Source of the DNA: Alphaproteobacteria bacterium
GTDB taxonomy: Bacteria; Pseudomonadota; Alphaproteobacteria; Caulobacterales; Aquidulcibacteraceae
Direction: 5' to 3'
NCBI GenBank assembly: GCA_018969015.1
Contig: JAGWZE010000019.1
Location: 1 to 64,000, forward strand
Length of the DNA: 64,000 nucleotides
Numbering within the stretch: the first letter of the stretch is position 1; the number at the start of each line of letters is the position of its first letter. Below, one piece after another: positions 1-64,000 of the stretch. A model generated the notes under the pieces. It was given only the letters and a program-made list of their open reading frames with translations. It ran no database searches and had not been told where the DNA came from. A program made the position numbers and the translations under genes.

Positions 1-427
1 GGAGAGGGTGACGCCTCGAAGAGTTGCGGTCAGGACCTGAGAAATCCCACCTTGAAGTGGGGTCGCCCCCGTGTGGGTGTGCGCGCCTATCTCAAGCCGG
101 GTGAGGGCGAGCTCCGGCCTCGGGTCTCAAGGAGGACGCGAACGTCGTTCGAAGCGCTGAAAATGTAAGCGCCAAGAACGACCAGTAGCCCCTCGCCGGG
201 TTGACCAAACCGGCGCGCCGAACGCGGCGGAGAGGCCGAAAGCCACTCCCCCCCAAAGCATGCAAACCAGGGTCGGCCGACCCAGGCTCACGCCTCTCCG
301 CCGCGTCCCTTTTTTCTGCTGAACCCGCAGGCGCGCGCAGCGCCGTGCGGCCAAACGTGTTTCGCCGTCAGCCCGTTGCCGCGACGGTCCCGCCGCCGTA
401 CACCCACCCGGCGAGCGGGGAGACCAC
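1..427. other. Left-edge region without a confident gene
   Basis: No complete gene is supported here. The first 168 bases stay open in frame 1 up to a TAA, so this could be the last 55 codons of a gene starting outside the window. The same stretch is rich in short inverted repeats, for example around 48-65, 103-125 and a CGAAC/GTTCG stem at 141-153, so a structured RNA is an equal possibility. I see nothing convincing at 170-420 apart from the Shine-Dalgarno-like GGGGAG just before the next gene. Confidence 0.25.
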
Positions 428-1486
428 ATGATCACGCGCGAACTCGGCCGGACCGGCATCAAGATCACCGACATCTGCCTCGGCACCATGACGTGGGGCG
501 AGCAGAACACCGAGGCCGAAGGCCACGCCCAGATGGACTACGCGCTCGAGCGCGGGATCAATTTCTTCGACACCGCCGAGATGTACGCCGTGCCGCCGCG
601 TCCGGAGACGCAAGGCTCCACCGAGCGCATCATCGGCACGTGGTTCAAGGCGCGCGGGTCGCGCGACAAGGTCGTGCTGGCCACGAAGGTCGCCGGCCGC
701 TCGCCGATGACCTGGGTGCGCGGCGCCGACGAGGCGCGCCTGGACGGCGGTCTCACGCGCCTCACGCGCAAGCAGATCGACGACGCCGTGCACGGCAGCC
801 TCACGCGCCTGCAAACCGACTATATCGACCTCTACCAGCTCCATTGGCCCGATCGCGCCATTCCGGCCTTCGGCTTCCACACCTGGCGCGATTACCCGCA
901 GGACTTCGTGCCCTTCGAGGAGATCCTCGACGCGCTCGGTCGCCACGTCGAAAAGGGCACGATCCGCGCCATCGGCGTGTCGAACGAAAGCCCCTGGGGC
1001 GTGATGAGCTTCATCCGCGCGAGCGAGACCAAGGGCCTGCCGCGCATCGCGTCGATCCAGAACGCCTACAATCTCGCCAACCGCGTGTTCGAGTACGGCC
1101 TGGCCGAGTGCTGCATGCGCGAAGGCGTGAGCCTGCTCGCCTACTCGCCGCTCGGGCAGGGCTATCTCACCGGCAAGTACCGCAACGGCGCGCTGCCGCA
1201 GGGCTCGCGCAAGCAGCTCTTCAACCGCCTGCAGCGCTACGAGCGCCCGGGCGCCGACGCGGCCATCGCCGGGTATCTCGACGCCGCCGCCGAATTCGGC
1301 CTCACGCCCACGCAGCTCGCGCTCAAGTTCTGCCAGACCCGCGAATTCATGGGCTCCGTGATCATCGGCGCCACGAGCATGGCGCAGCTGAAAGAGGATC
1401 TCGACGCGTTCGACCTCGTTTGGACCGACGCCATGGAGGAGCGCGTCAACGGGCTGCACGTCGCGCATCCCAATCCGTGCCCATAA
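428..1486 (+). CDS. tas: NADP(H)-dependent aldo/keto reductase, Tas-like
   Basis: 352-residue cytosolic TIM-barrel oxidoreductase that should reduce aldehydes or ketones with NADPH. The N-terminal part closely follows E. coli Tas: GTMTWGEQN near residue 19 and AEMYAVPPRPETQG at 50-63. The family's catalytic tetrad is visible as Asp48, Tyr53, Lys87 and His139 (in YQLHWPDR). Length matches the family. ATG 428 follows a GGGGAG ribosome site. It appears to be a single gene with its own start; the next small gene begins 80 bases downstream. The natural substrate cannot be read from the sequence. Confidence 0.93.
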   Translation: MITRELGRTGIKITDICLGTMTWGEQNTEAEGHAQMDYALERGINFFDTAEMYAVPPRPETQGSTERIIGTWFKARGSRDKVVLATKVAGRSPMTWVRGADEARLDGGLTRLTRKQIDDAVHGSLTRLQTDYIDLYQLHWPDRAIPAFGFHTWRDYPQDFVPFEEILDALGRHVEKGTIRAIGVSNESPWGVMSFIRASETKGLPRIASIQNAYNLANRVFEYGLAECCMREGVSLLAYSPLGQGYLTGKYRNGALPQGSRKQLFNRLQRYERPGADAAIAGYLDAAAEFGLTPTQLALKFCQTREFMGSVIIGATSMAQLKEDLDAFDLVWTDAMEERVNGLHVAHPNPCP

Positions 1487-1565
1487 GCCTCTTGCCCAGA
1501 TGCGCGCACTCGGCGAGCCTGCCGGGTGCGCGCCCGGCCTGCGCGACCCGAGAGAGACGACGTCA

Positions 1566-1799
1566 ATGCCCGAAGCCACTGCCGAAGAACTGTTCGACCA
1601 GGCGCTCGCGATCGCCGACAAGCATCTCGACGCCGCGCTCGACGAAGCGGGTCCTCTCGCGGACTATGTCGCCGTCGCGATGGTCGAGGCGGCCGTGAAC
1701 GCCGCCGTCGAGGCGGCGGGCCACGAGGACATCGCCAAGGTCCTGCGCGACCTGGCCGACCAGATCGAGAAAGACGCCGAAGAAGGCGACGACGACTGA
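1566..1799 (+). CDS. Small acidic hypothetical protein
   Basis: 77-residue, Ala- and Asp/Glu-rich, probably all-helical soluble protein ending in an acidic tail (EEGDDD). ATG 1566 is chosen because it follows a GAGAGACGAC purine-rich stretch; an upstream in-frame start at 1500 would add 22 residues unlike the rest. It ends 15 bases before thpR, which suggests co-transcription. I do not recognise the family. Confidence 0.7.
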   Translation: MPEATAEELFDQALAIADKHLDAALDEAGPLADYVAVAMVEAAVNAAVEAAGHEDIAKVLRDLADQIEKDAEEGDDD

Positions 1800-1814
1800 C
1801 ATCGCGAGGAGGCC

Positions 1815-2366
1815 GTGGCGCTTCGCCTGTTCGCCGCCATTCCGATCCCGGACGACATCGCCCGCCGTGTCGTCGCGCTGATGCGCGGCCTGCCGGGCGC
1901 GCGCTGGACTCCGGCGGAAAACCTGCACGTCACGCTGCGATTCTTCGGCGAGCTGGATGAGCCGAACGCGGAGGATCTCGACGCCGCGATCGACGCCGCC
2001 GTCGCGCCGATGAGGCCGTTTTCGCTGCGCCTGAAAGGCGCGGGGGCGTTCGGCGGCGCCGATCCGCATGCGGTGTGGATCGGCGTCGAGGATGCGTCCG
2101 GCGATCTCGCGCGGTTGGCCGAAGCCTGCGAACGCGCGGCCCGCAGCGTCGGCCTCAAACCCGAGACGCGCAGGTTCACGCCGCATCTCACCGTGGCGAA
2201 GACGCGCGGAACCGATCTTGATCGTGTGATGGCGTTCCAGGCCCGCTGCGCGCTGTTCGAGAGCCGCCCCTTCGACGTGCCGGGCTTCGGCCTCTATTCC
2301 AGCCGGGTCCGGCCCGGCGGCCCGAGCCTCTATCGCGTCGAGGCGGAATACGTGCTGGCGGGATAA
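1815..2366 (+). CDS. thpR: RNA 2',3'-cyclic phosphodiesterase ThpR (LigT family)
   Basis: 183-residue member of the 2H phosphoesterase superfamily. It carries the two diagnostic HxTx motifs, HVTL at residue 38 and HLTV at residue 124, whose histidines hydrolyse 2',3'-cyclic phosphates to 2'-phosphates in the family. Start GTG 1815 is set by a strong GAGGAGG Shine-Dalgarno at 1806-1812. It lies 15 bases after the small acidic gene and probably shares its transcript. Length is typical of the family. Confidence 0.93.
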   Translation: MALRLFAAIPIPDDIARRVVALMRGLPGARWTPAENLHVTLRFFGELDEPNAEDLDAAIDAAVAPMRPFSLRLKGAGAFGGADPHAVWIGVEDASGDLARLAEACERAARSVGLKPETRRFTPHLTVAKTRGTDLDRVMAFQARCALFESRPFDVPGFGLYSSRVRPGGPSLYRVEAEYVLAG

Positions 2367-2463
2367 GGCGCGGCGGTCGGCGATGCGCGCCCGTCGTCTC
2401 CCGGGCGTCGTCTCCCGGCCCCGCGCCGTGCGTCGGGACCGGGAGAACGTTTCGGGACCTGAC

Positions 2464-3000
2464 TTACGACGTCGGCTGCGTCTTCGCCGGCTGCGTCTTC
2501 GGCGCCGGGGTCTGCAGGGCCTGCTCGGTCGGAGCGGCCTGATTGCCCGCCATGCAGCAGCGGACCTTCATTTCGAGGACGCGGTCGTTGAAGCGGCACT
2601 GCTTGTCGTCGATCTCACGCAGGATCGAGGGGCCACCCGCGCGCGTCGTGTAGCGGTTCTGGGTGCAGCTCACGAGCGTATAGCCCGGCGAGCAGGTGCC
2701 GATGTTGGTTTTGTTGAGGGTGCGCGTCTCGCAGAACATCTGGTCCTTCGCGGCCGCAGCGGCGGCGAGCGCCTGATCCGCGATCGCGCGGGCTTCCGAA
2801 AGGCGCATGTCGGTCGAAGCCAGAGACTTGCGCGTGCCTTCGATCTCGATGTTGATTTTGCAAACGTCTTTGTTCGCATTCGACGCGTCAGCGCAGTATT
2901 GGCCGACGGTTTGTTCCTTCGGAATGGTCTGGCAGCCGCCGAGAAGCCCGGCGAGGGCTCCAAGGGCGATCAGCGCTTTGATGGGTGTCTTCGACAGCAT
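2464..3000 (-). CDS. Putative lipoprotein, cysteine-containing
   Basis: 178 residues with a lipoprotein signal: a hydrophobic stretch at 9-21 ending in a LLGGC lipobox, so Cys23 would be acylated. An Ala-rich helical stretch around 60-90 may form a short coiled coil. It is followed by a Cys-containing domain (about 90-150, including MKVRCCMAG) and a low-complexity Pro/Thr/Gln tail. Envelope location is inferred; I do not recognise the family. It is convergent with thpR and divergent from cobB, so it appears to be transcribed alone. Confidence 0.8.
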   Translation of the reverse strand: MLSKTPIKALIALGALAGLLGGCQTIPKEQTVGQYCADASNANKDVCKINIEIEGTRKSLASTDMRLSEARAIADQALAAAAAAKDQMFCETRTLNKTNIGTCSPGYTLVSCTQNRYTTRAGGPSILREIDDKQCRFNDRVLEMKVRCCMAGNQAAPTEQALQTPAPKTQPAKTQPTS

Positions 3001-3252
3001 GGCGTACCCCGTTTATTGTCGTTCGAACGAAGCGGCGGGCCGCCCCGAACCTGTCCACAACAGTCCGACACCGTCTCTTATTTCAGTCCCGGTCCGGACG
3101 AACAAAGTCGTCCTTCGGGCCAGACCACGGGCGAACCACGCGGCTGATTACGCAGAATGTGAGCGCAAGTTCCACCACAATGTCGCCGCAGAGGTGAATT
3201 TCGTCAGCCTCTGCGATCCGGGCATCCTTCGACTTCAGGGAGGAAAACAATC

Positions 3253-3966
3253 GTGCAGCGCGTCTTCGTTTTGACCGGCGCCGGGGTGAGCGCCGAATCC
3301 GGTCTCGGAACGTTCCGCGACAAGGACGGGATCTGGACCAAGATCAATCTGGAGGATGTGGCGACTCCGGAGGGGTTCGCGCGCGATCCCGCCAAGGTCC
3401 ACGCCTTCTACAACGCCCGTCGCGCCAACCTCGCCGCCGCCGCCCCGAACGAGGCCCACCGCGCGCTCGCGCGCCTCGAAGCGGCCTGCGCCGACACCGC
3501 CCGCGAATTCATTCTCGTCACGCAGAATGTCGATGATCTGCACGAGCAGGCGGGCTCGCAGAACGTGATCCACATGCACGGGGAGCTGCGCAAGATCCGG
3601 TGCGAACGGTGCGGCGTGGTCAAGCCGTGGGTCGAGGATCTGGCGCTCGAGACGAAATGCCCCGCCTGCACGCGCGCCGGCCATCTGCGCCCGCACGTCG
3701 TGTGGTTCGGCGAGATGCCGTTCGAAATGGACCGTATCTATGACGAGCTGGGCATGGCCGATCTGTTCGTCAGCATCGGCACCAGCGGATCGGTCTATCC
3801 CGCGGCGGCCTTCGTCGCGTTCGCCAAAGGCATGGGAACCCGCACCGTCGAACTGAACTTGGAGCCGAGCGAGAACGCCCACGTGTTCGCCGAAACGATG
3901 TATGGTCCGGCGTCGATCGTCGTACCGCTCTTCGTCGAGCAGCTTCTGGGAGGCGACACATGGTGA
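3253..3966 (+). CDS. cobB: NAD-dependent protein deacylase, sirtuin (CobB type)
   Basis: 237-residue SIR2 enzyme that removes acyl groups from protein lysines using NAD. Visible features are the NAD-binding TGAGVSAESG at residue 8, QNVDDLHE with the catalytic His in HMHGEL, and four zinc-binding cysteines in CERC and CPAC. The FYNARR segment supplies the Tyr-x-x-Arg pair that in class III sirtuins (Sirt5, E. coli CobB) recognises succinyl-lysine, so desuccinylase activity is plausible. GTG 3253 follows AGGGAGGAA. The stop codon overlaps the start of the downstream lipoprotein gene, implying translational coupling. Confidence 0.95.
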   Translation: MQRVFVLTGAGVSAESGLGTFRDKDGIWTKINLEDVATPEGFARDPAKVHAFYNARRANLAAAAPNEAHRALARLEAACADTAREFILVTQNVDDLHEQAGSQNVIHMHGELRKIRCERCGVVKPWVEDLALETKCPACTRAGHLRPHVVWFGEMPFEMDRIYDELGMADLFVSIGTSGSVYPAAAFVAFAKGMGTRTVELNLEPSENAHVFAETMYGPASIVVPLFVEQLLGGDTW

Positions 3967-4409
3967 TGGGACGTCTGATCCGAGCCGGAGCCGGCATGGG
4001 CCTCGCCCTCGCGCTCGCCGCCTGCGCCGCGACGCAGCCTTTGCCGCAGGATCGCGCGCCCGGCGCGCTGCCGCCTCCGGTCGACGCTGGCGCCGCGCCC
4101 GATCCGGCGCCGTCGCCGTCCGCCGCTGGCCGCCCGATCCCGCCGCCGCGCCCCACGCCCGCGCCGCCCGTGCGCCAGGGCGACATCTCCGTGCAGCCGG
4201 AGCGTCCCGCGCCGCCGGCGGGCGACGTGCGCACCGCCTCCGAGCGCGCCGACGACATCGCCGCCTGGGATCGCTGCGTGCTGCGCGCCCAGGGGCTCGA
4301 CGACAATTCAGGCCGCGCCAATCCGGTGGCGACGACCCCGGAGGAGTATTGCCGCCAACGCCTCGGCATGGCCGATCGCCTCGCCGTGCCGAACAGCCGT
4401 CGCCGCTGA
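3960..4409 (+). CDS. Proline-rich putative lipoprotein
   Basis: 149 residues. A basic N-terminus and hydrophobic run end in LALAAC (Cys22), a lipobox. Residues 30-75 are a Pro/Ala-rich linker, followed by a small domain containing WDRCVLRAQGLDD and EYCRQRLG with two cysteines. An alternative ATG at 3966 overlaps the cobB TGA by one base and gives a slightly shorter signal. Coupled to cobB. Function unknown. Confidence 0.75.
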   Translation: MVMGRLIRAGAGMGLALALAACAATQPLPQDRAPGALPPPVDAGAAPDPAPSPSAAGRPIPPPRPTPAPPVRQGDISVQPERPAPPAGDVRTASERADDIAAWDRCVLRAQGLDDNSGRANPVATTPEEYCRQRLGMADRLAVPNSRRR

Positions 4410-4416
4410 GGCCGGC

Positions 4417-4836
4417 TCAGGCCTCGTCGAGCAGCGCGTCGATCCGGTCGTCGTCCAGGCCGAAATGATGCCCGATCTCGTGCACGAGCACGTGCGCGAC
4501 GAGCTCGTCGAGCGGCACGTCGCCGAGCGCGATCCATTCGTCCAGGATGGCCAGCCGATACAGAAACACCATCGGCGTCGTGGGCGCAGGATCGCTGATC
4601 GAGCGCTGCGTCAAATCCACCCCCTGATAGAGGCCGGTAAGATCGTACGGGCTGTCGAGGCCCATCGCGGCGAGCGTCTCGTCGTCGGCGCTTTCCTCGA
4701 TGCGGATCACCACGTCGCCGGCCAGATCGCGGAAGCCGCGCGGCAAGGCGTCCCACGCGGCGCGGGCGAGCGCTTCGAGATCGTCGAGCGAAGGGGGCAG
4801 GGCGTGCGCGGCGGGGGCAGGCGTAGTCATGCGCAA
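4417..4836 (-). CDS. Metallopeptidase-family (zincin-like) protein
   Basis: 139-residue small zincin of the DUF1025/Zincin_1 type found in many proteobacteria and actinobacteria. The zinc site HEIGHHFGLDD starts at His119 close to the C-terminus, as usual for the family. No signal peptide, so it is probably cytosolic. Its stop lies 7 bases from that of the convergent lipoprotein gene. Proteolytic activity is inferred only from the HExxH motif. Confidence 0.88.
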   Translation of the reverse strand: MRMTTPAPAAHALPPSLDDLEALARAAWDALPRGFRDLAGDVVIRIEESADDETLAAMGLDSPYDLTGLYQGVDLTQRSISDPAPTTPMVFLYRLAILDEWIALGDVPLDELVAHVLVHEIGHHFGLDDDRIDALLDEA

Positions 4837-4931
4837 GGCTTAGCGCGCGCCGCGCGTGCGGGCGAGCGGCGCGGCGCCTCTTTTCGGCGGCCAATTGGGC
4901 GGGCATCGTGCGCGCCGGAGGACATGCCCAG

Positions 4932-6155
4932 ATGCTTGATCTGAAAGATCCCGCCGCCTTCGCCACGGGCGCGCCGCACGAGGCCTTTGCGCGCCTGCGC
5001 CGCGAGGACCCCGTCTACTGGAACCCGGAAACCGACGGGCCGGGCTTCTGGGCCGTCACGCGTCACGCCGATATCCTCTCCGTCTCCACCGATCCCGCGA
5101 CGTTCTCCTCCGCCCGCGCCAATGGCGGCCACCGCATCTTCGATGAGGACGCGCGCGCCGATTCCGCCGTCGAAACCTCGATGATCTCGATGGACCCGCC
5201 CGAGCACCTCGCCTACCGGCGGATGGTGATGCCGGGCTTCACGGCCGATCGCCTGCGCGCCATGGAGGCCGGCGTGCGCGCACGCGGCGTCGCGCTGATC
5301 GAAGCGCTCGTCGCACGCTGGGAGGCGGGCGGCCGCGCGCCCGTCGATTTCGTCGAAGGCTTCGCTGCGCCCTTCGCGATCCAGACGCTCGCCGAACTGT
5401 TCGGCGTGTCGATGGAGGACGGAGATCGCCTGTTCGAGTGGTCGAATGCGGTCGTCGCGGAGGATGATCCCGAACTGCGTCCCAGCCAGGCCTATATCGA
5501 TCAGAAGATCGCGGAGATGGTCGCGTACTCGTTCAGATTGCGCGCCGAGCGCGAGGCGGCGCCGGGCGGCGATTTGATCTCGATGCTCGCCGCCGCGCGC
5601 GAGAACGACGCGCCGATCAGCCCCGGAAAATTCCTGGCGACGTTCATCCTCCTCGTCGTCGCCGGCAACGAAACCACGCGCAATTCGATCACGGGCGGCC
5701 TCTTGGCGTTCCGCGATTTTCCCGACGAGCGCGCCAAGGCCATGGCCAACCCGGCGCTGCTGCGCAGCGGCGCCGCCGAAATCGTGCGCTGGGTCAGCCC
5801 CGTGCATCACATGCGCCGGACCGCGACGCGCGACGTCACGCTTGGCGGCCGCGCGCTGCGCGCCGGCGACAAGGTCGTGCTCTGGTACTGTTCGGGCAAT
5901 CGCGACGAGGCTGTTTTTCCGGAGCCTTTCGCGTTCCGGATCGATCGCTACGAGGACCCCGCGGCGCCGCGTCATCTGGGCTTCGGCACGGGCCAGCACG
6001 TTTGCCTGGGCCAGCGCCTCGCCGAGCTGCAGATCAAGGTCGCGTTCGAGGAAGTGTTCGCGCGGCTGCCGGGGATTCATCCGGTGTCGGCGGGAACCCG
6101 CGTGCGCTCGAACTTCATCAACGGCTGGAAAACGCTTCCGGTGCAGCTGGCCTGA
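4932..6155 (+). CDS. Cytochrome P450
   Basis: 407-residue soluble bacterial P450 monooxygenase. The I-helix motif VAGNETTRN, the K-helix ExxR (EIVR) and the heme loop FGTGQHVCLGQRLAE with the thiolate ligand Cys358 are all present. ATG 4932 is chosen because GGAGG lies at 4917-4921; an in-frame GTG at 4908 would overlap that site. The sequence resembles class I P450s that need separate ferredoxin partners, and none is encoded nearby. Substrate unknown; sterol, terpene or fatty-acid hydroxylation is possible. Confidence 0.95.
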   Translation: MLDLKDPAAFATGAPHEAFARLRREDPVYWNPETDGPGFWAVTRHADILSVSTDPATFSSARANGGHRIFDEDARADSAVETSMISMDPPEHLAYRRMVMPGFTADRLRAMEAGVRARGVALIEALVARWEAGGRAPVDFVEGFAAPFAIQTLAELFGVSMEDGDRLFEWSNAVVAEDDPELRPSQAYIDQKIAEMVAYSFRLRAEREAAPGGDLISMLAAARENDAPISPGKFLATFILLVVAGNETTRNSITGGLLAFRDFPDERAKAMANPALLRSGAAEIVRWVSPVHHMRRTATRDVTLGGRALRAGDKVVLWYCSGNRDEAVFPEPFAFRIDRYEDPAAPRHLGFGTGQHVCLGQRLAELQIKVAFEEVFARLPGIHPVSAGTRVRSNFINGWKTLPVQLA

Positions 6156-6658
6156 GGGCGGGCGCCTGCGGCGTTGTCGGCCGTCGCATCCCGCAAGGCG
6201 GAGACGCGGCGACCGATCGCCAGATTGTTGGGGGAGGAGTGCCGCCCCAGGGCGCCGCTCTATGGGGCTTCCGTCGTTCGGGGGCTTGCCAAACGACGGC
6301 CGCGGGCCCTGGGGACTGCTCGCCACGCAAACACACACACGCTTTGCGCGTACGGGAGGTGGTATATTTCAGTTCATCAATAAATCAACCCCAGCGCGCA
6401 AAACTTCGTGAGACGGCCGTTAGGTGAACGAGCCTTGCTTGACTTCAACGTCCATCCGGCGGCAGCCGCCCGCCCCTCGGCTGAGGTCGGCCGATCACAA
6501 ACTTGACGGCAGCGTCATCTTTTCATTGATCGCCAACCATCCGTTCCGTAAAAGGGGAAGCGGGAGGCCGTGAGGACGCAGGAATGCGCCCGCACGCCCC
6601 GATGACGCAGGCCCCTTTCTGCAGCAGGCGCGCGAAGACGCACCCGAGGAGACCGAAC
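6156..6658. other. Intergenic region, no gene seen
   Basis: About 500 bases between the P450 and the diiron protein. I see no reading frame with coding character. The stretch 6360-6560 is noticeably more AT-rich than its surroundings (for example around 6365-6385 and 6510-6530), which suits a promoter for the next gene, and there is a short CA-dinucleotide run near 6330. No specific element could be assigned. Confidence 0.4.
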
Positions 6659-7804
6659 ATGGCGGCGGACGGCAGCACCATCCGGAACATCACGAAGGAC
6701 GAGCTCTACGATGCGGTGGCGCCCACCGATTTCGGCGCGCTGCTCGCGGTCGATCGCCACCTGACGCGCTCGACGGCCTTCGACAAGATCATCTCCGCCA
6801 CGCACGACCACTTCTGGGATCCGCTCGACACGAAGTACATCGACTTCTCCGAGTCCTTCGACATGGAAACCCAGCAGATCATGCCGGACTACATGGTCCC
6901 GGCGCTCGAGACCGACTATGTCCGCGATCATTTCGCCGACAAGCCGGCTGAGAAGATCAAGTTCGTCAACGAAATGGCCCGCTGGCAGCTCAGCGCCATC
7001 CTCCACGGCGAGCAGGGCGCGCTGAACCTCTCGGCCTCGCTGTGCCACGTGCTGCGCGATCCGGGCGCGCAGGAATACGCCGCCAACCAGTGCCGCGAAG
7101 AAGGCCGCCACGTCACGGCGTTCGCCAAGTACATCCGCGCCCGCTGGGGCTCGCCGCTGCCGTGCGGCCAGGTGCTCGCCGATCTCCTGCAGGAAATCGT
7201 GCACGCGCCGGAGGTCTACAAAAAGATCGTCGGCATGCAGATGCTCGTCGAAGGCCTCGCCATGGGCGCCTTCGCCACGATCTTCCGCGAGTGGCATGAC
7301 CCGCTCGCCCGCAAGCTCACGCAGCTCGTGATGACGGACGAGGCCTTCCACCACAAGTTCGGGAAGATCTGGGCCGACCGCACCATCCCGAAGCTCTCGC
7401 CGGAAGAGCATGAGATCGTCGAGAACTGGGCGGCGCACTGCTTCCAGACGCTGCTGTTCAATCTCGTCGCGCCCCACCAGATGCCGCAAATCTACGCGCA
7501 GTTCGGCCTCGACCCGATGAAGGTCGTGGAAGAATTCCAGAAAGTCGCGACGGATGCGGATCGCCGCGAGCGCATGAAGGAAGCCACGAACATCTTCCGC
7601 GTTCTCGTGAAGACGCTGCTGAACGCCGGCATCATCACGAGCCGCACGGCGCCGTTCTACGCGATGTACGTGGACCTCGAAGAACTGAAGTCCGAAGGCG
7701 ACGTCATGGTCGGCGACGAGATCGCCGAAGAGGGCATCCGCTACCTCCAGACGATCAACTTCACGGTCGACACCAACGCCCTCGCGAAGGTCGCGGCGGA
7801 GTAG
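6659..7804 (+). CDS. Ferritin-like diiron-carboxylate protein
   Basis: 381 residues with no signal peptide. Spaced Glu/His motifs expected of a four-helix diiron site are visible: LHGEQGALN, REEGRHVTAF, MLVEGLAMG and DEAFHHKFGK. This pattern is that of ferritin-like oxygenases and R2-like proteins, so O2 activation at a di-iron centre is the likely chemistry. ATG 6659 follows GAGGAG at 6646-6651. It stands alone downstream of a P450. The exact subfamily and substrate are not recognisable to me. Confidence 0.8.
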   Translation: MAADGSTIRNITKDELYDAVAPTDFGALLAVDRHLTRSTAFDKIISATHDHFWDPLDTKYIDFSESFDMETQQIMPDYMVPALETDYVRDHFADKPAEKIKFVNEMARWQLSAILHGEQGALNLSASLCHVLRDPGAQEYAANQCREEGRHVTAFAKYIRARWGSPLPCGQVLADLLQEIVHAPEVYKKIVGMQMLVEGLAMGAFATIFREWHDPLARKLTQLVMTDEAFHHKFGKIWADRTIPKLSPEEHEIVENWAAHCFQTLLFNLVAPHQMPQIYAQFGLDPMKVVEEFQKVATDADRRERMKEATNIFRVLVKTLLNAGIITSRTAPFYAMYVDLEELKSEGDVMVGDEIAEEGIRYLQTINFTVDTNALAKVAAE

Positions 7805-7828
7805 GCTCTCGATTGGCCCAACGCCTGC

Positions 7829-7919
7829 GTCATCCTCGACCGAGCGCAGCGAGGTCGGGGATCCAGGCGTTGGGGCCTCGATCCACTGGATCCCGTCGCC
7901 TGCGGCGACGAGGATAACG
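7829..7919. repeat. Dispersed palindromic repeat R1, copy 1
   Basis: A 91-bp hairpin-forming unit beginning GTCATCCTCG and ending in a near-complementary CGAGGATAAC, with two internal GGATCC boxes. It closely matches the other R1 copies at 9025, 33980 and 43946. It lies just downstream of the diiron gene. Confidence 0.85.
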
Positions 7920-8001
7920 GATCCAAGGGCGGATCGCGCGACCCGGCCCAAGCCGTGTCCCATGAAGACAGGTTCATTTGCGGTTCATCGCGACTTCGGT
8001 G

Positions 8002-8952
8002 ATGTCCGAAGCGATGCTGCGGACACTGCTTTTCCTCGTTTTCGCCCTTCTCATCGCGGTGGCGCCGGCCCTGGCCAATCCTCCGGCGCCGGCGGATGAG
8101 ATCGTCGTGGTCGGCGAGCGCCCCGGCCCGCGGCTCTGGCGCATCGACACCAGCGCCGGCGGCGAGATCTACATCCTCGGCACGCTGCAGCCGCTGCCCA
8201 AGTCCTTCACCTGGAAAACCGCGCAGATCGACGGCGTGATCGCCCGCGCGGACCGCGCCATGATCGGCTCGAACAGCGTCTCGATCGGGATCGGCGCGCT
8301 GATCGCCAACCGCAAGGCGATCCGCAACCCCAACAACGCCCGCGTGTCCGACCAGCTCGATCCCGCCACGCGCGCCCGCTTCCACGCCGTGCGCGCCGCC
8401 TACGGGTACGACGACACCGACCTCGAAGGCTGGCGCCCGTACGTGGCGGGGCTGATCCTGCTCGACAAGGCGCAGTCCAAGGCCGGCCTCTCGCGCAGCC
8501 TCGATCCGCAGGACGTCACGCTCAAGAAGGTCCGGAAGCGGCGCATCCCGATCGAGACCGTCACCCGCATCGAGGCCAAGCCGCTGCTGCATGCCCTCAA
8601 CGCCATGCCCGTCGGCGCCGACGCGCCGTGCCTCGCCGCCGAGCTTGAAGCCGTCGAGTCCATCGCCGTGATGCAGAAGCGCGCCGTCGCCTGGTCGAAA
8701 GGCGACGTCGAGGCTTTGCGGGCGCTGGGCGAGCGCGACGACGGAGAGAGCTGCCTCGCCGGCCTGCAGAGCGGCGGCGTGCCTGCGCATCGCCTGCGCG
8801 AAACGATCATCGCCGACTGGACCGCCGCGCTCGCCAAGGCCGCGCAACGCCCCGGCGTCACGCTCGCGATCGCGCCGATGGGCCCGCTTCTGGCGGCGGA
8901 CGGCGTCCTTGCGCGCCTGCGCGCCCAGGGCGTGGTGATCGAGGGGCCTTGA
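8002..8952 (+). CDS. TraB/GumN-family protein, secreted
   Basis: About 316 residues. An N-terminal signal peptide (hydrophobic LLFLVFALLIAVAPALA) is followed by the family hallmark LWRIDTSAGGEIYILGTLQ, comparable to the LWKV...YLFGT of GumN/TraB proteins. The usual histidine after GT is replaced here (GTLQ rather than GTIH), so metal-dependent activity is doubtful. A TTG at 7978 and an ATG at 8014 are alternative starts. Periplasmic location is inferred. Confidence 0.8.
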   Translation: MSEAMLRTLLFLVFALLIAVAPALANPPAPADEIVVVGERPGPRLWRIDTSAGGEIYILGTLQPLPKSFTWKTAQIDGVIARADRAMIGSNSVSIGIGALIANRKAIRNPNNARVSDQLDPATRARFHAVRAAYGYDDTDLEGWRPYVAGLILLDKAQSKAGLSRSLDPQDVTLKKVRKRRIPIETVTRIEAKPLLHALNAMPVGADAPCLAAELEAVESIAVMQKRAVAWSKGDVEALRALGERDDGESCLAGLQSGGVPAHRLRETIIADWTAALAKAAQRPGVTLAIAPMGPLLAADGVLARLRAQGVVIEGP

Positions 8953-9024
8953 TCGCAAGAAGCACAGGCCGTGGCCCGGCGCTTCGGTGAGACACAGGCA
9001 CGACGCGTCCCGCATTCACGCCCG

Positions 9025-9117
9025 TCATCCTCGACCGAGCGCAGCGAGGTCGGGGATCCAGGGGCAGTGCTGCGATCCCTGGATCCCCGGCACGCCTGCG
9101 GCGCACCGAGGATGACG
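9025..9117. repeat. Dispersed palindromic repeat R1, copy 2
   Basis: 93-bp unit with the same ends as copy 1 (GTCATCCTCG ... CGAGGATGAC) and the same internal GGATCC pair. It fills the gap between the TraB/GumN gene and mmcB, and open frames read through it, which can mislead start-site prediction for mmcB. Confidence 0.88.
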
Positions 9118-9192
9118 CAACCGAGCCGCATCGACTGCAGGTTGATTTCTCTATCCCGTGACGCGCGCGCCGCGTGGCGCCACTCTGGCGGC

Positions 9193-9639
9193 GTGACCGA
9201 TCCCGCGCCCGATCCGCCCGAGAGCCTGGCCCGCCCCGAAAACACCGCCCGCCTCGCTCGCGGCGTGCAGCGGTTCTGGGCGGAGCTCGGCTACGCGCCG
9301 CTTCTGGAAATGCCGCTCGCCAACGGCCGCCGCGCCGACGTCGTCGCCCTCGGCCCGAAAGGGGAGATCGTCATCACCGAGATCAAATCCGGCCTCGCGG
9401 ACTACGCCGCCGACGGCAAATGGCCCGACTATCTCGACTTCTGCGATCGCTTCTTCTTCGCTGTCGACGCCGATTTCCCGCACGTCCTGATCCCGGACGA
9501 AGTCGGCCTCATCGTCGCTGACGGGTTCGGCGGCGAAATCGTGCGCGCGGCGCCGGAGACGCCGCTCGCGCCCGCCCGCCGCAAGGCGATGACGCTCGCT
9601 TTCGCCCGGCTCGCCGCGGCGCGCCTCTTCAGCGCTTGA
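9193..9639 (+). CDS. mmcB: MmcB-family DNA repair protein
   Basis: 148 residues. The core RADVVALGPKGEIVITEIKS shows the D...E-x-K arrangement of PD-(D/E)xK-like nuclease folds, as in the alphaproteobacterial MmcB family, which in Caulobacter is linked to mitomycin C resistance and translesion synthesis. GTG 9193 is chosen because upstream in-frame starts would translate the R1 repeat. The C-terminus overlaps the convergent DJ-1 gene by 11 bases. Confidence 0.85.
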   Translation: MTDPAPDPPESLARPENTARLARGVQRFWAELGYAPLLEMPLANGRRADVVALGPKGEIVITEIKSGLADYAADGKWPDYLDFCDRFFFAVDADFPHVLIPDEVGLIVADGFGGEIVRAAPETPLAPARRKAMTLAFARLAAARLFSA

Positions 9640-10300
9640 GCGCGGCCAGCTCGCCGGCGAACTCGCGGGTGCGATCGGTCCAGAAGCCGGAAACGAGGTT
9701 CATCAGAGACTCCGGCGCGCGGTCCGGGCCGCCGGCGTCGAAGGGCGGGGCGGGGTTGTACTCGAGCGCGAGCTGGATGCCCTGCGCGATCTCGGGTCCT
9801 GCGATCTCAGCGAGCACGGTGAAGGCGAAGTCGATCCCTGCGGTCACCCCGCCGCCCGTCACCACGCCGCCGTCGCGCACCACGCGCGCATCCTCGCGGA
9901 TCGCGCCGACCTCCGGCAACAGGTGGCGATAGGCCCAGTGCGTCGTCGCGCGCTTGCCCTGCAACAGCCCCGCCGCGCCGAGCACGAACGCGCCCGTGCA
10001 CACCGACGTCACGTAGCGGGCCTTTGCGCCCTGGGCGCGAACGAACGCCACGGTCTCCGCGTCGGCGATCGCGCCGGAGACGCCGAAGCCGCCGGGCACG
10101 CACACCAGATCCGCCTGCGGGCAGTCCGCGAAGGTCGTCGTGGGCACGAGCGACAATCCGCAATCGGAAGGGACGGGGTCGAGCGTCTTCGCCGCGATAT
10201 GCGTCGTTGCGCCCGGCATCCTGTGCAACACCTGCAGAGGCCCGGTAAAATCCAGCTGCGTGACGTTCGGAAACAGGACGAAAACGGTCGTGAAGGACAT
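9629..10300 (-). CDS. DJ-1/PfpI family protein
   Basis: 223-residue cytosolic DJ-1/PfpI fold protein. The nucleophile elbow is VTSVCTGAF, with the reactive Cys followed by the family's KRATTHW segment; LVCVPGG precedes it. Members are isonitrile hydratases, glyoxalases, or paralogs of the amidotransferase-like sensor domain of GlxA regulators. Its ATG overlaps the TGA of the upstream regulator (TGATG), so the two are translated together, suggesting a regulator-enzyme pair for one metabolite. Confidence 0.92.
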   Translation of the reverse strand: MSFTTVFVLFPNVTQLDFTGPLQVLHRMPGATTHIAAKTLDPVPSDCGLSLVPTTTFADCPQADLVCVPGGFGVSGAIADAETVAFVRAQGAKARYVTSVCTGAFVLGAAGLLQGKRATTHWAYRHLLPEVGAIREDARVVRDGGVVTGGGVTAGIDFAFTVLAEIAGPEIAQGIQLALEYNPAPPFDAGGPDRAPESLMNLVSGFWTDRTREFAGELAALKR

Positions 10301-11274
10301 CACAGGCTCCTTGTGCCGAAGCGCTCGCGGAACGCCGAGGGCGAAACGCCAAGCCGTTTGTGGAACGCGCGCTCGAGCGCACGCACCGAGGGAAAACCCG
10401 CCGCACGCGCGACGGCGTTGATGGGCGCCGCGTCTTCGCACAGCGCGGCGCGCGCACGCTCGACGCGCACCCGCTCCACGAACCGCGCCGGGCTGTCGCC
10501 GCCCTCGCGGGCGAACGTGCGCGTCAGCGTGCGCACCGAAACGCCGGCCACGTCCGCCATCGCAGCCACCGACCAATCCGAACCCGGACGATCGCCGATC
10601 GCGCAGGCGAGCCGCCGCAAGCGCGGATCCGAGATGTCGTCGCCGGCGTCCGGCGCCGCGAACTGGGACTGGCCGCCCGGGCGCTTGCGAAACACCACGT
10701 GCCGGCGCGCCACACTCAGCGCGACGGCCCGGCCGTGATCGACCTCGATCATCGCCAGCGCCAGGTCGATGCCCGCCGTCACGCCCGCCGAGGTCCACAC
10801 GTCGCCGTCCCGCACATAGAGCGCATCGACGTCGACCGTGACGCGCGGATAGGCGCGCGCCAAAGTCGCCGCCGCCGCCCAGTGTGTCGTCGCGCGCCGT
10901 CCGTCGAGCAGGCCGGCTTCGGCCAGGAGGAAGGCGCCCGCGCAGACCGATGCGATGCGCTCCACCTTTCCAGGCGTCGCGCGCAGGGCTGGGACGATGA
11001 GCCTGCGGCGCAGCGCGTCGCGCAGGCCCTCATCCGAACCTCCCAGCGCGAGCACGGTGTCGCGCGGGGCCCAGGCGAGGTCGTCGATGCGGCCATCCGC
11101 GTGCACGCGCAGGCCGCTCGAGGCGATCACCGGATCCTGCTCGGCGATGATCCGGACATCGTAGGCGGGCGCGCCGAGGGCCTCATTGGCGCCGCAGAAC
11201 ATCTGGTGCGGGCCGACGAGGTCGAGCGCCTGCACACCATCGAACGCAAGAAGGAGGACGCGCCGGGGTTCCAC
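10300..11274 (-). CDS. GlxA-family transcriptional regulator (DJ-1 domain plus AraC HTH)
   Basis: 324 residues. Residues 1-190 are a DJ-1/PfpI-like ligand domain with VCAGAF and RRATTHW; residues 215-315 are an AraC-type double helix-turn-helix (MADVAGVSVRTLTRTF and INAVARAAGFPSVRALERAF). It presumably activates the coupled downstream DJ-1 gene on binding an unknown effector. It is paralogous over its first half to the gene it precedes, suggesting duplication. Confidence 0.93.
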   Translation of the reverse strand: MEPRRVLLLAFDGVQALDLVGPHQMFCGANEALGAPAYDVRIIAEQDPVIASSGLRVHADGRIDDLAWAPRDTVLALGGSDEGLRDALRRRLIVPALRATPGKVERIASVCAGAFLLAEAGLLDGRRATTHWAAAATLARAYPRVTVDVDALYVRDGDVWTSAGVTAGIDLALAMIEVDHGRAVALSVARRHVVFRKRPGGQSQFAAPDAGDDISDPRLRRLACAIGDRPGSDWSVAAMADVAGVSVRTLTRTFAREGGDSPARFVERVRVERARAALCEDAAPINAVARAAGFPSVRALERAFHKRLGVSPSAFRERFGTRSL

Positions 11275-11350
11275 GGGCGCAAGCTAGCGCAGTCCATGGA
11301 CTGGCCGAAGGCCGAAGACGCGTCACTTTTGGCCAAAGCGCGCGGGCGCG

Positions 11351-11899
11351 CTATTTCGGCGCGCGCTTCGCCAGGATCCGCTGCAGCGTGCGCCGGTGCA
11401 TGTTGAGCCGCCGCGCCGTCTCCGAGACGTTGTGGCCGCACAGCTCGTAGACGCGCTGGATATGCTCCCACCGCACGCGGTCGGCCGACATCGGGTTTTC
11501 CGGCGGCGTCGGCTTGTGGCTCGGGTCGGCGAGCAGCGCCTTCACGACATCGTCGGCGTCCGCGGGTTTGGACAGGTAATCGAGGGCGCCGGCTTTGACG
11601 GCGGCGACCGCGGTGGCGATGTTGCCGTAGCCCGTCAGCATCACGACCTTGCACTCCGGCCGCCGCTTGTGGAGCTCCTCCACCACCTGCAGGCCCGATC
11701 CGTCCTCCAGCCGCAGATCGAGCACCGCGAAGGCCGGCGCCGCCACACGGGTGACGTCGATCGCCTCGCGCACGCTCGCGACGGAGGTCACGTCGAAGCC
11801 GCGCCCCTGCAATGCACGCGTCAGGCGAGTCCGGAAGGCCGCGTCGTCGTCGAGGACGAGGAGGCTCTTGTCGGGAAGATCGAGAACTGCATCCGCCAT
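11351..11899 (-). CDS. regA: RegA/ActR/PrrA-type response regulator
   Basis: 182 residues. The receiver domain has LLVLDDDAAF acidic residues, phospho-acceptor Asp in AVLDLRLEDGSG, LTGYG and Lys in LSKPAD; it is joined by a Pro-containing linker to a Fis-type HTH (NVSETARRLNMHRRTLQRIL), the nearly invariant DNA-binding region of the RegA family. The family controls photosynthesis, respiration, nitrogen and carbon genes with redox state. ATG 11899 is preferred to an upstream in-frame ATG at 11944. The cognate kinase gene lies 133 bases upstream. Confidence 0.95.
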   Translation of the reverse strand: MADAVLDLPDKSLLVLDDDAAFRTRLTRALQGRGFDVTSVASVREAIDVTRVAAPAFAVLDLRLEDGSGLQVVEELHKRRPECKVVMLTGYGNIATAVAAVKAGALDYLSKPADADDVVKALLADPSHKPTPPENPMSADRVRWEHIQRVYELCGHNVSETARRLNMHRRTLQRILAKRAPK

Positions 11900-12032
11900 C
11901 GGATCGATCCGCAAACGTCCATGCTCAGCGCTTCTGAGCCACAAGAGACTATGCGGATGATCGCAGCGGAGGGCAACTCCACTGTTTGTCGAAGATGACG
12001 TCCGCTTTGCTTGACAGGTCTAATGGCCGGTC

Positions 12033-13409
12033 TCACCCGGTCAGAGGCCGCGCCTCGATGGCGCGCCGCGGCCAGATCGACCGCACGAGCGCGCCGCCGG
12101 TCGTCGCGTTCTGGAACTCCACACGCGCGCCGCTGCGCTCCAGCAGGGTCTTGGCGATGAAGAATCCAAGCCCCAGGCCGCCGCCGGTCTGGCCGGCGCT
12201 GCGTTCGCTGACATAGGGCTCGCCCAGGCGCGGCAGGACGTTGGGCGCGAAGCCTGGGCCGTCGTCGCAGACGGTGATCTCGATCTCGACCGGCGTCCAC
12301 GTCGCCGTGACGACGACCATCGACTCTGCGAAATCGACTGCATTTTCCACGAGATTCCCGAGCCCGTGCAGGATTTCCGGCGAGCGCCGAACGTCCGGCG
12401 GCGGCGCGCCCTCGGGCACGGCGTCGCCGGCGCCGATGCGGATCTCGATCGTCTTGCCTTTGGCGTGGTGGGCGCCGATCGACTCCTCCACCAGCGCCCG
12501 CAGCGGCATCCGCTCGTGCACGACGTCGCGCGTTTCCGGTTGCGAAGACAATTGCTTGAGGATTGTGCGACACCGCTCGCTCTGGCTCACGAGAAGCTGC
12601 ACGTCCTCCTGCAAGGGCGAATCGGCGGGAAGGCCGCGGGCCATTTCCTTCGCGACGAGGTGGATGGTGGCGAGCGGCGTGCCGAGTTCGTGCGCCGCCG
12701 CCGCCGCGAGCCCGCCGAGCGCCGCCAGCCGCTGTTCCCGCGCCAGCACGGCCTGCACCGCCGCCAGGGCGATGTTGAGCCGCTCCTCCTCGGCCGCGAC
12801 GCGCCACGCATACACGCTTGTGAAGCCGAGCCCGATCAGGACCGCGGCGGCGAGGCCGGCCTGGTAGAGCGGCGGCAGGTCGAGCGCCTGTCCCGGATAC
12901 CAGGGCAGCGGCCAATGCCAGAGCGCCAGCGCGCCCACGCACACATAGGCGAGCGCGGCGAGGCCGGCCGTCGTCGATGGCCGCAGCACCGCCGCCGACA
13001 CCGCAACGGGGGCGATGAACAGCAAAAGAAACGGGTTTTCGATGCCGCCGGTCAGCGCCAGCAGCACGGCCAGCTGTACGACGTCATACGCCAGCTGCAG
13101 CGCCGCTTCCCATTCCTTGACCAGCCGCTGCGAGGGCAGGGCGATCATCAGGAAGAGGTTCAGCCAGGCGCTCGTGGCGATCACCGCCAGCGCGGCGCCG
13201 AGCGGCACATCGAAGCCGAGCACCAATTGCACGAACAGCGCCGCGCCCGATTGGCCCCCGATCGCGAGCCACCGCAGCAGCACGAGCGTGCGCAGACGCA
13301 CGCGGCCTTCGCTGGTCCAGGCCGATCCGGTCGAGGGGGCGCGATCCGCCGGCGGGCGCTCAGCGGGGCGCCGCGGCGCAGCAGAATCGGGCTCGGCGGC
13401 GATGCTCAT
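12033..13409 (-). CDS. regB: RegB/ActS/PrrB-type redox sensor histidine kinase
   Basis: 458-residue membrane kinase. About six hydrophobic segments (roughly 45-195) include GGIENPF, the conserved quinone-linked loop of RegB. Then come the H-box AHELGTPLAT, a cysteine in SERCRTIL at the position of the redox-active Cys of RegB (family knowledge), and N, G1 and G2 boxes (NLVENAVDFA, DDGPGF, GGGLGLGFFI). ATG 13409 is chosen over an in-frame start at 13496. It is transcribed toward regA and divergent from phaZ. Confidence 0.95.
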   Translation of the reverse strand: MSIAAEPDSAAPRRPAERPPADRAPSTGSAWTSEGRVRLRTLVLLRWLAIGGQSGAALFVQLVLGFDVPLGAALAVIATSAWLNLFLMIALPSQRLVKEWEAALQLAYDVVQLAVLLALTGGIENPFLLLFIAPVAVSAAVLRPSTTAGLAALAYVCVGALALWHWPLPWYPGQALDLPPLYQAGLAAAVLIGLGFTSVYAWRVAAEEERLNIALAAVQAVLAREQRLAALGGLAAAAAHELGTPLATIHLVAKEMARGLPADSPLQEDVQLLVSQSERCRTILKQLSSQPETRDVVHERMPLRALVEESIGAHHAKGKTIEIRIGAGDAVPEGAPPPDVRRSPEILHGLGNLVENAVDFAESMVVVTATWTPVEIEITVCDDGPGFAPNVLPRLGEPYVSERSAGQTGGGLGLGFFIAKTLLERSGARVEFQNATTGGALVRSIWPRRAIEARPLTG

Positions 13410-13597
13410 GAGGTTAAGGAAAACAGCGCGCGGCGGGGCAGGGCAAGCGCGCCCTTCGCCGCTCCAGGCCGGTTCAGACCGCTGGCCGGCCGGCAAACCG
13501 GTGCGCGTTTCGTCCGTTCATTCAGCGATCTGCGCCCACGGCTCGGTCAGAAACGGTTGCACGCCTGCGGCGATCCGCACGCGCCTGGAGTGCGTAA

Positions 13598-13616
13598 ACG
13601 GTTTCGTGATCACCGT
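13598..13616. promoter_or_regulatory. Small inverted repeat between regB and phaZ
   Basis: ACGGT and ACCGT arms separated by nine bases lie about 50 bases before the phaZ start and 190 bases before regB. The position suits an operator or promoter element for phaZ, but the arms are short and this could be chance. Confidence 0.3.
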
Positions 13617-13667
13617 AAGCGTACTATGACTATGGTGCGCCGCAGCACGCGCGCGGGAAGGACCGGC

Positions 13668-14951
13668 ATGCTCTATTCCCTCTACGAGCTCAATCATCTG
13701 GCGATGACGCCCTTGCGCGCCATGGCGATGGCCGGTTCGACGATCCTGCGCAGCCCCCTCAATCCGGCGGGCGACACGCACCTCGGCCGCAACCTCGCCG
13801 CCGCCGCCGACGTGTTCGAGAGCGTCACCCGCCGCTACCGCAAGCCGGAATGGAACCTGCCCACGACGCGCGTGAACAGCGTCGAAGTGCCCGTCACGCC
13901 GAAGGCCGTCTGGGCCGACGCCTGGTGCTCGCTCGTCCATTTCGAGCGCGACGAGGACGTGATCGTGAAGGCCCGCGGCGTGCGGGACGATCCGAAGGTC
14001 CTGATCGTGGCGCCGCTGTCGGGGCACTACGCCACGCTCCTGCGCGGCACGGTCGAAGCCTTCCTGCCCGAGCACGAGGTCTACATCACCGATTGGGCCG
14101 ACGCCCGGATGATCCCGCTGATGGCGGGCCGGTTCGATCTGAACGACTACGTGGATCACATCATCCACATGCTCCGCGCGCTGGGGCCGGATCTGCACGT
14201 GGTCGCGGTGTGCCAGCCCGGTCCGGCGGTGCTCGCCGCCGTCGCGCTGATGGCCGAGGACGGCGATCCGTTGCTGCCCGCATCGATGACGTTCATGGGC
14301 TCGCCGATCGACGCCCGCCGCTCGCCGACGGTCACCAACAAGCTCGCGGAGGAGAAGCCCTTCTCCTGGTTCGAGCAGCAGATGATCCACACCGTGCCGC
14401 CGATGTATCCGGGCGCGTTCCGGCGCGTGTATCCGGGCTTCGTGCAGCTCGCGAGCTTCATGGGCATGAACTGGGACCGCCACGTCGACGCGCATCGGAC
14501 CTATTTCGAGCACCTCGTCGCGGGCGACGGCGACAACGCCCAGAAGCACCGCGAATTCTACGACGAGTACCTCTCGGTCCTCGATCTCACCGAAGAGTTC
14601 TACCTGCAGACGATCCGGGACGTGTTCCAGGAGTACAAGCTCGCCCGCGGCGTGTTCGAGCACCGCGGCCACGTCGTCGATTGCAGCGCCATCCGCACCG
14701 TCGCGCTGATGACGGTGGAAGGCGAGAAGGACGACATTTCCGGCATTGGCCAGACGCAGGCCGCCCACGACATCTGCGGCAACATCCCGGCCGCGCGCCG
14801 GATCGACCACGTGCAGCAGGGCGTCGGCCACTACGGCGTGTTCAACGGCAAGCGCTTCCGCACGGAAATCTACCCCCGCATGCGCGAGTTCATGCGCACC
14901 TTCGCGCGGACGGAAACGCGCGCGCTCAAGCGGCGCCTCGTCGAAGCGTAG
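13668..14951 (+). CDS. phaZ: Intracellular polyhydroxyalkanoate depolymerase
   Basis: 427-residue alpha/beta hydrolase that mobilises intracellular PHA granules. MLYSLYELNHLAMTP at the N-terminus is typical of the alphaproteobacterial PhaZ family. The nucleophile elbow is VVAVCQPGP, where Cys replaces the Ser of the lipase box as usual for this class; DWADAR and a C-terminal His in GVGHYGVFNG complete the expected active-site regions. Start ATG 13668 has GGAAGGA upstream. The gene shares an intergenic region with regB, so redox control is possible. Confidence 0.95.
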   Translation: MLYSLYELNHLAMTPLRAMAMAGSTILRSPLNPAGDTHLGRNLAAAADVFESVTRRYRKPEWNLPTTRVNSVEVPVTPKAVWADAWCSLVHFERDEDVIVKARGVRDDPKVLIVAPLSGHYATLLRGTVEAFLPEHEVYITDWADARMIPLMAGRFDLNDYVDHIIHMLRALGPDLHVVAVCQPGPAVLAAVALMAEDGDPLLPASMTFMGSPIDARRSPTVTNKLAEEKPFSWFEQQMIHTVPPMYPGAFRRVYPGFVQLASFMGMNWDRHVDAHRTYFEHLVAGDGDNAQKHREFYDEYLSVLDLTEEFYLQTIRDVFQEYKLARGVFEHRGHVVDCSAIRTVALMTVEGEKDDISGIGQTQAAHDICGNIPAARRIDHVQQGVGHYGVFNGKRFRTEIYPRMREFMRTFARTETRALKRRLVEA

Positions 14952-14999
14952 GCGCCAACGGCCTCTCTTTCGCCGCGCGAATCAGCTTTCTTCGAAGAC

Positions 15000-15713
15000 A
15001 TGCGCGTCGCCGACGAGCCGTTCCTCACCGAGATCGAAACCATCGACGGGCGGCGCGTCCCCGTTCGCCTGACGATCAACCCGCGGGCGCGGCGCATTTC
15101 CGTGCGCATCGATCCCGTGGCGCGCGAGGCCGTGGCCGTCTCGCCCAGCAAGCGGCAGTCCGGCAAGGCGCTGGCCTTCGCCGCCTCCCGCGCCGGTTGG
15201 ATCGCGCATCAGCTGGCGCAGATCCCCGTCCGCCTCGCGTTCGAGCCGGGAGCCAAGATCCCGTTCCGGGGCGCGACCGTCGAACTCGTCCATGAACGCG
15301 GCCGCGCCGCGCCCCATCTCGATGGCGAGCGCCTGATCGCGCCGACGCCGGAAGGCGCAGACTTCGCGGGCCGCGTGAAGCGGTTCCTGGTGCAGACCGC
15401 ACGCACGGCGCTGGTGGAGCGCGTCGCCGTCCATGCCGCCACGCTTGGCGTCACGCCGAGCCGCATCACCGTGAAGGACACCCGCAGCCGCTGGGGCTCG
15501 TGCTCGACGACCGGCGCGCTGGCCTTTTCCTGGCGCGTCATTCTCGCGCCCGATCCCGTGCTCGATTACCTCGCCGCGCACGAAGTCGCGCACCTCCGCG
15601 AGATGAACCACGGCCCGAAATTCTGGGCCTGCGTGAAGGCGTGCGACCCCGACCACGCCACCGCCCGCGCCTGGCTGCGCCGTCACGGCGCGGATCTGCA
15701 CCGCGTGGGGTGA
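15000..15713 (+). CDS. YgjP-like M48-family metallopeptidase (DUF45)
   Basis: 237 residues. The N-terminal half is beta-rich with RRISVRID; the C-terminal half contains SRWGSCSTTGALAF and the zinc motif HEVAHLREMNHGPKFW near residue 194, the DUF45/YgjP signature. Probably a cytosolic metalloprotease of unknown substrate. It begins 48 bases after phaZ in the same direction and may be co-transcribed. Confidence 0.92.
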   Translation: MRVADEPFLTEIETIDGRRVPVRLTINPRARRISVRIDPVAREAVAVSPSKRQSGKALAFAASRAGWIAHQLAQIPVRLAFEPGAKIPFRGATVELVHERGRAAPHLDGERLIAPTPEGADFAGRVKRFLVQTARTALVERVAVHAATLGVTPSRITVKDTRSRWGSCSTTGALAFSWRVILAPDPVLDYLAAHEVAHLREMNHGPKFWACVKACDPDHATARAWLRRHGADLHRVG

Positions 15714-15734
15714 GGGGGAAGCAATCGTGCTCGC

Positions 15735-15858
15735 AGTTCCCCTCCCCAGCGGGGACGGGTTCGGGGTGGGGAGAGTGCGCGCCTGTCTTGCAGGTGTTGA
15801 GAAACGCGGCAGCGCGGCCCATCTCCCCCTCCCAAACCCTCCCCCGCTGGGGGAGGGC
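15735..15858. repeat. GC-rich inverted repeat R3
   Basis: Left arm TTCCCCTCCCCAGCGGGGA and right arm CCCTCCCCCGCTGGGGGAGGG flank a roughly 90-base spacer. Each arm is self-complementary and the two arms are partly related. Only one copy is seen in the window. It lies between convergent gene ends. Confidence 0.6.
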
Positions 15859-15889
15859 GTTGGGCTGCGCACGACCAGCAGCGCGCCAC

Positions 15890-15927
15890 CCCAAAAAGAA
15901 AACGCCCCGGTCTTGCGACCGGGGCGT
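15890..15927 (-). terminator. Rho-independent terminator of the BI-1 gene
   Basis: On the minus strand a GC stem (ACGCCCCGGTC paired with GACCGGGGCGT, 4-base loop, 15902-15927) is followed by a T-rich tract. It starts 26 bases past the BI-1 stop codon. Confidence 0.88.
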
Positions 15928-15952
15928 CCGTTTGATCTCGATCGACCTGATC

Positions 15953-16696
15953 TTATTCGCGATTGCCGAGGAAGCTCAGCAGGAATTGGAACAGGTTGAT
16001 GAAGTTCATGTACATCGTCAGCGCGCCGAAATTGGTCGCCACCGCCATGGCCCGGGCGTCGCCGCCGAGCTCATAGTAGGTGTACTTCAGGCGCTGCGTG
16101 TCGAACGCGGTCAGGCCCGCGAACACCAGCACGCCGATCGCGGACACCGCGAAGTGCAGGGCCGGCGACTGCAGGAAGATGTTCACCAGCGACGCCACCA
16201 CGAGGCCGATCACGCCCATGATCAGGAACGAACCGAAGCCGGTCAGGTCCTTCTTGGTCGTGTAGCCCCACAGCGAGAGCGCGCCGTAGGCCGAAGCCGT
16301 CGCGAAGAACGTCGTCGCGATCGACCCGTCCGTGTAGCGCAGGAACACCGAGCCGAGGCCGATGCCCATCAGCGACACGACCGCCCAGTACACGGCGCTC
16401 GTGCCGGCGGGCGACGGGTTACGCATCGCGAACGGCACGATCAGCAGCAGCACGAGCGGCGAAAACATCGCCGCGAGGCCCAGGATCGTCGGCGCGTAGC
16501 CGCGGGCCGTTTCGACGAAGAAAAGTTGCCGCACCGGATCGACGTTGCCGACCACATAGGCAAGCACGCCGGACAGCACGAGGCCGACGGCCATCTTGTT
16601 GAACACGCCGACCATGAAGGCGCGCAGGCCGGCGTCGACCGCCATGTCGGCGCGGCCCATCGGGATTGACCGGGCCTGAGGCGAGTAGTCGTTCAT
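15953..16696 (-). CDS. Bax inhibitor-1/YccA family membrane protein
   Basis: 247 residues with about seven hydrophobic segments and a cytosolic N-terminus, the BI-1/TMBIM topology. GLTAFDTQRLKYTYYELG near residue 195 and the C-terminal NFINLFQFLLSFLGNRE are typical. Family members are inner-membrane calcium-leak channels or regulators of FtsH-type proteolysis (YccA/YbhL). It is monocistronic with a clear terminator. Confidence 0.95.
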   Translation of the reverse strand: MNDYSPQARSIPMGRADMAVDAGLRAFMVGVFNKMAVGLVLSGVLAYVVGNVDPVRQLFFVETARGYAPTILGLAAMFSPLVLLLIVPFAMRNPSPAGTSAVYWAVVSLMGIGLGSVFLRYTDGSIATTFFATASAYGALSLWGYTTKKDLTGFGSFLIMGVIGLVVASLVNIFLQSPALHFAVSAIGVLVFAGLTAFDTQRLKYTYYELGGDARAMAVATNFGALTMYMNFINLFQFLLSFLGNRE

Positions 16697-16927
16697 CTTG
16701 ACCTCCAGACGCGTCGGCCTCCGCCATAGGGGTCCCTAGGGGTGTGCCGCCGCGATGTCCGCAAAATATGGCCCCGGCCCCGAGGGGCGCAAGCGAAGGG
16801 AGCCTGTCGCAGGGGCAGTCTCACGAAACTTTGTCCCCGGCGACGATCTTCCTGTCAGGATATGTTACCGGGCCGCGCACGGAACGCGCCCTACGTGTAG
16901 GTTACCGCACGTTTTCCATGATTCGAG

Positions 16928-19075
16928 ATGGTGATGGGCCCCCTGGATCCGACCGACCCGCCTGAAGGCGAACGCCCGGCGCAGGCGACTCCTCCGACAC
17001 CGGAGGGCGGTGACGCCGCGTCGACGCCGGAGCCGCGGCCGGCCGAATCGCGGGCGTCTCCAGCCGCCGCGACGCCGTCCTGGCGCACCCGGGCAAACCA
17101 GCTTCAGGGGCTCGCCGCCGTGGGCTGGGGCCGGCTGCGCGCCAAGATCCGCGAGGCCAACGCCATGCCGCCGATGAAGCGGCTGGCCTTCTACGGCACC
17201 TGGGGGGCTCTGGCCTTCTCGCTGCTGTGCGTCGGCTTTTTCGGCTACGTCACCTGGGGCATCCCGTCGACGAAGGACCTCTGGTCGGCCACCGACAACC
17301 CGAGCATCACCTTCGTCGACCGCACCGGCCGGGTGATTCTGCGCGAAGGCGCCAAGGACGCGCCGCCGGTCGATCTCAACACGCTGCCCGACTATGTCCC
17401 CAACGCGATCATCGCGATCGAGGACCGCCGCTTCTACAAGCATTGGGGCGTCGACGTGGGCGGCCTGGCGCGCGCGAGCGTCGAGAACCTGCAGGCCGGC
17501 CGCGTGGTGCAGGGCGGGTCGACCCTTACGCAGCAGCTGGCCAAAAACCTGTTCCTGACGCACGAGCGCACTTTCCGCCGCAAGGCCCAGGAAGTCGCGC
17601 TCGCGTTCTGGCTCGAAAGCCAGTTCAGCAAGCGCGAGATTCTCGCGCTCTATATGTCGCGCGTCTATTTCGGCGCCGGCGCGTGGGGGATCGAGGCCGC
17701 GTCCGAGCGCTATTTCGACAAGCCGGCCCGCAAGTTGTCCCTGTCCGAGGCGGCGTTGCTCGCCGGCCTTCTGAAGGCGCCGTCGAAGCTCAACCCGGCC
17801 GCCGAAGACACCGCCGCCCGCGCCCGCGCGAAGGTCGTGCTGGACGAGATGCTCCTGCAGAAGATGGTCACGCAGAAGCAGTACGACGCCGCCTTGGCCG
17901 CGCCGCTGAAGATCGCGCGGTCCAACCCGGCCGGCAATCTCGGCTACTTCCGCAACTGGATCGACGCCCAGCTGGCCGACATCATCCAGCACGACCGCGA
18001 CGACTACATCGTCGAAACCACACTGGATTTCGACGCCCAGCGCGCCGGCGAAACCGCGCTCGACGCCGCGCTCGCCAAGGACGGCAAGGCCCTGCGGCTC
18101 AGCCAGGGCGCGCTGATCGCCATGGACAGCGATGGCGGCGTGCGCGCGATGGTCGGCGGCCGCGGCTTCTCGGACAGCCAGTTCAACCGCACGACCCAGG
18201 CCCGCCGGCAGCCCGGCTCCGCCTTCAAGTACTTCATCTTCCTGGCGGCCATGCAGCAGGGCGTGTCGCCTTTCTCGGTCTGGGAAGACGCCCCGGTCAC
18301 GATCGGCGACTGGTCGCCCGGCAACTACAAGGACGAGTATCTCGGCCCGGTCACGCTGGTGACGGCCTTCGCCAAGTCCTTGAACATGGTGGCGATCCGG
18401 CTGGCCGACTCGGTCGGTCACAAGGAGGTGCTGGCGACAGCCCGGCGTCTCGGCGTGCGCTCCAAGCTCGAGGATTACCGCTCCCTGGCGCTCGGCGCCC
18501 AGGAAGTCACGCCGATCGAACTCACCGCCGCCTACGGCGCGGTCGCGAGCGGCGGCTACAAGGTCGAGCCGTTCGGCATCCTGCGCGTCCGGCGCGCGGA
18601 TGGCGAAGTCCTCTATTCCCGCAAGGCGAAGCGCGAACGCGTCATCGACGAGGAAAGCGTGCGCCGGATGAACCTGCTGATGAAGCGGGTCGTGGACGCA
18701 GGCACCGGCACGCGGGCGCGAATCAAGGGCTATGACGTCGCCGGCAAGACCGGCACCGGCAACGACTATCGCGACGCCTGGTTCGTCGGCTACTCGTCCG
18801 GCATCGTCGCCGGCGTCTGGGTCGGCAACGACAACTTCACCGAGACCAACAAGGTCACCGGCGGCCTCGTGCCGGCCGGGATCTGGCAGAGCTTCATGGT
18901 CACGGCGCTGCGGGGCGTGAAGCCCGAGCGGCTGGCCATGCCGGAGATCACGGAGCCGCCGCCGTCCCCCACCGACGTGCCGCAGGTCATGGCTCCGCTC
19001 GAACCGGGCGGCGCGCCGCTGGGCGAGCTGGAAGAGGTCGTGTCGATGCCGCCGGGGGCGGGGCCGCGCACGTAA
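16928..19075 (+). CDS. mrcA: Penicillin-binding protein 1A-type bifunctional peptidoglycan synthase
   Basis: 715 residues. A Pro-rich cytoplasmic tail (1-80) precedes one membrane helix near 90-112. The GT51 glycosyltransferase domain has [10 protein letters not shown] with catalytic Glu165 and [14 protein letters not shown]. The transpeptidase domain has acyl-acceptor Ser431 in GSAFK, AKSLNM and KTGTG at 607. It polymerises and crosslinks glycan strands in the periplasm. It is shorter than E. coli MrcA (850), and no separate OB insert is evident. A second in-frame ATG at 16934 is possible. Single gene. Confidence 0.94.
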
Positions 19076-19085
19076 GCGCGCCGCT

Positions 19086-19433
19086 TCAGTTTTCGTCGGC
19101 CAGTTTCAACAACTTGCGTTCGATCACGGCGAGCACGCCGGCGAGGTCCTGGCCGCGCTTGAGCACCTGGCCCTGCGCGCCGAGCAGGGCATAGGCGCCC
19201 TGTCGCCGCGCCAGGGCGGGGCGCAACTCCACCTGGTATAGCGGGTGTTCGCTCGCGCGGCGGTACATGGAGAAGACCGCGCGATCGCTCAAACCGTCGA
19301 TCGCGTAGTCCCGCAACTCGCCGGCGGCGACCATCCGGCCATAGAGCCAGAGGATGCGGTCGAGGTCGCGCCGCGGGAAGAACACGCGCCCGGCGGGGCT
19401 TGCCGCGGGCATTGCGGCGTCGTCGATGAACAC
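19086..19433 (-). CDS. DUF2794 family protein
   Basis: 115-residue protein of the alphaproteobacterial DUF2794 family. I recognise it by FPRRDLDRILWLYGRMVAAGELRDYAID, DRAVFSMYRRASE and RRQGAYALLGAQGQVLKRGQDL (given as separate stretches). Function unknown. It has no signal peptide or membrane segment and converges with mrcA. Confidence 0.88.
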   Translation of the reverse strand: MFIDDAAMPAASPAGRVFFPRRDLDRILWLYGRMVAAGELRDYAIDGLSDRAVFSMYRRASEHPLYQVELRPALARRQGAYALLGAQGQVLKRGQDLAGVLAVIERKLLKLADEN

Positions 19434-19794
19434 GTCTGGCGACCCTCCCGACCTTTCGTCGAATTAAGGGGGTTGTGGCCCAAGATGACCTGATTTCCCC
19501 TTGTAGCGGACACATTCTTCCGCGACCTTACTCCTCGCAGGCCGGTCGGAAACAGAGCTTGGCGCTCAGTTTCCATCAGCCCCCCCCAGCCCCCTGGGCG
19601 CACGGTTCGTCCGGCCGGCCTGCTCCACTCTCCCTCACAGATCGCCCTCCGCGCCGCTTGACGCCGCCCCGCGTCGATCGTGCGTCGTCGCGTGCGTCAT
19701 GCTGCGCCTTTCCGCAAAATAATGCGCAGGATGGGATGGCGCCGCGCGCGCCGTCCGGCTATGCCGCGACCCGACACCGCGGGGCGTACACGTC
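19434..19794. other. Intergenic region, no gene seen
   Basis: 360 bases between the divergent DUF2794 and ABC-exporter genes. It must hold the promoters of both. I see no convincing reading frame, no hairpin and no clear consensus promoter. Confidence 0.4.
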
Positions 19795-20520
19795 ATGGTT
19801 CTCGTCGTCGAAAAGCTCCGGAAGAGCTTCGGGCGCCGCGTTGCGGTGGAGGACGTGAGCTTCGCGGTCGACGAAGGCGACGTCGTCGGCGTGCTCGGTC
19901 TCAACGGCGCCGGCAAGACCACCACGATGCGCATGATCGCCGGCTATCTCGAGCCCGACGACGGCTTCGTGAAGATCTTCAATGTCGACATGGCGCTGGA
20001 TCGGCGCCGCGCGCAGGAGCGCGTCGGCTATCTGCCCGAAGGCGCGCCGCTCTATGGCGAGATGACTCCGCTCGCGTTCCTGCAGTTCGTTGCGGCGGCG
20101 CGCGGCATGGCGCCGGATCGCGCGCGCAACGCCGTGCGCCGCGCCGCACAGGACGCGCATCTCGGCGACACGATCGACCGCCCGATCGAGACCCTCTCCA
20201 AAGGCTATCGCCGCCGCGTCGGCCTCGCCGCCGCTTTGCTGCACGAACCGATGCTGCTCGTGCTCGACGAGCCGACGGACGGCCTCGATCCCAACCAGCG
20301 CCAGGCCGTGCGTGAGCTCGTGCGTCGCCTCGCGCCGGAGCGCGCGATCCTGATCTCCACGCACAGCCTCGAGGAGGTCGAGGCGGTCTGCACGCGCGCG
20401 ATCGTCATCCACCACGGGCGCGTCGTGGCGGACTCGACGCCGCAGGCGCTGACCGAGCGGCACGGCACCCTCGAAGCGGCGTTCCGTACGCTGACGAAAG
20501 GCGAGGAGGCCATCGGATGA
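19795..20520 (+). CDS. Gld-type ABC exporter, ATP-binding subunit
   Basis: 241-residue ABC ATPase. Walker A GLNGAGKTT near residue 35, Q-loop region GYLPEGAPLYGEM, signature LSKGYRRRVGLA and Walker B LLVLDEPTDGLDP are intact. It resembles GldA/NatA ATPases of ABC-2 exporters. First gene of a four-gene operon with overlapping ends (ATGA with the permease). The substrate is unknown. Confidence 0.95.
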   Translation: MVLVVEKLRKSFGRRVAVEDVSFAVDEGDVVGVLGLNGAGKTTTMRMIAGYLEPDDGFVKIFNVDMALDRRRAQERVGYLPEGAPLYGEMTPLAFLQFVAAARGMAPDRARNAVRRAAQDAHLGDTIDRPIETLSKGYRRRVGLAAALLHEPMLLVLDEPTDGLDPNQRQAVRELVRRLAPERAILISTHSLEEVEAVCTRAIVIHHGRVVADSTPQALTERHGTLEAAFRTLTKGEEAIG

Positions 20521-21248
20521 GGGCGCTGTCTGCCGTCTACAGGCGCGAACTCGCGAGCTATCTCGCGACGCCGACGGCCTATGTCTTCATCGCCGTGTTC
20601 CTGTTCGCCGCCGGCGCCTTCACGTTCGAGATCGGCGACTTCTTCGGCCAGGGCCGCGCCGATCTTGGCCCGTTCTTCGCGGCCCAGCCGTGGCTGTTGA
20701 TGGTGTTCCTGCCGGCCTTGTCCATGCGGGCCTGGGCCGAAGAGCGCCGCGCCGGCACGGACGAGCTTCTGCTCACGCTGCCGGCGCCGACCTGGTCGCT
20801 GACGCTCGGCAAGTTCCTCGCCGCCTGGACGCTCGCCACGCTCGCGATTGCGCTGACGGCGCCGCTTTGGATCACCGTCAACGTCCTCGGCCATCCCGAC
20901 AACGGCGCCATCGCAGCCGCCTATGTCGCGACGGTGCTGATGGCCGGCGCCTATGTGGCGATCGGCACGGCGCTCTCTGCCGTCACCGGCGCGCAGGTGG
21001 TGGCGTTCGTGCTCGCGGTGCTGGTGGGGTTCCTCTTCACCGCGCTTGGCGCGCCTTCGACGCTGTCGTTCGCGCGCACGCTCGGGCCGAACCTCGCCGA
21101 TATTCTCGGCGCGATCTCCATCCTCGGCCACTACGAGACCGCGCAGCGCGGCGTGCTCGATCTGCGCGCGCTGATCTTCTTCGTCTCGCTGATCGCCTTC
21201 TTCCTGTACGCCACGGCCGTCGCCGTCGAAGCGAAGCGGGGCGGCTGA
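20517..21248 (+). CDS. ABC-2 permease, GldF-like
   Basis: 243 residues with six hydrophobic segments. RRELASYLATPTAYVFIAVF and the EERRAGTDELLLTLP loop are shared by GldF-type permeases. The start codon overlaps the ATPase stop, and the next gene begins 1 base after its stop. It should form the membrane channel with the upstream ATPase. Confidence 0.92.
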   Translation: MRALSAVYRRELASYLATPTAYVFIAVFLFAAGAFTFEIGDFFGQGRADLGPFFAAQPWLLMVFLPALSMRAWAEERRAGTDELLLTLPAPTWSLTLGKFLAAWTLATLAIALTAPLWITVNVLGHPDNGAIAAAYVATVLMAGAYVAIGTALSAVTGAQVVAFVLAVLVGFLFTALGAPSTLSFARTLGPNLADILGAISILGHYETAQRGVLDLRALIFFVSLIAFFLYATAVAVEAKRGG

Positions 21249-21249
21249 G

Positions 21250-23037
21250 ATGAACCGTCGCGCCTTCGCCGTCACCATCGTTCTCGCGCTCGCCGTGGCG
21301 TTCGTGAGCCTCAACCTGATCGCCGCGAACACGCTCAAGGGCGCGCGGCTCGATCTCACGCAGGACCGCCTCTATTCGCTCAGCAGCGGCACCCGCACGA
21401 TCCTCGGCGGCCTGAACGAGCCGGTGGAGTTGAAGCTCTACTGGTCGCGCAGCGCCGCCGCCGAGCGCCCGGCCTTGCGCGCCTACGCCGCGCGCGTGCG
21501 CGAAATGCTGCAGACCTACGCCGCGCGCTCGCGCGACATGGTGCGCATCGTCGAGGTCGATCCCGAGCGCTACTCCGCAGCCGAGGACGAGGCCGTGCGC
21601 GCCGGGCTCGAGCCGATCGACCGCACGGGCGCGGGCGATCCGATCTATCTCGGCGTCGTCGGCTCCAATGCGGTGGACGAAAAAGTCGTCGCGCCGGTGC
21701 TTCCGCCCGAACGCGAACCCTTCCTCGAGTACGATCTCACGCGCATCGTCTCCGAGCTCGAGGAGCCGCAGCGCCTCACGATCGCGCTCGTCACTGCGCT
21801 GCCGATCGCCGACGCCGCGCCGCCCTATTGGCTGGCCGAACTGCGCCGCGCCGCGAAAGTCGAGCGCGTCGCGCCGGACTTCACCGCGCTGCCGGACGAC
21901 GCCGATCTTCTCCTCGTCGTGCATCCGCCGCTGTTGAACGAAGCGCAGCTCGTCGCGCTCGATCAGTTCGTGATGGCGAAGGGGCGGGCGGTGATCGCCG
22001 TCGATCCCGCGGCGGTGCTCGCCGCCGGCGCCACGCCGCTCGACGCCACGATGGCGCCGCCGCCCGCGGCGTCACAGCTCGACAAGCTGCTCGGCGCCTG
22101 GGGCGTTTCGGTCACGCCGGACATCGTGATGGACCGCGCCGCCGCGCTGCCGCTCACCGCCGGCGCCCCGCCCAATCCGCTGTTCTTCGAGGTCACGCCG
22201 GAGCGCATCGCCCGCGACGACGTCGTTACCGCGGCGCTGCGACGCCCGGTGAACCTGCTCGCGGCGGGCGCGCTTCTGTGGACGCCGCCGGCCGGCGTCA
22301 CCGTCACGCCGCTGTTGCAGACCACGCGGGACACGTTGCGCGCGCCGCCCGCCGTGGCCGCCGCCGCGCCGTCGTCGCAGGACATTCTCGCCGCGTGGCG
22401 CAGCGCCGATCGTGTCGAGACGGTCGCGGCGCGCGTGTCCGGAGCGCTGCCGTCCGCCTTCGCCTCCACCGCGCCCCTGAAGCGCGCCGTCTCGCGCGCG
22501 GAAGTCGTCGTGCTGGCGGACGTCGATACGCTCGACGACCGGCTCTATGTCGATCCGCGCACCGGCCCCGCGCGCGACAATGCGAGCTTCCTGCTCAACG
22601 CGATCGACGTGTTGGGCGGCTCCGACGAACTCGTGAGCCTGCGCTCGCGCGCGCCGAGCCTGCGCCGTCTCTCCGCGCTCGACGACGTCACCCGCGCCGC
22701 GCTCGCCACCCGCAAGGCCGCGCAGGCGCGCCTGGAACAGGATCTTGCGACCGTCGATGCGCGTCTCGCGCAGCTGCGCCTCGCGCGCGCCACCGACGCC
22801 GAGCCGAGCGCCGCCGAGATCGCGGAGTTCGAACGCATCCAGCGCCGCGCCGATGACATGCGCGCCGAGCTGCGCAGCATCGAACGCGCGGCGCGGCAGG
22901 AAGTGGAGCGCCGCGAACGCCTCGTCGTGCTGCTCGACGTCTGGGCGCCGCCCGTGCTCGTCGCGCTGATCGGCCTCGTCGTGTTCTGGCTGCGCATGCG
23001 GCGCGTCGACCGCAAAGCGCCACGGAGGACGCCATGA
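21250..23037 (+). CDS. GldG-family ABC exporter auxiliary protein
   Basis: 595 residues. One N-terminal and one C-terminal membrane segment (VLVALIGLVVFWL) flank a large periplasmic region containing LDLTQDRLYSLSSGT and LKLYWSR, typical of the GldG/uncharacterised ABC-2 component family. A helical, Arg/Glu-rich coiled-coil-like stretch lies near 480-560. It is the third gene of the operon and overlaps the DUF4340 gene by 4 bases. Confidence 0.9.
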   Translation: MNRRAFAVTIVLALAVAFVSLNLIAANTLKGARLDLTQDRLYSLSSGTRTILGGLNEPVELKLYWSRSAAAERPALRAYAARVREMLQTYAARSRDMVRIVEVDPERYSAAEDEAVRAGLEPIDRTGAGDPIYLGVVGSNAVDEKVVAPVLPPEREPFLEYDLTRIVSELEEPQRLTIALVTALPIADAAPPYWLAELRRAAKVERVAPDFTALPDDADLLLVVHPPLLNEAQLVALDQFVMAKGRAVIAVDPAAVLAAGATPLDATMAPPPAASQLDKLLGAWGVSVTPDIVMDRAAALPLTAGAPPNPLFFEVTPERIARDDVVTAALRRPVNLLAAGALLWTPPAGVTVTPLLQTTRDTLRAPPAVAAAAPSSQDILAAWRSADRVETVAARVSGALPSAFASTAPLKRAVSRAEVVVLADVDTLDDRLYVDPRTGPARDNASFLLNAIDVLGGSDELVSLRSRAPSLRRLSALDDVTRAALATRKAAQARLEQDLATVDARLAQLRLARATDAEPSAAEIAEFERIQRRADDMRAELRSIERAARQEVERRERLVVLLDVWAPPVLVALIGLVVFWLRMRRVDRKAPRRTP

Positions 23038-24242
23038 CCGCTGTTCTCGCGCGCGAGCGCCGCGGCGCCGCGGCCTGGACGATCGCGCTCGCCGTCGTGC
23101 TCGCCATCGCGGCGTGGTTCGTCGTCGGCTGGGACGCGGCCAAGCTCAAGCCGCCGCCGGCGATCGGCCTCGTCGCGCCGGATTTCGCCGCGCGCCCCGA
23201 GGCCGCGCAGGCGATCATCATCGTCACGCGCGAAGGCACGTACCGGATCGCGAAAACCCCGAAGGGGTGGACGATGACCGATCGCGGCGCCTATCCGATC
23301 AAGGTCGATCGGATGGACGAGTTCACCAAGAAGCTCGCGGCGCTCTCGGCAGATCGGCCGCTCACGCGCGATCCGAAAAAGCACGCGCGCCTCGGCGTCG
23401 ACGATCCCGCGCAGGGCGGCGCCGGCGTGCGCCTGCAGGTGCAGGACGCGCAGGGCGCGCTGCTCGCCAATCTCGTGCTGTCGAGCTTCTCGGACCGGCA
23501 GTATCTGCGCCGCAACGCCGAGCCGCAGGTGTGGGCGGGCTCGCTCGCGCTGCCGAACCTGCGCGAGGCGTCCGCGTGGCTCGATCTCACGCCTTACGCC
23601 ATCCCGTCGGCGCGGATCGCGCGCGTGGACGTCGCGCCTCCGGTCGGCGCGGGGTACGCGGTGGTGCGGCCCGACGCCGAGATCGTCGCGTTCCAGCTGG
23701 GGCGTCCGCTGTCGGGCAAGCCGTTGGCCGGCGGCATGCGCCCGAGCGCCGTGGCCGCCGCGCTCGGCGCGCTCAATCCGATCGACGTTGCGCCCGCGCC
23801 TTCGATCACCGGCGCGCCGTCCGCGCGGGCGATCCTCTACACGACCGACGGCCTCGCCATCGACGCCGAGCTGTTCGTGCGCGGCGATCTCTATTGGGTG
23901 AAGCTCGGCGCCCGCGCGACGTCTCCCACGGCCGAGGCCGAAGCGCAGGCGCTCAATGCCCGCATCGGCCCCTGGGCCTACGGGCTGACGGCGCTCGACT
24001 ATGCGGCGCTGGCGCCGCCGCTGGCGGATGCGGTCGTCACCGCGGCGGAGACGACGGCGGCGCTGACGCCGGGCCCGTTGGCGTCGTCTCCGGCGCCGGC
24101 CGCCCCCAGAGCCGCGCCCAGAACCCCGGCGCCGGCGCGGACGGCCCCGCCGACCCCGCCTGCGAGCCCGGAGCCGGCCCCGGCGGCGCCCCCGGCCGAT
24201 GCGGCCCCGGCGGCGTCTCCCGCTCCACCCGCGGGGCGATGA
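23034..24242 (+). CDS. DUF4340 domain protein of the Gld-type exporter operon
   Basis: 402 residues. One N-terminal membrane anchor (about 17-35) precedes a periplasmic DUF4340 region (about 50-325). The last 60-70 residues are Ala/Pro-rich low complexity. DUF4340 proteins habitually follow GldG homologs, so it is probably a fourth component of the exporter. Its 3' 206 bases overlap a likely gene on the opposite strand. Confidence 0.88.
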   Translation: MTAVLARERRGAAAWTIALAVVLAIAAWFVVGWDAAKLKPPPAIGLVAPDFAARPEAAQAIIIVTREGTYRIAKTPKGWTMTDRGAYPIKVDRMDEFTKKLAALSADRPLTRDPKKHARLGVDDPAQGGAGVRLQVQDAQGALLANLVLSSFSDRQYLRRNAEPQVWAGSLALPNLREASAWLDLTPYAIPSARIARVDVAPPVGAGYAVVRPDAEIVAFQLGRPLSGKPLAGGMRPSAVAAALGALNPIDVAPAPSITGAPSARAILYTTDGLAIDAELFVRGDLYWVKLGARATSPTAEAEAQALNARIGPWAYGLTALDYAALAPPLADAVVTAAETTAALTPGPLASSPAPAAPRAAPRTPAPARTAPPTPPASPEPAPAAPPADAAPAASPAPPAGR

Positions 24243-24486
24243 TCGCGTCGACGATCACGACCGTGCTGACCTGCGGCGACGCGCGCGAAGCCGCCGCCGC
24301 CTGCGCCGTCGCGTCGGACGTTGTGGTCACGGTGCGCTCACCGCGGTCGTTGCGGACCTCGCGCGGCGGCGGGCGTTCGCCGCGGCGCGTGTCGGCGATC
24401 GTCTCGCGCACGCGCTGGGCCTGCGCCGGCGCCGGCGCCGTGGCGGCGAGGAGGGCGGCGATCGTCAGAAGGCGGATCAGGGTCAT
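24037..24486 (-). CDS. Small secreted Pro-rich protein overlapping the DUF4340 gene in antisense
   Basis: 149 residues from ATG 24486. A good signal peptide is visible (MTLIRLLTIAALLAATAPAP, cleavage near QAQ), followed by charged and Thr-rich segments, a hydrophobic VSTVVIVDAII stretch, then a Pro/Gly-rich tail with GFWARLWGR. The first two thirds lie in the gap after the exporter operon; the last third is antisense to the end of the DUF4340 gene. No family recognised. The signal peptide is the main support that it is expressed. Confidence 0.55.
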   Translation of the reverse strand: MTLIRLLTIAALLAATAPAPAQAQRVRETIADTRRGERPPPREVRNDRGERTVTTTSDATAQAAAASRASPQVSTVVIVDAIIAPRVERETPPGPHRPGAPPGPAPGSQAGSAGPSAPAPGFWARLWGRPAPETTPTGPASAPPSSPPR

Positions 24487-24551
24487 GCGATGAGCTAGAG
24501 GGCCGCGCGTGGCCGGGTCAATCGCGGGGCGCACGCCGCGCCGCACCGGCC

Positions 24552-25004
24552 TCACGCGCGCTCGTCCTTCGGGCTGCCCATGACGATGTAGGACGTGATC
24601 GTCGTCACCTGGGGCAGGGCGCCGAGGATCTCGGTGTGGAAGTGCTTGTAGGCCGCCAAATCCGACACCTCGATTCGCAGGAGATACTCGAACGTCCCGG
24701 TGACGTTGTGGCACTCGCGGACCTGCGGCGCGGTGGCGATCGCGGCCTCGAAAGCGCGCTGCTCGGCGCGGGTGTGCCGCGAGAGGCCGACGAGCACATA
24801 GGCCAGGAAGCCGCCGCCGCTGGCGGCCGGGTCGATCACGGCGCGGTAGCCGCGAATGACGCCGGACCGCTCCAGCGCCTGCACGCGGCGCAGGCAGGCG
24901 GAGGGCGAAAGCCCGACGCGGGCCGCAAGGTCGAGATTGCTGATGCGCCCGTCGTCGCTGAGTGCGCGCAATATTCGGTGGTCTATGTCGTCGAGTTCGG
25001 TCAT
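24552..25004 (-). CDS. Lrp/AsnC family transcriptional regulator
   Basis: 150 residues. The N-terminal HTH is DIDHRILRALSDDGRISNLDLA and SPSACLRRVQALE; the C-terminal RAM ligand domain includes VRECHNVTGTFEYLLRIEV. ATG 25004 is preferred to an upstream in-frame start. It is divergent from a LysE-family exporter gene, the classical pairing for an amino-acid-responsive regulator and its export target. Confidence 0.93.
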   Translation of the reverse strand: MTELDDIDHRILRALSDDGRISNLDLAARVGLSPSACLRRVQALERSGVIRGYRAVIDPAASGGGFLAYVLVGLSRHTRAEQRAFEAAIATAPQVRECHNVTGTFEYLLRIEVSDLAAYKHFHTEILGALPQVTTITSYIVMGSPKDERA

Positions 25005-25063
25005 GGATTGCGAGAAATTCGATCTGGACGGAGATATTTGCAAGCCTATTCGCCTCTCGGCGG

Positions 25064-25075
25064 CGCAATATTGCG
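25064..25075. promoter_or_regulatory. Perfect palindrome in the lrp/lysE divergent region
   Basis: CGCAATATTGCG is a perfect 12-bp palindrome four bases before the lysE ATG; a nine-base match CGCAATATT recurs near 24967 at the start of the regulator gene. Position and AT-rich centre suit an Lrp-type operator controlling both genes. Confidence 0.5.
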
Positions 25076-25078
25076 TCC

Positions 25079-25696
25079 ATGAGCTACGATCTGATCCTTG
25101 CCCTCGCGGGCTTCGCGTTCGTGTCCTCGATCACGCCGGGGCCGAACAATCTCATGCTGATGACGTCGGGCGCGAATTTCGGCTTCGCCCGGACGATCCC
25201 GCATCTGCTGGGCGTGTCGATCGGCTTCACGGCCATGATCGTGATCGTCGGCGCCGGGCTCGCGCAGGCATTCTCGGCGGTCCCCGAGCTGCACACGGTG
25301 CTGAAGGTCGTGAGCGCGGCGTATCTGCTCTATCTCGCGTGGAAGATCGCGAAGGCCCCGCCGCCCAACGCCGAAGGCGCCGCGCGCGCGACGCCGCTGA
25401 CCTTCCTGCAGGCGGCGGCGTTTCAGTGGGTGAACCCGAAAGCCTGGACGATGGCGCTGACGGCGCTCTCGGTCTACGCGCCGACGACCGACGCCGGCAT
25501 CCCGGTCATGACGCTGCTGATCATCGCGGTGGTGTTCGGCGCGATCAATCTGCCGAGCGTGGGCGTGTGGACCGCCATCGGCACGCAGCTGCGGCGCGTG
25601 TTGTCGTCGCCGGGGTCGTTCCGGGTGTTCAACGGCGTGATGGCGGCGCTGTTGGTGGCGAGCCTGATCCCGGTGGTGTTTTCAGGGGCGCATTGA
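25079..25696 (+). CDS. LysE/RhtB family amino-acid exporter
   Basis: 205-residue inner-membrane protein with five to six hydrophobic segments. SSITPGPNNLMLM near residue 16 and FQWVNPKAWTMAL in the second half are the family hallmarks. It should export an amino acid or related metabolite, probably under control of the divergent Lrp-type regulator. Confidence 0.94.
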   Translation: MSYDLILALAGFAFVSSITPGPNNLMLMTSGANFGFARTIPHLLGVSIGFTAMIVIVGAGLAQAFSAVPELHTVLKVVSAAYLLYLAWKIAKAPPPNAEGAARATPLTFLQAAAFQWVNPKAWTMALTALSVYAPTTDAGIPVMTLLIIAVVFGAINLPSVGVWTAIGTQLRRVLSSPGSFRVFNGVMAALLVASLIPVVFSGAH

Positions 25697-25705
25697 AGGC
25701 GGCCC

Positions 25706-25822
25706 ATGCTCCCCCGCCTGCGGGGGAGCTGGCGCGGCACGCGCCTGAGGGGGGCGTGGAGATGGGCCACGACGCCCCCCTTCGGCCCTGCGGGCCACTT
25801 CCCCCGCAGGCGGGGGAAGATG
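25706..25822. repeat. Direct repeat R2, copy 1 (right after lysE, at the acnA 3' side)
   Basis: 117-bp GC-rich unit starting ATGCTCCCCCGCCTGCGGGG and ending GCAGGCGGGGGAAGATG. Its two ends are mutually complementary, so it can fold on itself. It is nearly identical, in the same orientation, to 28669-28785 on the other side of acnA. Confidence 0.9.
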
Positions 25823-25834
25823 GGCGCAGTGGCC

Positions 25835-28522
<2,688 letters not shown>

Positions 28523-28668
28523 GAGCGATCGTCCTCAAGAGGGTTGAGACATCGCAAGCGCGAAGGGGAGCGCCCCTAAGGGCCGGAGTCGGACCGGCGC
28601 GCGCGGCAGCGGTGTTTGTAGGCGTGTTCGTGTTGACACGCAATTAACGACTTGGGGCGGGGGCGCAC

Positions 28669-28785
28669 ATGCTCCCCCGCCTGCGGGGGAGCTGGCGCGG
28701 CACGCGCCTGAGGGGGGCGTTGGCGCACCTCTCCACGCCCCCCTTCGGCCCTTCGGGCCACTTCCCCCGCAGGCGGGGGAAGATG
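28669..28785. repeat. Direct repeat R2, copy 2 (upstream of acnA)
   Basis: Second copy of the 117-bp unit, same orientation as 25706-25822, with only a few differences in the central loop. It lies about 150 bases upstream of the acnA start and 90 bases before the toxin gene. Confidence 0.9.
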
Positions 28786-28874
28786 AGTCCCACCGCCCGC
28801 CGTCTCTCCCCCCGCCAATCCGACCAACCTCCCGCCGCGCCTAGCCTGATCCCGGTGCGAACCGGAGGCGCTGC

Positions 28875-29638
28875 ATGGATCGAGGCGCGCGTGAGGACGA
28901 GTGGACGGAATATGCCGATCATCTGGAGTACCGCCTCGCGCTCGCGCGGGCGCACACCGCGATCGTCGCACTGCGTCTGGCGCTCGCGCAGCGCCGGATC
29001 GAAGCGCTCAGCTACGAGCTGAAGTACCGCCCCGACCAGCCGCGCGTGCCGGCCGGCTATCGCGAAGGCGGGCAGTGGACGATCGACGGATCCGGCACGC
29101 CGAGCGCGCATCCGCGGCGTCGATCTCCGGCGGGATCCGATGATCCACAAGCGCCGCCTCGCTCGCCGCCTGAGCCCGACCTCGGGGCGATTTTCGGGAT
29201 TGGGACGGCGGATGCGGCGGAACGTGCATCGCCCAAGCCGGGCTACAAGGTGAGCTTGCCCGTGACGAGGTGCTGGGCGGCCACACGATCTTGCGTCACG
29301 TTGGCAAATCGGATGCGTTTCTCCAGCGACGGCTTCTCCTCGAAAGAATTCCTGCCGCAAGCACATTCTCTTCCGTTCAAGCAGCAGAGAAAATTGTCAA
29401 TGCGACCCTGTCCAGCAATGCAGCAGTCGTCGAGCTCGTCCAAAGTGGAGTCATAAAAGATCCAGTCGCGATCACATCGGAATTCAACAAGGCAGTCGGC
29501 CGTGTTTGGGTGCGCGGCGCAAATCAACCGGTGGCAACGAACTTTGCAACTGTTGTCATTGTCCACGCCCCTTGGACGCCGGATCGCTTGCTCGTCATCA
29601 GCGCGTTCCCTTCGGACCCCGCCGAGAGGTTTCCATGA
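28875..29638 (+). pseudogene. Polymorphic toxin with RNase A-like C-terminal domain, frameshifted
   Basis: Two adjoining frames together encode about 254 residues. The first frame (ATG 28875) gives a helical N-terminus and the sorting-like motif QPRVPAGYREGGQWT near residue 55. A Pro-rich linker follows. The second frame, from about 29243, gives GGHTILRHVGKSD, ASTFSSVQAAEKIV, VGRVWVRG and VVIVHAPWTPDR, the pattern of the bacterial RNase A-like toxin domain known from CdiA tips. The frame is one base short at the GGG run 29240-29242. The stop overlaps the immunity gene start (ATGA). It is a pseudogene unless the missing base is a sequencing error. Confidence 0.75.
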
Positions 29639-29973
29639 CCAACGACCCTTCAGACGAGCGCGACGATTTCATCGTCGTGCGGAGCTATATTCCTAAAGGG
29701 ATGAGGCGCTTCTTCGCGCTGATCCACCAATCCTTCGGGGTTCAGTACCCAAGTTTCGACGATGGCGTCGCCGCCGTTGTCTCGGGGTTCCATGGCGAGG
29801 AGGCACGCGAAGCGGCTCGAGATATACGTGCGTTTCTCGCCGCAACGCGCGACGCTGATCTGCTCGACGGCATTTTTAAACTCGGCGCGGGATATTGGGC
29901 GTTCAACGACGATATCCGTGGACGATTGGAAGGCGTCGCTGCGGAGCTCGAACGTCGCGCGAACCAGAAATAG
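29635..29973 (+). CDS. Immunity protein candidate 1 (CdiI-like)
   Basis: 112-residue acidic, helical protein. The ATG overlaps the toxin TGA (ATGA), the standard layout of a toxin and cognate immunity gene. FFALIHQSFGVQYPSFDDGV, GFHGEEAREAARDIRAFLA and GAGYWAFNDDIRGRLEGVA resemble the small CdiI-type immunity family (short helices, FG...D and late GxYW). It is strongly similar to the protein at 30505. It should bind and block the RNase tip in the cytosol. Confidence 0.75.
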   Translation: MTNDPSDERDDFIVVRSYIPKGMRRFFALIHQSFGVQYPSFDDGVAAVVSGFHGEEAREAARDIRAFLAATRDADLLDGIFKLGAGYWAFNDDIRGRLEGVAAELERRANQK

Positions 29974-30037
29974 GACGAGTCAGGACTTTGATTTTGACGT
30001 CTTTCCCGATAGTCCGCTTTAGATCGAGGCGCGCGAA

Positions 30038-30343
30038 ATGACCGACATGCTGAATAGTTTTCTCGCCTATTTCGAACCCTACGCTTGGGAGGAGTTCATG
30101 AGCTCTCCCGACTTTATTGGCGATATTCTCTCTGATTTCAGCGCGCCCGCAAAGGTTCAATTGCGTGCGGACATCCTGAGTTTCTTGGCGTTGGACGACG
30201 CCGTTCTCCCTTCCACGTTCAACGCGCTGGGCGCGAGCTGGTACATCTCGGATCCATTGGCGTTGCGCGCGATTTTTCTGAACGTGATCGATCGAATAGA
30301 CGGTCGTAACGAGGACATCGCGGCGCTCACGCGCTCAGGATAG
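30038..30343 (+). CDS. Immunity protein candidate 2 (divergent)
   Basis: 101 residues, acidic and helical. LNSFLAYFEPYAWEEFMSSP, KVQLRADILSFLALDD and LGASWYISDPLALR follow the same layout as CdiI-type immunity proteins but differ clearly from candidates 1 and 3. It lies 64 bases after candidate 1, in the same direction. No toxin gene directly precedes it, so it may protect against a toxin variant no longer encoded here. Confidence 0.6.
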   Translation: MTDMLNSFLAYFEPYAWEEFMSSPDFIGDILSDFSAPAKVQLRADILSFLALDDAVLPSTFNALGASWYISDPLALRAIFLNVIDRIDGRNEDIAALTRSG

Positions 30344-30355
30344 CGGCGAAGCAAG

Positions 30356-30508
30356 ATGTCCTTGCGGGCGGCGTCCGCGGCATTAGGTCATCGCGTCGCC
30401 TCTCCCACGAACGTTGCTCGTGTCGTGATCGTTCATGCGCCATGGACGCCCGAGCGGTTCCTTGTCGTCACGGCGTTTCCATTGGACCCGAGGGAGAAAT
30501 TTCCATGA
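30356..30508 (+). pseudogene. Orphan toxin C-terminal remnant
   Basis: 50 codons starting at ATG 30356. The last 30 residues (ARVVIVHAPWTPERFLVVTA then FPLDPREKFP) match the C-terminus of the toxin at 28875-29638 nearly residue for residue, and the stop again overlaps the next immunity gene as ATGA. The N-terminal part of the RNase domain is missing, so it cannot be an active toxin. It is the tail of a displaced or deleted toxin-tip cassette. Confidence 0.75.
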
Positions 30509-30846
30509 GCGAAGAATCCGACGACGACGAGTGCGTCGTGATCGCGAGCAAAGTCGCGCGCGGACTCGACCGTCTTTCTGCGCTCATCCATCAGGATTTC
30601 GGGTACCAGTTCGGGAGTTTCGACAGCGGAGTCGCCCAAATTGTCGCTGGTTTCCACGGGGAGGAGGCGCGCGAGGCCGCGCGGGATTTGCGCGTCTTCT
30701 TGGCGCGCACTGCGGGCCTTTCGGGAGACGATCTTCTCCTGGCGGTGTTCGAGATGGGCGCAGGGTATTGGGCGAAAAATGACGACATTCGCGCCCGTCT
30801 GGAAGGAGTCGCTGCGGAACTCGAACGGCGTGCGACCCTGAAATAG
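30505..30846 (+). CDS. Immunity protein candidate 3 (paralog of candidate 1)
   Basis: 113 residues. LSALIHQDFGYQFGSFDSGV, GFHGEEAREAARDLRVFLA and GAGYWAKNDDIRARLEGVA are close to the corresponding parts of the protein at 29635, showing a tandem duplication of the tip-immunity cassette. It overlaps the orphan toxin tail by 4 bases. Confidence 0.75.
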   Translation: MSEESDDDECVVIASKVARGLDRLSALIHQDFGYQFGSFDSGVAQIVAGFHGEEAREAARDLRVFLARTAGLSGDDLLLAVFEMGAGYWAKNDDIRARLEGVAAELERRATLK

Positions 30847-30931
30847 GAACGCCGCTTCCCGATCTATGTCGTCGATCGGATCGACCAGCGCGAAGTCCCG
30901 CCGCTGTCGCGGCGACGGTAAGGCCTCGCCC

Positions 30932-32455
30932 TCACGAATACACGAATTCCGGCCCGTCCAGATCGATCGCGGGGATGTCGTCCTTTTCGCGCCAGTAGTC
31001 CTGCGTGTGGCGCCATTCCGGCTTGGGGCCGCATTTCGGCAAAAGGTGCGCGCCGCGCTGGATGTAGCCGGGATTGAAGTCCTCCTCGTCGATCCAGGGG
31101 CCGAGCGGCGCGGACGCGTCCTCCGGCGGCAGCTTGACCTCGACGGCATGGGCGCCGCGCGCGTCCATGTGCGCGAGCAGGCGGCACACGAACTTGGCGA
31201 GCAGATCGACGCGCAGCGTCCAGCTGGCGCGAAAATAGCCGAACACCCACAGATAATTCGGCAGGCCGGTGAACATCATGCCGCGATAGGTGACGGTGTC
31301 GGAGAGTTTCACCGAACGTCCGTCCACGGACAACGCGATGCCGCCATCGGCGCAGAGATTGAAGCCGGTGGCGGTGATGATGACGTCGGCCTCCAGCACC
31401 TCGCCGGATTTCAGCTGCACGCCGGATCTGGTGAAGCGCTCGATCTCGCCGGTGACGACGCTGGCCGCGCCGCTCGCGACGCCCTGGAAGAGATCGCCAT
31501 CGGGCACGAAGGCGATGCGCTGGCGCCAGGGGCGGTAGCGCGGCGTGAAATGGGTGGCGACATCGTAGCCCTCGGGCAGAAGCGCGGCGACGCCGGCCAG
31601 CAGCTCCTGCTTCACGGCCTCCGGCTCCTCGCGCGCGCGGCGCGTGAACTCGGCCTGATCGAACAGCACCTTGCGGCGCACGATCTCGTGGATCCAGGTC
31701 TCGTCGATCTCGAGTTGGCGCAGCTGCGTGGCGAGATCGTTCGCGTTGCGGCCGGGGATGAAATAGGTGGGCGAGCGCTGCAGCAGCGTGACGTGCGCGC
31801 ATGTTCCCGCGATCGCGGGAACGACGGTCGCGGCCGTGGCGCCGGAGCCGATCACCAGCACGCGCTTGCCCGTAAGGTCGAGATCGGCGGGCCAGGTCTG
31901 GGGATGCACGATGCGGCCGCCATAGGCGTCCATGCCGGGCCATTCGGGCGTGTAGCCCTGGTCGTGGGCGTAGTAGCCCTGGCACATCCACAGGAAGCCG
32001 GCGGAGAACACCTGTTCGGCGCCGTCGGCGGTGCGGGCGCGCACCGTCCAGCGCTGTTCGGCGGAGGACCACGCGGCGCTTTCGATGCGGTGGCCGTAGC
32101 GGATGTGGGCGCCCAGATCGCTCTCGTCGATCACCTCGCGCATGTAGGTGAGGATTTCCTCCGCCGTCGCGATCGGCGGGCCCACCCACGGCTTGAACTC
32201 GTAGCCGAAGGTGTAGAGATCGCTGTCGCTGCGGATGCCGGGATAGGTATGCGTCGTCCACGTCCCGCCGAACGTCTCCTTCGCCTCCAGCACGACGAAG
32301 CTTTTGTCCGGGCACTGACGTTTGAGGCGCCACGCGGCGCCGATCCCCGAAATGCCGGCGCCGACGATCAGTACGTCGACGCGCGTGGCGCCTTCGGCGC
32401 GGGGGGGCGGCTTTGGCGTCGCGCGCGGCGCGGTGGTCGTTTTCGTCCCTGCCAT
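30932..32455 (-). CDS. Flavin-dependent monooxygenase (Baeyer-Villiger/FMO type)
   Basis: 507 residues. The N-terminal FAD motif is VLIVGAGISGIGAAWRL; FGGTWTTHTYPGIRSDSD follows, and a second Rossmann motif VLVIGSGATAATVVPAI binds NADPH. It most resembles the subgroup of flavoprotein monooxygenases that includes ethionamide-activating EthA-like BVMOs. It is predicted to insert oxygen into ketones or oxidise S/N atoms. Start ATG 32455 has GAGGA upstream; 32467 is an alternative. Confidence 0.9.
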   Translation of the reverse strand: MAGTKTTTAPRATPKPPPRAEGATRVDVLIVGAGISGIGAAWRLKRQCPDKSFVVLEAKETFGGTWTTHTYPGIRSDSDLYTFGYEFKPWVGPPIATAEEILTYMREVIDESDLGAHIRYGHRIESAAWSSAEQRWTVRARTADGAEQVFSAGFLWMCQGYYAHDQGYTPEWPGMDAYGGRIVHPQTWPADLDLTGKRVLVIGSGATAATVVPAIAGTCAHVTLLQRSPTYFIPGRNANDLATQLRQLEIDETWIHEIVRRKVLFDQAEFTRRAREEPEAVKQELLAGVAALLPEGYDVATHFTPRYRPWRQRIAFVPDGDLFQGVASGAASVVTGEIERFTRSGVQLKSGEVLEADVIITATGFNLCADGGIALSVDGRSVKLSDTVTYRGMMFTGLPNYLWVFGYFRASWTLRVDLLAKFVCRLLAHMDARGAHAVEVKLPPEDASAPLGPWIDEEDFNPGYIQRGAHLLPKCGPKPEWRHTQDYWREKDDIPAIDLDGPEFVYS

Positions 32456-32595
32456 GGTGGTCCTCATCTCGTGCGGGAGACACGCAAGCGCGGCGAGCAT
32501 GCGCCGATTGTGGCGTGCGCGCACGGTGCAATTCGCCACGGCGCGTGCGGCTTTGGTCGAACCGCGGGCGCCGTTAGGGCGCCTCCGAACGCGTC

Positions 32596-33282
32596 TCACC
32601 AGGGGATCGGTTTGCCGTCGTAATTGAAGAACTTGCCGCTGTCGGCGGGGCCCGCGCCGTCGAAGATGGCCTGCTGTCCGGCCACGCACGCGTCGACGTC
32701 GACGGGCGCGTTGGCGCCGCCCATGCGCGTGCGCACCCAGCCGGGATGCAGCGCCAGCACCGTGACGCCGCGGGCGCGCAGATCCGTGGCCAGCGCCTTC
32801 GTGATCATGTTGAGCGCGGCTTTCGAGGCGCGGTAGGCGTAGGCGCCGCCGCTGGCGTCGGCGATCGAGCCGAGCTGGCTGGACTGGTTGGCGATCAGGC
32901 GGCGCGACGAGGCGGCGACGTTTTCGGCCAGCGCCTGTGCGACGAGCAGCGGCGCGAGCGTGTTCACCGCCATGACGTCCATGAAGGTGGTGGCGTCGAT
33001 CGCGCCGAAGCCGTGGCGATCGCCGAGGCCGGCATTGTTCAACAAAAGATCGATCGGCTGATCGCCGAGCGCCTGCTTCAGACCCGCGGGGCCCTGCGGA
33101 TCGCGCGCGTCGAACCGCAGGATCGTAAGGCGGTCCGGATGGGCGCGCCCGAGCGCCTCGAGATCGCCCGCCTCCGAGGGCAGACGCGCGGTGGCGAAGA
33201 CCCGCACGTCGCGGGCCAGGAAGCGCCGCGTGTGCGCAAGCCCGATGCCGCGATTGGCGCCGGTGATGAGGACCGTTCGCAT
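32596..33282 (-). CDS. Short-chain dehydrogenase/reductase
   Basis: 228 residues. The cofactor motif is TGANRGIGLAHTRRF; LLNNAG and the catalytic Ser (NQSSQLGS) and YRASKAALN are in place, so this is a classical SDR. The C-terminal FNYDGKPIPW is usual for its group. It precedes the flavin monooxygenase in the same direction with a 140-base gap, so a shared pathway (alcohol to ketone to ester) is conceivable but not shown. Confidence 0.93.
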   Translation of the reverse strand: MRTVLITGANRGIGLAHTRRFLARDVRVFATARLPSEAGDLEALGRAHPDRLTILRFDARDPQGPAGLKQALGDQPIDLLLNNAGLGDRHGFGAIDATTFMDVMAVNTLAPLLVAQALAENVAASSRRLIANQSSQLGSIADASGGAYAYRASKAALNMITKALATDLRARGVTVLALHPGWVRTRMGGANAPVDVDACVAGQQAIFDGAGPADSGKFFNYDGKPIPW

Positions 33283-33335
33283 TTCCGCCTCCTTTGCGTC
33301 ATCGCCCCGCCGCCGCCCGCGCCGAAGCTTCGTTC

Positions 33336-33956
33336 ATGCGCCGCCGTGACGCCCTGCTGTTCGCCTTCGCCGCCGCGATCCCCGCCCGCGCGCTTGCGCA
33401 GCAGCCGGCCGCGCCGCCGCGGCCCGCCCCGCAGCTTCCCTTCGCGCTCGCCGTGGCGCAAGGCGCCGAGGCGCGCACGCTCAAGCCGGAGATCTACGAT
33501 CCCGCCTACCGCGTCATCGGCTACCCGATGGGCGACGTGCCGGACGATCGCGGCGTGTGCGCGGACGTCGTGGTCCGCGCCTTTCGGAACGCCGGGATCG
33601 ATCTGCAGGTCCTGGTGCACGAGGACATGCGGCGCGCCTTCGCCGCCTATCCGCAGGCGTGGGGACTGAAGCGGCCGGACCGCAACATCGATCACCGCCG
33701 CGTGCTCAATCTCGAACGCTTCTTCACCCGCCGCGGCGCGCGGCTGCCGCTGTCGACGGCGCAGGCCGATTTTCTCGCTGGCGACGTGGTGTCGTGGCGG
33801 CTGACGGGCTCGGGCCTGCCGCACATCGGCGTCGTCTCGACGCGCACGACCGCAAGCGGGCGACCGCTCATCGTGCACAATATCAGTGCGGGATCGCAAC
33901 TCGAGGACGTGCTGTTCGCCTGGCCGATGGCCGGGCGGTTCCGGTGGGTGGGGTAG
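33336..33956 (+). CDS. DUF1287 family secreted protein
   Basis: 206 residues. The N-terminal MRRRDALLFAFAAAIPARAL A-type signal has a twin-arginine character. The mature domain has YDPAYRVIGYPMGDVPDDRGVCAD, DLQVLVHEDM and DVVSWRL...PHIGVVS, recognised as DUF1287 (YijF-like), a NlpC/P60-related fold with Cys, His and Asp candidates. Periplasmic enzyme of unknown substrate. Confidence 0.85.
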   Translation: MRRRDALLFAFAAAIPARALAQQPAAPPRPAPQLPFALAVAQGAEARTLKPEIYDPAYRVIGYPMGDVPDDRGVCADVVVRAFRNAGIDLQVLVHEDMRRAFAAYPQAWGLKRPDRNIDHRRVLNLERFFTRRGARLPLSTAQADFLAGDVVSWRLTGSGLPHIGVVSTRTTASGRPLIVHNISAGSQLEDVLFAWPMAGRFRWVG

Positions 33957-33979
33957 GCGCGCGCGGCCGTTCCTGATCC

Positions 33980-34072
33980 GTCATCCTCGGTGCGCCGAAG
34001 GCGCGCCGGGGATCCAGAGGCAGCAGCTCCGTCGCTGGATCCCGACCACGCTGCGCGTGGTCGAGGATGACG
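33980..34072. repeat. Dispersed palindromic repeat R1, copy 3
   Basis: 93-bp unit GTCATCCTCG ... CGAGGATGAC with internal GGATCC boxes, between the convergent DUF1287 and purH genes. Confidence 0.88.
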
Positions 34073-34089
34073 CCTCTGAGCGGCGTGTC

Positions 34090-34136
34090 TGATCTCCTGG
34101 ATCCCGTCGCGCCTTCGGCGCGCCGTGGATGACGGC
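34090..34136. repeat. Partial R1 repeat
   Basis: A half unit (CTGGATCCCGTCGCGCC ... GTGGATGACG) immediately after copy 3, corresponding to the right half of R1 only. Confidence 0.65.
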
Positions 34137-34184
34137 GCGACTGGACCCTTGGCAGCGATGCCGCGGCGGTGGCGCGGCGCGCCG

Positions 34185-35774
34185 TCAGTGCCGGAAGTGG
34201 CGCATCCCGGTGAACGCCATCGCGAGGCCGGCCGCGTCGGCGGCGGCGATCACCTCGTCGTCGCGGATCGAGCCGCCGGGCTGGATGATCGCCGTGGCGC
34301 CGGCTTCGGCGGCCTGGATCAGGCCATCCGCGAACGGAAAGAACGCATCGGAGGCGCAGGCCGAACCGACAGTGAGGGATTGCGGCAGCTTCGCCATCTC
34401 GGCGCTTTCGCGCGCGCGCACAGCGGCGATCCGTGCGCTGTCGCGGCGGTTCATCTGGCCGGCGCCGATGCCGGCGGTCTGGCCGTCCTTGGCGTAGACG
34501 ATCGCGTTCGACTTCACGTGCTTGCACACGGTGAAAGCGAACAGCATGTCCGCGATTTCGGCGGGTGTCGGCGCGCGCCTGGTGACGATCTTGAGATCGT
34601 CCGGCCCGATCTTGCCGATGTCGCGGTTCTGCACGAGGAAGCCGCCGGCGACGGTCTTCACGCCGAGGCCGGGCTGGCGCACGTCGGGCAGGCCGCCGGC
34701 CAGCAGGAGGCGCAGGTTCTTCTTCTTCGCGAAGACGGCGATCGCGTCCTCGTCCGCATCCGGCGCGATCACGACTTCGGTGAAGATCTCCGCGATCGCC
34801 TCGGCGGCCGCGCGATCGAGCTTGCGGTTGACGGCGACGATGCCGCCGAACGCCGACACCGGATCGCAGGCCAGCGCCTTGGCGTACGCCGCCTTCAGGT
34901 CCGCGCCGACGGCGACGCCGCAGGGATTGGCGTGCTTGATGATGGCCACCGCCGCGGACGCGGCCGGATCGAACTCCGCGACGAGTTCGTAGGCGGCGTC
35001 GGTGTCGTTGATGTTGTTGTAGGAGAGCTCCTTGCCCTGCACCTGGCGCGCGGTGGCGACGCCGGGGCGCTGCTCGGCGGTGACGTAGAACGCGGCATGC
35101 TGGTGCGGGTTCTCGCCATAGCGCAGGCCTTGCCGGAGGCGCCCGCCGAGCGCGCGCCATGTCGGCGTCTCGACGCCGATCGCATCGGCGAACCAGGTCG
35201 AGATCGCGGCGTCGTAGGCGGCCGTGCGCGCGAACGCCTTCGCCGCGAGCTTCTTGCGCAGCGCGAGCGTCGTGCCACCCTTTTCCGCGATTTCCGCGAG
35301 GGATTGGGCCACATCGTCCGCGTCCGTACAAACCGCGACCCAGCCGTAGTTCTTTGACGCCGCGCGGATCATGGCGGGGCCGCCGATGTCGATGTTCTCG
35401 ATGCAGTCGTCGAAAGCGGCGCCGCGCGCGACGGTGGCCTCGAAGGGGTAGAGATTGACGTAGAGCAGATCGATCGCGCCGATGCCGTGCGCTTCCATCG
35501 CGGCCACGTGCTCGGGCGCGTCGCGCAGCGCGAGCAGGCCGCCATGCACCATCGGGTGCAGCGTCTTCACGCGGCCGTCCATCATCTCGGGGAAGCCGGT
35601 CAGGTCGCTGACGTCGCGCACGGCGAGACCCGCCGCGGCGATCGCGGCGCGGGTGCCGCCAGTGGAGATCAGCTCCGCGCCCGCTCCGGCCAGGGCGCGC
35701 GCGTGGTCGAGAAGGCCCGTCTTGTCGGATACGGAAATGAGGGCCCGGCGGACCGGGACGAGATCGACGGACAT
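34185..35774 (-). CDS. purH: Bifunctional AICAR transformylase/IMP cyclohydrolase PurH
   Basis: 529 residues carrying the last two steps of de novo IMP synthesis. The N-terminal MGS-like cyclohydrolase has [20 protein letters not shown] and GRVKTLHP; the C-terminal transformylase has [19 protein letters not shown] and the usual terminal GMRHFRH. Length and order are standard. No purine genes are adjacent. Confidence 0.97.
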
Positions 35775-35826
35775 GAGGCCTTCCAGGGTGAGAACGCCGG
35801 AGGCCTAGGCCGCTATGGGGAGTCGA

Positions 35827-36093
35827 TCAAGCGCGCCGCGGCGGCGCGCCGGGCGAGGGGGCCGCGGTGTGGTCGGGCGCCGTCGGGGCCCGGTCGTTGG
35901 CGTTGGCGGGCTGGATGTGGGGCGGCGGCATCGGCGCCTCGACCTCGAGGAGCGCCGGGGCGGTCTCGGTCCGCGCGAGGGCCGGATTGGCCCAGGCGGA
36001 GAGCGCGGCGCAGGCCGTCAGGGCGGTCAACGGGCGCAGGCCGGCGAAACTGGCCGACATGCGGACGGTGAGGGGCTTGGCGTTCCGCGACAT
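35827..36093 (-). CDS. Small putative secreted protein upstream of purH
   Basis: 88 residues from ATG 36093 (alternative ATG 36060). A signal-peptide-like stretch (LRPLTALTACAALSAWANPA, cleavage near LARTE) is followed by a Pro/Ala-rich tail. It occupies the gap between purH and the AI-2E transporter gene. No family recognised; coding status rests on the signal sequence. Confidence 0.45.
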   Translation of the reverse strand: MSRNAKPLTVRMSASFAGLRPLTALTACAALSAWANPALARTETAPALLEVEAPMPPPHIQPANANDRAPTAPDHTAAPSPGAPPRRA

Positions 36094-36229
36094 TCCGACG
36101 CTCCGACGACTTTCTGTTCCGGGCCGGACCGAGCTAACCGCTCGGGCGTTAACGCAGACCTTCTCGCCGGGCGCGCTAGAACAGGATGTGCGGGGCCGGC
36201 GTGGTGGACCGGCCCGGAGGGAGAGTGCC

Positions 36230-37279
36230 GTGGATCGCGCCAGCAAAGCCGCCCTGATGATCATCGCGACCGCGGTCGTGGCGACGGGGCTCTATTTCGG
36301 CCGCAACGTGCTGACCCAGTTCGCCCTGGCCGCCCTGTTGTGGCTCGGCGTCGGCGGCATCGCCAGCTGGCTCGAGCGCAAGGCGCGCTTGGACCGGCGC
36401 CTCGGACTGGTGGCCGGCGGCCTGCTGGTGGCGGGCCTGACGGGCGTGGCGATCTGGCTCTTCGTCACCAACGTGACCGCGATGGGCGCGCAATGGGACG
36501 CGTATCAGACGCGCCTCGACGCCCTGATCGCCGACGCCTACCGCATGGCCGAGATTTCGGCCCCGCCGCCCACCGCCCGCCAACTGGCAGAGCGCTTCAG
36601 CATCGACCACTGGCTCGGCGAGGCTGCACTGGGCGCGCAAAGCGCGCTCGGCGATGTGGTGTTCATCCTGCTCTATCTGGCGTTCATTTTCGCGGCCGCG
36701 AGCTCGTTCCCGGCCAAACTCGATGCGATCTTTCCCGATCCGGAACGCCGGCGCAGCGCGCAGGACGTACTTACGCGGATGCGGCGCTCGATGGAGACTT
36801 ATCTCTGGGTCCAGACGATCATCAGTTTGATTATCAGCGTCTTGACCTATGTGACGCTCCTTCTGATCGGACTCGAGAATGCCTTGTTCTGGAGTTTCCT
36901 GATCTTCTTCCTGAATTTCATTCCGACCATCGGCTCGATCATTGCGACGATCCTTCCGACGGTTTTTGCGCTGGTCCAGTTTCCCGATCTCGGGTCCGTG
37001 GCGCTGGTCGCGTTCGGCGTCGGCTTTTGGCAATTCTTCATCGGCAACATCGTGCAGCCCCGGATGATGGGCGACAGCCTGAATCTCAGCGCGCTGGTCG
37101 TCCTTGCGTCACTGGCGGTCTGGGGCGCGCTGTGGGGCATCGCCGGCGCGTTCCTTTCGGCCCCGCTGACGGTCATGGCCATGATCGCGTTGGCGCAATT
37201 CCGGTCGACGCGCTGGTTAGCTATTCTTTTGTCGGCGGACGCCGAGCCGGAAAAGACGGGCGCTCCAAAAGCGAAGTGA
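36230..37279 (+). CDS. AI-2E family transporter (PF01594)
   Basis: 349-residue inner-membrane protein with about eight helices. FFLNFIPTIGSIIATILPT and NIVQPRMMGDSLNLSALVVL are the family's conserved C-terminal segments. Family members include TqsA-like and Na+/H+ antiporter-like exporters; the substrate cannot be assigned. GTG 36230 is set by GGAGGGAG just upstream. It ends before a clear terminator. Confidence 0.92.
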   Translation: MDRASKAALMIIATAVVATGLYFGRNVLTQFALAALLWLGVGGIASWLERKARLDRRLGLVAGGLLVAGLTGVAIWLFVTNVTAMGAQWDAYQTRLDALIADAYRMAEISAPPPTARQLAERFSIDHWLGEAALGAQSALGDVVFILLYLAFIFAAASSFPAKLDAIFPDPERRRSAQDVLTRMRRSMETYLWVQTIISLIISVLTYVTLLLIGLENALFWSFLIFFLNFIPTIGSIIATILPTVFALVQFPDLGSVALVAFGVGFWQFFIGNIVQPRMMGDSLNLSALVVLASLAVWGALWGIAGAFLSAPLTVMAMIALAQFRSTRWLAILLSADAEPEKTGAPKAK

Positions 37280-37355
37280 AACAGACGGATTGCAGCGTCG
37301 TGCGGACGGTTGTAACAGTTTGGTGACGCTCGGAAGACGAGCATGATGGAGCAGT

Positions 37356-37391
37356 GGTGCGACCAACAGTGACTTGCGTCGCACCGTTTTT
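37356..37391 (+). terminator. Rho-independent terminator after the AI-2E gene
   Basis: GGTGCGAC (37356-37363) pairs with GTCGCACC (37378-37385), with a 14-base loop, followed by TTTTT at 37387-37391. It lies 77 bases past the stop codon. Confidence 0.88.
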
Positions 37392-37560
37392 GCTTCATGA
37401 TCTTCGCGGGATTAGCGGGGGCGCTGCAAGATTCGCATCGCCTTTCGCTTTCAGAGGCAGGCCTTGCGTGCGTCCCCCACCCAGCCTGCGAGCGGGGCCT
37501 GTAGGAACCCCTAGTCGGGAAACCGGCTAGGGGTTCTGCCTTTCAGAGGCGATACATTTA
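37392..37560 (+). ncRNA. Candidate small RNA with GAAA-tetraloop hairpin
   Basis: A 14-bp stem (37505-37518 with 37523-37536, one G-T wobble) is closed by a GAAA tetraloop, an unusually stable fold, followed by TGCCTTT. An 11-base direct repeat CTTTCAGAGGC occurs before it (about 37448) and after it (about 37540). No reading frame is convincing, and the preceding gene already has its own terminator, so an independent transcript is plausible. Family not recognised; strand assumed from the trailing T residues. Confidence 0.35.
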
Positions 37561-37804
37561 GCTCTGCTCAACCACGCGTTGTTTTTGTTCAGTCGCACGC
37601 GCCTTGCGCCGCGCCCCACGAAATCGCCTGTTGGCGCCGCGATCCGTCCGGCGCCGAAGCAAAGAGTTTGGGGCCTCGAGCGGCCTGCCGCCAACGGCGC
37701 CGCCGACTGGCGAGGTCGCCAGCGCCGCGATATGACGAACACGACAGAGACACGCCCGTCGCACGTGTGCGCAGGCCATGTCGGGCGCAGAGGGGCAGAT
37801 CGCA

Positions 37805-38464
37805 ATGGACCAGGCCAATCTCATTTGGATCGCGCCGGCGGTGCTCGGGCTGCTCGGCGCCCTGCTGGTGATCGGCGGCGTCGTGCGGCTGTTCAAATCG
37901 CCCCTCGGCGGGGTCGTGCGCGCGGTGAGCGGCTCGGCGCTGCTCGGCGCGGGGGCGGCGGTCGGCCTTCTGGGGCTCAACATCCAGACCTATCAGCGCC
38001 TGTCCTACGAACAGCCCGTGGCGGAGATTACGCTACGTCAAACCGGGCCGCAGGCCTACATCGCGACGGTGCGCCAGGCCGACCTGTCGGCGAAGGAGTA
38101 CGAGATCCTCGGCGACCAGTGGCAGCTCGACGCGCGCGTGCTGAAGTGGAAGCCGTGGGCCAATGTCGTCGGTCTCGACGCCAGCTACCGGCTCGAGCGC
38201 CTGTCCGGCCGCTATGCCGACGTCGCGGCGGAGCGCACGGCGCCGCGCAGCGTGCATCAGCTGGCGGCCAATCCCGGCCTGGACCTTTGGGCGCTGGCTC
38301 AGGAGTACGGCAAGACGGTGCCGGTGGTGGACACGCTCTATGGCAGCGGCGCCTACATGCCGATGGCCGACGGCGCGAGCTACCAGGTGACGATGAGCCA
38401 GTCCGGCCTCGTCGCGCGGCCCTCCAATACGCAAGCACAGCAGGCCGTCGCGACCTGGAAGTGA
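37805..38464 (+). CDS. Conserved membrane-anchored protein (often labelled cation/multidrug efflux pump)
   Basis: 219 residues. Two N-terminal hydrophobic segments (about 8-30 and 42-62) lead to a beta-rich extracytoplasmic domain with AEITLRQTGPQAYIATV and SAKEYEILGDQWQLDARVLKWKPW. I recall this type of alphaproteobacterial protein being annotated as an efflux pump, but nothing in it resembles a transporter. ATG 37805 is chosen; an upstream start at 37778 adds nine polar residues. Convergent with the cyclophilin gene. Confidence 0.75.
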   Translation: MDQANLIWIAPAVLGLLGALLVIGGVVRLFKSPLGGVVRAVSGSALLGAGAAVGLLGLNIQTYQRLSYEQPVAEITLRQTGPQAYIATVRQADLSAKEYEILGDQWQLDARVLKWKPWANVVGLDASYRLERLSGRYADVAAERTAPRSVHQLAANPGLDLWALAQEYGKTVPVVDTLYGSGAYMPMADGASYQVTMSQSGLVARPSNTQAQQAVATWK

Positions 38465-38483
38465 CGGGCGGCGCGCCGCGCCT

Positions 38484-39416
38484 CTAGGGTTTCGGCGGCG
38501 CGCGCACCGGGATCGGCACGTTGCACAGATCGATGTAGCCCGCCGGGCGGACGTACCATTCGTCGCGCCGGTTGCGCCGCGCTTCGACGAGGGCGGTGAA
38601 GGTGGCCGTGTCCGTGCGCAGCACCTCGATCGGCGTGCGCTCGCTCTGCGGCAGGTCGGCGGCGAGGCGGACGCGGACGATCGGCGTGCGCTGATCCGGC
38701 GTTTCGTAGAAGCCGAGCGGGCCCGTGCCGCGCGGCAGCGTGGTCAGGAGCGACATGCCCTGCAGCACGCGGCCGACGATCGTGACGTTGTGATCGAGGT
38801 TGCGCGGGGCATGGCCGATCACCGCGTAGAGCTCCGTGCCGGCGCCGCTGTCGGGCGCGGTGTCGCGGCCGACGCCGACGGCGCCAGGGCAGTGGGCGAG
38901 CCACACGTCTTTGCGGTCCCGGCCGGCGGGAAAGCCCTGCACGAACCCGACTTCGCGGGCGTAGCCGTCCTTGTCGGGCAGGCGCGTGAACGCGGGCGCG
39001 CCGGCGCGCGGGCGCTGGAATTCGGCGGGGATGGTGGACGCGGCGGCGCCGAGCGGGCGCTTGGCGTCGTCCGGCGCGGGATCGCCCCACTGGACGACGT
39101 AGTTCTCCTGCACGCGCAGGATCGCGAGACCGTCGAAATAGTTGGCGCGCACGAGCGTCTTGATGTTGCCGATCGTCTTCGGCGCCATCTCGGGCGCAAG
39201 TTCGATCACCACGCGTCCGGCCGCGAGGTCGAGATACATGAGGTTTGCGGGATCGGGCGTGCGCCAGTCCGACGGGGCGGAGGCCGCGAGGATGTCGGCC
39301 ATCGTGAGCGGCTTCGCCGGAGGCGGCGCCGCGCGCGCGGGCGCCGTAACGGCAAGGCCCGCCAACGCCAGCGCCACGAGGGCGCCGGCGCCAAGACGAC
39401 GATCGCGGCGCGTCAC
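38484..39416 (-). CDS. Cyclophilin-type peptidyl-prolyl isomerase, exported
   Basis: 310 residues with a signal peptide ([18 protein letters not shown]). Cyclophilin-like core: [41 protein letters not shown] and [16 protein letters not shown]. Several canonical active-site residues (the F-x-R-x-I segment) are altered to LAILRV, so activity is plausible but unproven. GTG 39416 overlaps the stop of the old yellow enzyme gene (GTGA). Last gene of a four-gene coupled operon. Confidence 0.85.
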
Positions 39417-40510
39417 GACAGCGTCTTCAGCGCGGCGGGGCTGAAGGACATGAGTTCGTCGTGGCGGTCGTCGCGCACCTTCACGGCCCAGGCCGGATCC
39501 ACGAGCAGCGCGCGGCCGACGGCGACGAGATCGAAGTCCCCGCGGTCGAGGCGGCGCTCCAGCTCTTCGAGCGACGCCGGTTGCGAGCTTTCACCACGAT
39601 AGGCGCCGACGAACTCGCCGCTGAGGCCGACGGAGCCGACGGTGATGACGGGCTTGCCCGTGAGCTTCTTGGCCCATCCGGCGAAGTTGAGATCCGAGCC
39701 TTCGAACTCCGGCTCCCAGAAGCGGCGCTGCGAGCAGTGCAGGAAATCGGCGCCGGCGTCGACGAGCGCGCCGAGCCACACGCCCAGTTCGTCCGGAGTC
39801 GGCGCGAGGCGTGCGGTGAAGTCCTGCTGCTTCCACTGCGACAGGCGGATGCCGATCGTGAAGTTCGGCGCGGTGGCCGCGCGGCACGCCTTGATGACGG
39901 CGACGGCGAAGGCGCAGCGGTCCTTCAGCGTGGCGCCGCCCCATTTGTCGGCGCGCTCGTTGGTTCCGCCCCAGAAGAACTGGTCGATCAGGTAGCCGTG
40001 CGCGCCGTGCAGTTCGATGCCGTCGAAGCCGAGCTTGTGGGCGTTGGCCGCGGCTTCGGCGAAGGCGCGGATCGCGTCGTCGACGGCGTCGAGCGTCATC
40101 GGCTCGGTGAAGGGCTTGCCGGGCGACGCCTGGCCGGAGGGGCTGTCGACGGGCGAGGGCGCGTAGTCCTTGATGGCCGGATTGCGCAGCGCGCCGACGT
40201 GCCAGACCTGGGGCATGATGAAGCCGCCGGCGGCCTTCACGCGCTTGACCACTTCGGCCCAGCCGGCGAGCGGCGCATCGCCGAAGAACACCGGCACGTT
40301 CGGATCGTTGCGCGAGGCCGGGCGGCTCGGCGCCACGCCCTCGGTCAGGATGAGGCCGACGGCGTTGCGGGCGCGGCGTTCGTAATAGGCGGCGACGTTG
40401 TCGCCCGGCACGCCGCCCGGCGCGAACGACCGCGTCATCGGCGCCATCACGATGCGGTTGGGGAGCTTCAGCCCGTTGAGCGTGTAGGGGGTGAAAAGCG
40501 ACGACGTCAT
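39413..40510 (-). CDS. Old yellow enzyme family NADH:flavin oxidoreductase
   Basis: 365 residues, FMN-dependent TIM barrel reducing activated C=C bonds. Visible elements: [41 protein letters not shown] and [11 protein letters not shown]. The active-site pair appears as HGAHG. Its ATG overlaps by one base the stop of the DUF1295 gene. Third gene of the coupled operon starting at 42740. Confidence 0.94.
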
Positions 40511-41295
40511 CACTTGTCCTTTTTCGGAGCGAGGAAGGGGAAGAAGCCGGTGCGCGCGGCGTAATCGGCGTAGTCGCTGCGCGTGCGCAGCATCTTGCGT
40601 TCGACGAGGGGCGCGCCGGACCAGCGCATCAGCAGGAAGCCGATGACGAGCGGCGAGACGAGCGCCCACCAGGCGCCGTAGCTGGCGGCGAGCGCGGCGA
40701 AGCCGGCCCAGAACATGATCTCGCCGACATAATTGGGATGGCGCGACAGCGCCCACAGGCCCGACGTCAGCGTCTTGCCGGCGTTGTCGGGATTGGCCTT
40801 GAACGCCGCGAGTTGCGAGTCGGCGGTGGCCTCGATCAGCACGCCGACGAGCGCGACGACGGCCAGGCCCCAGCCGATCGGGCCGGGCTCGACGCCGTCA
40901 TGCAGCAGCGAGCCCCAGATCGGCAGGCAGACGACGAGCGAGAGCATCGCCTGCAGACCGACGACGCTCCACAGCGAGCGCAGGCGGAAGCCCGGCCCGG
41001 CCTTGCGGCGCATCGAAGCGTAGCGGGAATCCTCGGCGCCGTGGCGGCGCCAGCGCGCGATCAGATAGACAGCGAGACGCACGCCCCACAGCGTCGTCAG
41101 CGAAGCGGCGAGTTTTTCGCTCGTGGTCAACGCGCCGTCGGCAAGCGCGCCCGCCCACACGCCGGCAACCGGCGCGAGGCCCCAGAAGCTGTCGAGCGGC
41201 GTCAGATCTGCGATCGCGGCGGTGATCGCCCACGCGAGCAGGAACACCGCCAGCGTGGCGCCGGCGGCGACGAGAAGCACCATGGGATCGGTCAC
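40510..41295 (-). CDS. DUF1295 membrane protein (steroid 5-alpha-reductase-like)
   Basis: 261-residue protein with about seven membrane segments. SRHPNYVGEIMFWAG followed by a terminal YADYAARTGFFPF are the DUF1295/5-alpha-reductase signatures. Family members reduce or methylate lipophilic substrates. GTG 41295 overlaps the carotenoid oxygenase stop (GTGA). It sits between a dioxygenase and an ene-reductase, suggesting action on a polyene or terpenoid. Confidence 0.9.
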   Translation of the reverse strand: MTDPMVLLVAAGATLAVFLLAWAITAAIADLTPLDSFWGLAPVAGVWAGALADGALTTSEKLAASLTTLWGVRLAVYLIARWRRHGAEDSRYASMRRKAGPGFRLRSLWSVVGLQAMLSLVVCLPIWGSLLHDGVEPGPIGWGLAVVALVGVLIEATADSQLAAFKANPDNAGKTLTSGLWALSRHPNYVGEIMFWAGFAALAASYGAWWALVSPLVIGFLLMRWSGAPLVERKMLRTRSDYADYAARTGFFPFLAPKKDK

Positions 41296-42740
41296 GCGGC
41301 GGGCCTTCCGCGTTGGAGGTCTTGGCCGATCTGATCGGCGCGGGCCCAGGTCGCGTGGAAGCCGAGCGGCACGCGTTGCGGCAGGGCGATCCGCGCCAGC
41401 GGCGGCGCGTCGAAATTGCGCGCGTCGATCACCAGCGCTTCGGATTTGCCCGTCGCCTCCTCGGTGACGATGGTGATGACGTAGCCGTCGTCCTCCGCCG
41501 TCGCGCCCTCGCGCGGGGCGAAGGCGGGCTCGGAACCGTAGACGCCTTTGGGGAAGACGTGGGCGACGTCGCGCCCGGTCTCGAGATCGAGCTTGGTCAG
41601 CGCGTCGAACTTCTGCAGATCGCCGGGCGCCATCGAGACGAGATAGCCGTGCTTCGTGCGCCGGCCCGTCTTGTCGAGATTGACGACCGGGAACTCGGTG
41701 ATTCGGTCGTTCAGCTGGGTTTCCGTAACGGCGCCTGTCTTCAGGTCGAAACGCCACAGGATCGGCACGGCGTGCAGCGCGAGCACGCCCACCATCGGCG
41801 CGAAGGCGCCGTAGAGCGCCGGATCGGGATTGAGGCCGTTCGGCACCATCTTGCACGCGGCCATCACCACGGCGTCGCCGTCGTCCCACGCGTTGATGAC
41901 GTGATAGACGTAGCAGCTCGGCACATCGAACCAGCGCGTCGTCTCGCCCGATGCGCCGCGGGCGAGAACGCCGAAGCGCGTCGGTTGATCGGCGGTGCGG
42001 ATGTTCCAGGTTCCGCGGCGGATTGCGGCGTCGGTGAAGACGACGGGCAGATCCATCAGGACGACGTGCTTGGCCGTCAGTCCCATGTCGTGCGGCAGGC
42101 GCGGGCCCGGCAGCGGCACCTGCGTGAACCAGTCGAGCGTGCCGGCGGCGGAGATCGCGCCGACCGACATCCAGGGCTCGTAGAGCGCGTAATCGAAGAA
42201 CACGAGCTCGCCGGTTTCTGGATCCGTTTTCGAGTGCGCGGACATGTTGCGCGGCAGCTTGCCGGAGAAGGTATCGGCGCGGATCGTTTCGAGCGTGTTC
42301 GGATCCACCGCGATCGGCACGCCGGAAATGTACCAGAGCGCGTAGAGCTTGCCGCCGTGGACGATCACGTCCGTGTTGGCGGTGTCCTTGTAGACGCGAT
42401 TGCCGGCGCGGCTGCGGTTGGCGGGGGTGAAGATGCCGGCGGCGTCGAGGGCGCCCGCGCGCTCCGCGGCGAGATCGGGCGTGCCGACGTAACGGTTGCG
42501 GTAGCGGACCTTGCCGTTCTCGAACCACAGCGCGTGCAGCATGCCATCGCCGTCGAACCAGTGGTGCGGGGCGCCCGGCGCGCGTTCTGGGTTGGGGCCG
42601 TTGCGGACATAGAGGCCGCGCAGGTCACGCGGCACCTCGCCGATGACGGGAAGGTCGACGCCCTCGACCTCCGTCGTGACCGGGGCGTAGGGCCCCGCCA
42701 GATAGGGATTCATGGCGTTCACGCCGCCGCCGCCGTCCAT
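41292..42740 (-). CDS. Carotenoid oxygenase family dioxygenase
   Basis: 482-residue seven-bladed propeller enzyme with a four-His iron centre. Expected His ligands are visible in SAHSKTDPETGEL (HSK replaces the usual HPK), LPHDMGLTAKHVVLMDLP, VYHVINAWDDGD and VPLGFHATW. The family cleaves carotenoids, apocarotenoids or lignin-derived stilbenes, and these cannot be separated here. ATG 42740 has GAGGAGG five bases upstream. First gene of the coupled operon, divergent from an MBL hydrolase. Confidence 0.93.
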   Translation of the reverse strand: MDGGGGVNAMNPYLAGPYAPVTTEVEGVDLPVIGEVPRDLRGLYVRNGPNPERAPGAPHHWFDGDGMLHALWFENGKVRYRNRYVGTPDLAAERAGALDAAGIFTPANRSRAGNRVYKDTANTDVIVHGGKLYALWYISGVPIAVDPNTLETIRADTFSGKLPRNMSAHSKTDPETGELVFFDYALYEPWMSVGAISAAGTLDWFTQVPLPGPRLPHDMGLTAKHVVLMDLPVVFTDAAIRRGTWNIRTADQPTRFGVLARGASGETTRWFDVPSCYVYHVINAWDDGDAVVMAACKMVPNGLNPDPALYGAFAPMVGVLALHAVPILWRFDLKTGAVTETQLNDRITEFPVVNLDKTGRRTKHGYLVSMAPGDLQKFDALTKLDLETGRDVAHVFPKGVYGSEPAFAPREGATAEDDGYVITIVTEEATGKSEALVIDARNFDAPPLARIALPQRVPLGFHATWARADQIGQDLQRGRPAA

Positions 42741-42952
42741 CCGGGCCTCCTCAGGGTGGGGGCGTCGGAGCGTCCCCTCGTTGGGAGGCGACGCTAAAGC
42801 CGGCGCCTCGCCCCGACAAGTGCGCAGCGAGTGGGGGGCGGACCGATCACGCCCTCGCGCGCTGGCGCCGTCCGGCCGCCGTTGCGCACGGCGACGCGGC
42901 GTGGTGCGATGGCGTCCAGGGTCGCGCCCGGCGGCGACCAGGGAGGGCGACA

Positions 42953-43930
42953 ATGCGCACGGCGCGATACGAGAAGGGCCTCCTCGATCTTGGCGGCGGC
43001 GCCTACGCCTACCTGCAGCCCGATGGCGGCTGGGGCTGGTCCAATGCCGGGTTCATCCGCGACGGCGACCGCTCCCTGCTCGTCGACACGCTGTTCGACG
43101 AGCCGTTGACGGCGGAGATGCTCGCCAAGATCCAGGCCGAGACGGGCATCGGCGCCGATCGCATCGGTACGGTCGTCAACACGCACGCCAATGGGGATCA
43201 TACCCACGGCAACGCGCTCGTCGCGCATGCGGAGATCGTGGCGTCCGAGGCGAGCGCGCACGAGATGGCGGAGTTCTCGCCGCAGCTCCTGGCGCAGCTC
43301 AAGGCCGCCGGCGCGGCGGGGCAGATGGGGCTCGCCGGCGAGTATTTCGCCGAGGTGTTCGCGCCGTTCGATTTCGCGGGCGTGCGCGGCAAGGCGCCGA
43401 CACGCACGTTCCGCGAGCGGCTCGAAATCCGCGTCGGCGACAAGCCGGTCGTGCTCACCGATGTCGGCCCGGCGCACACGCGCGGCGACGTCATCGTCCA
43501 TTCGGTGAAGGATCGCGTGGTCTATACCGGCGACATCCTCTTCATCGAGGGGACGCCGATCATGTGGGCGGGGCCGGTCGGCAACTGGATCCGCGCGTGC
43601 GATCTGATCCTTTCGCTCGACGCCGAGGCGATCGTGCCGGGGCACGGGCCGCTCGCCGATGCGGCGGCGGTGCGCCGGGTGCAGGACTATCTGCGCTACA
43701 TCGAGCGCGAGGCGCGCGCGCGTTTCGAGGCGGGCATGGGGGCCGAAGAAGCCGCGTTCGACATCGCGCTGGGCGATTTCGACTCCTGGGGTGACGCCGA
43801 GCGCATCGCCGTCAATGTCGATACGCTCTATCGCGAATGGCGCCACGACCACGCGCCGCCGAACGCCGTCGCGTTGTTCGGGCTGATGGGCAAGCTCGCG
43901 AAAGAGCGGGCGAGCCGGAAGCGGGGCTGA
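42953..43930 (+). CDS. MBL-fold metallo-hydrolase
   Basis: 325 residues. The metal motif is TVVNTHANGDHTHGN (HxNxDH variant of HxHxDH), followed by GPAHTRGDVIVH and VPGHGPLAD. This variant is common in SoxH-like and quinoprotein-relay MBL proteins. No signal peptide. It is divergent from the carotenoid oxygenase operon across about 210 bases and may act on its products. Confidence 0.92.
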   Translation: MRTARYEKGLLDLGGGAYAYLQPDGGWGWSNAGFIRDGDRSLLVDTLFDEPLTAEMLAKIQAETGIGADRIGTVVNTHANGDHTHGNALVAHAEIVASEASAHEMAEFSPQLLAQLKAAGAAGQMGLAGEYFAEVFAPFDFAGVRGKAPTRTFRERLEIRVGDKPVVLTDVGPAHTRGDVIVHSVKDRVVYTGDILFIEGTPIMWAGPVGNWIRACDLILSLDAEAIVPGHGPLADAAAVRRVQDYLRYIEREARARFEAGMGAEEAAFDIALGDFDSWGDAERIAVNVDTLYREWRHDHAPPNAVALFGLMGKLAKERASRKRG

Positions 43931-43945
43931 GGGCGAGCCTTGGCC

Positions 43946-44039
43946 GTCATCCTCGGCGCGCTGCAGGCGCGCCGGGGATCCAGCGGCCGCAGCACCGCGC
44001 CTGGATCCCCGCCCTCGCTGCGCTCGGTCGAGGATGACG
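43946..44039. repeat. Dispersed palindromic repeat R1, copy 4
   Basis: 94-bp unit GTCATCCTCG ... CGAGGATGAC with the internal GGATCC pair, between the convergent MBL and monooxygenase genes. Confidence 0.88.
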
Positions 44040-44068
44040 GAGACGTAGTCTCCGCCCCGGCGATGCGC

Positions 44069-45877
44069 CTACTCGAACGCCAGGCCTTCGAATTTGCCCG
44101 AGCGGCGCCAGCCGTCGATGTAGTGGAAGTAGGCGACGGCGCCGTAGGGGTAGCCGACGTAGGAGCGTGCGACCGGGCCGGGGTCTTTGCCTTCGTTGTT
44201 GTAGTAGCCCGGCGTGCATTCCTGCGAGCCGATCATCAGGCCCGGGCCGGAGAGCAACAGCTTCACCCAGGACTGCTCCGCTTCGGCCGTGACCTCGACG
44301 GTGCGCGCGCCTTTCGCCTGCGCCGCCGAGACGATCGCCGCGATGGTTTTCGCGGAGTCGTACAGGTTGTGCGGCACGTTGGAGATCAGGTTCGCGCCCT
44401 GCGTCGGTTGCACGAAGAAGGCGTTCGGGAAGCCGTGCACGTGGATGCCGTGCAGCGAGCGCATGCCTTCGGCCCAGTGCTGCGAGAGGGTGCGCCCGTC
44501 GCGCCCGACGGGATCGAAGCCCGTGCGGCGCGTATATTCGGTGCCGACCTCGAAGCCCGATGCGAAGATGAGGCAATCGAGCTCATAGGTTTTGCCCGCC
44601 ACGACCACGCCTTCGGGCGTGATGCGCTCGACGCCTTTGCCGTCGGTGTCGACGAGCGTGACGTTCGGGTTGTTGAAGGCCTGCAGATAGGCGTCGTGGA
44701 AGCACGGGCGTTTGCAGAGCTGGCGGTACCAGGCTTTGAGCTTGTCCGCGGTGTCCTTGTCCTTGACGATGGTCTCGGCGCGCGCGCGGATTTCCTCCAT
44801 CTTCTCGTAGTCGGCGTCTTCCCAGGCTTTCAGCATGTTTTCCGGCGTGCGCTGGTCCGGCGGGAGATCGACGATCTTCGCGCGGATGCGGCGCGAGATT
44901 TCGGTCCAGCCGTCCTGCACGAGATCCTCGGTGGGAAAGCCGGCGGCCTGGTTCTCGGTGAAGTTCATCAGCCAGCGTTCCTGCCAGCCGGGCGTCGCGA
45001 TCGAGGCGAACCAGTCCGGATCGATCGGCGCGTTGTTGCGCGCATCGACGGAGGAGGGCGTGCGCTGGAAGACGTAGAGCCGCCCCGCCGTGCGCGCGAG
45101 ATGCGGCACGCATTGGATCGACGTCGCGCCGGTGCCGATGATGCCGACGCGCTTGTCGGCGAGCTTCGTCATCGGCGCGCCGAGCGGATCGCCGCCGGTA
45201 TAGGCGTAGTCCCAGCGGCTGGTGTGGAAGGCGTGGCCGGCGAAGCTGTCGAGCCCGGGAATGCCGGGGAGCTTGGGCACGTGCAGCGGCCCGGTGCCGA
45301 GGCCGAGATACTGGGCGGTGAAAGCGTCGCCCCGGTTCGTCTCGATGCGCCAGACCTTGGCGGCGTCGTCCCACGTCAGCGTGCGCACTTCGGTGTGCAA
45401 AAGCGCATGCTCGTAGAGGTCGTACTTTTTGGCGATGCGCTGGCACTGCGCGAGGATTTCGGGCGCGTGGGCGTATTTCTCGGTGGGCCGGTGGCCCGTT
45501 TCTTCGAGCAGCGGCAGATAGATCATCGAGGCGGTGTCGCACTGGGCGCCGGGATAGCGGTTCCAGTACCAGGTGCCGCCGAAATCGCCGCCCTTCTCGA
45601 TGATGCGGACGTCCTTGATCCCGGCTTCCTTCAGCCGCGCGCCGACGAGCAGGCCGGCGAACCCGCCGCCGATGAAGGCGAACGTGACGTGATCGGTTTT
45701 CGGCGCGCGCGGCGTGACGGGCGTATAGGGATCGTCGAGATAGTGCCCGAACTGGCCGGCGATGCGCACGTACTGGTCATTGCCGTCCGGCCGGAGGCGC
45801 TTGGCGCGCTCCTCGGCGTATTTGCGGCGCAGGGCTTCTTTGTCGACCTTCGGACGTGCGGCGTTGGTGGTCGTCAC
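44069..45877 (-). CDS. Baeyer-Villiger monooxygenase (cyclohexanone/phenylacetone type)
   Basis: 602 residues. FIGGGFAGLLVGARL (FAD), GGDFGGTWYWNRYPGAQCD, the BVMO fingerprint FAGHAFHTSRWDY (FxGxxxHxxxW-D) and VGIIGTGATSIQ (NADPH) are all present. It converts ketones to esters or lactones. An N-terminal extension of about 75 residues is usual for the phenylacetone-monooxygenase-like group. GTG 45877 has GGAGGA upstream. Single gene. Confidence 0.95.
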   Translation of the reverse strand: MTTTNAARPKVDKEALRRKYAEERAKRLRPDGNDQYVRIAGQFGHYLDDPYTPVTPRAPKTDHVTFAFIGGGFAGLLVGARLKEAGIKDVRIIEKGGDFGGTWYWNRYPGAQCDTASMIYLPLLEETGHRPTEKYAHAPEILAQCQRIAKKYDLYEHALLHTEVRTLTWDDAAKVWRIETNRGDAFTAQYLGLGTGPLHVPKLPGIPGLDSFAGHAFHTSRWDYAYTGGDPLGAPMTKLADKRVGIIGTGATSIQCVPHLARTAGRLYVFQRTPSSVDARNNAPIDPDWFASIATPGWQERWLMNFTENQAAGFPTEDLVQDGWTEISRRIRAKIVDLPPDQRTPENMLKAWEDADYEKMEEIRARAETIVKDKDTADKLKAWYRQLCKRPCFHDAYLQAFNNPNVTLVDTDGKGVERITPEGVVVAGKTYELDCLIFASGFEVGTEYTRRTGFDPVGRDGRTLSQHWAEGMRSLHGIHVHGFPNAFFVQPTQGANLISNVPHNLYDSAKTIAAIVSAAQAKGARTVEVTAEAEQSWVKLLLSGPGLMIGSQECTPGYYNNEGKDPGPVARSYVGYPYGAVAYFHYIDGWRRSGKFEGLAFE

Positions 45878-45975
45878 GGTGTCCTCCCTGGCGGCCGTTC
45901 GCGCCGGCCGTCCGTTCGGGAGATCATGGGCCGACGCACGCCGCGACGCCAGACCTCCGCGGCGGCGCCGTTACG

Positions 45976-47037
45976 TCAAGGCGGCACGGGCGTGGTTGGC
46001 AACTGTTCGACGGTAATGGTGATCGTGTCGGTATACGTGCCGGCCAGCCAGCCTTGGCTCTTGTCGACGATTTTCAGTTCGAGGATGAGCGTTTTGTTGA
46101 AGCCGATCGTCGGATCGGCGTCCAAGTGGTCTCGCGTTTTTTTGGAGCCGATGACGAAGACGTCCCACGTTCCCCAGCCATTGTTGGTCAACCTCGCTTT
46201 GCCGTCATAGCCGATCCGGCTGTTCGGATCGTTGTCACGAAGGAGGATCCCGCCGTTGGCCGATGCGAAGGTCAACCTGTACGGGACGTTCGCCTGGAAC
46301 GTCGACGATACCGTCGTCTTCGTGAGAAAGTTCAGGTCCGGAAACTGCGTCGGTTGCAATTGTCCGTCGCTCTCGACGCCTCCGAAGGATCCCGGATTGA
46401 CCGCGGCGGGAAACTTGATGACCAGCGGGATGTCGATGGTCTGTTCCGGGCACTCAGGCTTTGGCGTATAGGCGCTCAAAGCTGTCGGCGTGACATCGGG
46501 CGCGCACGGGGAGCCGATCGGAACGACGATGTAAGCGAGCCGGAGCGGGACCGAGTATTCACCGGCGAGCGGCACGCCCTGCGATCCGTAGGAATTGACC
46601 GCTATGGTGAAGCGCCAGCCCCAGCTCCGGTTGTTGCGCCCCTTCCTCGCATACATTGCGCCGGCGACGTTCTGGCCTGGAACGGCATTGCCCCACGGGC
46701 CGCCGGCGAGCCAAACCGCGGCAGACAATCCGTTCACGTTGTATCCGGGCGTCCAGGTCGTCGCGTTCGGATAGGCCGGATCGATCAGCCGAAATCCCAC
46801 CGCGCAATCCGCTTCGCGGCTGGCGATCGTGAGGTAGAAGTCGATGAAACGAATGCGCTGGTGATGTTCCAACGGGTCGTACGTCCAGACATAATTTGTC
46901 GTTCGGTCGACCGATACGCCGACGTTCGACGGCTCGCAGGGCGCGGCGCCCGCGGATGGCGCCGCGACGAGCCCGAGCGCCCCGGCAACACATGCAAAAA
47001 GGACCGCGCGCACGCGCGCGCAAAGCATTCCGATCAT
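45976..47037 (-). CDS. Chaperone-usher pilus tip/adhesin candidate
   Basis: 353 residues. A signal peptide (GALGLVAAPSAGA) precedes a Cys-containing beta-rich protein; the C-terminal part ends KIVDKSQGWLAGTYTDTITITVEQ, the form of a pilin-type donor/acceptor domain. Its ATG overlaps the usher stop (ATGA), and it is the last gene of the operon, the usual place of a two-domain tip adhesin. Assignment as adhesin is inferred from position and architecture. Confidence 0.75.
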   Translation of the reverse strand: MIGMLCARVRAVLFACVAGALGLVAAPSAGAAPCEPSNVGVSVDRTTNYVWTYDPLEHHQRIRFIDFYLTIASREADCAVGFRLIDPAYPNATTWTPGYNVNGLSAAVWLAGGPWGNAVPGQNVAGAMYARKGRNNRSWGWRFTIAVNSYGSQGVPLAGEYSVPLRLAYIVVPIGSPCAPDVTPTALSAYTPKPECPEQTIDIPLVIKFPAAVNPGSFGGVESDGQLQPTQFPDLNFLTKTTVSSTFQANVPYRLTFASANGGILLRDNDPNSRIGYDGKARLTNNGWGTWDVFVIGSKKTRDHLDADPTIGFNKTLILELKIVDKSQGWLAGTYTDTITITVEQLPTTPVPP

Positions 47038-49697
47038 GAGGTCACCTTGAGGGAGCCGAGGTCGACGAGCGCGTCCTTGGCGGGCGCGATGGAGAAGGTG
47101 GCGAGCTCGGTGTCGCCGGCGCGGATCGCATAGTCGCCGGGGCCGACCCCTTCGACATAGAACAGGCCACTCGCGTTCGTGAACGTTTCGATCGGCGGCA
47201 GCGGCTTTTCGCCTTTCGCGCGTGACTTCGGCACGATCACGATCCGGCGGCCGGAGAGGGGGGTGTCGCCGTCGATCAGGCGCCCTTGCGCCGACATCCA
47301 GTTCGGGCTGCCGATGCGCAGGACATAGCCCGATCCGAGGCGCGGCGTGACGGTGGTCTCGACGGCGCCGAGCGCGTAGCCATCGGGCAAGTTCTCGATG
47401 TCGAACGCGATGTTCGACGTCTGGTACGGCACGAGGCTCGTGAGCGGGGCGCCCAGAACGCCAGACCGGCGCTTGATGCGATCATTGGCGCTGCCGAGAT
47501 AGACGGTGGCCGACCGCAATGACGGATCGCGCTGGGCGATGGCGAACGCGTCATAGATCGGATGGCCGATGGCGACGACGCCGTCCGCATAGCCAACGCC
47601 GAATGCGAGCGTGGCCGAGCTGATGTTGCGATCGCGCATGACGCGCGAGGCGCGGCCGCCGCTGGTCATCTGCTGCTGCGTGAGCACGCTGAAGCGCGGG
47701 CCGTACCAGTTGGCGTCGATCGTGGTGTTGCGGGCGGTGGGCGTGTTCTGCAGGCGCGCCGTGACCTGTCCCTGACCGCCGGCCATGTCCCGGCGAGGCG
47801 TTTGCAGCTGGGCGGACTGGTTGTTGCGGGTGACGAAGCCGTTCACGGAGCCGCCACGGACCGAACGGGAGAAGGCGAGGCCGAGCGTCAGGCGCGCATC
47901 GTCGCCGCGCAGCTCGTCGCGCCTGTAGGACGCCATCAGCGTCAGCGTCATCCCGCCCATGAAGCGCGACGCGGCGGAAGAGACGCTCCAGCTGGGCTCC
48001 CGGTCGCGCAGATCGCGGTACTGCGCGGAGATGTCGAAGGCCTGCCGCGGGTTGCGGTAACCGGCCTGGATCGTCGACGCGAGGCGGATGCCGGACTTGG
48101 GCATGAACACGGTCGGGTCCGGGACGCCCATCTCTTCGGCGGCCCGTCGGGCGTCGGCGGCGGCGGCGGCCTCGACGCCGATGTAACCGGCGCGCGCGGA
48201 TTCCGTCGTCGTCGTCGTGGAGAGAAAGAGCCGGCCCTGGTGCGGGCGGTTCATCGATTGGTAGGTGGCGATGCTCGCGCGCTGACCATCGGCGCCGTTG
48301 ATGGAGCTGAGGCCGAAGGCGGCGCGCAGCGTGCCGCCGGGAATCGGCGTCAGCGCCTCGGCCACGGCGGTCGTGTCGTCGCCGCGCTTCTCCGCGCCGA
48401 GCAGCGCGGTCAGACGCGGCGCTGCGGCCCAGCGATAATAGCCCGTCGCGACGAAGGCGTTGTCCTTGATGCCCATGTCACGGATCTGGCCGAGGGCGAA
48501 CGAGAACTCACTGACGTCCTTCGCGAGCAACTCGGGATCGGCGTACACGTCCAGGTTCGCGGCTTCGCGCAGGCCGAAATCATCCTCGACGAGGACGCGC
48601 ACGCGGTGACTGCCGTAGGTGTCCGTCAGATCGCGCACGTCATACCGACCGCGCCGCATCTTCGTCGTGGTGGTGACGACGCCGTCCACTTCGATCGACA
48701 CGGTGGCGTCGCGGTCGAGATCGAGCTGCGTCCGGCCGGTCGGCGCGAGACTGAAGAGCGGCTGCAGCTCGCGGTAGTTGCGGCCGATCGTCAGGCCGCG
48801 CAGGCGCGCGCGAGTCTGGAATTGGGCGCCTTCCGGATCGAACTCGCCAAGCCGGTAGCGGATGGCGCGCGCCGGGTCGTCGTAGATGACGGTCGTCAGC
48901 TGGCGCTCGACGCTGCCGCCGACGAACCGCGCCGCGCTGCGCAGGACCACGCTGTTCGCGCCGCCAACGGCGATGAATCCGTCGAGCACGCCTTCGGTCG
49001 GCAGCCAGGCTTTGCCGTTCGGCGCGCGCCAATCGTAGCGGCCGGTGATGGAGGCGTTCAGCGCCGCGGACACGCGGGCCGGCTGCAGGCTGGCGCGCTG
49101 CTCCGTCTCCTCTTCGAGCCAGGCGCCGCTCACGCGCCGGACGGGGATGTCCTCCAGCCGCCGCGTGACGCGCACCAGGGCCTGCTCCATGTCGACTTCC
49201 ACGTCGATCAGGGCCGTGGGCGGCAGGGGCAGCTTCACCTCCGGGGCTGAGCCGAGCGCCGCGGCGATGCGGGCATAGGCCTCAGGCGTCAGCCGCCCGG
49301 TCAGCGCCGAGAGCAGCGCGGCGTGCGGGACCGAGACGGCCTCGGGCCGGGCGAAATCGATCGTGACCTCGATCTCGCCGACGGTTTGGCCGTCGATCGC
49401 CAGCGGCAGGGCGACTTTCGGCGTCGGTTCGTGCGGGGCGGTGACGAGCGGCGGGTCGCGGTCACGCGCCTTGGGCCGCCCTCCGAGCAGCTCGGGCTCG
49501 ATGCGGCTCACGTCCGGCGGCGGCAGGACGCTTTCGACGCGGAGCGCCGCCACCGGCGCGATTTCGGCCCGCACGGTAGGCGGTTCCGCGGCGACCGCGC
49601 CGGCGACCGGGACGAAAAGCCATGCGGCAGTACTGAGGAGGCTCGCAATCGTCGAGCGGATCGCGCGACGGGGAGCTGCGCGACGTTCTCGGATCAC
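47034..49697 (-). CDS. Outer-membrane fimbrial usher
   Basis: 887 residues. Signal peptide, N-terminal domain, then a long beta-barrel: GEFDPEGAQFQTRARLRGL, RNYRELQPLFSLAPTGRTQL, the plug-like region DATVSIEVDGVVTTTTKM with YDVRDL, and C-terminal carboxypeptidase-like domains (SGLFYVEGVGPGDYAI). It exports pilin-chaperone complexes. GTG 49697 overlaps the chaperone stop (GTGA). Length and motifs fit non-classical (alternate or archaic/sigma-type) ushers more than FimD. Confidence 0.92.
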   Translation of the reverse strand: MIRERRAAPRRAIRSTIASLLSTAAWLFVPVAGAVAAEPPTVRAEIAPVAALRVESVLPPPDVSRIEPELLGGRPKARDRDPPLVTAPHEPTPKVALPLAIDGQTVGEIEVTIDFARPEAVSVPHAALLSALTGRLTPEAYARIAAALGSAPEVKLPLPPTALIDVEVDMEQALVRVTRRLEDIPVRRVSGAWLEEETEQRASLQPARVSAALNASITGRYDWRAPNGKAWLPTEGVLDGFIAVGGANSVVLRSAARFVGGSVERQLTTVIYDDPARAIRYRLGEFDPEGAQFQTRARLRGLTIGRNYRELQPLFSLAPTGRTQLDLDRDATVSIEVDGVVTTTTKMRRGRYDVRDLTDTYGSHRVRVLVEDDFGLREAANLDVYADPELLAKDVSEFSFALGQIRDMGIKDNAFVATGYYRWAAAPRLTALLGAEKRGDDTTAVAEALTPIPGGTLRAAFGLSSINGADGQRASIATYQSMNRPHQGRLFLSTTTTTESARAGYIGVEAAAAADARRAAEEMGVPDPTVFMPKSGIRLASTIQAGYRNPRQAFDISAQYRDLRDREPSWSVSSAASRFMGGMTLTLMASYRRDELRGDDARLTLGLAFSRSVRGGSVNGFVTRNNQSAQLQTPRRDMAGGQGQVTARLQNTPTARNTTIDANWYGPRFSVLTQQQMTSGGRASRVMRDRNISSATLAFGVGYADGVVAIGHPIYDAFAIAQRDPSLRSATVYLGSANDRIKRRSGVLGAPLTSLVPYQTSNIAFDIENLPDGYALGAVETTVTPRLGSGYVLRIGSPNWMSAQGRLIDGDTPLSGRRIVIVPKSRAKGEKPLPPIETFTNASGLFYVEGVGPGDYAIRAGDTELATFSIAPAKDALVDLGSLKVTS

Positions 49698-50407
49698 TTT
49701 TTACTGTCCATCAGCTTGAGGGTGGCGTTGGGCGGCGCGCGCACGACCAGGCGGCGCGTGCCCCCCGGCGCCACGAACTGCGTCTCGCCGAACGACAGCA
49801 TGCTGAGATTGAACGGCGGCGTGTCGCCGTTGGGCATCGACAGCGCCCAGGGCAGCGCGGAGATGTCGGCGACGGCCTCGCCATCATTGCGGATGACCAC
49901 CGTCATGCCGCCCTCCATCGGGACGGCCGGCTCGGCGAACACCACGGACGGCTTGCTGCGCGGCGGATCGACGATCGTGGAGATCAAGTAGTCCTGCTTG
50001 ATCTTGAGGCCGATGCGCGTGTCGCCTTGCGTCTGCTCGTAGGTGACGACGTTTTGTTGCGCGACCCGCAGCGCATAGATCGCGCCCTTCGCGAGCGGCG
50101 GGCCGACATAGCGGATCATGACCGTCTGCGTTGCGCCGGGGCTGACGCTCGCCTGCGGCGGGAAGATCACGAAATCGGAAGGCGCCGGCGTGAAGGTGCG
50201 CCGGCCGAGTTCGTCGGCCGTCACCGCGGAGATGCTGAACACGACGTCGAGGCGGTCCTTGTCGGTGTTCTGCACCGCGACGCGCAGGCTGGACTTCGGC
50301 CCTGCCGGCGCAATGCGCCCGCTCATCGGCGTCACCGTATAGGCGTCGGCCGGGGAGGCGAGGGCGAGTCCGAACAGGATTGCGACAACGAAAGCGGGGG
50401 AGCGCAT
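49694..50407 (-). CDS. Periplasmic pilus chaperone
   Basis: 237 residues with a signal peptide (FVVAILFGLALASPADA). The two Ig-like domains show YTVTPMSGRIAP, SDFVIFPPQASVSPGATQTV(M) and a second domain starting near NDGEAVADIS. It donates a G1 strand to pilin subunits during transfer to the usher. It starts about 75 bases after the pilin gene and overlaps the usher. Confidence 0.9.
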   Translation of the reverse strand: MRSPAFVVAILFGLALASPADAYTVTPMSGRIAPAGPKSSLRVAVQNTDKDRLDVVFSISAVTADELGRRTFTPAPSDFVIFPPQASVSPGATQTVMIRYVGPPLAKGAIYALRVAQQNVVTYEQTQGDTRIGLKIKQDYLISTIVDPPRSKPSVVFAEPAVPMEGGMTVVIRNDGEAVADISALPWALSMPNGDTPPFNLSMLSFGETQFVAPGGTRRLVVRAPPNATLKLMDSKK

Positions 50408-50481
50408 GCAGGTTCTCGCAAGGGTGTGGAGCGTGGGACGTGGGGGACGGGCGCGCCTTGTGGCGGGCCCGTCCCGCCGGG

Positions 50482-51039
50482 TCAGCCGATCGTGAAGGTC
50501 AGCTGCTCCGTGTACGTCCCGCCGATCCGCGGCCCGTCGCCGGCGGTGTCCTTGCCGACCTTGAGCGTCGCTTTGACGACGTAGTTGCCGTTCGCCAGGC
50601 CCTTCGATGCGGGCGTGCTGGCTTGCCTCTGCTGGTTCGCCGTGAACGTCGCGTCCGTGAGGAAGGGGATCGGCGACGTGTCGCCGGACGCGCTCGACGT
50701 GGCGACGAGAGACAGCGAGTACGCGAGCGACCCGCCGACGGTGGTGTCGGCGACGGTCGTGTTCTTCAGCACGCCATACAGCGCCTGCACGCTCAGCGTC
50801 AGGCCGCCGGCCTTGTTGCACTGGATCTTCTGCGAGAAGACCTCCTGCGGCGTGGCGAGCGTCAGAGACACGTTGGACGCGCCCGTCGCGGACGTGAGGT
50901 TCGGGAAGTTGCAGGTTTCCGGAATCGTTCCGGTGACCGTCGTCGTAAACGTCGTGTTCGGATCAGGATCGGCCGCTGCTGGAACAGCCGAGACGAGAAG
51001 CGCCGCCAGTGCGGCCAAAAGCGTGGACATCGGTTTCAT
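50482..51039 (-). CDS. Major pilin candidate (chaperone-usher)
   Basis: 185 residues. A signal peptide (TLLAALAALLVSAVPAAA) is followed by a Thr/Ser-rich beta sandwich with two cysteines (ETCNFP, IQCNKAGG) able to form the pilin disulfide, and a terminal GTYTEQLTFTIG strand. ATG 51039 has AAGGAGC upstream; ATG 51030 is an alternative. First gene of the pilus operon, so probably the most abundant subunit. Confidence 0.85.
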   Translation of the reverse strand: MKPMSTLLAALAALLVSAVPAAADPDPNTTFTTTVTGTIPETCNFPNLTSATGASNVSLTLATPQEVFSQKIQCNKAGGLTLSVQALYGVLKNTTVADTTVGGSLAYSLSLVATSSASGDTSPIPFLTDATFTANQQRQASTPASKGLANGNYVVKATLKVGKDTAGDGPRIGGTYTEQLTFTIG

Positions 51040-51505
51040 TTCGCGTGCTCCTTGGGCGGTTCGAGGGACGGCCTTGCTTTGGCTCGAACGGCCGTGGACA
51101 CCTGCTAAGAACCGCATGCCAAGGAGTTCAGCATCGCGAAGCCTCGTCACGCAGGGAGGTGACCTGGGTGCGTAAGCGCTTCGCGCGACGCATCTCGCCT
51201 AGTCCATTTGGACTAGGCGAGATGCGGGCGCGGACGGCGCTCGGTGGGCGTCGCGCAGAGCAATGATCCAGTCGAATGCGGACAAGGGGACGCGTGTGGA
51301 GACGGCGGTCGCTGCGGCCTGCCGTCGGTTGTGTGCGCGGCGCTGTCGATGCGGTCACGCGGCTATGGCGGCGTCTGCAGGCGGCCGGCCCGATGGCGCG
51401 CGCTGTATGCGGTTGCGCGCCGGAGGCTGGGCGCACCACGATGGCCCGGGAAACCGCCGATGCACGCTACCCTGCGCGGTCCCCGCGGCGCGCCCGCGTC
51501 CGCGC
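51040..51505. other. Pilus operon upstream region
   Basis: 466 bases between the LuxR-type gene and the pilin gene. Apart from the 17-bp inverted repeat at 51189-51226 I see no gene and no clear promoter consensus. Confidence 0.4.
51189..51226. promoter_or_regulatory. Perfect 17-bp inverted repeat upstream of the pilus operon
   Basis: CGCATCTCGCCTAGTCC and its exact complement flank a 4-base ATTT loop. It lies 150 bases before the pilin ATG and 280 bases after the LuxR-type gene. There is no T tract on either strand, so an operator or a leader hairpin is as likely as a terminator. Confidence 0.6.
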
Positions 51506-52384
51506 TCAACTCACCAGGCGCAGCGCCGCCCTCATCATGCCCGAGCGCGCGCGCACGCCGAGCTTTGCGTAGATCGCGCGCATGTGAGCGCGCACCGTGT
51601 GCGAAGAAATTCCGAGAACGCGGGAGATCTCTTTCGGGGACTGTGCTTCCAGCAGGTTCGCGAGCACGGCGGTTTCCGCCGTCGTCAGTGCGAAGGCCTG
51701 CGCGAGCGGCGAGAGGTCGGCGTCCTGATTGGACACGAAGGTTTGAATTTCGACGAGCGCCGCGTCGTGCGCGCCGGGAAGTGAGCGGATCCGCGCGAGA
51801 CGCCACTCGCCATCGCTCATGCGCACGACGAGTTTCGTCCAGGCGTCGTCTGTCAACGCTAGGGCGGCGAGGGTGGCGAGAAATCGACGCGCGCACTCGC
51901 GCCCACCGAGGCGCATCACGCCGTTGGCGCCGATGCCGATACGACCGTTGGCGATGTCCACGCGTGCTGCGTCATTGGCGTCGAGAATGCGGCCGGATTT
52001 GTCGACAATGACCAGCGGGTGAAAGTGGAGCTCGAAGAAGGCCGCGCGATCCCGCTGCGGGCGGTGCGCCCAGGTTCTCGGCGAGGCCACTTTGCGCGCG
52101 GCGGCGGAGACATCCGTCACGCGTCGTTGCGGTGTCGGACTCGGGCGCAGCGCCACATCTTCGGCGCGGCGCGCCGGAAAATCGTTATGTCGCGCGCCAT
52201 GCTCCGCGAGGACAGCGGCGCGCGCGTCGCCGGCGATGTCATGGCTGATGTCCGCGGCCGCGTGCGCCGCCGCGGGGTCGTGCGAAGCGCCGACGTCGTT
52301 CACCGGCGCCGGAAGAGACTCTTCCGACGCACCGGCGTAGAAAACGTCCGTAGGCAGACAAGCAGTATCGTCACTGACGCGCAT
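51506..52384 (-). CDS. LuxR-type transcriptional regulator with PAS-like domain
   Basis: 292 residues. A low-complexity Ala/Asp-rich N-terminus (1-110) is followed by a PAS-like segment (FFELHFHPLVIVDKSGRILD, ANDAAR) and a C-terminal LuxR HTH (LTTAETAVLANLLEAQSPKE, ISSHTVRAHMRAIYAKLGV). No receiver Asp is apparent. It lies just upstream of the pilus genes on the same strand, so it is a likely regulator of them. An AT-rich stretch with TATAGC lies about 15 bases before the start. Confidence 0.88.
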   Translation of the reverse strand: MRVSDDTACLPTDVFYAGASEESLPAPVNDVGASHDPAAAHAAADISHDIAGDARAAVLAEHGARHNDFPARRAEDVALRPSPTPQRRVTDVSAAARKVASPRTWAHRPQRDRAAFFELHFHPLVIVDKSGRILDANDAARVDIANGRIGIGANGVMRLGGRECARRFLATLAALALTDDAWTKLVVRMSDGEWRLARIRSLPGAHDAALVEIQTFVSNQDADLSPLAQAFALTTAETAVLANLLEAQSPKEISRVLGISSHTVRAHMRAIYAKLGVRARSGMMRAALRLVS

Positions 52385-52490
52385 TCTGCACCCACCTTGC
52401 TATACCCACGTTTTTTATTGGTGAAATTTACGCCATCGCGACCAAGCGCAGAAGGCGATTGGAGCCCAATTTGGGCGACTTGGGGCGTTC

Positions 52491-53654
52491 TTAGGGGCGG
52501 ATTGGCGCGTCGAAGACCGGCGCGCGCACCATGTCGCGGCGCAGGTCCTTGATCGTCCGGGCGCCGAGCAACTGCATCGTGCGCACGAATTCCTGTTCGA
52601 GAATGGTCAATGCGCGCGCCACGCCGGCTTCGCCCGCCGCCGAAAGGCCCCACAGATACGCGCGCCCGATCGCGCAGGCGGTGGCGCCAAGGGCCAGCGC
52701 CTTGACGATGTCGCCGCCGCGCCGGACGCCGCCATCGAAGATCACCTCCGCATCGCCGCGCACCGCGTCGACGACGGGCTCGAGCAGGTCGATCGTTGCG
52801 GGCGCGCCGTCGAGTTGGCGGCCGCCATGGTTGGACACCCACACCGCGCTGGCGCCGATCTCGAGGCAGCGGCGGGCGTCTGTCGGCGTCGCGACGCCCT
52901 TGATCGCGAACGGGCCCTGCCATTGCTCGACCATCCAGGCCGCGTCGCGCCACGTGACGGAGCGATCGAACTGATCGTTGATGAACTGCATGATGCCGCC
53001 CGTCATCGTGGCGGCGAGAGCGCTGAAGTTTTCGGGACGGATCGGCGGGCCGCGCACGAGGTCGGCCAGCCAGGCCGGGCGCGCGAGCACCTGCAGCGCC
53101 GCCGAGAGGCTAGGTTGCGGCGGAATGGTGAAGCTGTTCCGCGGATCGCGCTCGCGATTGCCGGCGACCGGCACGTCGACCGTGAGGATCGCGCTCGTGA
53201 AGCCGGCCGCCTTGGCGCGCTGCAGCACCTCACGCACGAGGCCGCGATCTTTCCAGACATAGACCTGGAAGTGTTTCGGACCGGATGTCGCGGCTGCGAC
53301 GTCCTCGATCGTCGCGGACCCCATGGTGGAAAGCGAATAGGCGACGCCGGCGCGACCGGCCGCGCGCGCTACGGCGCATTCGCCGGCGGTATGGAACAGG
53401 CGGGACGCCGCGGTCGGCGAGATGAAGAACGGCAGCCGCATATCGCCGCCCAGCGCGCGCGTACGGCCGTCGATCGCCGCGATGTCGACCAGCACGTCCC
53501 ACACGAGACGATGGGCGCGGAGCCGCGCCTCGTTGGCGGCGAGCGTCACCTCGTCGTCGGCCCCGCCGTCGATGTAGTCGAAGGCCATGCGGGGCAGGCG
53601 GCGCTGCGCGAGGGTGCGCAGGTCGGCGATGTTCAGGGCTTCGGCGAGGGTCAC
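52491..53654 (-). CDS. FMN-dependent alpha-hydroxy-acid oxidase/dehydrogenase
   Basis: 387 residues. Motifs: RMAFDYIDGGADDE, FFISPTAASRLFH, AIKGVATPTDARR, VWVSNHGGRQLD (catalytic His) and IFDGGVRRGGDIVKAL. These place it with L-lactate, glycolate and mandelate enzymes. GTG 53654 overlaps the stop of the transporter gene (GTGA), so substrate import and oxidation are likely coupled. Which 2-hydroxy acid is used is not determinable. Confidence 0.94.
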   Translation of the reverse strand: MTLAEALNIADLRTLAQRRLPRMAFDYIDGGADDEVTLAANEARLRAHRLVWDVLVDIAAIDGRTRALGGDMRLPFFISPTAASRLFHTAGECAVARAAGRAGVAYSLSTMGSATIEDVAAATSGPKHFQVYVWKDRGLVREVLQRAKAAGFTSAILTVDVPVAGNRERDPRNSFTIPPQPSLSAALQVLARPAWLADLVRGPPIRPENFSALAATMTGGIMQFINDQFDRSVTWRDAAWMVEQWQGPFAIKGVATPTDARRCLEIGASAVWVSNHGGRQLDGAPATIDLLEPVVDAVRGDAEVIFDGGVRRGGDIVKALALGATACAIGRAYLWGLSAAGEAGVARALTILEQEFVRTMQLLGARTIKDLRRDMVRAPVFDAPIRP

Positions 53655-54907
53655 GGCGGCGCCTCGCCCGTCGGCGCTTCGCTCGTCGGCGCGTCGCGTC
53701 GCCGATCCATGATGACCGTGGCCGCGAGATCGCCCGTCACGTTTCCGACCGTTCTGAACACGTCGGGAATGATTTCGACGGCGAGGAGGATCGGCAACAG
53801 CGTCACCGGCACGCCCATTGCGAGACAGATCGGCGCGATGCTGGAGAAGAACGACGTCTGGCCCGGGAGGCCGACGGAGCTCACGCTGACCGCGAAGGCC
53901 ACCGCGACGCCCGCCGCCATCTCCGCCCATCCCGGCTCGACGCCATAGACGTGGGCGACGTACGCGACGACCGAGAGGTTGGCGACCGGGCTGGTCAGAC
54001 GGAACATCGCGACGGCGAAGGGCAGCACGAACTCCGCCGTCTGCGGCCGCACGCCGAGCGGGCCCAGCGCGGCGGCCAGCATCGCGGGCAGGCTCGCCAG
54101 GGACGATTGCGTCGAGGCGGCGACGACCTGGACCGGCGCAAGCGCCCGCAGGGTCACGAGCAGGGGCGTCCGCGCCGCCGCGAGCGTCACGAGCGTCGCC
54201 AGGACGACGATCCCGAACGTCACGCCGGCGACGATCGCGACATAGTGGGCGAGCGCGCCAGCCGCCGCGCCGCCGCCGTCCAGGCCAAGCGCGAGCGCGA
54301 GGCCGAACACGCCCAGCGGCGCGAGCGCGAGCACCCAGCGCACGATCTGGATCATGGCGTCGCCGATCGCCTGGAAGATCGTCGTCAGCAGCGCCCGGCG
54401 ATCCGGCTCGAGGCGCGTCATCGCGAAGCCGAACACCACGGCGAACACGACGACCGGCAGGAACGCGTCCTGCGAGGCGGCGGCGACGACGTTCGTCGGG
54501 ATCAGCGACCGCAGCCACGCGCCGAACTCGACGGGCGTCGCTTCCGGCGGGGCCGTCGAGGGCACGAGCGCGGCCACGGCTTCGGGAGAGACGGGGAAAA
54601 GGTCGAGGGCGAGATTGGCGGCCGAGAGGCCGTAGATCGCCGCGAGCACGATGGCGCCGGCGAACAGCGCCAGCGCCCGCCGCGCCATGGGGCCCGCCGC
54701 GGCGCGTTCGGCCACGCCGCCGATCGCCGCCACCAGGAGCGCGAAGACCAGCGGCACGAGCGTCATCTTCAGCGCGTCGAGCCAGACGCCGCCGAGGATG
54801 GAGATCTGGCGCAGGATCGCGGCGACGTCGTCATGCCCGTCGCCCGCCCAGGCGCCGAGCGCGATGCCGGCGGCCAGAGCGGCGAACACCCAAAGTCCCT
54901 GACGCAT
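53651..54907 (-). CDS. Dicarboxylate/amino acid:cation symporter (DAACS)
   Basis: 418-residue membrane protein with about eight helices and two re-entrant loops. The substrate-loop motif AASTQSSLASLPAML (serine-rich hairpin) and SSVGLPGQTSFFSSIAPI mark the GltP/DctA family. It is translationally coupled to the downstream hydroxy-acid oxidase. The usual NMDGT motif of DctA is replaced by FRLTSPVANL, indicating a divergent subgroup with perhaps different ion or substrate use. Confidence 0.92.
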   Translation of the reverse strand: MRQGLWVFAALAAGIALGAWAGDGHDDVAAILRQISILGGVWLDALKMTLVPLVFALLVAAIGGVAERAAAGPMARRALALFAGAIVLAAIYGLSAANLALDLFPVSPEAVAALVPSTAPPEATPVEFGAWLRSLIPTNVVAAASQDAFLPVVVFAVVFGFAMTRLEPDRRALLTTIFQAIGDAMIQIVRWVLALAPLGVFGLALALGLDGGGAAAGALAHYVAIVAGVTFGIVVLATLVTLAAARTPLLVTLRALAPVQVVAASTQSSLASLPAMLAAALGPLGVRPQTAEFVLPFAVAMFRLTSPVANLSVVAYVAHVYGVEPGWAEMAAGVAVAFAVSVSSVGLPGQTSFFSSIAPICLAMGVPVTLLPILLAVEIIPDVFRTVGNVTGDLAATVIMDRRRDAPTSEAPTGEAPP

Positions 54908-54996
54908 GTGTGCTCGTCCCCGTTCGCGCCGCGCGCGGGCAGGTTCAGCAGGCTGCGGGGCTCAGCGCAAGCGGCGCGACGACCGCCGGAGCCGCC

Positions 54997-55740
54997 TCAC
55001 GCCTGGGCGGGCTGGTCGTGCGTGAAGCTGGCGACGCCCGGGGCGCCTTCGGGCGTCGTCATGCGGGCGAAGAGGGGCGCGCCTTTCAGGGGGCCGCGGC
55101 CGACCATGTCGATCAGGGACCGCGCGGTCGTGGTGTCGCCCATGACGGCGACCAGCCAGGGGTGGGGCCCGCTGCGCCACTCGTTGGGCGCGATCTCGAA
55201 CGGCTTGTCGAGCTCGGTGCGGGCGCGCTTGTCGATCTCGTGCGAGACCGTGGCCCACATCACGGCGGCTGAGGCCTCGCCGCTCGCGGCGACGACGAAC
55301 TGCCCCGTGGCGATCGCGGGCTCGATGATCATGCGCAGTTGTTCGACCGAGAGACGCTGGGTCTGAGGCGCAAGCAGCGCCACGCGCATGAGCGCGGCGA
55401 AGGTGCGCGTGGGATCCGTATCGGGCTGCACCGACGGGCTAGCGGTTGCTGCGGCGGGAGCCGGTTGGGCGGGCGCGGCGGTCGGCGCGGCCGGCTGAGG
55501 GGCGGGTTGCGGGCGTGGCGCGGCGGCCGCAGCGGCGGGCTGTGGCGGGGGCGCAGCAGCAGCCGGAGCCGGGGTCGGCGCAGGGGCAGCCGGCGCGGGC
55601 GCGGCGGCCTGCGGCGCGGCGGCTTGAGGCGCAGGGGCGGGACGCGGGGGCTGGACAGGCGGCGGCGCAGGCGCTGGCGCGCTCTCGGCCTTTTTGGGCT
55701 CGTCCTTTTTCGCGTCGTCTTTCTTCGAAAACCAGCCCAT
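54997..55740 (-). CDS. HlyC-like toxin-activating acyltransferase homolog with Pro/Ala-rich N-terminus
   Basis: 247 residues. After a Lys-rich start (MGWFSKKDDAKKDEPKK) come about 85 residues of Pro/Ala repeats. The C-terminal domain (about 110-230) shows the HlyC-family layout: IIEPAIATGQFVVAASGEAS, AVMWATVSHEIDKRAR, PNEWRSGPHPWLVAVMGD. In HlyC the catalytic His lies in SPLHRNW and the Asp in WFIDWIAPFG; here these read APQTQRL and WLVAVMGD, so both appear lost. No RTX toxin gene is nearby. Confidence 0.7.
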   Translation of the reverse strand: MGWFSKKDDAKKDEPKKAESAPAPAPPPVQPPRPAPAPQAAAPQAAAPAPAAPAPTPAPAAAAPPPQPAAAAAAPRPQPAPQPAAPTAAPAQPAPAAATASPSVQPDTDPTRTFAALMRVALLAPQTQRLSVEQLRMIIEPAIATGQFVVAASGEASAAVMWATVSHEIDKRARTELDKPFEIAPNEWRSGPHPWLVAVMGDTTTARSLIDMVGRGPLKGAPLFARMTTPEGAPGVASFTHDQPAQA

Positions 55741-55943
55741 GGGCGCACCTCCAACCCCCAGAATGCGGCGCCCGCCGCCTCCGCCCAAGCCCGTTCCCCA
55801 GTGCGACGAACCCGCACACCCCGGCGCCCTCGCACTTTTTCAATGATTTCAAAGCGGCTTGGGCGAGCTCGAAACGGCTCCCGCCCGCCCCGCAACCACC
55901 CTTGCCGGACGCCGGTCGGAACGCTATACGCCTCGTCCGGTCA

Positions 55944-56019
55944 GCCGCCTTAGCTCAGCCGGTAGAGCATCGCATTCGTAATGCGAGGGTCGCGTGTTCG
56001 AGTCACGCAGGCGGCACCA
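55944..56019 (+). tRNA. tRNA-Thr (anticodon CGT)
   Basis: 76 bases including an encoded CCA. The acceptor stem GCCGCCT pairs with AGGCGGC, D-arm TAGCTCAGCCGGTAGAGCA, anticodon loop TTCGTAA, and T-arm GCGTG TTCGAGT CACGC all fold correctly. The mobile-element remnant begins directly after it, suggesting that its 3' end served as the attachment site. Confidence 0.97.
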
Positions 56020-56085
56020 TTTTTTCCTTAAAAATCAACGTATTGCCCGGCGGCTCCAGAGCCTTCGCGCAGCGCGCGTCTTTCG

Positions 56086-56107
56086 TGCTACCAACCTGCT
56101 ACCAATC
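56086..56107. repeat. Tandem 11-bp repeat downstream of tRNA-Thr
   Basis: TGCTACCAACC at 56086-56096 is followed at once by TGCTACCAATC at 56097-56107. The position, about 70 bases from the tRNA 3' end, suits arm-type binding sites of a tyrosine recombinase, though no integrase gene is visible in the window. Confidence 0.5.
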
Positions 56108-56109
56108 TC

Positions 56110-56467
56110 GCGTTAACGTGTTCATTGGGGCTGAGGAGCCTTTTCGCGCCAAGTCGGCGGCCTTGGGCCCGCAAAATCCGCGAGTGACTGCTGCTTCGCG
56201 CGAGTTAATCGATCAAATGCAGGTTCGATGAACACGGTTTACGAATGGTGACCGGCCAGCTTCAGACGCCCGACCGTCAGGTTCGGTGCTTGAGCGCGTC
56301 GGCGTCGATTCCGTGAGCCAGCCAGTCAGGCAGAAGCTCCTGATCGCGCTGGATAGGGCAGGCCACATGTCGTTTGGAAGCGCACTCAGACCCGAGCCCT
56401 CCGGTCTATCGGGGCGGCCACGACAACTCCACCGCCAGGCGGACAAAGTTGCCGTGGCTGACTTTGT
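56110..56467. other. Gap in the island with no gene seen
   Basis: About 360 bases between the recombinase-site-like repeats and the first HTH gene. No reading frame with coding character on either strand. Confidence 0.4.
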
Positions 56468-56674
56468 TCACCGCGCCAGGGGCTCACTCGTCGAACGCCG
56501 TGTCCGTGCGCGCCCCCAAGTCTCGAGGATGCTCTCCTCGTAGCGCACGAGCCGGGGCCCATACTTCACGAAGGGCGGGCCTTCGCCGGTGACGCGCCAG
56601 CGGTTCAGCGTGTGCTTCGAGATCTGCAGGCGGGCTGCGGCCTGTTCAACCGTGAGCAGAGTGTCTTGCGCCAT
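56468..56674 (-). CDS. Helix-turn-helix (AlpA/excisionase-like) protein 1
   Basis: 68 residues. LLTVEQAAARLQISKHTLNR followed by WRVTGEGPPFVKYGPRLVRY is a MerR/AlpA-type HTH of the kind that controls excision or replication in integrative elements. ATG 56674 follows AAGGAG. Paralogous to the HTH region of the protein at 56941. Confidence 0.85.
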   Translation of the reverse strand: MAQDTLLTVEQAAARLQISKHTLNRWRVTGEGPPFVKYGPRLVRYEESILETWGRARTRRSTSEPLAR

Positions 56675-56940
56675 GGTGGTCTCCTTTTCGCGAGCGCCCA
56701 GCGCGCCGCGCCCACAAAGGAGAACGCCCGAAAACAGGCGGGTAAATCGCCTTCCCCGCGAAAATGAATCATCCGAATTCGGATAGAATCGCGTGATCCA
56801 GATTGTGCTGTCTCAGTCCGTTCCTGGCTTTTCCAGCAAGGAAACCAGACGACCCGCCCTCGCCCTCGATCGCCCTCAATCGCCCAACGCCGCAATTCGC
56901 GCGGCGGACGAAAAGTCAGAACGTCGCAGGTGGGGTCCGA

Positions 56941-57291
56941 TCAGGGTTTTTGGGGCGCGCTTTCGCGGAGAAAGGCCGTCAGCGCCTCCGGCAGGTAGCC
57001 GATCAGCCGGGCGCCGCGCTTCACGAAGGCGGGTCCGATGCCCTTCGCGCGCCAGCTTTTGAGGGTCGCGGGGCGCACGTTTAGCAGGGCGGCGGCTTGT
57101 GCGGGCGTGAGGACCAATGGGCGCTCGGGGATCGGGGCGGGGCGACGAACGCTGCGCTTGGCGGGGTGCGGCTTCTCTGCCGTCGGGATCGGCGCCCTTA
57201 CAGGCGGGAGTTCATCGAAGAGCGACAGCTGCCGCGGCCGGTTCTTGCCGCCGCTGCGTTCACCACGTTCCGGTTTCGCCTTTTTTGGCAT
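56941..57291 (-). CDS. Helix-turn-helix protein 2
   Basis: 116 residues. The basic N-terminus (PKKAKPERGERSGGKNRPRQ) leads to a C-terminal HTH: LTPAQAAALLNVRPATLKSW and IGPAFVKRGARLIGYLPEAL. It shares the motif order of HTH protein 1. ATG 57291 has GGAGG upstream; GTG 57303 is an alternative. Confidence 0.82.
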   Translation of the reverse strand: MPKKAKPERGERSGGKNRPRQLSLFDELPPVRAPIPTAEKPHPAKRSVRRPAPIPERPLVLTPAQAAALLNVRPATLKSWRAKGIGPAFVKRGARLIGYLPEALTAFLRESAPQKP

Positions 57292-57372
57292 CCCACCCTC
57301 CACCGGGCGGACTTGCGTGCAACGCCGGCGCCAGCGTGGCGGGACCGATAAGAACGCGGTATACGGGAACTC

Positions 57373-57624
57373 ATGTCGACCTACTCCCTCGTCGAAGCTC
57401 AGGCGAAGCTGCCGGAACTGATCGCGCGCGCGCGAAACGGCGAGCGCGTGGTTATCGTTGAAGGCGAACTGGAATTGGCCTCATTGACGCCAATCGCCAA
57501 CGATCGAGGCTCGCGCGTCGAGCCTCTCGGTCTCGACTGGCTTCGCGCTCGACTTCAAGGGAAGCCATCGACCGAGGACGCCGGCGCGTTCGTTTCCCGG
57601 ATGCGCGACGAGGCTTGGCGTTGA
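57373..57624 (+). CDS. Antitoxin, Phd/YefM family
   Basis: 83 residues. STYSLVEAQAKLPELIARAR and GERVVIVEGELELASLTPI fit the Phd/YefM DNA-binding antitoxin fold; the C-terminal half should wrap the toxin. Its stop overlaps the toxin start, as usual for a type II toxin-antitoxin operon. It would repress its own promoter. Confidence 0.9.
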   Translation: MSTYSLVEAQAKLPELIARARNGERVVIVEGELELASLTPIANDRGSRVEPLGLDWLRARLQGKPSTEDAGAFVSRMRDEAWR

Positions 57625-58040
57625 GGCTTTACCTTGATGCGAGCGTGCTTGTGCCGCTCGTCGTTGCTGACGCGCACACCGCACGGGCCTTTGGGTTGTT
57701 GCAGGCCGAACCGGGGCCGCATTTCGTCAGCGAGTTTGCCGTGCTGGAGGTTGCATCGGCGCTCAACCGAAAAGTGCGGACGGGCGAGCTGTCGCCAATC
57801 GAATGCGCGAACGCGAAGGCCAACCTCCAGACTTGGAGAGCAGGCTCGGCGGAACGCGCAGAGTTGACGGACATCGACATCACCGCTGCAACCGGACTGC
57901 TCGACGACCTCGCTCTCAATCTCCGTGGCCCAGATGCGCTCCACCTCTCGGTCGTCATGCGTCTTGGGGCGCCGCTCGCCACGTTCGACGTTACGATGGC
58001 GGAGGCCGCTCAAAGGCTCGGCATCTCGGTTCATATTTGA
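57621..58040 (+). CDS. vapC: VapC-type PIN-domain toxin
   Basis: About 139 residues. Acidic PIN residues are seen in RLYLDASVLVPLV, FAVLEVASAL and GPDALHLSVV with FDVTMAEAA. The family cleaves structured RNAs such as tRNA. TTG 57621 overlaps the antitoxin stop (TTGA); TTG 57615 is an alternative. The pair may stabilise the element. Confidence 0.9.
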   Translation: MRLYLDASVLVPLVVADAHTARAFGLLQAEPGPHFVSEFAVLEVASALNRKVRTGELSPIECANAKANLQTWRAGSAERAELTDIDITAATGLLDDLALNLRGPDALHLSVVMRLGAPLATFDVTMAEAAQRLGISVHI

Positions 58041-58046
58041 AGTTAC

Positions 58047-59702
58047 CTAGCGATCCAGCCCCAACCCCTTCGACAAGTCCTTCACAGCCGTGATGGCCTG
58101 GTGGCCCTTCATCGCCGCCGTGAACTCCAGCCGCACCCGATCGCCGATCTCGAGGCCGTGGTTGTGCCCCATCGGCGCAACCGTGAGCGATCCACTGCGC
58201 CCGAAGACGCCAACGCGGCCTGAAGAAAGATCGACCTCGCGCTCCAGCTTCCACGACTGATCCAGCGCCTGCGTCGGATCGACGAAGGCGCGGCCGCTGC
58301 GGGAGGCGGCGTCGCGGCCGAAGGCCGTGCGTTCTTCGCGCTCCAGATTTTCGCGCGCGCCGTCCCGATAGCGAAAGACGCCCTCGCGATCGCGCGCCCC
58401 AAGCCCGGAGCGGGAGAGGTGGGTTGCGCGCGCCTCCAACGCGCGGCGCACCGCAGGCACGTCCGGCAAGGCGTGGCGGCCATAGTGCGCGACCTGATCC
58501 AGAGCGCGATCGAGATCGGTGTATTCCGGCGATCGGGTTTGCTCCTGCACCGGACGATCGCTGAGCGACTGCACCTCGGGCCGGCGTCCCGAGGGTTCAA
58601 GCCGCACGAGATCGCCCGGGACGAGCCCGTCGACCGCGTCGCGCGACGTGTTGAGGAGAACCCGTCCGTGTTCGGCTGTGTCGATGACGAGTACGCCGCG
58701 CTCGCCATGCTCGCCGCGCGGGCCGGCGCGCTCGACGACGCCATCGAGCCGGCCCATGCAGGGCTCATAGACGCGCCCGCGGGTCAGTTCGCGCGTCACG
58801 TCGATGGGGCCCTGCGCCTCGAGCTGTTCGCGCCAGTTTTCGGCGAAGCGGAGCTCGTTGCGCCGGGTTTCCTCGGCAAGCCCCATGCGCGCCAATTCAC
58901 TGGCCCGCGCCCGCAGCGCGTCGCTCTCGAGCGCCGGCAGGCGCACGACGCGATCCTCGCCGATCCCCGCTTCGAGCTGCTGATCGAGCCGCGTCCAGCC
59001 GCGGGCGGTGATCTCGCGCTCCAGGCGCAGCCGATCGTCTGCGGGGGTGCGCTCGCCGATGTGCTGGGTCGCGATCTCGCGGGCGGCCTCTCGTAGGCCG
59101 TGGGAGATGTAGGCTTTGGGGATGACCAGGTCCGCGCCATCGCCCCGGACGCCGCGCAGGATGACGTGGGTGTGCGCGTTGTCGGTGTTGTGGTGATCGA
59201 CAGCGACCCACTCGAGTTTGACGCCGAGATCGCGCTCCATCTGCGCCATCAGCTCGCGCGTGAACTCCTTCTGGTCGGGGAGGAGGTCGCCGAGCTCGGC
59301 GCCGATCATCAGCCGGAAGTGGCGGGGATCCTCCTCGGCCCATTCGCGCATCCGGCCATGGGCGTCCTCGGCCACGTCGTGCTCCTGGTCGTAGAACTGG
59401 CCGCGCTCGCCGTCCTTGCCAGCGCCGTCGCGCTCCAGATAGCCCGCGTGGGCGCTGAGCCCGCCGCCGCCGCCGCCATGGGCGTGGAAGCTGGCCTTCA
59501 CGATGACCCGCTGGCGTCGATCGCCGCCGCCGTCGAAGGGCGTGGCGTTGCGCCCAAAGATCCGGCCGCGCTGCGCCGCCATCAGCTTCGTGAGACGCGC
59601 GCTCGCGCTCTTGGAGGCGCCCTCGCGCCCGCCGCCGCTTGATCCCAAACGGACCCGAAAGCGGTCTTCGCGGGCTGTCTGGGTGGGCGCGTCCTTCGCC
59701 AT
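58047..59702 (-). CDS. MOB relaxase with DUF3363 domain (RlxS/VirD2-like)
   Basis: 551 residues. The HUH metal motif VDHHNTDNAHTHVIL follows a region with VKASFHAHGGGGGGLSAHAG and YLERDG. The C-terminal half matches the DUF3363 part of relaxases from trb-type integrative elements. ATG 59702 is chosen (MAKDAPTQTAREDRF). It should nick the element's oriT. It is somewhat short for the family but has no visible defect. It starts divergently from the VirD4-like gene. Confidence 0.9.
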   Translation of the reverse strand: MAKDAPTQTAREDRFRVRLGSSGGGREGASKSASARLTKLMAAQRGRIFGRNATPFDGGGDRRQRVIVKASFHAHGGGGGGLSAHAGYLERDGAGKDGERGQFYDQEHDVAEDAHGRMREWAEEDPRHFRLMIGAELGDLLPDQKEFTRELMAQMERDLGVKLEWVAVDHHNTDNAHTHVILRGVRGDGADLVIPKAYISHGLREAAREIATQHIGERTPADDRLRLEREITARGWTRLDQQLEAGIGEDRVVRLPALESDALRARASELARMGLAEETRRNELRFAENWREQLEAQGPIDVTRELTRGRVYEPCMGRLDGVVERAGPRGEHGERGVLVIDTAEHGRVLLNTSRDAVDGLVPGDLVRLEPSGRRPEVQSLSDRPVQEQTRSPEYTDLDRALDQVAHYGRHALPDVPAVRRALEARATHLSRSGLGARDREGVFRYRDGARENLEREERTAFGRDAASRSGRAFVDPTQALDQSWKLEREVDLSSGRVGVFGRSGSLTVAPMGHNHGLEIGDRVRLEFTAAMKGHQAITAVKDLSKGLGLDR

Positions 59703-59934
59703 TGCCTCGGCCCTCTTGGGACATCGGAAAGTCGTGCGCCGCGCGCCTCGACTTGCCTCAACTCTAAGGCGCGCAAGGACTCGCGTCAAGAAAAACGCGG
59801 CCTTTATCTTGCTCTCCGCTTTGTTATATCGGATGATGTCAGTGGGTATCAAGCAAAAGCGAGGCGCGAATACTTGTGACATCTTGAGGCAAGATGAGGC
59901 GAGAGCGCGATAACGGGGGTGGGAGGACGCGGGG
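59703..59934. other. Relaxase/VirD4-like divergent region, oriT candidate
   Basis: 232 bases between the divergent relaxase and VirD4-like genes, notably more AT-rich than flanking coding DNA near 59790-59880. It contains a perfect inverted repeat CATCTTG-AGG-CAAGATG at 59880-59896 and looser GC arms near 59735-59785. It must hold both promoters; the nick site of the element could also lie here. Confidence 0.45.
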
Positions 59935-61476
59935 ATGGGAGAAGTTGCGAGGGAGGGGGGTGAAGTGGCGGCCCACGGTGACTCCGCGGCGCTTTTCCGG
60001 GCTCGACAGGTCGCGCGCAGGGATCGGTTTCATGACGATCCCGAGGGTGATTGGCGGCGATTGGATCAGCGTGGCTTTCCTCTTGGTCGATCAGGCTGGC
60101 GGGCGCTGTTGGGGGTTGGACCCGAGCACGTCGCGCCTGGCCCGCTGTTGTTGCTCGGTCGGTGCGCCAACCGGGATGAGGTGCTCCTGCGGATCCTCGC
60201 GCGCTATCCCGGCGGCGTGGTGCTCATCGATCATGGACGGCTTGCCGATCGCCTCGCGCGCGGTCCGGCGTTTCGGTTCGAGCCGGGCGCGCCGTTCTCG
60301 GTGGGGTTCAACCCGCTTGCAGTGATCCGCAGCGGCGACCTCGCCTGGCATGATCTCGTTCTGCTGGCGGCAGAGCTTGTGGGCGAGGAGGGCGAAGCGG
60401 TCGTCGAGAGCGTAGCGGCCGTCCTCGGCGATCATCTGATCGGCTCTACACCCGAGCGCCGTACGCTCGCTGCGCTGCGCCGGCGGCTGTTCGATGGGGA
60501 TGGGGTTCTGCGTGGGATAATGGCCGGGTTCGAGGGGCCGATCTCGGCTGGGCTGGCGCCGACGATCTCCGAGATCATCCGCGTTCGGCAGAGCTGGTCG
60601 GGGTCGCCCGACGTGGCCCACGCTGCCGTCGAGCGTCTGAGAGGGGCGCTTGCTGGCCTCTCCGACGGGCGGCTCGCCGAAGTGACGGGCCGCCAGGACA
60701 TCGATCCGGCCGATCTCGTGCGCGGCGTTGGTCCGTCGACTCTGGCGCTCATGCCGATTGTGGGCAGCGAGATCGGGCGTGACCCGGTTCTGTCTGCAAT
60801 CATCGGTCAGGTGTTGGATGCCTTGATCGCGGTGAGAGTGGGCGGGGCGCCGTGCCGGCGCGTTGCGCTGGTCGTCTCGAGCGCGATGGCGATGCCGGCG
60901 CCGCTGCTGCTCCGGAAGACGTGGGGGGAATTGGCGGCGATTGGTCTGGATCTGCTTGTCGCGGCTGACTCGATCGACGACGCACGAGGCTTCCTCGGCG
61001 GCCGGGCGTGGGACGATATGTCTGCGCGCGGCGAACCGTTCTCAACCGTCGTGCTCGCAGGACCATGCGGCGAGGTCGATGCGCGGGCGCTGTCGCATCG
61101 CGCGGGCCGCACCGAACGCATCCGGACGTCACTCGACCGTGGGTGGCCGACGCTGCGACGCGTCGTGCTGCCGCGCCTCGCGCCCGAACGGCTGATGAAA
61201 GCGCCTGCGGGGGATATCTGGATCGTGGGCGGCGACATCGCGCCGGCCCGGGCTCGGATCGATGCGACATTGATGGGAGCGGTTCAGATCGCCCGCTCGC
61301 GGTTGTCGCCGCGAGCGCCCGCCTGGTCCGAGCCGCCGCAGAAGCGGCGCGCGCCGGCGGCGAATGCGCCCAGGCCCGAGCCACCGCCGCCACCGCCGCG
61401 GCCGCCACGCGCGCCGCTGGATGTTCGGGAGGTGCTCAAGGCGAAGTCGGGCCAGCGTCGGAGGCCGAATCTGTGA
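59935..61476 (+). CDS. Degenerate VirD4/TraG-like coupling protein
   Basis: 513 residues. The order of segments follows TraG-type ATPases: GVGPEHVAPGPLLLLGRCAN, YPGGVVLIDHGRLADRLARG, APFSVGFNPLAVIRSGD and later GLDLLVAADSIDDARGFLGG. The Walker A loop (normally GxxxxGKS/T) reads LGRCANRDEV and the Walker B acidic pair is replaced by VALVVSSAM, so ATP hydrolysis is not expected. No N-terminal membrane helices are seen. A Pro-rich tail ends it. The frame is intact. The stop overlaps the CopG-like start (GTGA). Confidence 0.7.
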   Translation: MGEVAREGGEVAAHGDSAALFRARQVARRDRFHDDPEGDWRRLDQRGFPLGRSGWRALLGVGPEHVAPGPLLLLGRCANRDEVLLRILARYPGGVVLIDHGRLADRLARGPAFRFEPGAPFSVGFNPLAVIRSGDLAWHDLVLLAAELVGEEGEAVVESVAAVLGDHLIGSTPERRTLAALRRRLFDGDGVLRGIMAGFEGPISAGLAPTISEIIRVRQSWSGSPDVAHAAVERLRGALAGLSDGRLAEVTGRQDIDPADLVRGVGPSTLALMPIVGSEIGRDPVLSAIIGQVLDALIAVRVGGAPCRRVALVVSSAMAMPAPLLLRKTWGELAAIGLDLLVAADSIDDARGFLGGRAWDDMSARGEPFSTVVLAGPCGEVDARALSHRAGRTERIRTSLDRGWPTLRRVVLPRLAPERLMKAPAGDIWIVGGDIAPARARIDATLMGAVQIARSRLSPRAPAWSEPPQKRRAPAANAPRPEPPPPPPRPPRAPLDVREVLKAKSGQRRRPNL

Positions 61477-61838
61477 CCTCCAAACGTCAGCTTACGTTGC
61501 ATCTCGATGCCGACATCGCGCGCGTCCTCGACCTCGAGGCCACGCGCCGCGGCCTCACGCTGTCACGCGCTGCCAATGACGCTTTGCGGCGCGCGCTGAT
61601 CGACGAGGCCGGCGAGGGGCTCGCGACGACGGTCAAAGCTAGGCTCGATCGCATGGAGAAGCGCGATCACGCCCGGGCCCGCGATGTCGCGGAGATCAAG
61701 GAGGCGTTGCTGCTCTTCGTGCGGTTCTGGTTCGAGCGCGCTGGGCCGATTGAGGACGATGATCCGGATGCCGAGGCGGACGCGAAAGCCCGGTATGAGG
61801 CGTTCTTGGAGATGGTGGCGCGGGAGCTGGAGAGGTAG
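61473..61838 (+). CDS. CopG-like ribbon-helix-helix protein of trb-type elements
   Basis: 121 residues. QLTLHLDADIARVLDLEATR followed by SRAANDALRRAL suggests a ribbon-helix-helix; the rest is helical and charged. In trb-type conjugative elements such a gene sits between traG/virD4 and trbB, and here the same coupling to the VirD4-like gene is kept (GTGA overlap), but the trb genes are absent, replaced by IS remnants. Confidence 0.75.
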   Translation: MTSKRQLTLHLDADIARVLDLEATRRGLTLSRAANDALRRALIDEAGEGLATTVKARLDRMEKRDHARARDVAEIKEALLLFVRFWFERAGPIEDDDPDAEADAKARYEAFLEMVARELER

Positions 61839-61890
61839 GGCAGGCGGCTGCTTAAGCTGCACGGTCCTGGCGAGCGTCGTGTCGGATGTC

Positions 61891-62874
61891 TGGAGTGCCC
61901 AGCATTCCTCGGACACTACGTTAAGCTCTCTTGGCTCTCGCCTCAAACTCGTCCGGGCTGACGCCGCCGAGGTGGCGGTGCCGCCGGACCGGATTGTAGA
62001 AACCATCGATGTAGTGGCGCACGTTGTCGATCGCGGCGTCGCGGTTCACGTAGATGCGCTTCCTGATCCGTTCCTTTTTCAGGCTCGCGAAAAACGACTC
62101 TGCTACGGCATTGTCCCAGCAGTTGCCGCGCCGGCTCATGCTCGGTTCGAGCCGATTCCTTTGGCAAAAGCGCCGCCAGTCATCGCTCCCATACTGTGAG
62201 CCCTGGTCAGAATGGATCACGGTTTCCTTCGCGCGGCGTGTTCGGACGGCGTTGACGACCGCATCGAGCACGAGCTCGCGACGAAGACTCGATGCGACCG
62301 CCCAACCGATGATCTTGCGCGAGAAAAGATCGATGACCACGGCGAGATACAGCCAGCCCTCCCAGGTCCGAATGTACGTGATGTCGGTCACCCATACCTT
62401 GTTTGGCCGGATGACATCGAAGTTGCGCTTGACGAGATCCGGTATCGCCGCGGCCGGCTTCGAAGCGCCACGGTATCGCATCCGATAGCCGTGCAGGGCC
62501 TTGATGCCGCTTTCTCACATGAGGCGCTCGACGCGATGCCGGCTGCAGGTTTCTCCCGCCTCGCGCAGATCGAGGAAGACGCGTCGGGCTCCATAGGCGC
62601 CATGGCTTGCCTCATAGGAGGCGCGGATCAGGCGCAGAAGGCGCGCGTCCTCTTTCGCTCGATCCGAGAGCGGATCGCGAAGCCATGCGTAGTAGCCGGC
62701 GCGCGCAACGTCGAGGACCCGGCACATCGTGCGCACGTCATACTCGTCTCGGTGTGCTTAGATGAACTCATACGCACGGCGCACGCGTCGCGCTCCAGAC
62801 CGACCTGGCATGTCATCGACCTCCAGCTCGCACCGCGAGCTAGGTTATCGTGTCCATGAAAGTCTGGGCATTCA
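61891..62874 (-). mobile_element. IS3-family insertion sequence remnant 1
   Basis: 984 bp bounded by related inverted ends: TGGAGTGCCCAGCATTCC at 61891 and, reading from the other side, TGAATGCCCAGACTTTC from 62874. It holds only an OrfB-type transposase; the gap to the right end is 63 bases, so the usual orfA is missing. Confidence 0.75.
61921..62811 (-). pseudogene. IS3-family OrfB transposase with two nonsense codons
   Basis: 297 codons from ATG 62811. The HTH_21 part (YDVRTMCRVLDVARAGYYAW) and the rve DDE core (VWVTDITYIRTWEGWLYLAV, HSDQGSQYGS, NCWDNAVAESFFASLKKE) are in one frame, but TAA at codon 18 (62758-62760) and TGA after RVERLM (62515-62517) interrupt it. Otherwise the sequence is intact, implying recent inactivation. 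Confidence 0.88.
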
Positions 62875-62962
62875 AAAGCTACGTGCGATAACGCTGTATT
62901 GGCGAGCGCGCATCATCCCTCTTGAAACGCGGGTAGTTCGCGCCGGGCCGAGTCGGGCGCGA

Positions 62963-63184
62963 TCAGCTCGACGTATGTCTGTTGCGGGAAACGAATGCGG
63001 CAAAACCGTCCGTAGCGCGACGAATGCGATCAGCGAGGCGCAAATCTAGGAGGAACGGCAAGGCTGACATCACGCTAATGAGCCAAGCAAGCGTGAGAAA
63101 GCCGAGAGCATCGTCCGTCAAGCGCTGGAGCATCGTGATCACGTTATCGAACATACTCAGAACGAGCCTACCAACCGCCATCAT
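62963..63184 (-). CDS. Small hypothetical protein between IS remnants
   Basis: 73 residues from ATG 63184 with a hydrophobic segment (ALGFLTLAWLISVMSALPFL) and a basic C-terminus. It lies in DNA outside both IS elements. No family recognised; could be a fragment of a longer membrane protein disrupted by the insertions. Confidence 0.35.
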   Translation of the reverse strand: MMAVGRLVLSMFDNVITMLQRLTDDALGFLTLAWLISVMSALPFLLDLRLADRIRRATDGFAAFVSRNRHTSS

Positions 63185-63285
63185 GGAGGATTCTGACGAC
63201 GTAATTGTGAAGGCGTTGGGTGGCATTTTGCTCCTTAGGCCACGCCCAGCGCGGCAAGGAACTCAGCGACAAGGGCAAGAACGCC

Positions 63286-64000
63286 TGAACCGCGCCGGGA
63301 TCTCCGGAGAGCTCCGCGTTTGAGTCACGCGGCCATAGCCGGTTCCTCGAAGTCTGCGTAGGAGGCCGCCTCGGCTTCTGCGTGCGGGACGTATCCGATC
63401 GGCTCGAGGAGCCGCTTGGTGTTGTACCAGTCGACCCATTAGAGCGTTGCGTACTCGACGGCTTCGAGCGAGCGCCACGGGCCTTTGCGCCAGATGACCT
63501 CCGCCTTGAAGAGGCCGTTGATCGTCTCGGCGAGCGCGTTGTCGAAGCTGTCGCCGACGCTCCCGACGGATGGCTCGATGCCCGCTTCCGCGAGGCGCTC
63601 GGTATAGCCGATCGACAGATATTGCGATCCTCGATCGCTGTGATGCACGATCCCGCCGCCAGGTCGACGGTCGTGGACGGCTGGTTCGAGTGCATCGAGG
63701 ACGAAGCCCGCATGCGCGGTGCGCGAGACGCGCCAGCCGACGATCCTGCGCGCGAAGATGTCGATGACGAAGGCGACGTACACGAAGCCCTGCCACGTCG
63801 CGACGAAGGTGAAATCGGCTACCCACAGCGTGTTCGGCGCAGGCGCCTTGAAGTCGCGATTGACCCAGTCGAGCGGACACGGGCTCGCCTTGTCGCTGAT
63901 CGTCGTGCGATGCGGCTTGCCGCGGATCACGCCCTTCAGCCCCATGGCGCGCACCAGACGCGCCACCATGCAGCGTGCGACGTCGACGCCTTCGCATTTT
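63286..64000 (-). mobile_element. IS3-family insertion sequence remnant 2 (runs off the window)
   Basis: The visible end begins TGAACCGCGCCGGGATCTCC at 63286, a typical IS3-family terminus, and the transposase gene on the minus strand continues beyond the right edge. A different IS from remnant 1. Confidence 0.75.
63325..64000 (-). pseudogene. IS3-family OrfB transposase, nonsense-interrupted, partial
   Basis: The frame runs from the right edge: GLKGVIRGKPHRTTISDKAS, then the rve core (TLWVADFTFVATWQGFVYVA, HSDRGSQYLS, DSFDNALAETINGLFKAE). A TAA at about 63436-63438 follows VEYATL, after which the same frame continues with WVDWYNTKRLLEPIGYVP and ends at 63325. The stop replaces the usual Glu. 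The N-terminus lies outside the window. Confidence 0.85.

Follow-up and report, generated by a model that had tools for sequence, protein, structure and literature searches.

A carotenoid cleavage oxygenase and a DUF1295 membrane protein as the proposed core of an overlapping operon in Caulobacterales

The analysis of a 64-kb stretch of DNA (the window) revealed an overlapping minus-strand operon for a carotenoid cleavage oxygenase (CCO), a DUF1295 membrane protein, an old yellow enzyme (OYE) and a secreted cyclophilin, with a divergent MBL-fold hydrolase gene on the plus strand. CCO and DUF1295 may well form the core of this operon, the former carrying out an apocarotenoid-like cleavage and the latter reducing the conjugated product, while OYE may assist and the cyclophilin would be a passenger; we hold this reading with about as much belief as doubt. 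It draws on the finding that DUF1295 lies beside a CCO in separate lineages and with two CCO subfamilies, a recurrence that chance does not readily explain.

What follows is a scheme that we infer, in its substrate and its two reactions as well as in their sequence and in the roles of OYE and cyclophilin. The non-heme iron CCO would act on a non-phenolic polyene, with an apocarotenoid as the likeliest case, and cleavage at one of the C=C bonds would leave a carbonyl product, aldehyde or ketone, in conjugation with the double bonds that remain. DUF1295 would then reduce a conjugated double bond with NADPH, comparable to SRD5A3, which an excerpt of PMC11607601 describes as converting polyprenal to dolichal by reduction, and would thereby open the product to further breakdown. 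OYE is a possible second, soluble ene-reductase. The features of the locus are as follows.

41292-42740, minus strand: CCO (RPE65/CCO family), 482 aa, first gene of the operon
40510-41295, minus strand: DUF1295 membrane protein, GTG start, Pfam DUF1295
39413-40510, minus strand: OYE (FMN ene-reductase family), 365 aa, Pfam Oxidored_FMN
38484-39416, minus strand: cyclophilin-type peptidyl-prolyl isomerase, Pfam Pro_isomerase
42953-43930, plus strand: divergent MBL-fold hydrolase (metallo-beta-lactamase fold), Pfam Lactamase_B
44069-45877, minus strand: Baeyer-Villiger-type (BVMO-type) flavin monooxygenase, by NF045818 match and fingerprint
42741-42952, no strand: intergenic stretch of 212 bases between CCO and MBL, by coordinates

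The coordinates, and Pfam matches above the curated cut-offs for all five named genes, bear out the gene set of the preliminary description, which did not include the BVMO gene beyond MBL. Its four minus-strand genes, said to overlap by 1-4 bases, indeed do so by 4 (CCO/DUF1295), 1 (DUF1295/OYE) and 4 bases (OYE/cyclophilin), with the junction sequences GTGA, TGATG and GTGA, respectively. The DUF1295/OYE overlap becomes 4 bases if the GTG at 40513 is used, and an alternative in-frame ATG of DUF1295 at 41283 would abolish its overlap with CCO. CCO starts with the ATG at 42740, with GAGGAGG upstream, at a distance of 212 bases from the start of MBL on the opposite strand. The operon promoter is presumed to lie between them in 42741-42952; a search of 38200-46000 for a sigma-70-like promoter, a consensus poorly suited to this GC-rich genome, gave none.

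CCO matches the RPE65 family of Pfam (PF03055) with an E value of 1e-122 and 410.7 bits. Its iron-site residues His169, His217, His280 and His462 align with the histidines of VP14 and LsdA, and all four are invariant across 33 aligned relatives. The structure model (pLDDT 91.8) matches the folds of LsdA (Z 46.0), VP14 (44.9), ACO (41.6) and CCD1 (41.3), and the four iron-binding histidines together with the predicted propeller fold place the protein in the CCO family. Among the models of NCBIfam the best is NF052295 (8'-apo-carotenoid 13,14-cleaving dioxygenase), at 272.9 bits against a cut-off of 675, and the best sequence matches in the PDB are variants of CCD1, the plant form of which is a 9,10-cleaving enzyme. 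The apocarotenoid oxygenases NACOX1 of bacteria and CCD1 of plants share the family and the four-histidine iron site with the window CCO, whereas the latter is coupled to DUF1295, falls far below the NF052295 cut-off and occupies its own clade of 75 rows in the tree, apart from other CCOs. NACOX1 is a 13,14-cleaving apocarotenoid oxygenase, as given in an excerpt of PMC5133782.

The DUF1295 protein matches PF06966 with an E value of 4e-59 and 200.5 bits (curated cut-off 20.4), and it also exceeds the cut-off of the Pfam family Steroid_dh (28.9 against 22.6 bits). The best matches of its structure model (pLDDT 92.8) are PbSRD5A (Z 15.1; rmsd 3.6 over 205 aligned residues), a delta14-sterol reductase (14.7) and SRD5A2 (13.9), as compared to a Z of 7.0 for the best unrelated row. 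The predicted membrane fold is thus that of the superfamily of SRD5A 5-alpha-reductases, SRD5A3 and delta14-sterol reductase (7bw1, 4quv and 7c83; Z 13.9-15.1), from which DUF1295 differs in being a separate Pfam family; its identity to the solved reductases is only 14-16%. A plain Foldseek search with the model returned no match of E < 0.001, and the sequence gave only chance matches against the PDB. Across 35 aligned relatives, the window protein among them, 17 columns are invariant. The window protein itself sits on a very long branch (2.18), and none of its relatives among the matches listed exceeds 42-45% identity, so its activity may have drifted. We propose that DUF1295 is a reductase of conjugated C=C bonds; none of the publications listed for DUF1295 and reductase treats the protein in its title or abstract opening.

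The role of DUF1295 as a partner of CCO is further suggested by its genomic linkage. The named CCO loci are the best 80 of 326 confirmed ones, and 74 of them, holding a CCO above 500 bits (52-62% identity), served as the base of the counts; the other six (44-45% identity), set aside from this base, all carry at least two families of the degradation-type cluster discussed below. DUF1295 occurs in 19 of the 74 loci, within 2 kb in 15, and 55 are without it within at most 10 kb a side, counts of absence that are upper bounds since many contigs are incomplete. An independent order-wide search by CCO found DUF1295 within 1.5 kb in 7 of 19 non-own loci. Of the 19 best DUF1295 loci of the order, the window's own excluded, the reverse search showed six with a CCO within 1.5 kb, each of another subfamily (35-39%). 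Of 13 wider DUF1295 regions, several of them picked because a CCO had already been seen there, 11 carry two or more families of that cluster. The CCO-linked DUF1295s fall on several separate branches, in same-strand and opposite-strand arrangements. These loci are related, so that the linkage counts are not independent, and the chance level is a rough judgement from genome size and copy number. Seventeen CCOs, mostly of Parvularculaceae, stand alone without cluster families, on rows which include incomplete contigs (L043, L056 and L082, for example); this Parvularculaceae-rich group is nearest to the window CCO in the tree, with weak support (90/90).

In none of the 74 loci (from the best 80 of 326) is CCO linked to OYE, cyclophilin, MBL or BVMO. 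The view that all the genes serve one pathway is hence partly supported, holding only for CCO and DUF1295 with their recurrent linkage. The preliminary description had named as its refutation neighbours unlinked in relatives, with the dioxygenase left on its own; the outcome is split, as the four genes just named are unlinked while DUF1295 is repeatedly linked to CCO, so the dioxygenase is not left alone. OYE, which matches Oxidored_FMN (6e-55, 187.4 bits), carries HGAHGY at 168 in agreement with HxxHxY, the active-site motif of old yellow enzymes, and the domain and motif assign it to this family at the level of sequence. Of 61 genomes, 41 contain a relative of it, in almost every case as one copy, and away from CCO. 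The cyclophilin (Pro_isomerase, 2e-19, 70.7 bits) has an N-terminus that reads directly as signal-peptide-like; it has matches in 58 of the 61 genomes, at other places, and is probably a passenger. The operon genes other than CCO and DUF1295 look like local additions.

Most of the CCO loci are of a degradation type, with thiolases, acyl-CoA ligases, a PaaN-like aldehyde dehydrogenase, a TonB receptor and an HxlR regulator. In the 74 loci (best 80 of 326), a thiolase was counted in 40, HxlR in 39, NMO in 38, PaaN in 34, SCP2-type thiolases in 33 and 25, acyl-CoA ligases in 32 and 26, and the TonB receptor in 25. The gene set of CoA-dependent chain breakdown (SCP2-type thiolases and acyl-CoA ligases) thus surrounds most CCO relatives, whereas the 64-kb window contains no cluster thiolase, SCP2 thiolase, acyl-CoA ligase, PaaN, NMO, HxlR or TonB gene at E 1e-6; besides a weak SDR match, it shares only CCO and DUF1295 with the cluster. 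At 1e-100, PaaN gave no match in the window's own genome either. Bearers of the cluster include Alkalicaulis satelles (L055) and Glycocaulis profundi.

Tentatively, DUF1295 might be the missing reductase of a widespread bacterial breakdown of apocarotenoids or methyl-branched polyenes. A TonB receptor would import the substrate, CCO would cleave it and DUF1295 would saturate the conjugated carbonyl product, after which the methyl-branched chain would be degraded by an aldehyde dehydrogenase together with acyl-CoA ligases and thiolases of the SCP2 type; the window would represent a reduced and rebuilt version in which OYE became coupled to CCO-DUF1295. The apocarotenoid-type breakdown route suggested earlier is a candidate that agrees with what the related clusters encode. 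Searches of openly licensed papers turned up no account of such a pathway or gene set in the titles and abstract openings listed. The only annotation of DUF1295 is that of a domain of unknown function, and its recurrent pairing with an enzyme whose chemistry is known suggests a reaction that can be tested, namely the reduction of conjugated carbonyls from polyene cleavage. The clusters of the CCO relatives point to a route by which soil and water bacteria may use carotenoid breakdown products as carbon.

A lignostilbene- or isoeugenol-cleaving CCO in aromatic breakdown, with substrates among those named in the preliminary description, would agree with LsdA as the top fold match and with the strong sequence match to the lignostilbene dioxygenase (LSD) 6ojr (E 4e-54), although LSD, CCD1 and VP14 are not told apart by fold. 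LsdA, LSD4 and NOV1 have the same fold and iron site as CCO. Lignostilbene dioxygenases bind the phenol 4-hydroxyl via Tyr101 and Lys134, according to an excerpt of PMC8191317, and these residues align, in the alignment to LsdA, with Phe104 and Trp136 of CCO, the latter kept in at least 90% of the 33 relatives. Because the phenol-gripping pair is replaced, this substrate class is disfavoured and lignostilbene cleavage was rejected as the main reading. The LSD models of NCBIfam score far under their cut-offs (220.8 against 800 and 173.5 against 650 bits), and plant CCD1 and VP14 are closer by sequence, which leaves such an activity improbable. It is highly improbable that DUF1295 modifies the CCO product as an ICMT-like membrane methyltransferase rather than reducing it: the ICMT fold is common to it (5v7p, Z 12.4; 4a2n, 12.3), but its top three fold matches are reductases and it exceeds the Steroid_dh cut-off.

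That the overlapping genes are a chance assembly, in which CCO acts alone and the others are carried along, accords with OYE and cyclophilin being common and unlinked elsewhere and with the many stand-alone CCO orthologues; it appears unlikely against the recurrence of DUF1295-CCO adjacency across lineages, two CCO subfamilies and differing arrangements. The opposite extreme is a whole norisoprenoid route, in which CCO would give an ionone-like enone, OYE, DUF1295 or both would saturate it, BVMO would form an ester by inserting oxygen beside the ketone, and MBL would hydrolyse that. The five enzyme types adjoin, their chemistry would run in that order, and an enoate reductase converting beta-ionone to dihydro-beta-ionone is described (PMC5944158). 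The route is nevertheless rather improbable, with OYE, MBL and BVMO near CCO in 0 of the 74 loci (best 80 of 326), MBL on the opposite strand and BVMO past it. Among 398 genomes of the order (Caulobacterales), 40 others have a CCO orthologue and 35 others MBL, with zero overlap, and a five-gene pathway including MBL was rejected since the two never co-occur elsewhere. MBL matches occur in 36 genomes, 34 of them in one genus, and two regions inspected in that genus contain no operon gene within about 8 kb of MBL.

MBL and BVMO are thus probably outside the pathway of CCO and DUF1295. MBL matches Lactamase_B above the cut-off (4e-25, 89.3 bits). The metal motif of the MBL fold is HxHxDH, and the corresponding site reads HANGDH instead, as it does in two relatives. 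BVMO matches NF045818 with 704.1 bits, below the cut-off of 1100, and carries FAGHAFHTSRWD at 212, which conforms to FxGxxxHxxxW(P/D), the fingerprint of type I Baeyer-Villiger monooxygenases, and predicts membership in that class. Genes 74-77% identical to it exist in three relatives, none near a CCO, and its part in the pathway is doubtful. A second BVMO-like gene is present with an SDR at 30932-33282.

The five genes named in the preliminary description, coding for a carotenoid cleavage oxygenase (CCO), a DUF1295 membrane protein, an old yellow enzyme (OYE), a cyclophilin and a metallo-beta-lactamase-fold protein (MBL), were found where it had placed them, along with a further flavoprotein gene absent from it.

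38484-39416, minus strand: cyclophilin
39413-40510, minus strand: OYE
40510-41295, minus strand: DUF1295 protein, GTG start assumed
41292-42740, minus strand: CCO
42953-43930, divergent to the CCO operon (gap of 212 bases): MBL
44069-45877, gene after MBL: Baeyer-Villiger-type monooxygenase (BVMO) flavoprotein

The overlaps claimed for the minus-strand genes are also present, being 4 bases for CCO/DUF1295 (GTGA), 1 base for DUF1295/OYE (TGATG) and 4 bases for OYE/cyclophilin (GTGA). The first of these is conditional on the GTG start, because an alternative in-frame ATG at 41283 falls downstream of the CCO stop. The CCO-DUF1295-OYE-cyclophilin operon is real and translationally coupled. The host genome, a 3.4 Mb draft, contains two CCO genes (E 0.001), the second of which lies on another contig and is 34% identical to the one in the window.

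The genome_contigs collection was scanned with the CCO; the best 80 of 326 loci were named, and counts were made on the 74 whose CCO scores over 500 bits. DUF1295 is present in 19 of these, at 2 kb or less from the CCO in 15. In the 398 genomes of the host's order, the window DUF1295 found a match in 219, and in 6 of the best 19 non-own loci it lies within 1.5 kb of a CCO that belongs to a different subfamily (35-39% identity). The order-wide CCO search gave a match in 41/398 genomes, with DUF1295 within 1.5 kb of the CCO in 7 of the 19 non-own loci returned. Thirteen wider DUF1295 regions, several of them picked since a CCO was already known there, hold a CCO in 8 cases and at least two cluster families in 11. 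The CCO-linked DUF1295s occupy several separate tree branches and their strand arrangement varies, which argues for repeated association rather than a single inherited block; the linkage therefore points to a functional link, with the caveat that the loci are related and their counts not independent.

Degradation-type families also accompany the CCO in the 74 loci: thiolase (40), double-HxlR regulator (39), NMO/FabK-like flavoprotein (38), PaaN-like aldehyde dehydrogenase (34), SCP2-type thiolases (33 and 25), acyl-CoA ligases (32 and 26), TonB receptor (25) and SDR (23). This cluster is distributed in Alpha- and Gammaproteobacteria, and CCOs of 44-45% identity occur with parts of it in Bacillus, Sporosarcina, Nitriliruptoraceae and one Pseudomonas. 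At three comparison loci (L228, L229 and L230), HxlR, SCP2-type thiolase and DUF1295 stand together with no CCO within the region covered, and DUF1295 may thus have a role in the cluster even where the cleaving enzyme is missing. None of the cluster's thiolase, acyl-CoA ligase, PaaN, NMO, HxlR or TonB families was detected in the 64-kb window (E 1e-6), nor was PaaN in its own genome at 1e-100; the top NMO of that genome is the 45% type common to most relatives.

The recurrence of the CCO-DUF1295 core agrees with the single pathway proposed earlier for the genes, but its remaining members find no comparative support, as OYE, cyclophilin and MBL, and likewise BVMO, occur in 0/74 CCO loci. Among 61 genomes close to that of the window, 41 have relatives of OYE and 58 of the cyclophilin, sited away from these neighbours in the regions inspected. 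In MBL, and in two of its relatives, the usual HxHxDH motif is replaced by HANGDH. MBL is found in 36/398 genomes, 34 of them from a single genus; only the window genome among the 398 combines it with a CCO orthologue. BVMO relatives (74-77% identical) in three genomes are not close to any CCO.

The CCO belongs to the RPE65/CCO family (410.7 bits), and its four iron-binding histidines are invariant across 33 aligned relatives. Against PDB sequences it matches plant CCD1 variants (E 2e-73) ahead of VP14 (2e-58) and LsdA (4e-54). The fold leaves the substrate undecided, because LsdA ranks top for the predicted structure (pLDDT 91.8; Z 46.0) with VP14 (44.9), ACO (41.6) and CCD1 (41.3) also scoring. 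Lignostilbene dioxygenases grip the substrate phenol by Tyr101 and Lys134, according to PMC8191317, whereas the window CCO has Phe104 and Trp136 at the aligned positions. With the two lignostilbene models and with the 13,14-cleaving apocarotenoid model alike, it scores far under the cut-off.

In the CCO tree, the window protein and its 74 relatives form one clade (100/100), within which it sits on a long branch, placed weakly (90/90) next to 17 stand-alone CCOs, mostly of Parvularculaceae. In 21/74 loci, mostly Parvularculaceae, none of the families counted was seen near the CCO. Stand-alone CCOs of Parvularculaceae and related bacteria adjoin a divergent run that resembles radA-cvpA-purF in its Pfam families (locus L028, 10415-14178, and up to 13 more loci), a distinct and stable neighbourhood.

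The DUF1295 protein passes the Pfam cut-offs of both DUF1295 and Steroid_dh; aligned with 34 relatives, it shows 17 columns that are the same in all. Its model (pLDDT 92.8) is closest to PbSRD5A (Z 15.1), delta14-sterol reductase (14.7) and SRD5A2 (13.9), followed by ICMT (12.4), the top unrelated row scoring 7.0; plain Foldseek gave weak E-values (4quv, 7.6e-3). Mammalian SRD5A3 reduces polyprenal to dolichal (PMC11607601); polyprenal is an isoprenoid enal, a product type that a CCO can yield.

From gene content, linkage, residues and folds we infer the substrate, the reactions and their order. A non-phenolic polyene would be cleaved by the CCO to a conjugated aldehyde or ketone, whose conjugated double bond DUF1295 would reduce with NADPH; OYE may perform the same reduction on a soluble product. 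Where other bacteria have the cluster, a PaaN-like enzyme would oxidise the aldehyde, followed by CoA joining and shortening by thiolases. SCP2-type thiolases act on methyl-branched 3-oxoacyl-CoAs, an activity that would suit an isoprenoid chain. Every enzyme here falls in a known family; the CCO-DUF1295 core is a recurrent and apparently undescribed pairing, no description of the pair or cluster having been found among the openly licensed papers listed.

Elsewhere in the window, a cytochrome P450 gene (4908-6155) is distant from the operon, and a second BVMO/FMO-like flavoprotein (30932-32689, minus), ∼24% identical to that at 44069, overlaps an SDR (32596-33282, minus). The minus-strand run at 45976-51150 (secreted protein, usher-like, chaperone-like and small secreted protein) looks like a chaperone-usher-type fimbrial set; this reading rests on sequence appearance, because the last two genes have no Pfam match, and the Usher match is under cut-off. 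At 55944-64000, tRNA-Thr is followed by genes for a relaxase/DUF3363 protein (58047-59882) and for two integrase-core transposases (61921-62481 and 63439-63969), probably a mobile element inserted close to the tRNA.
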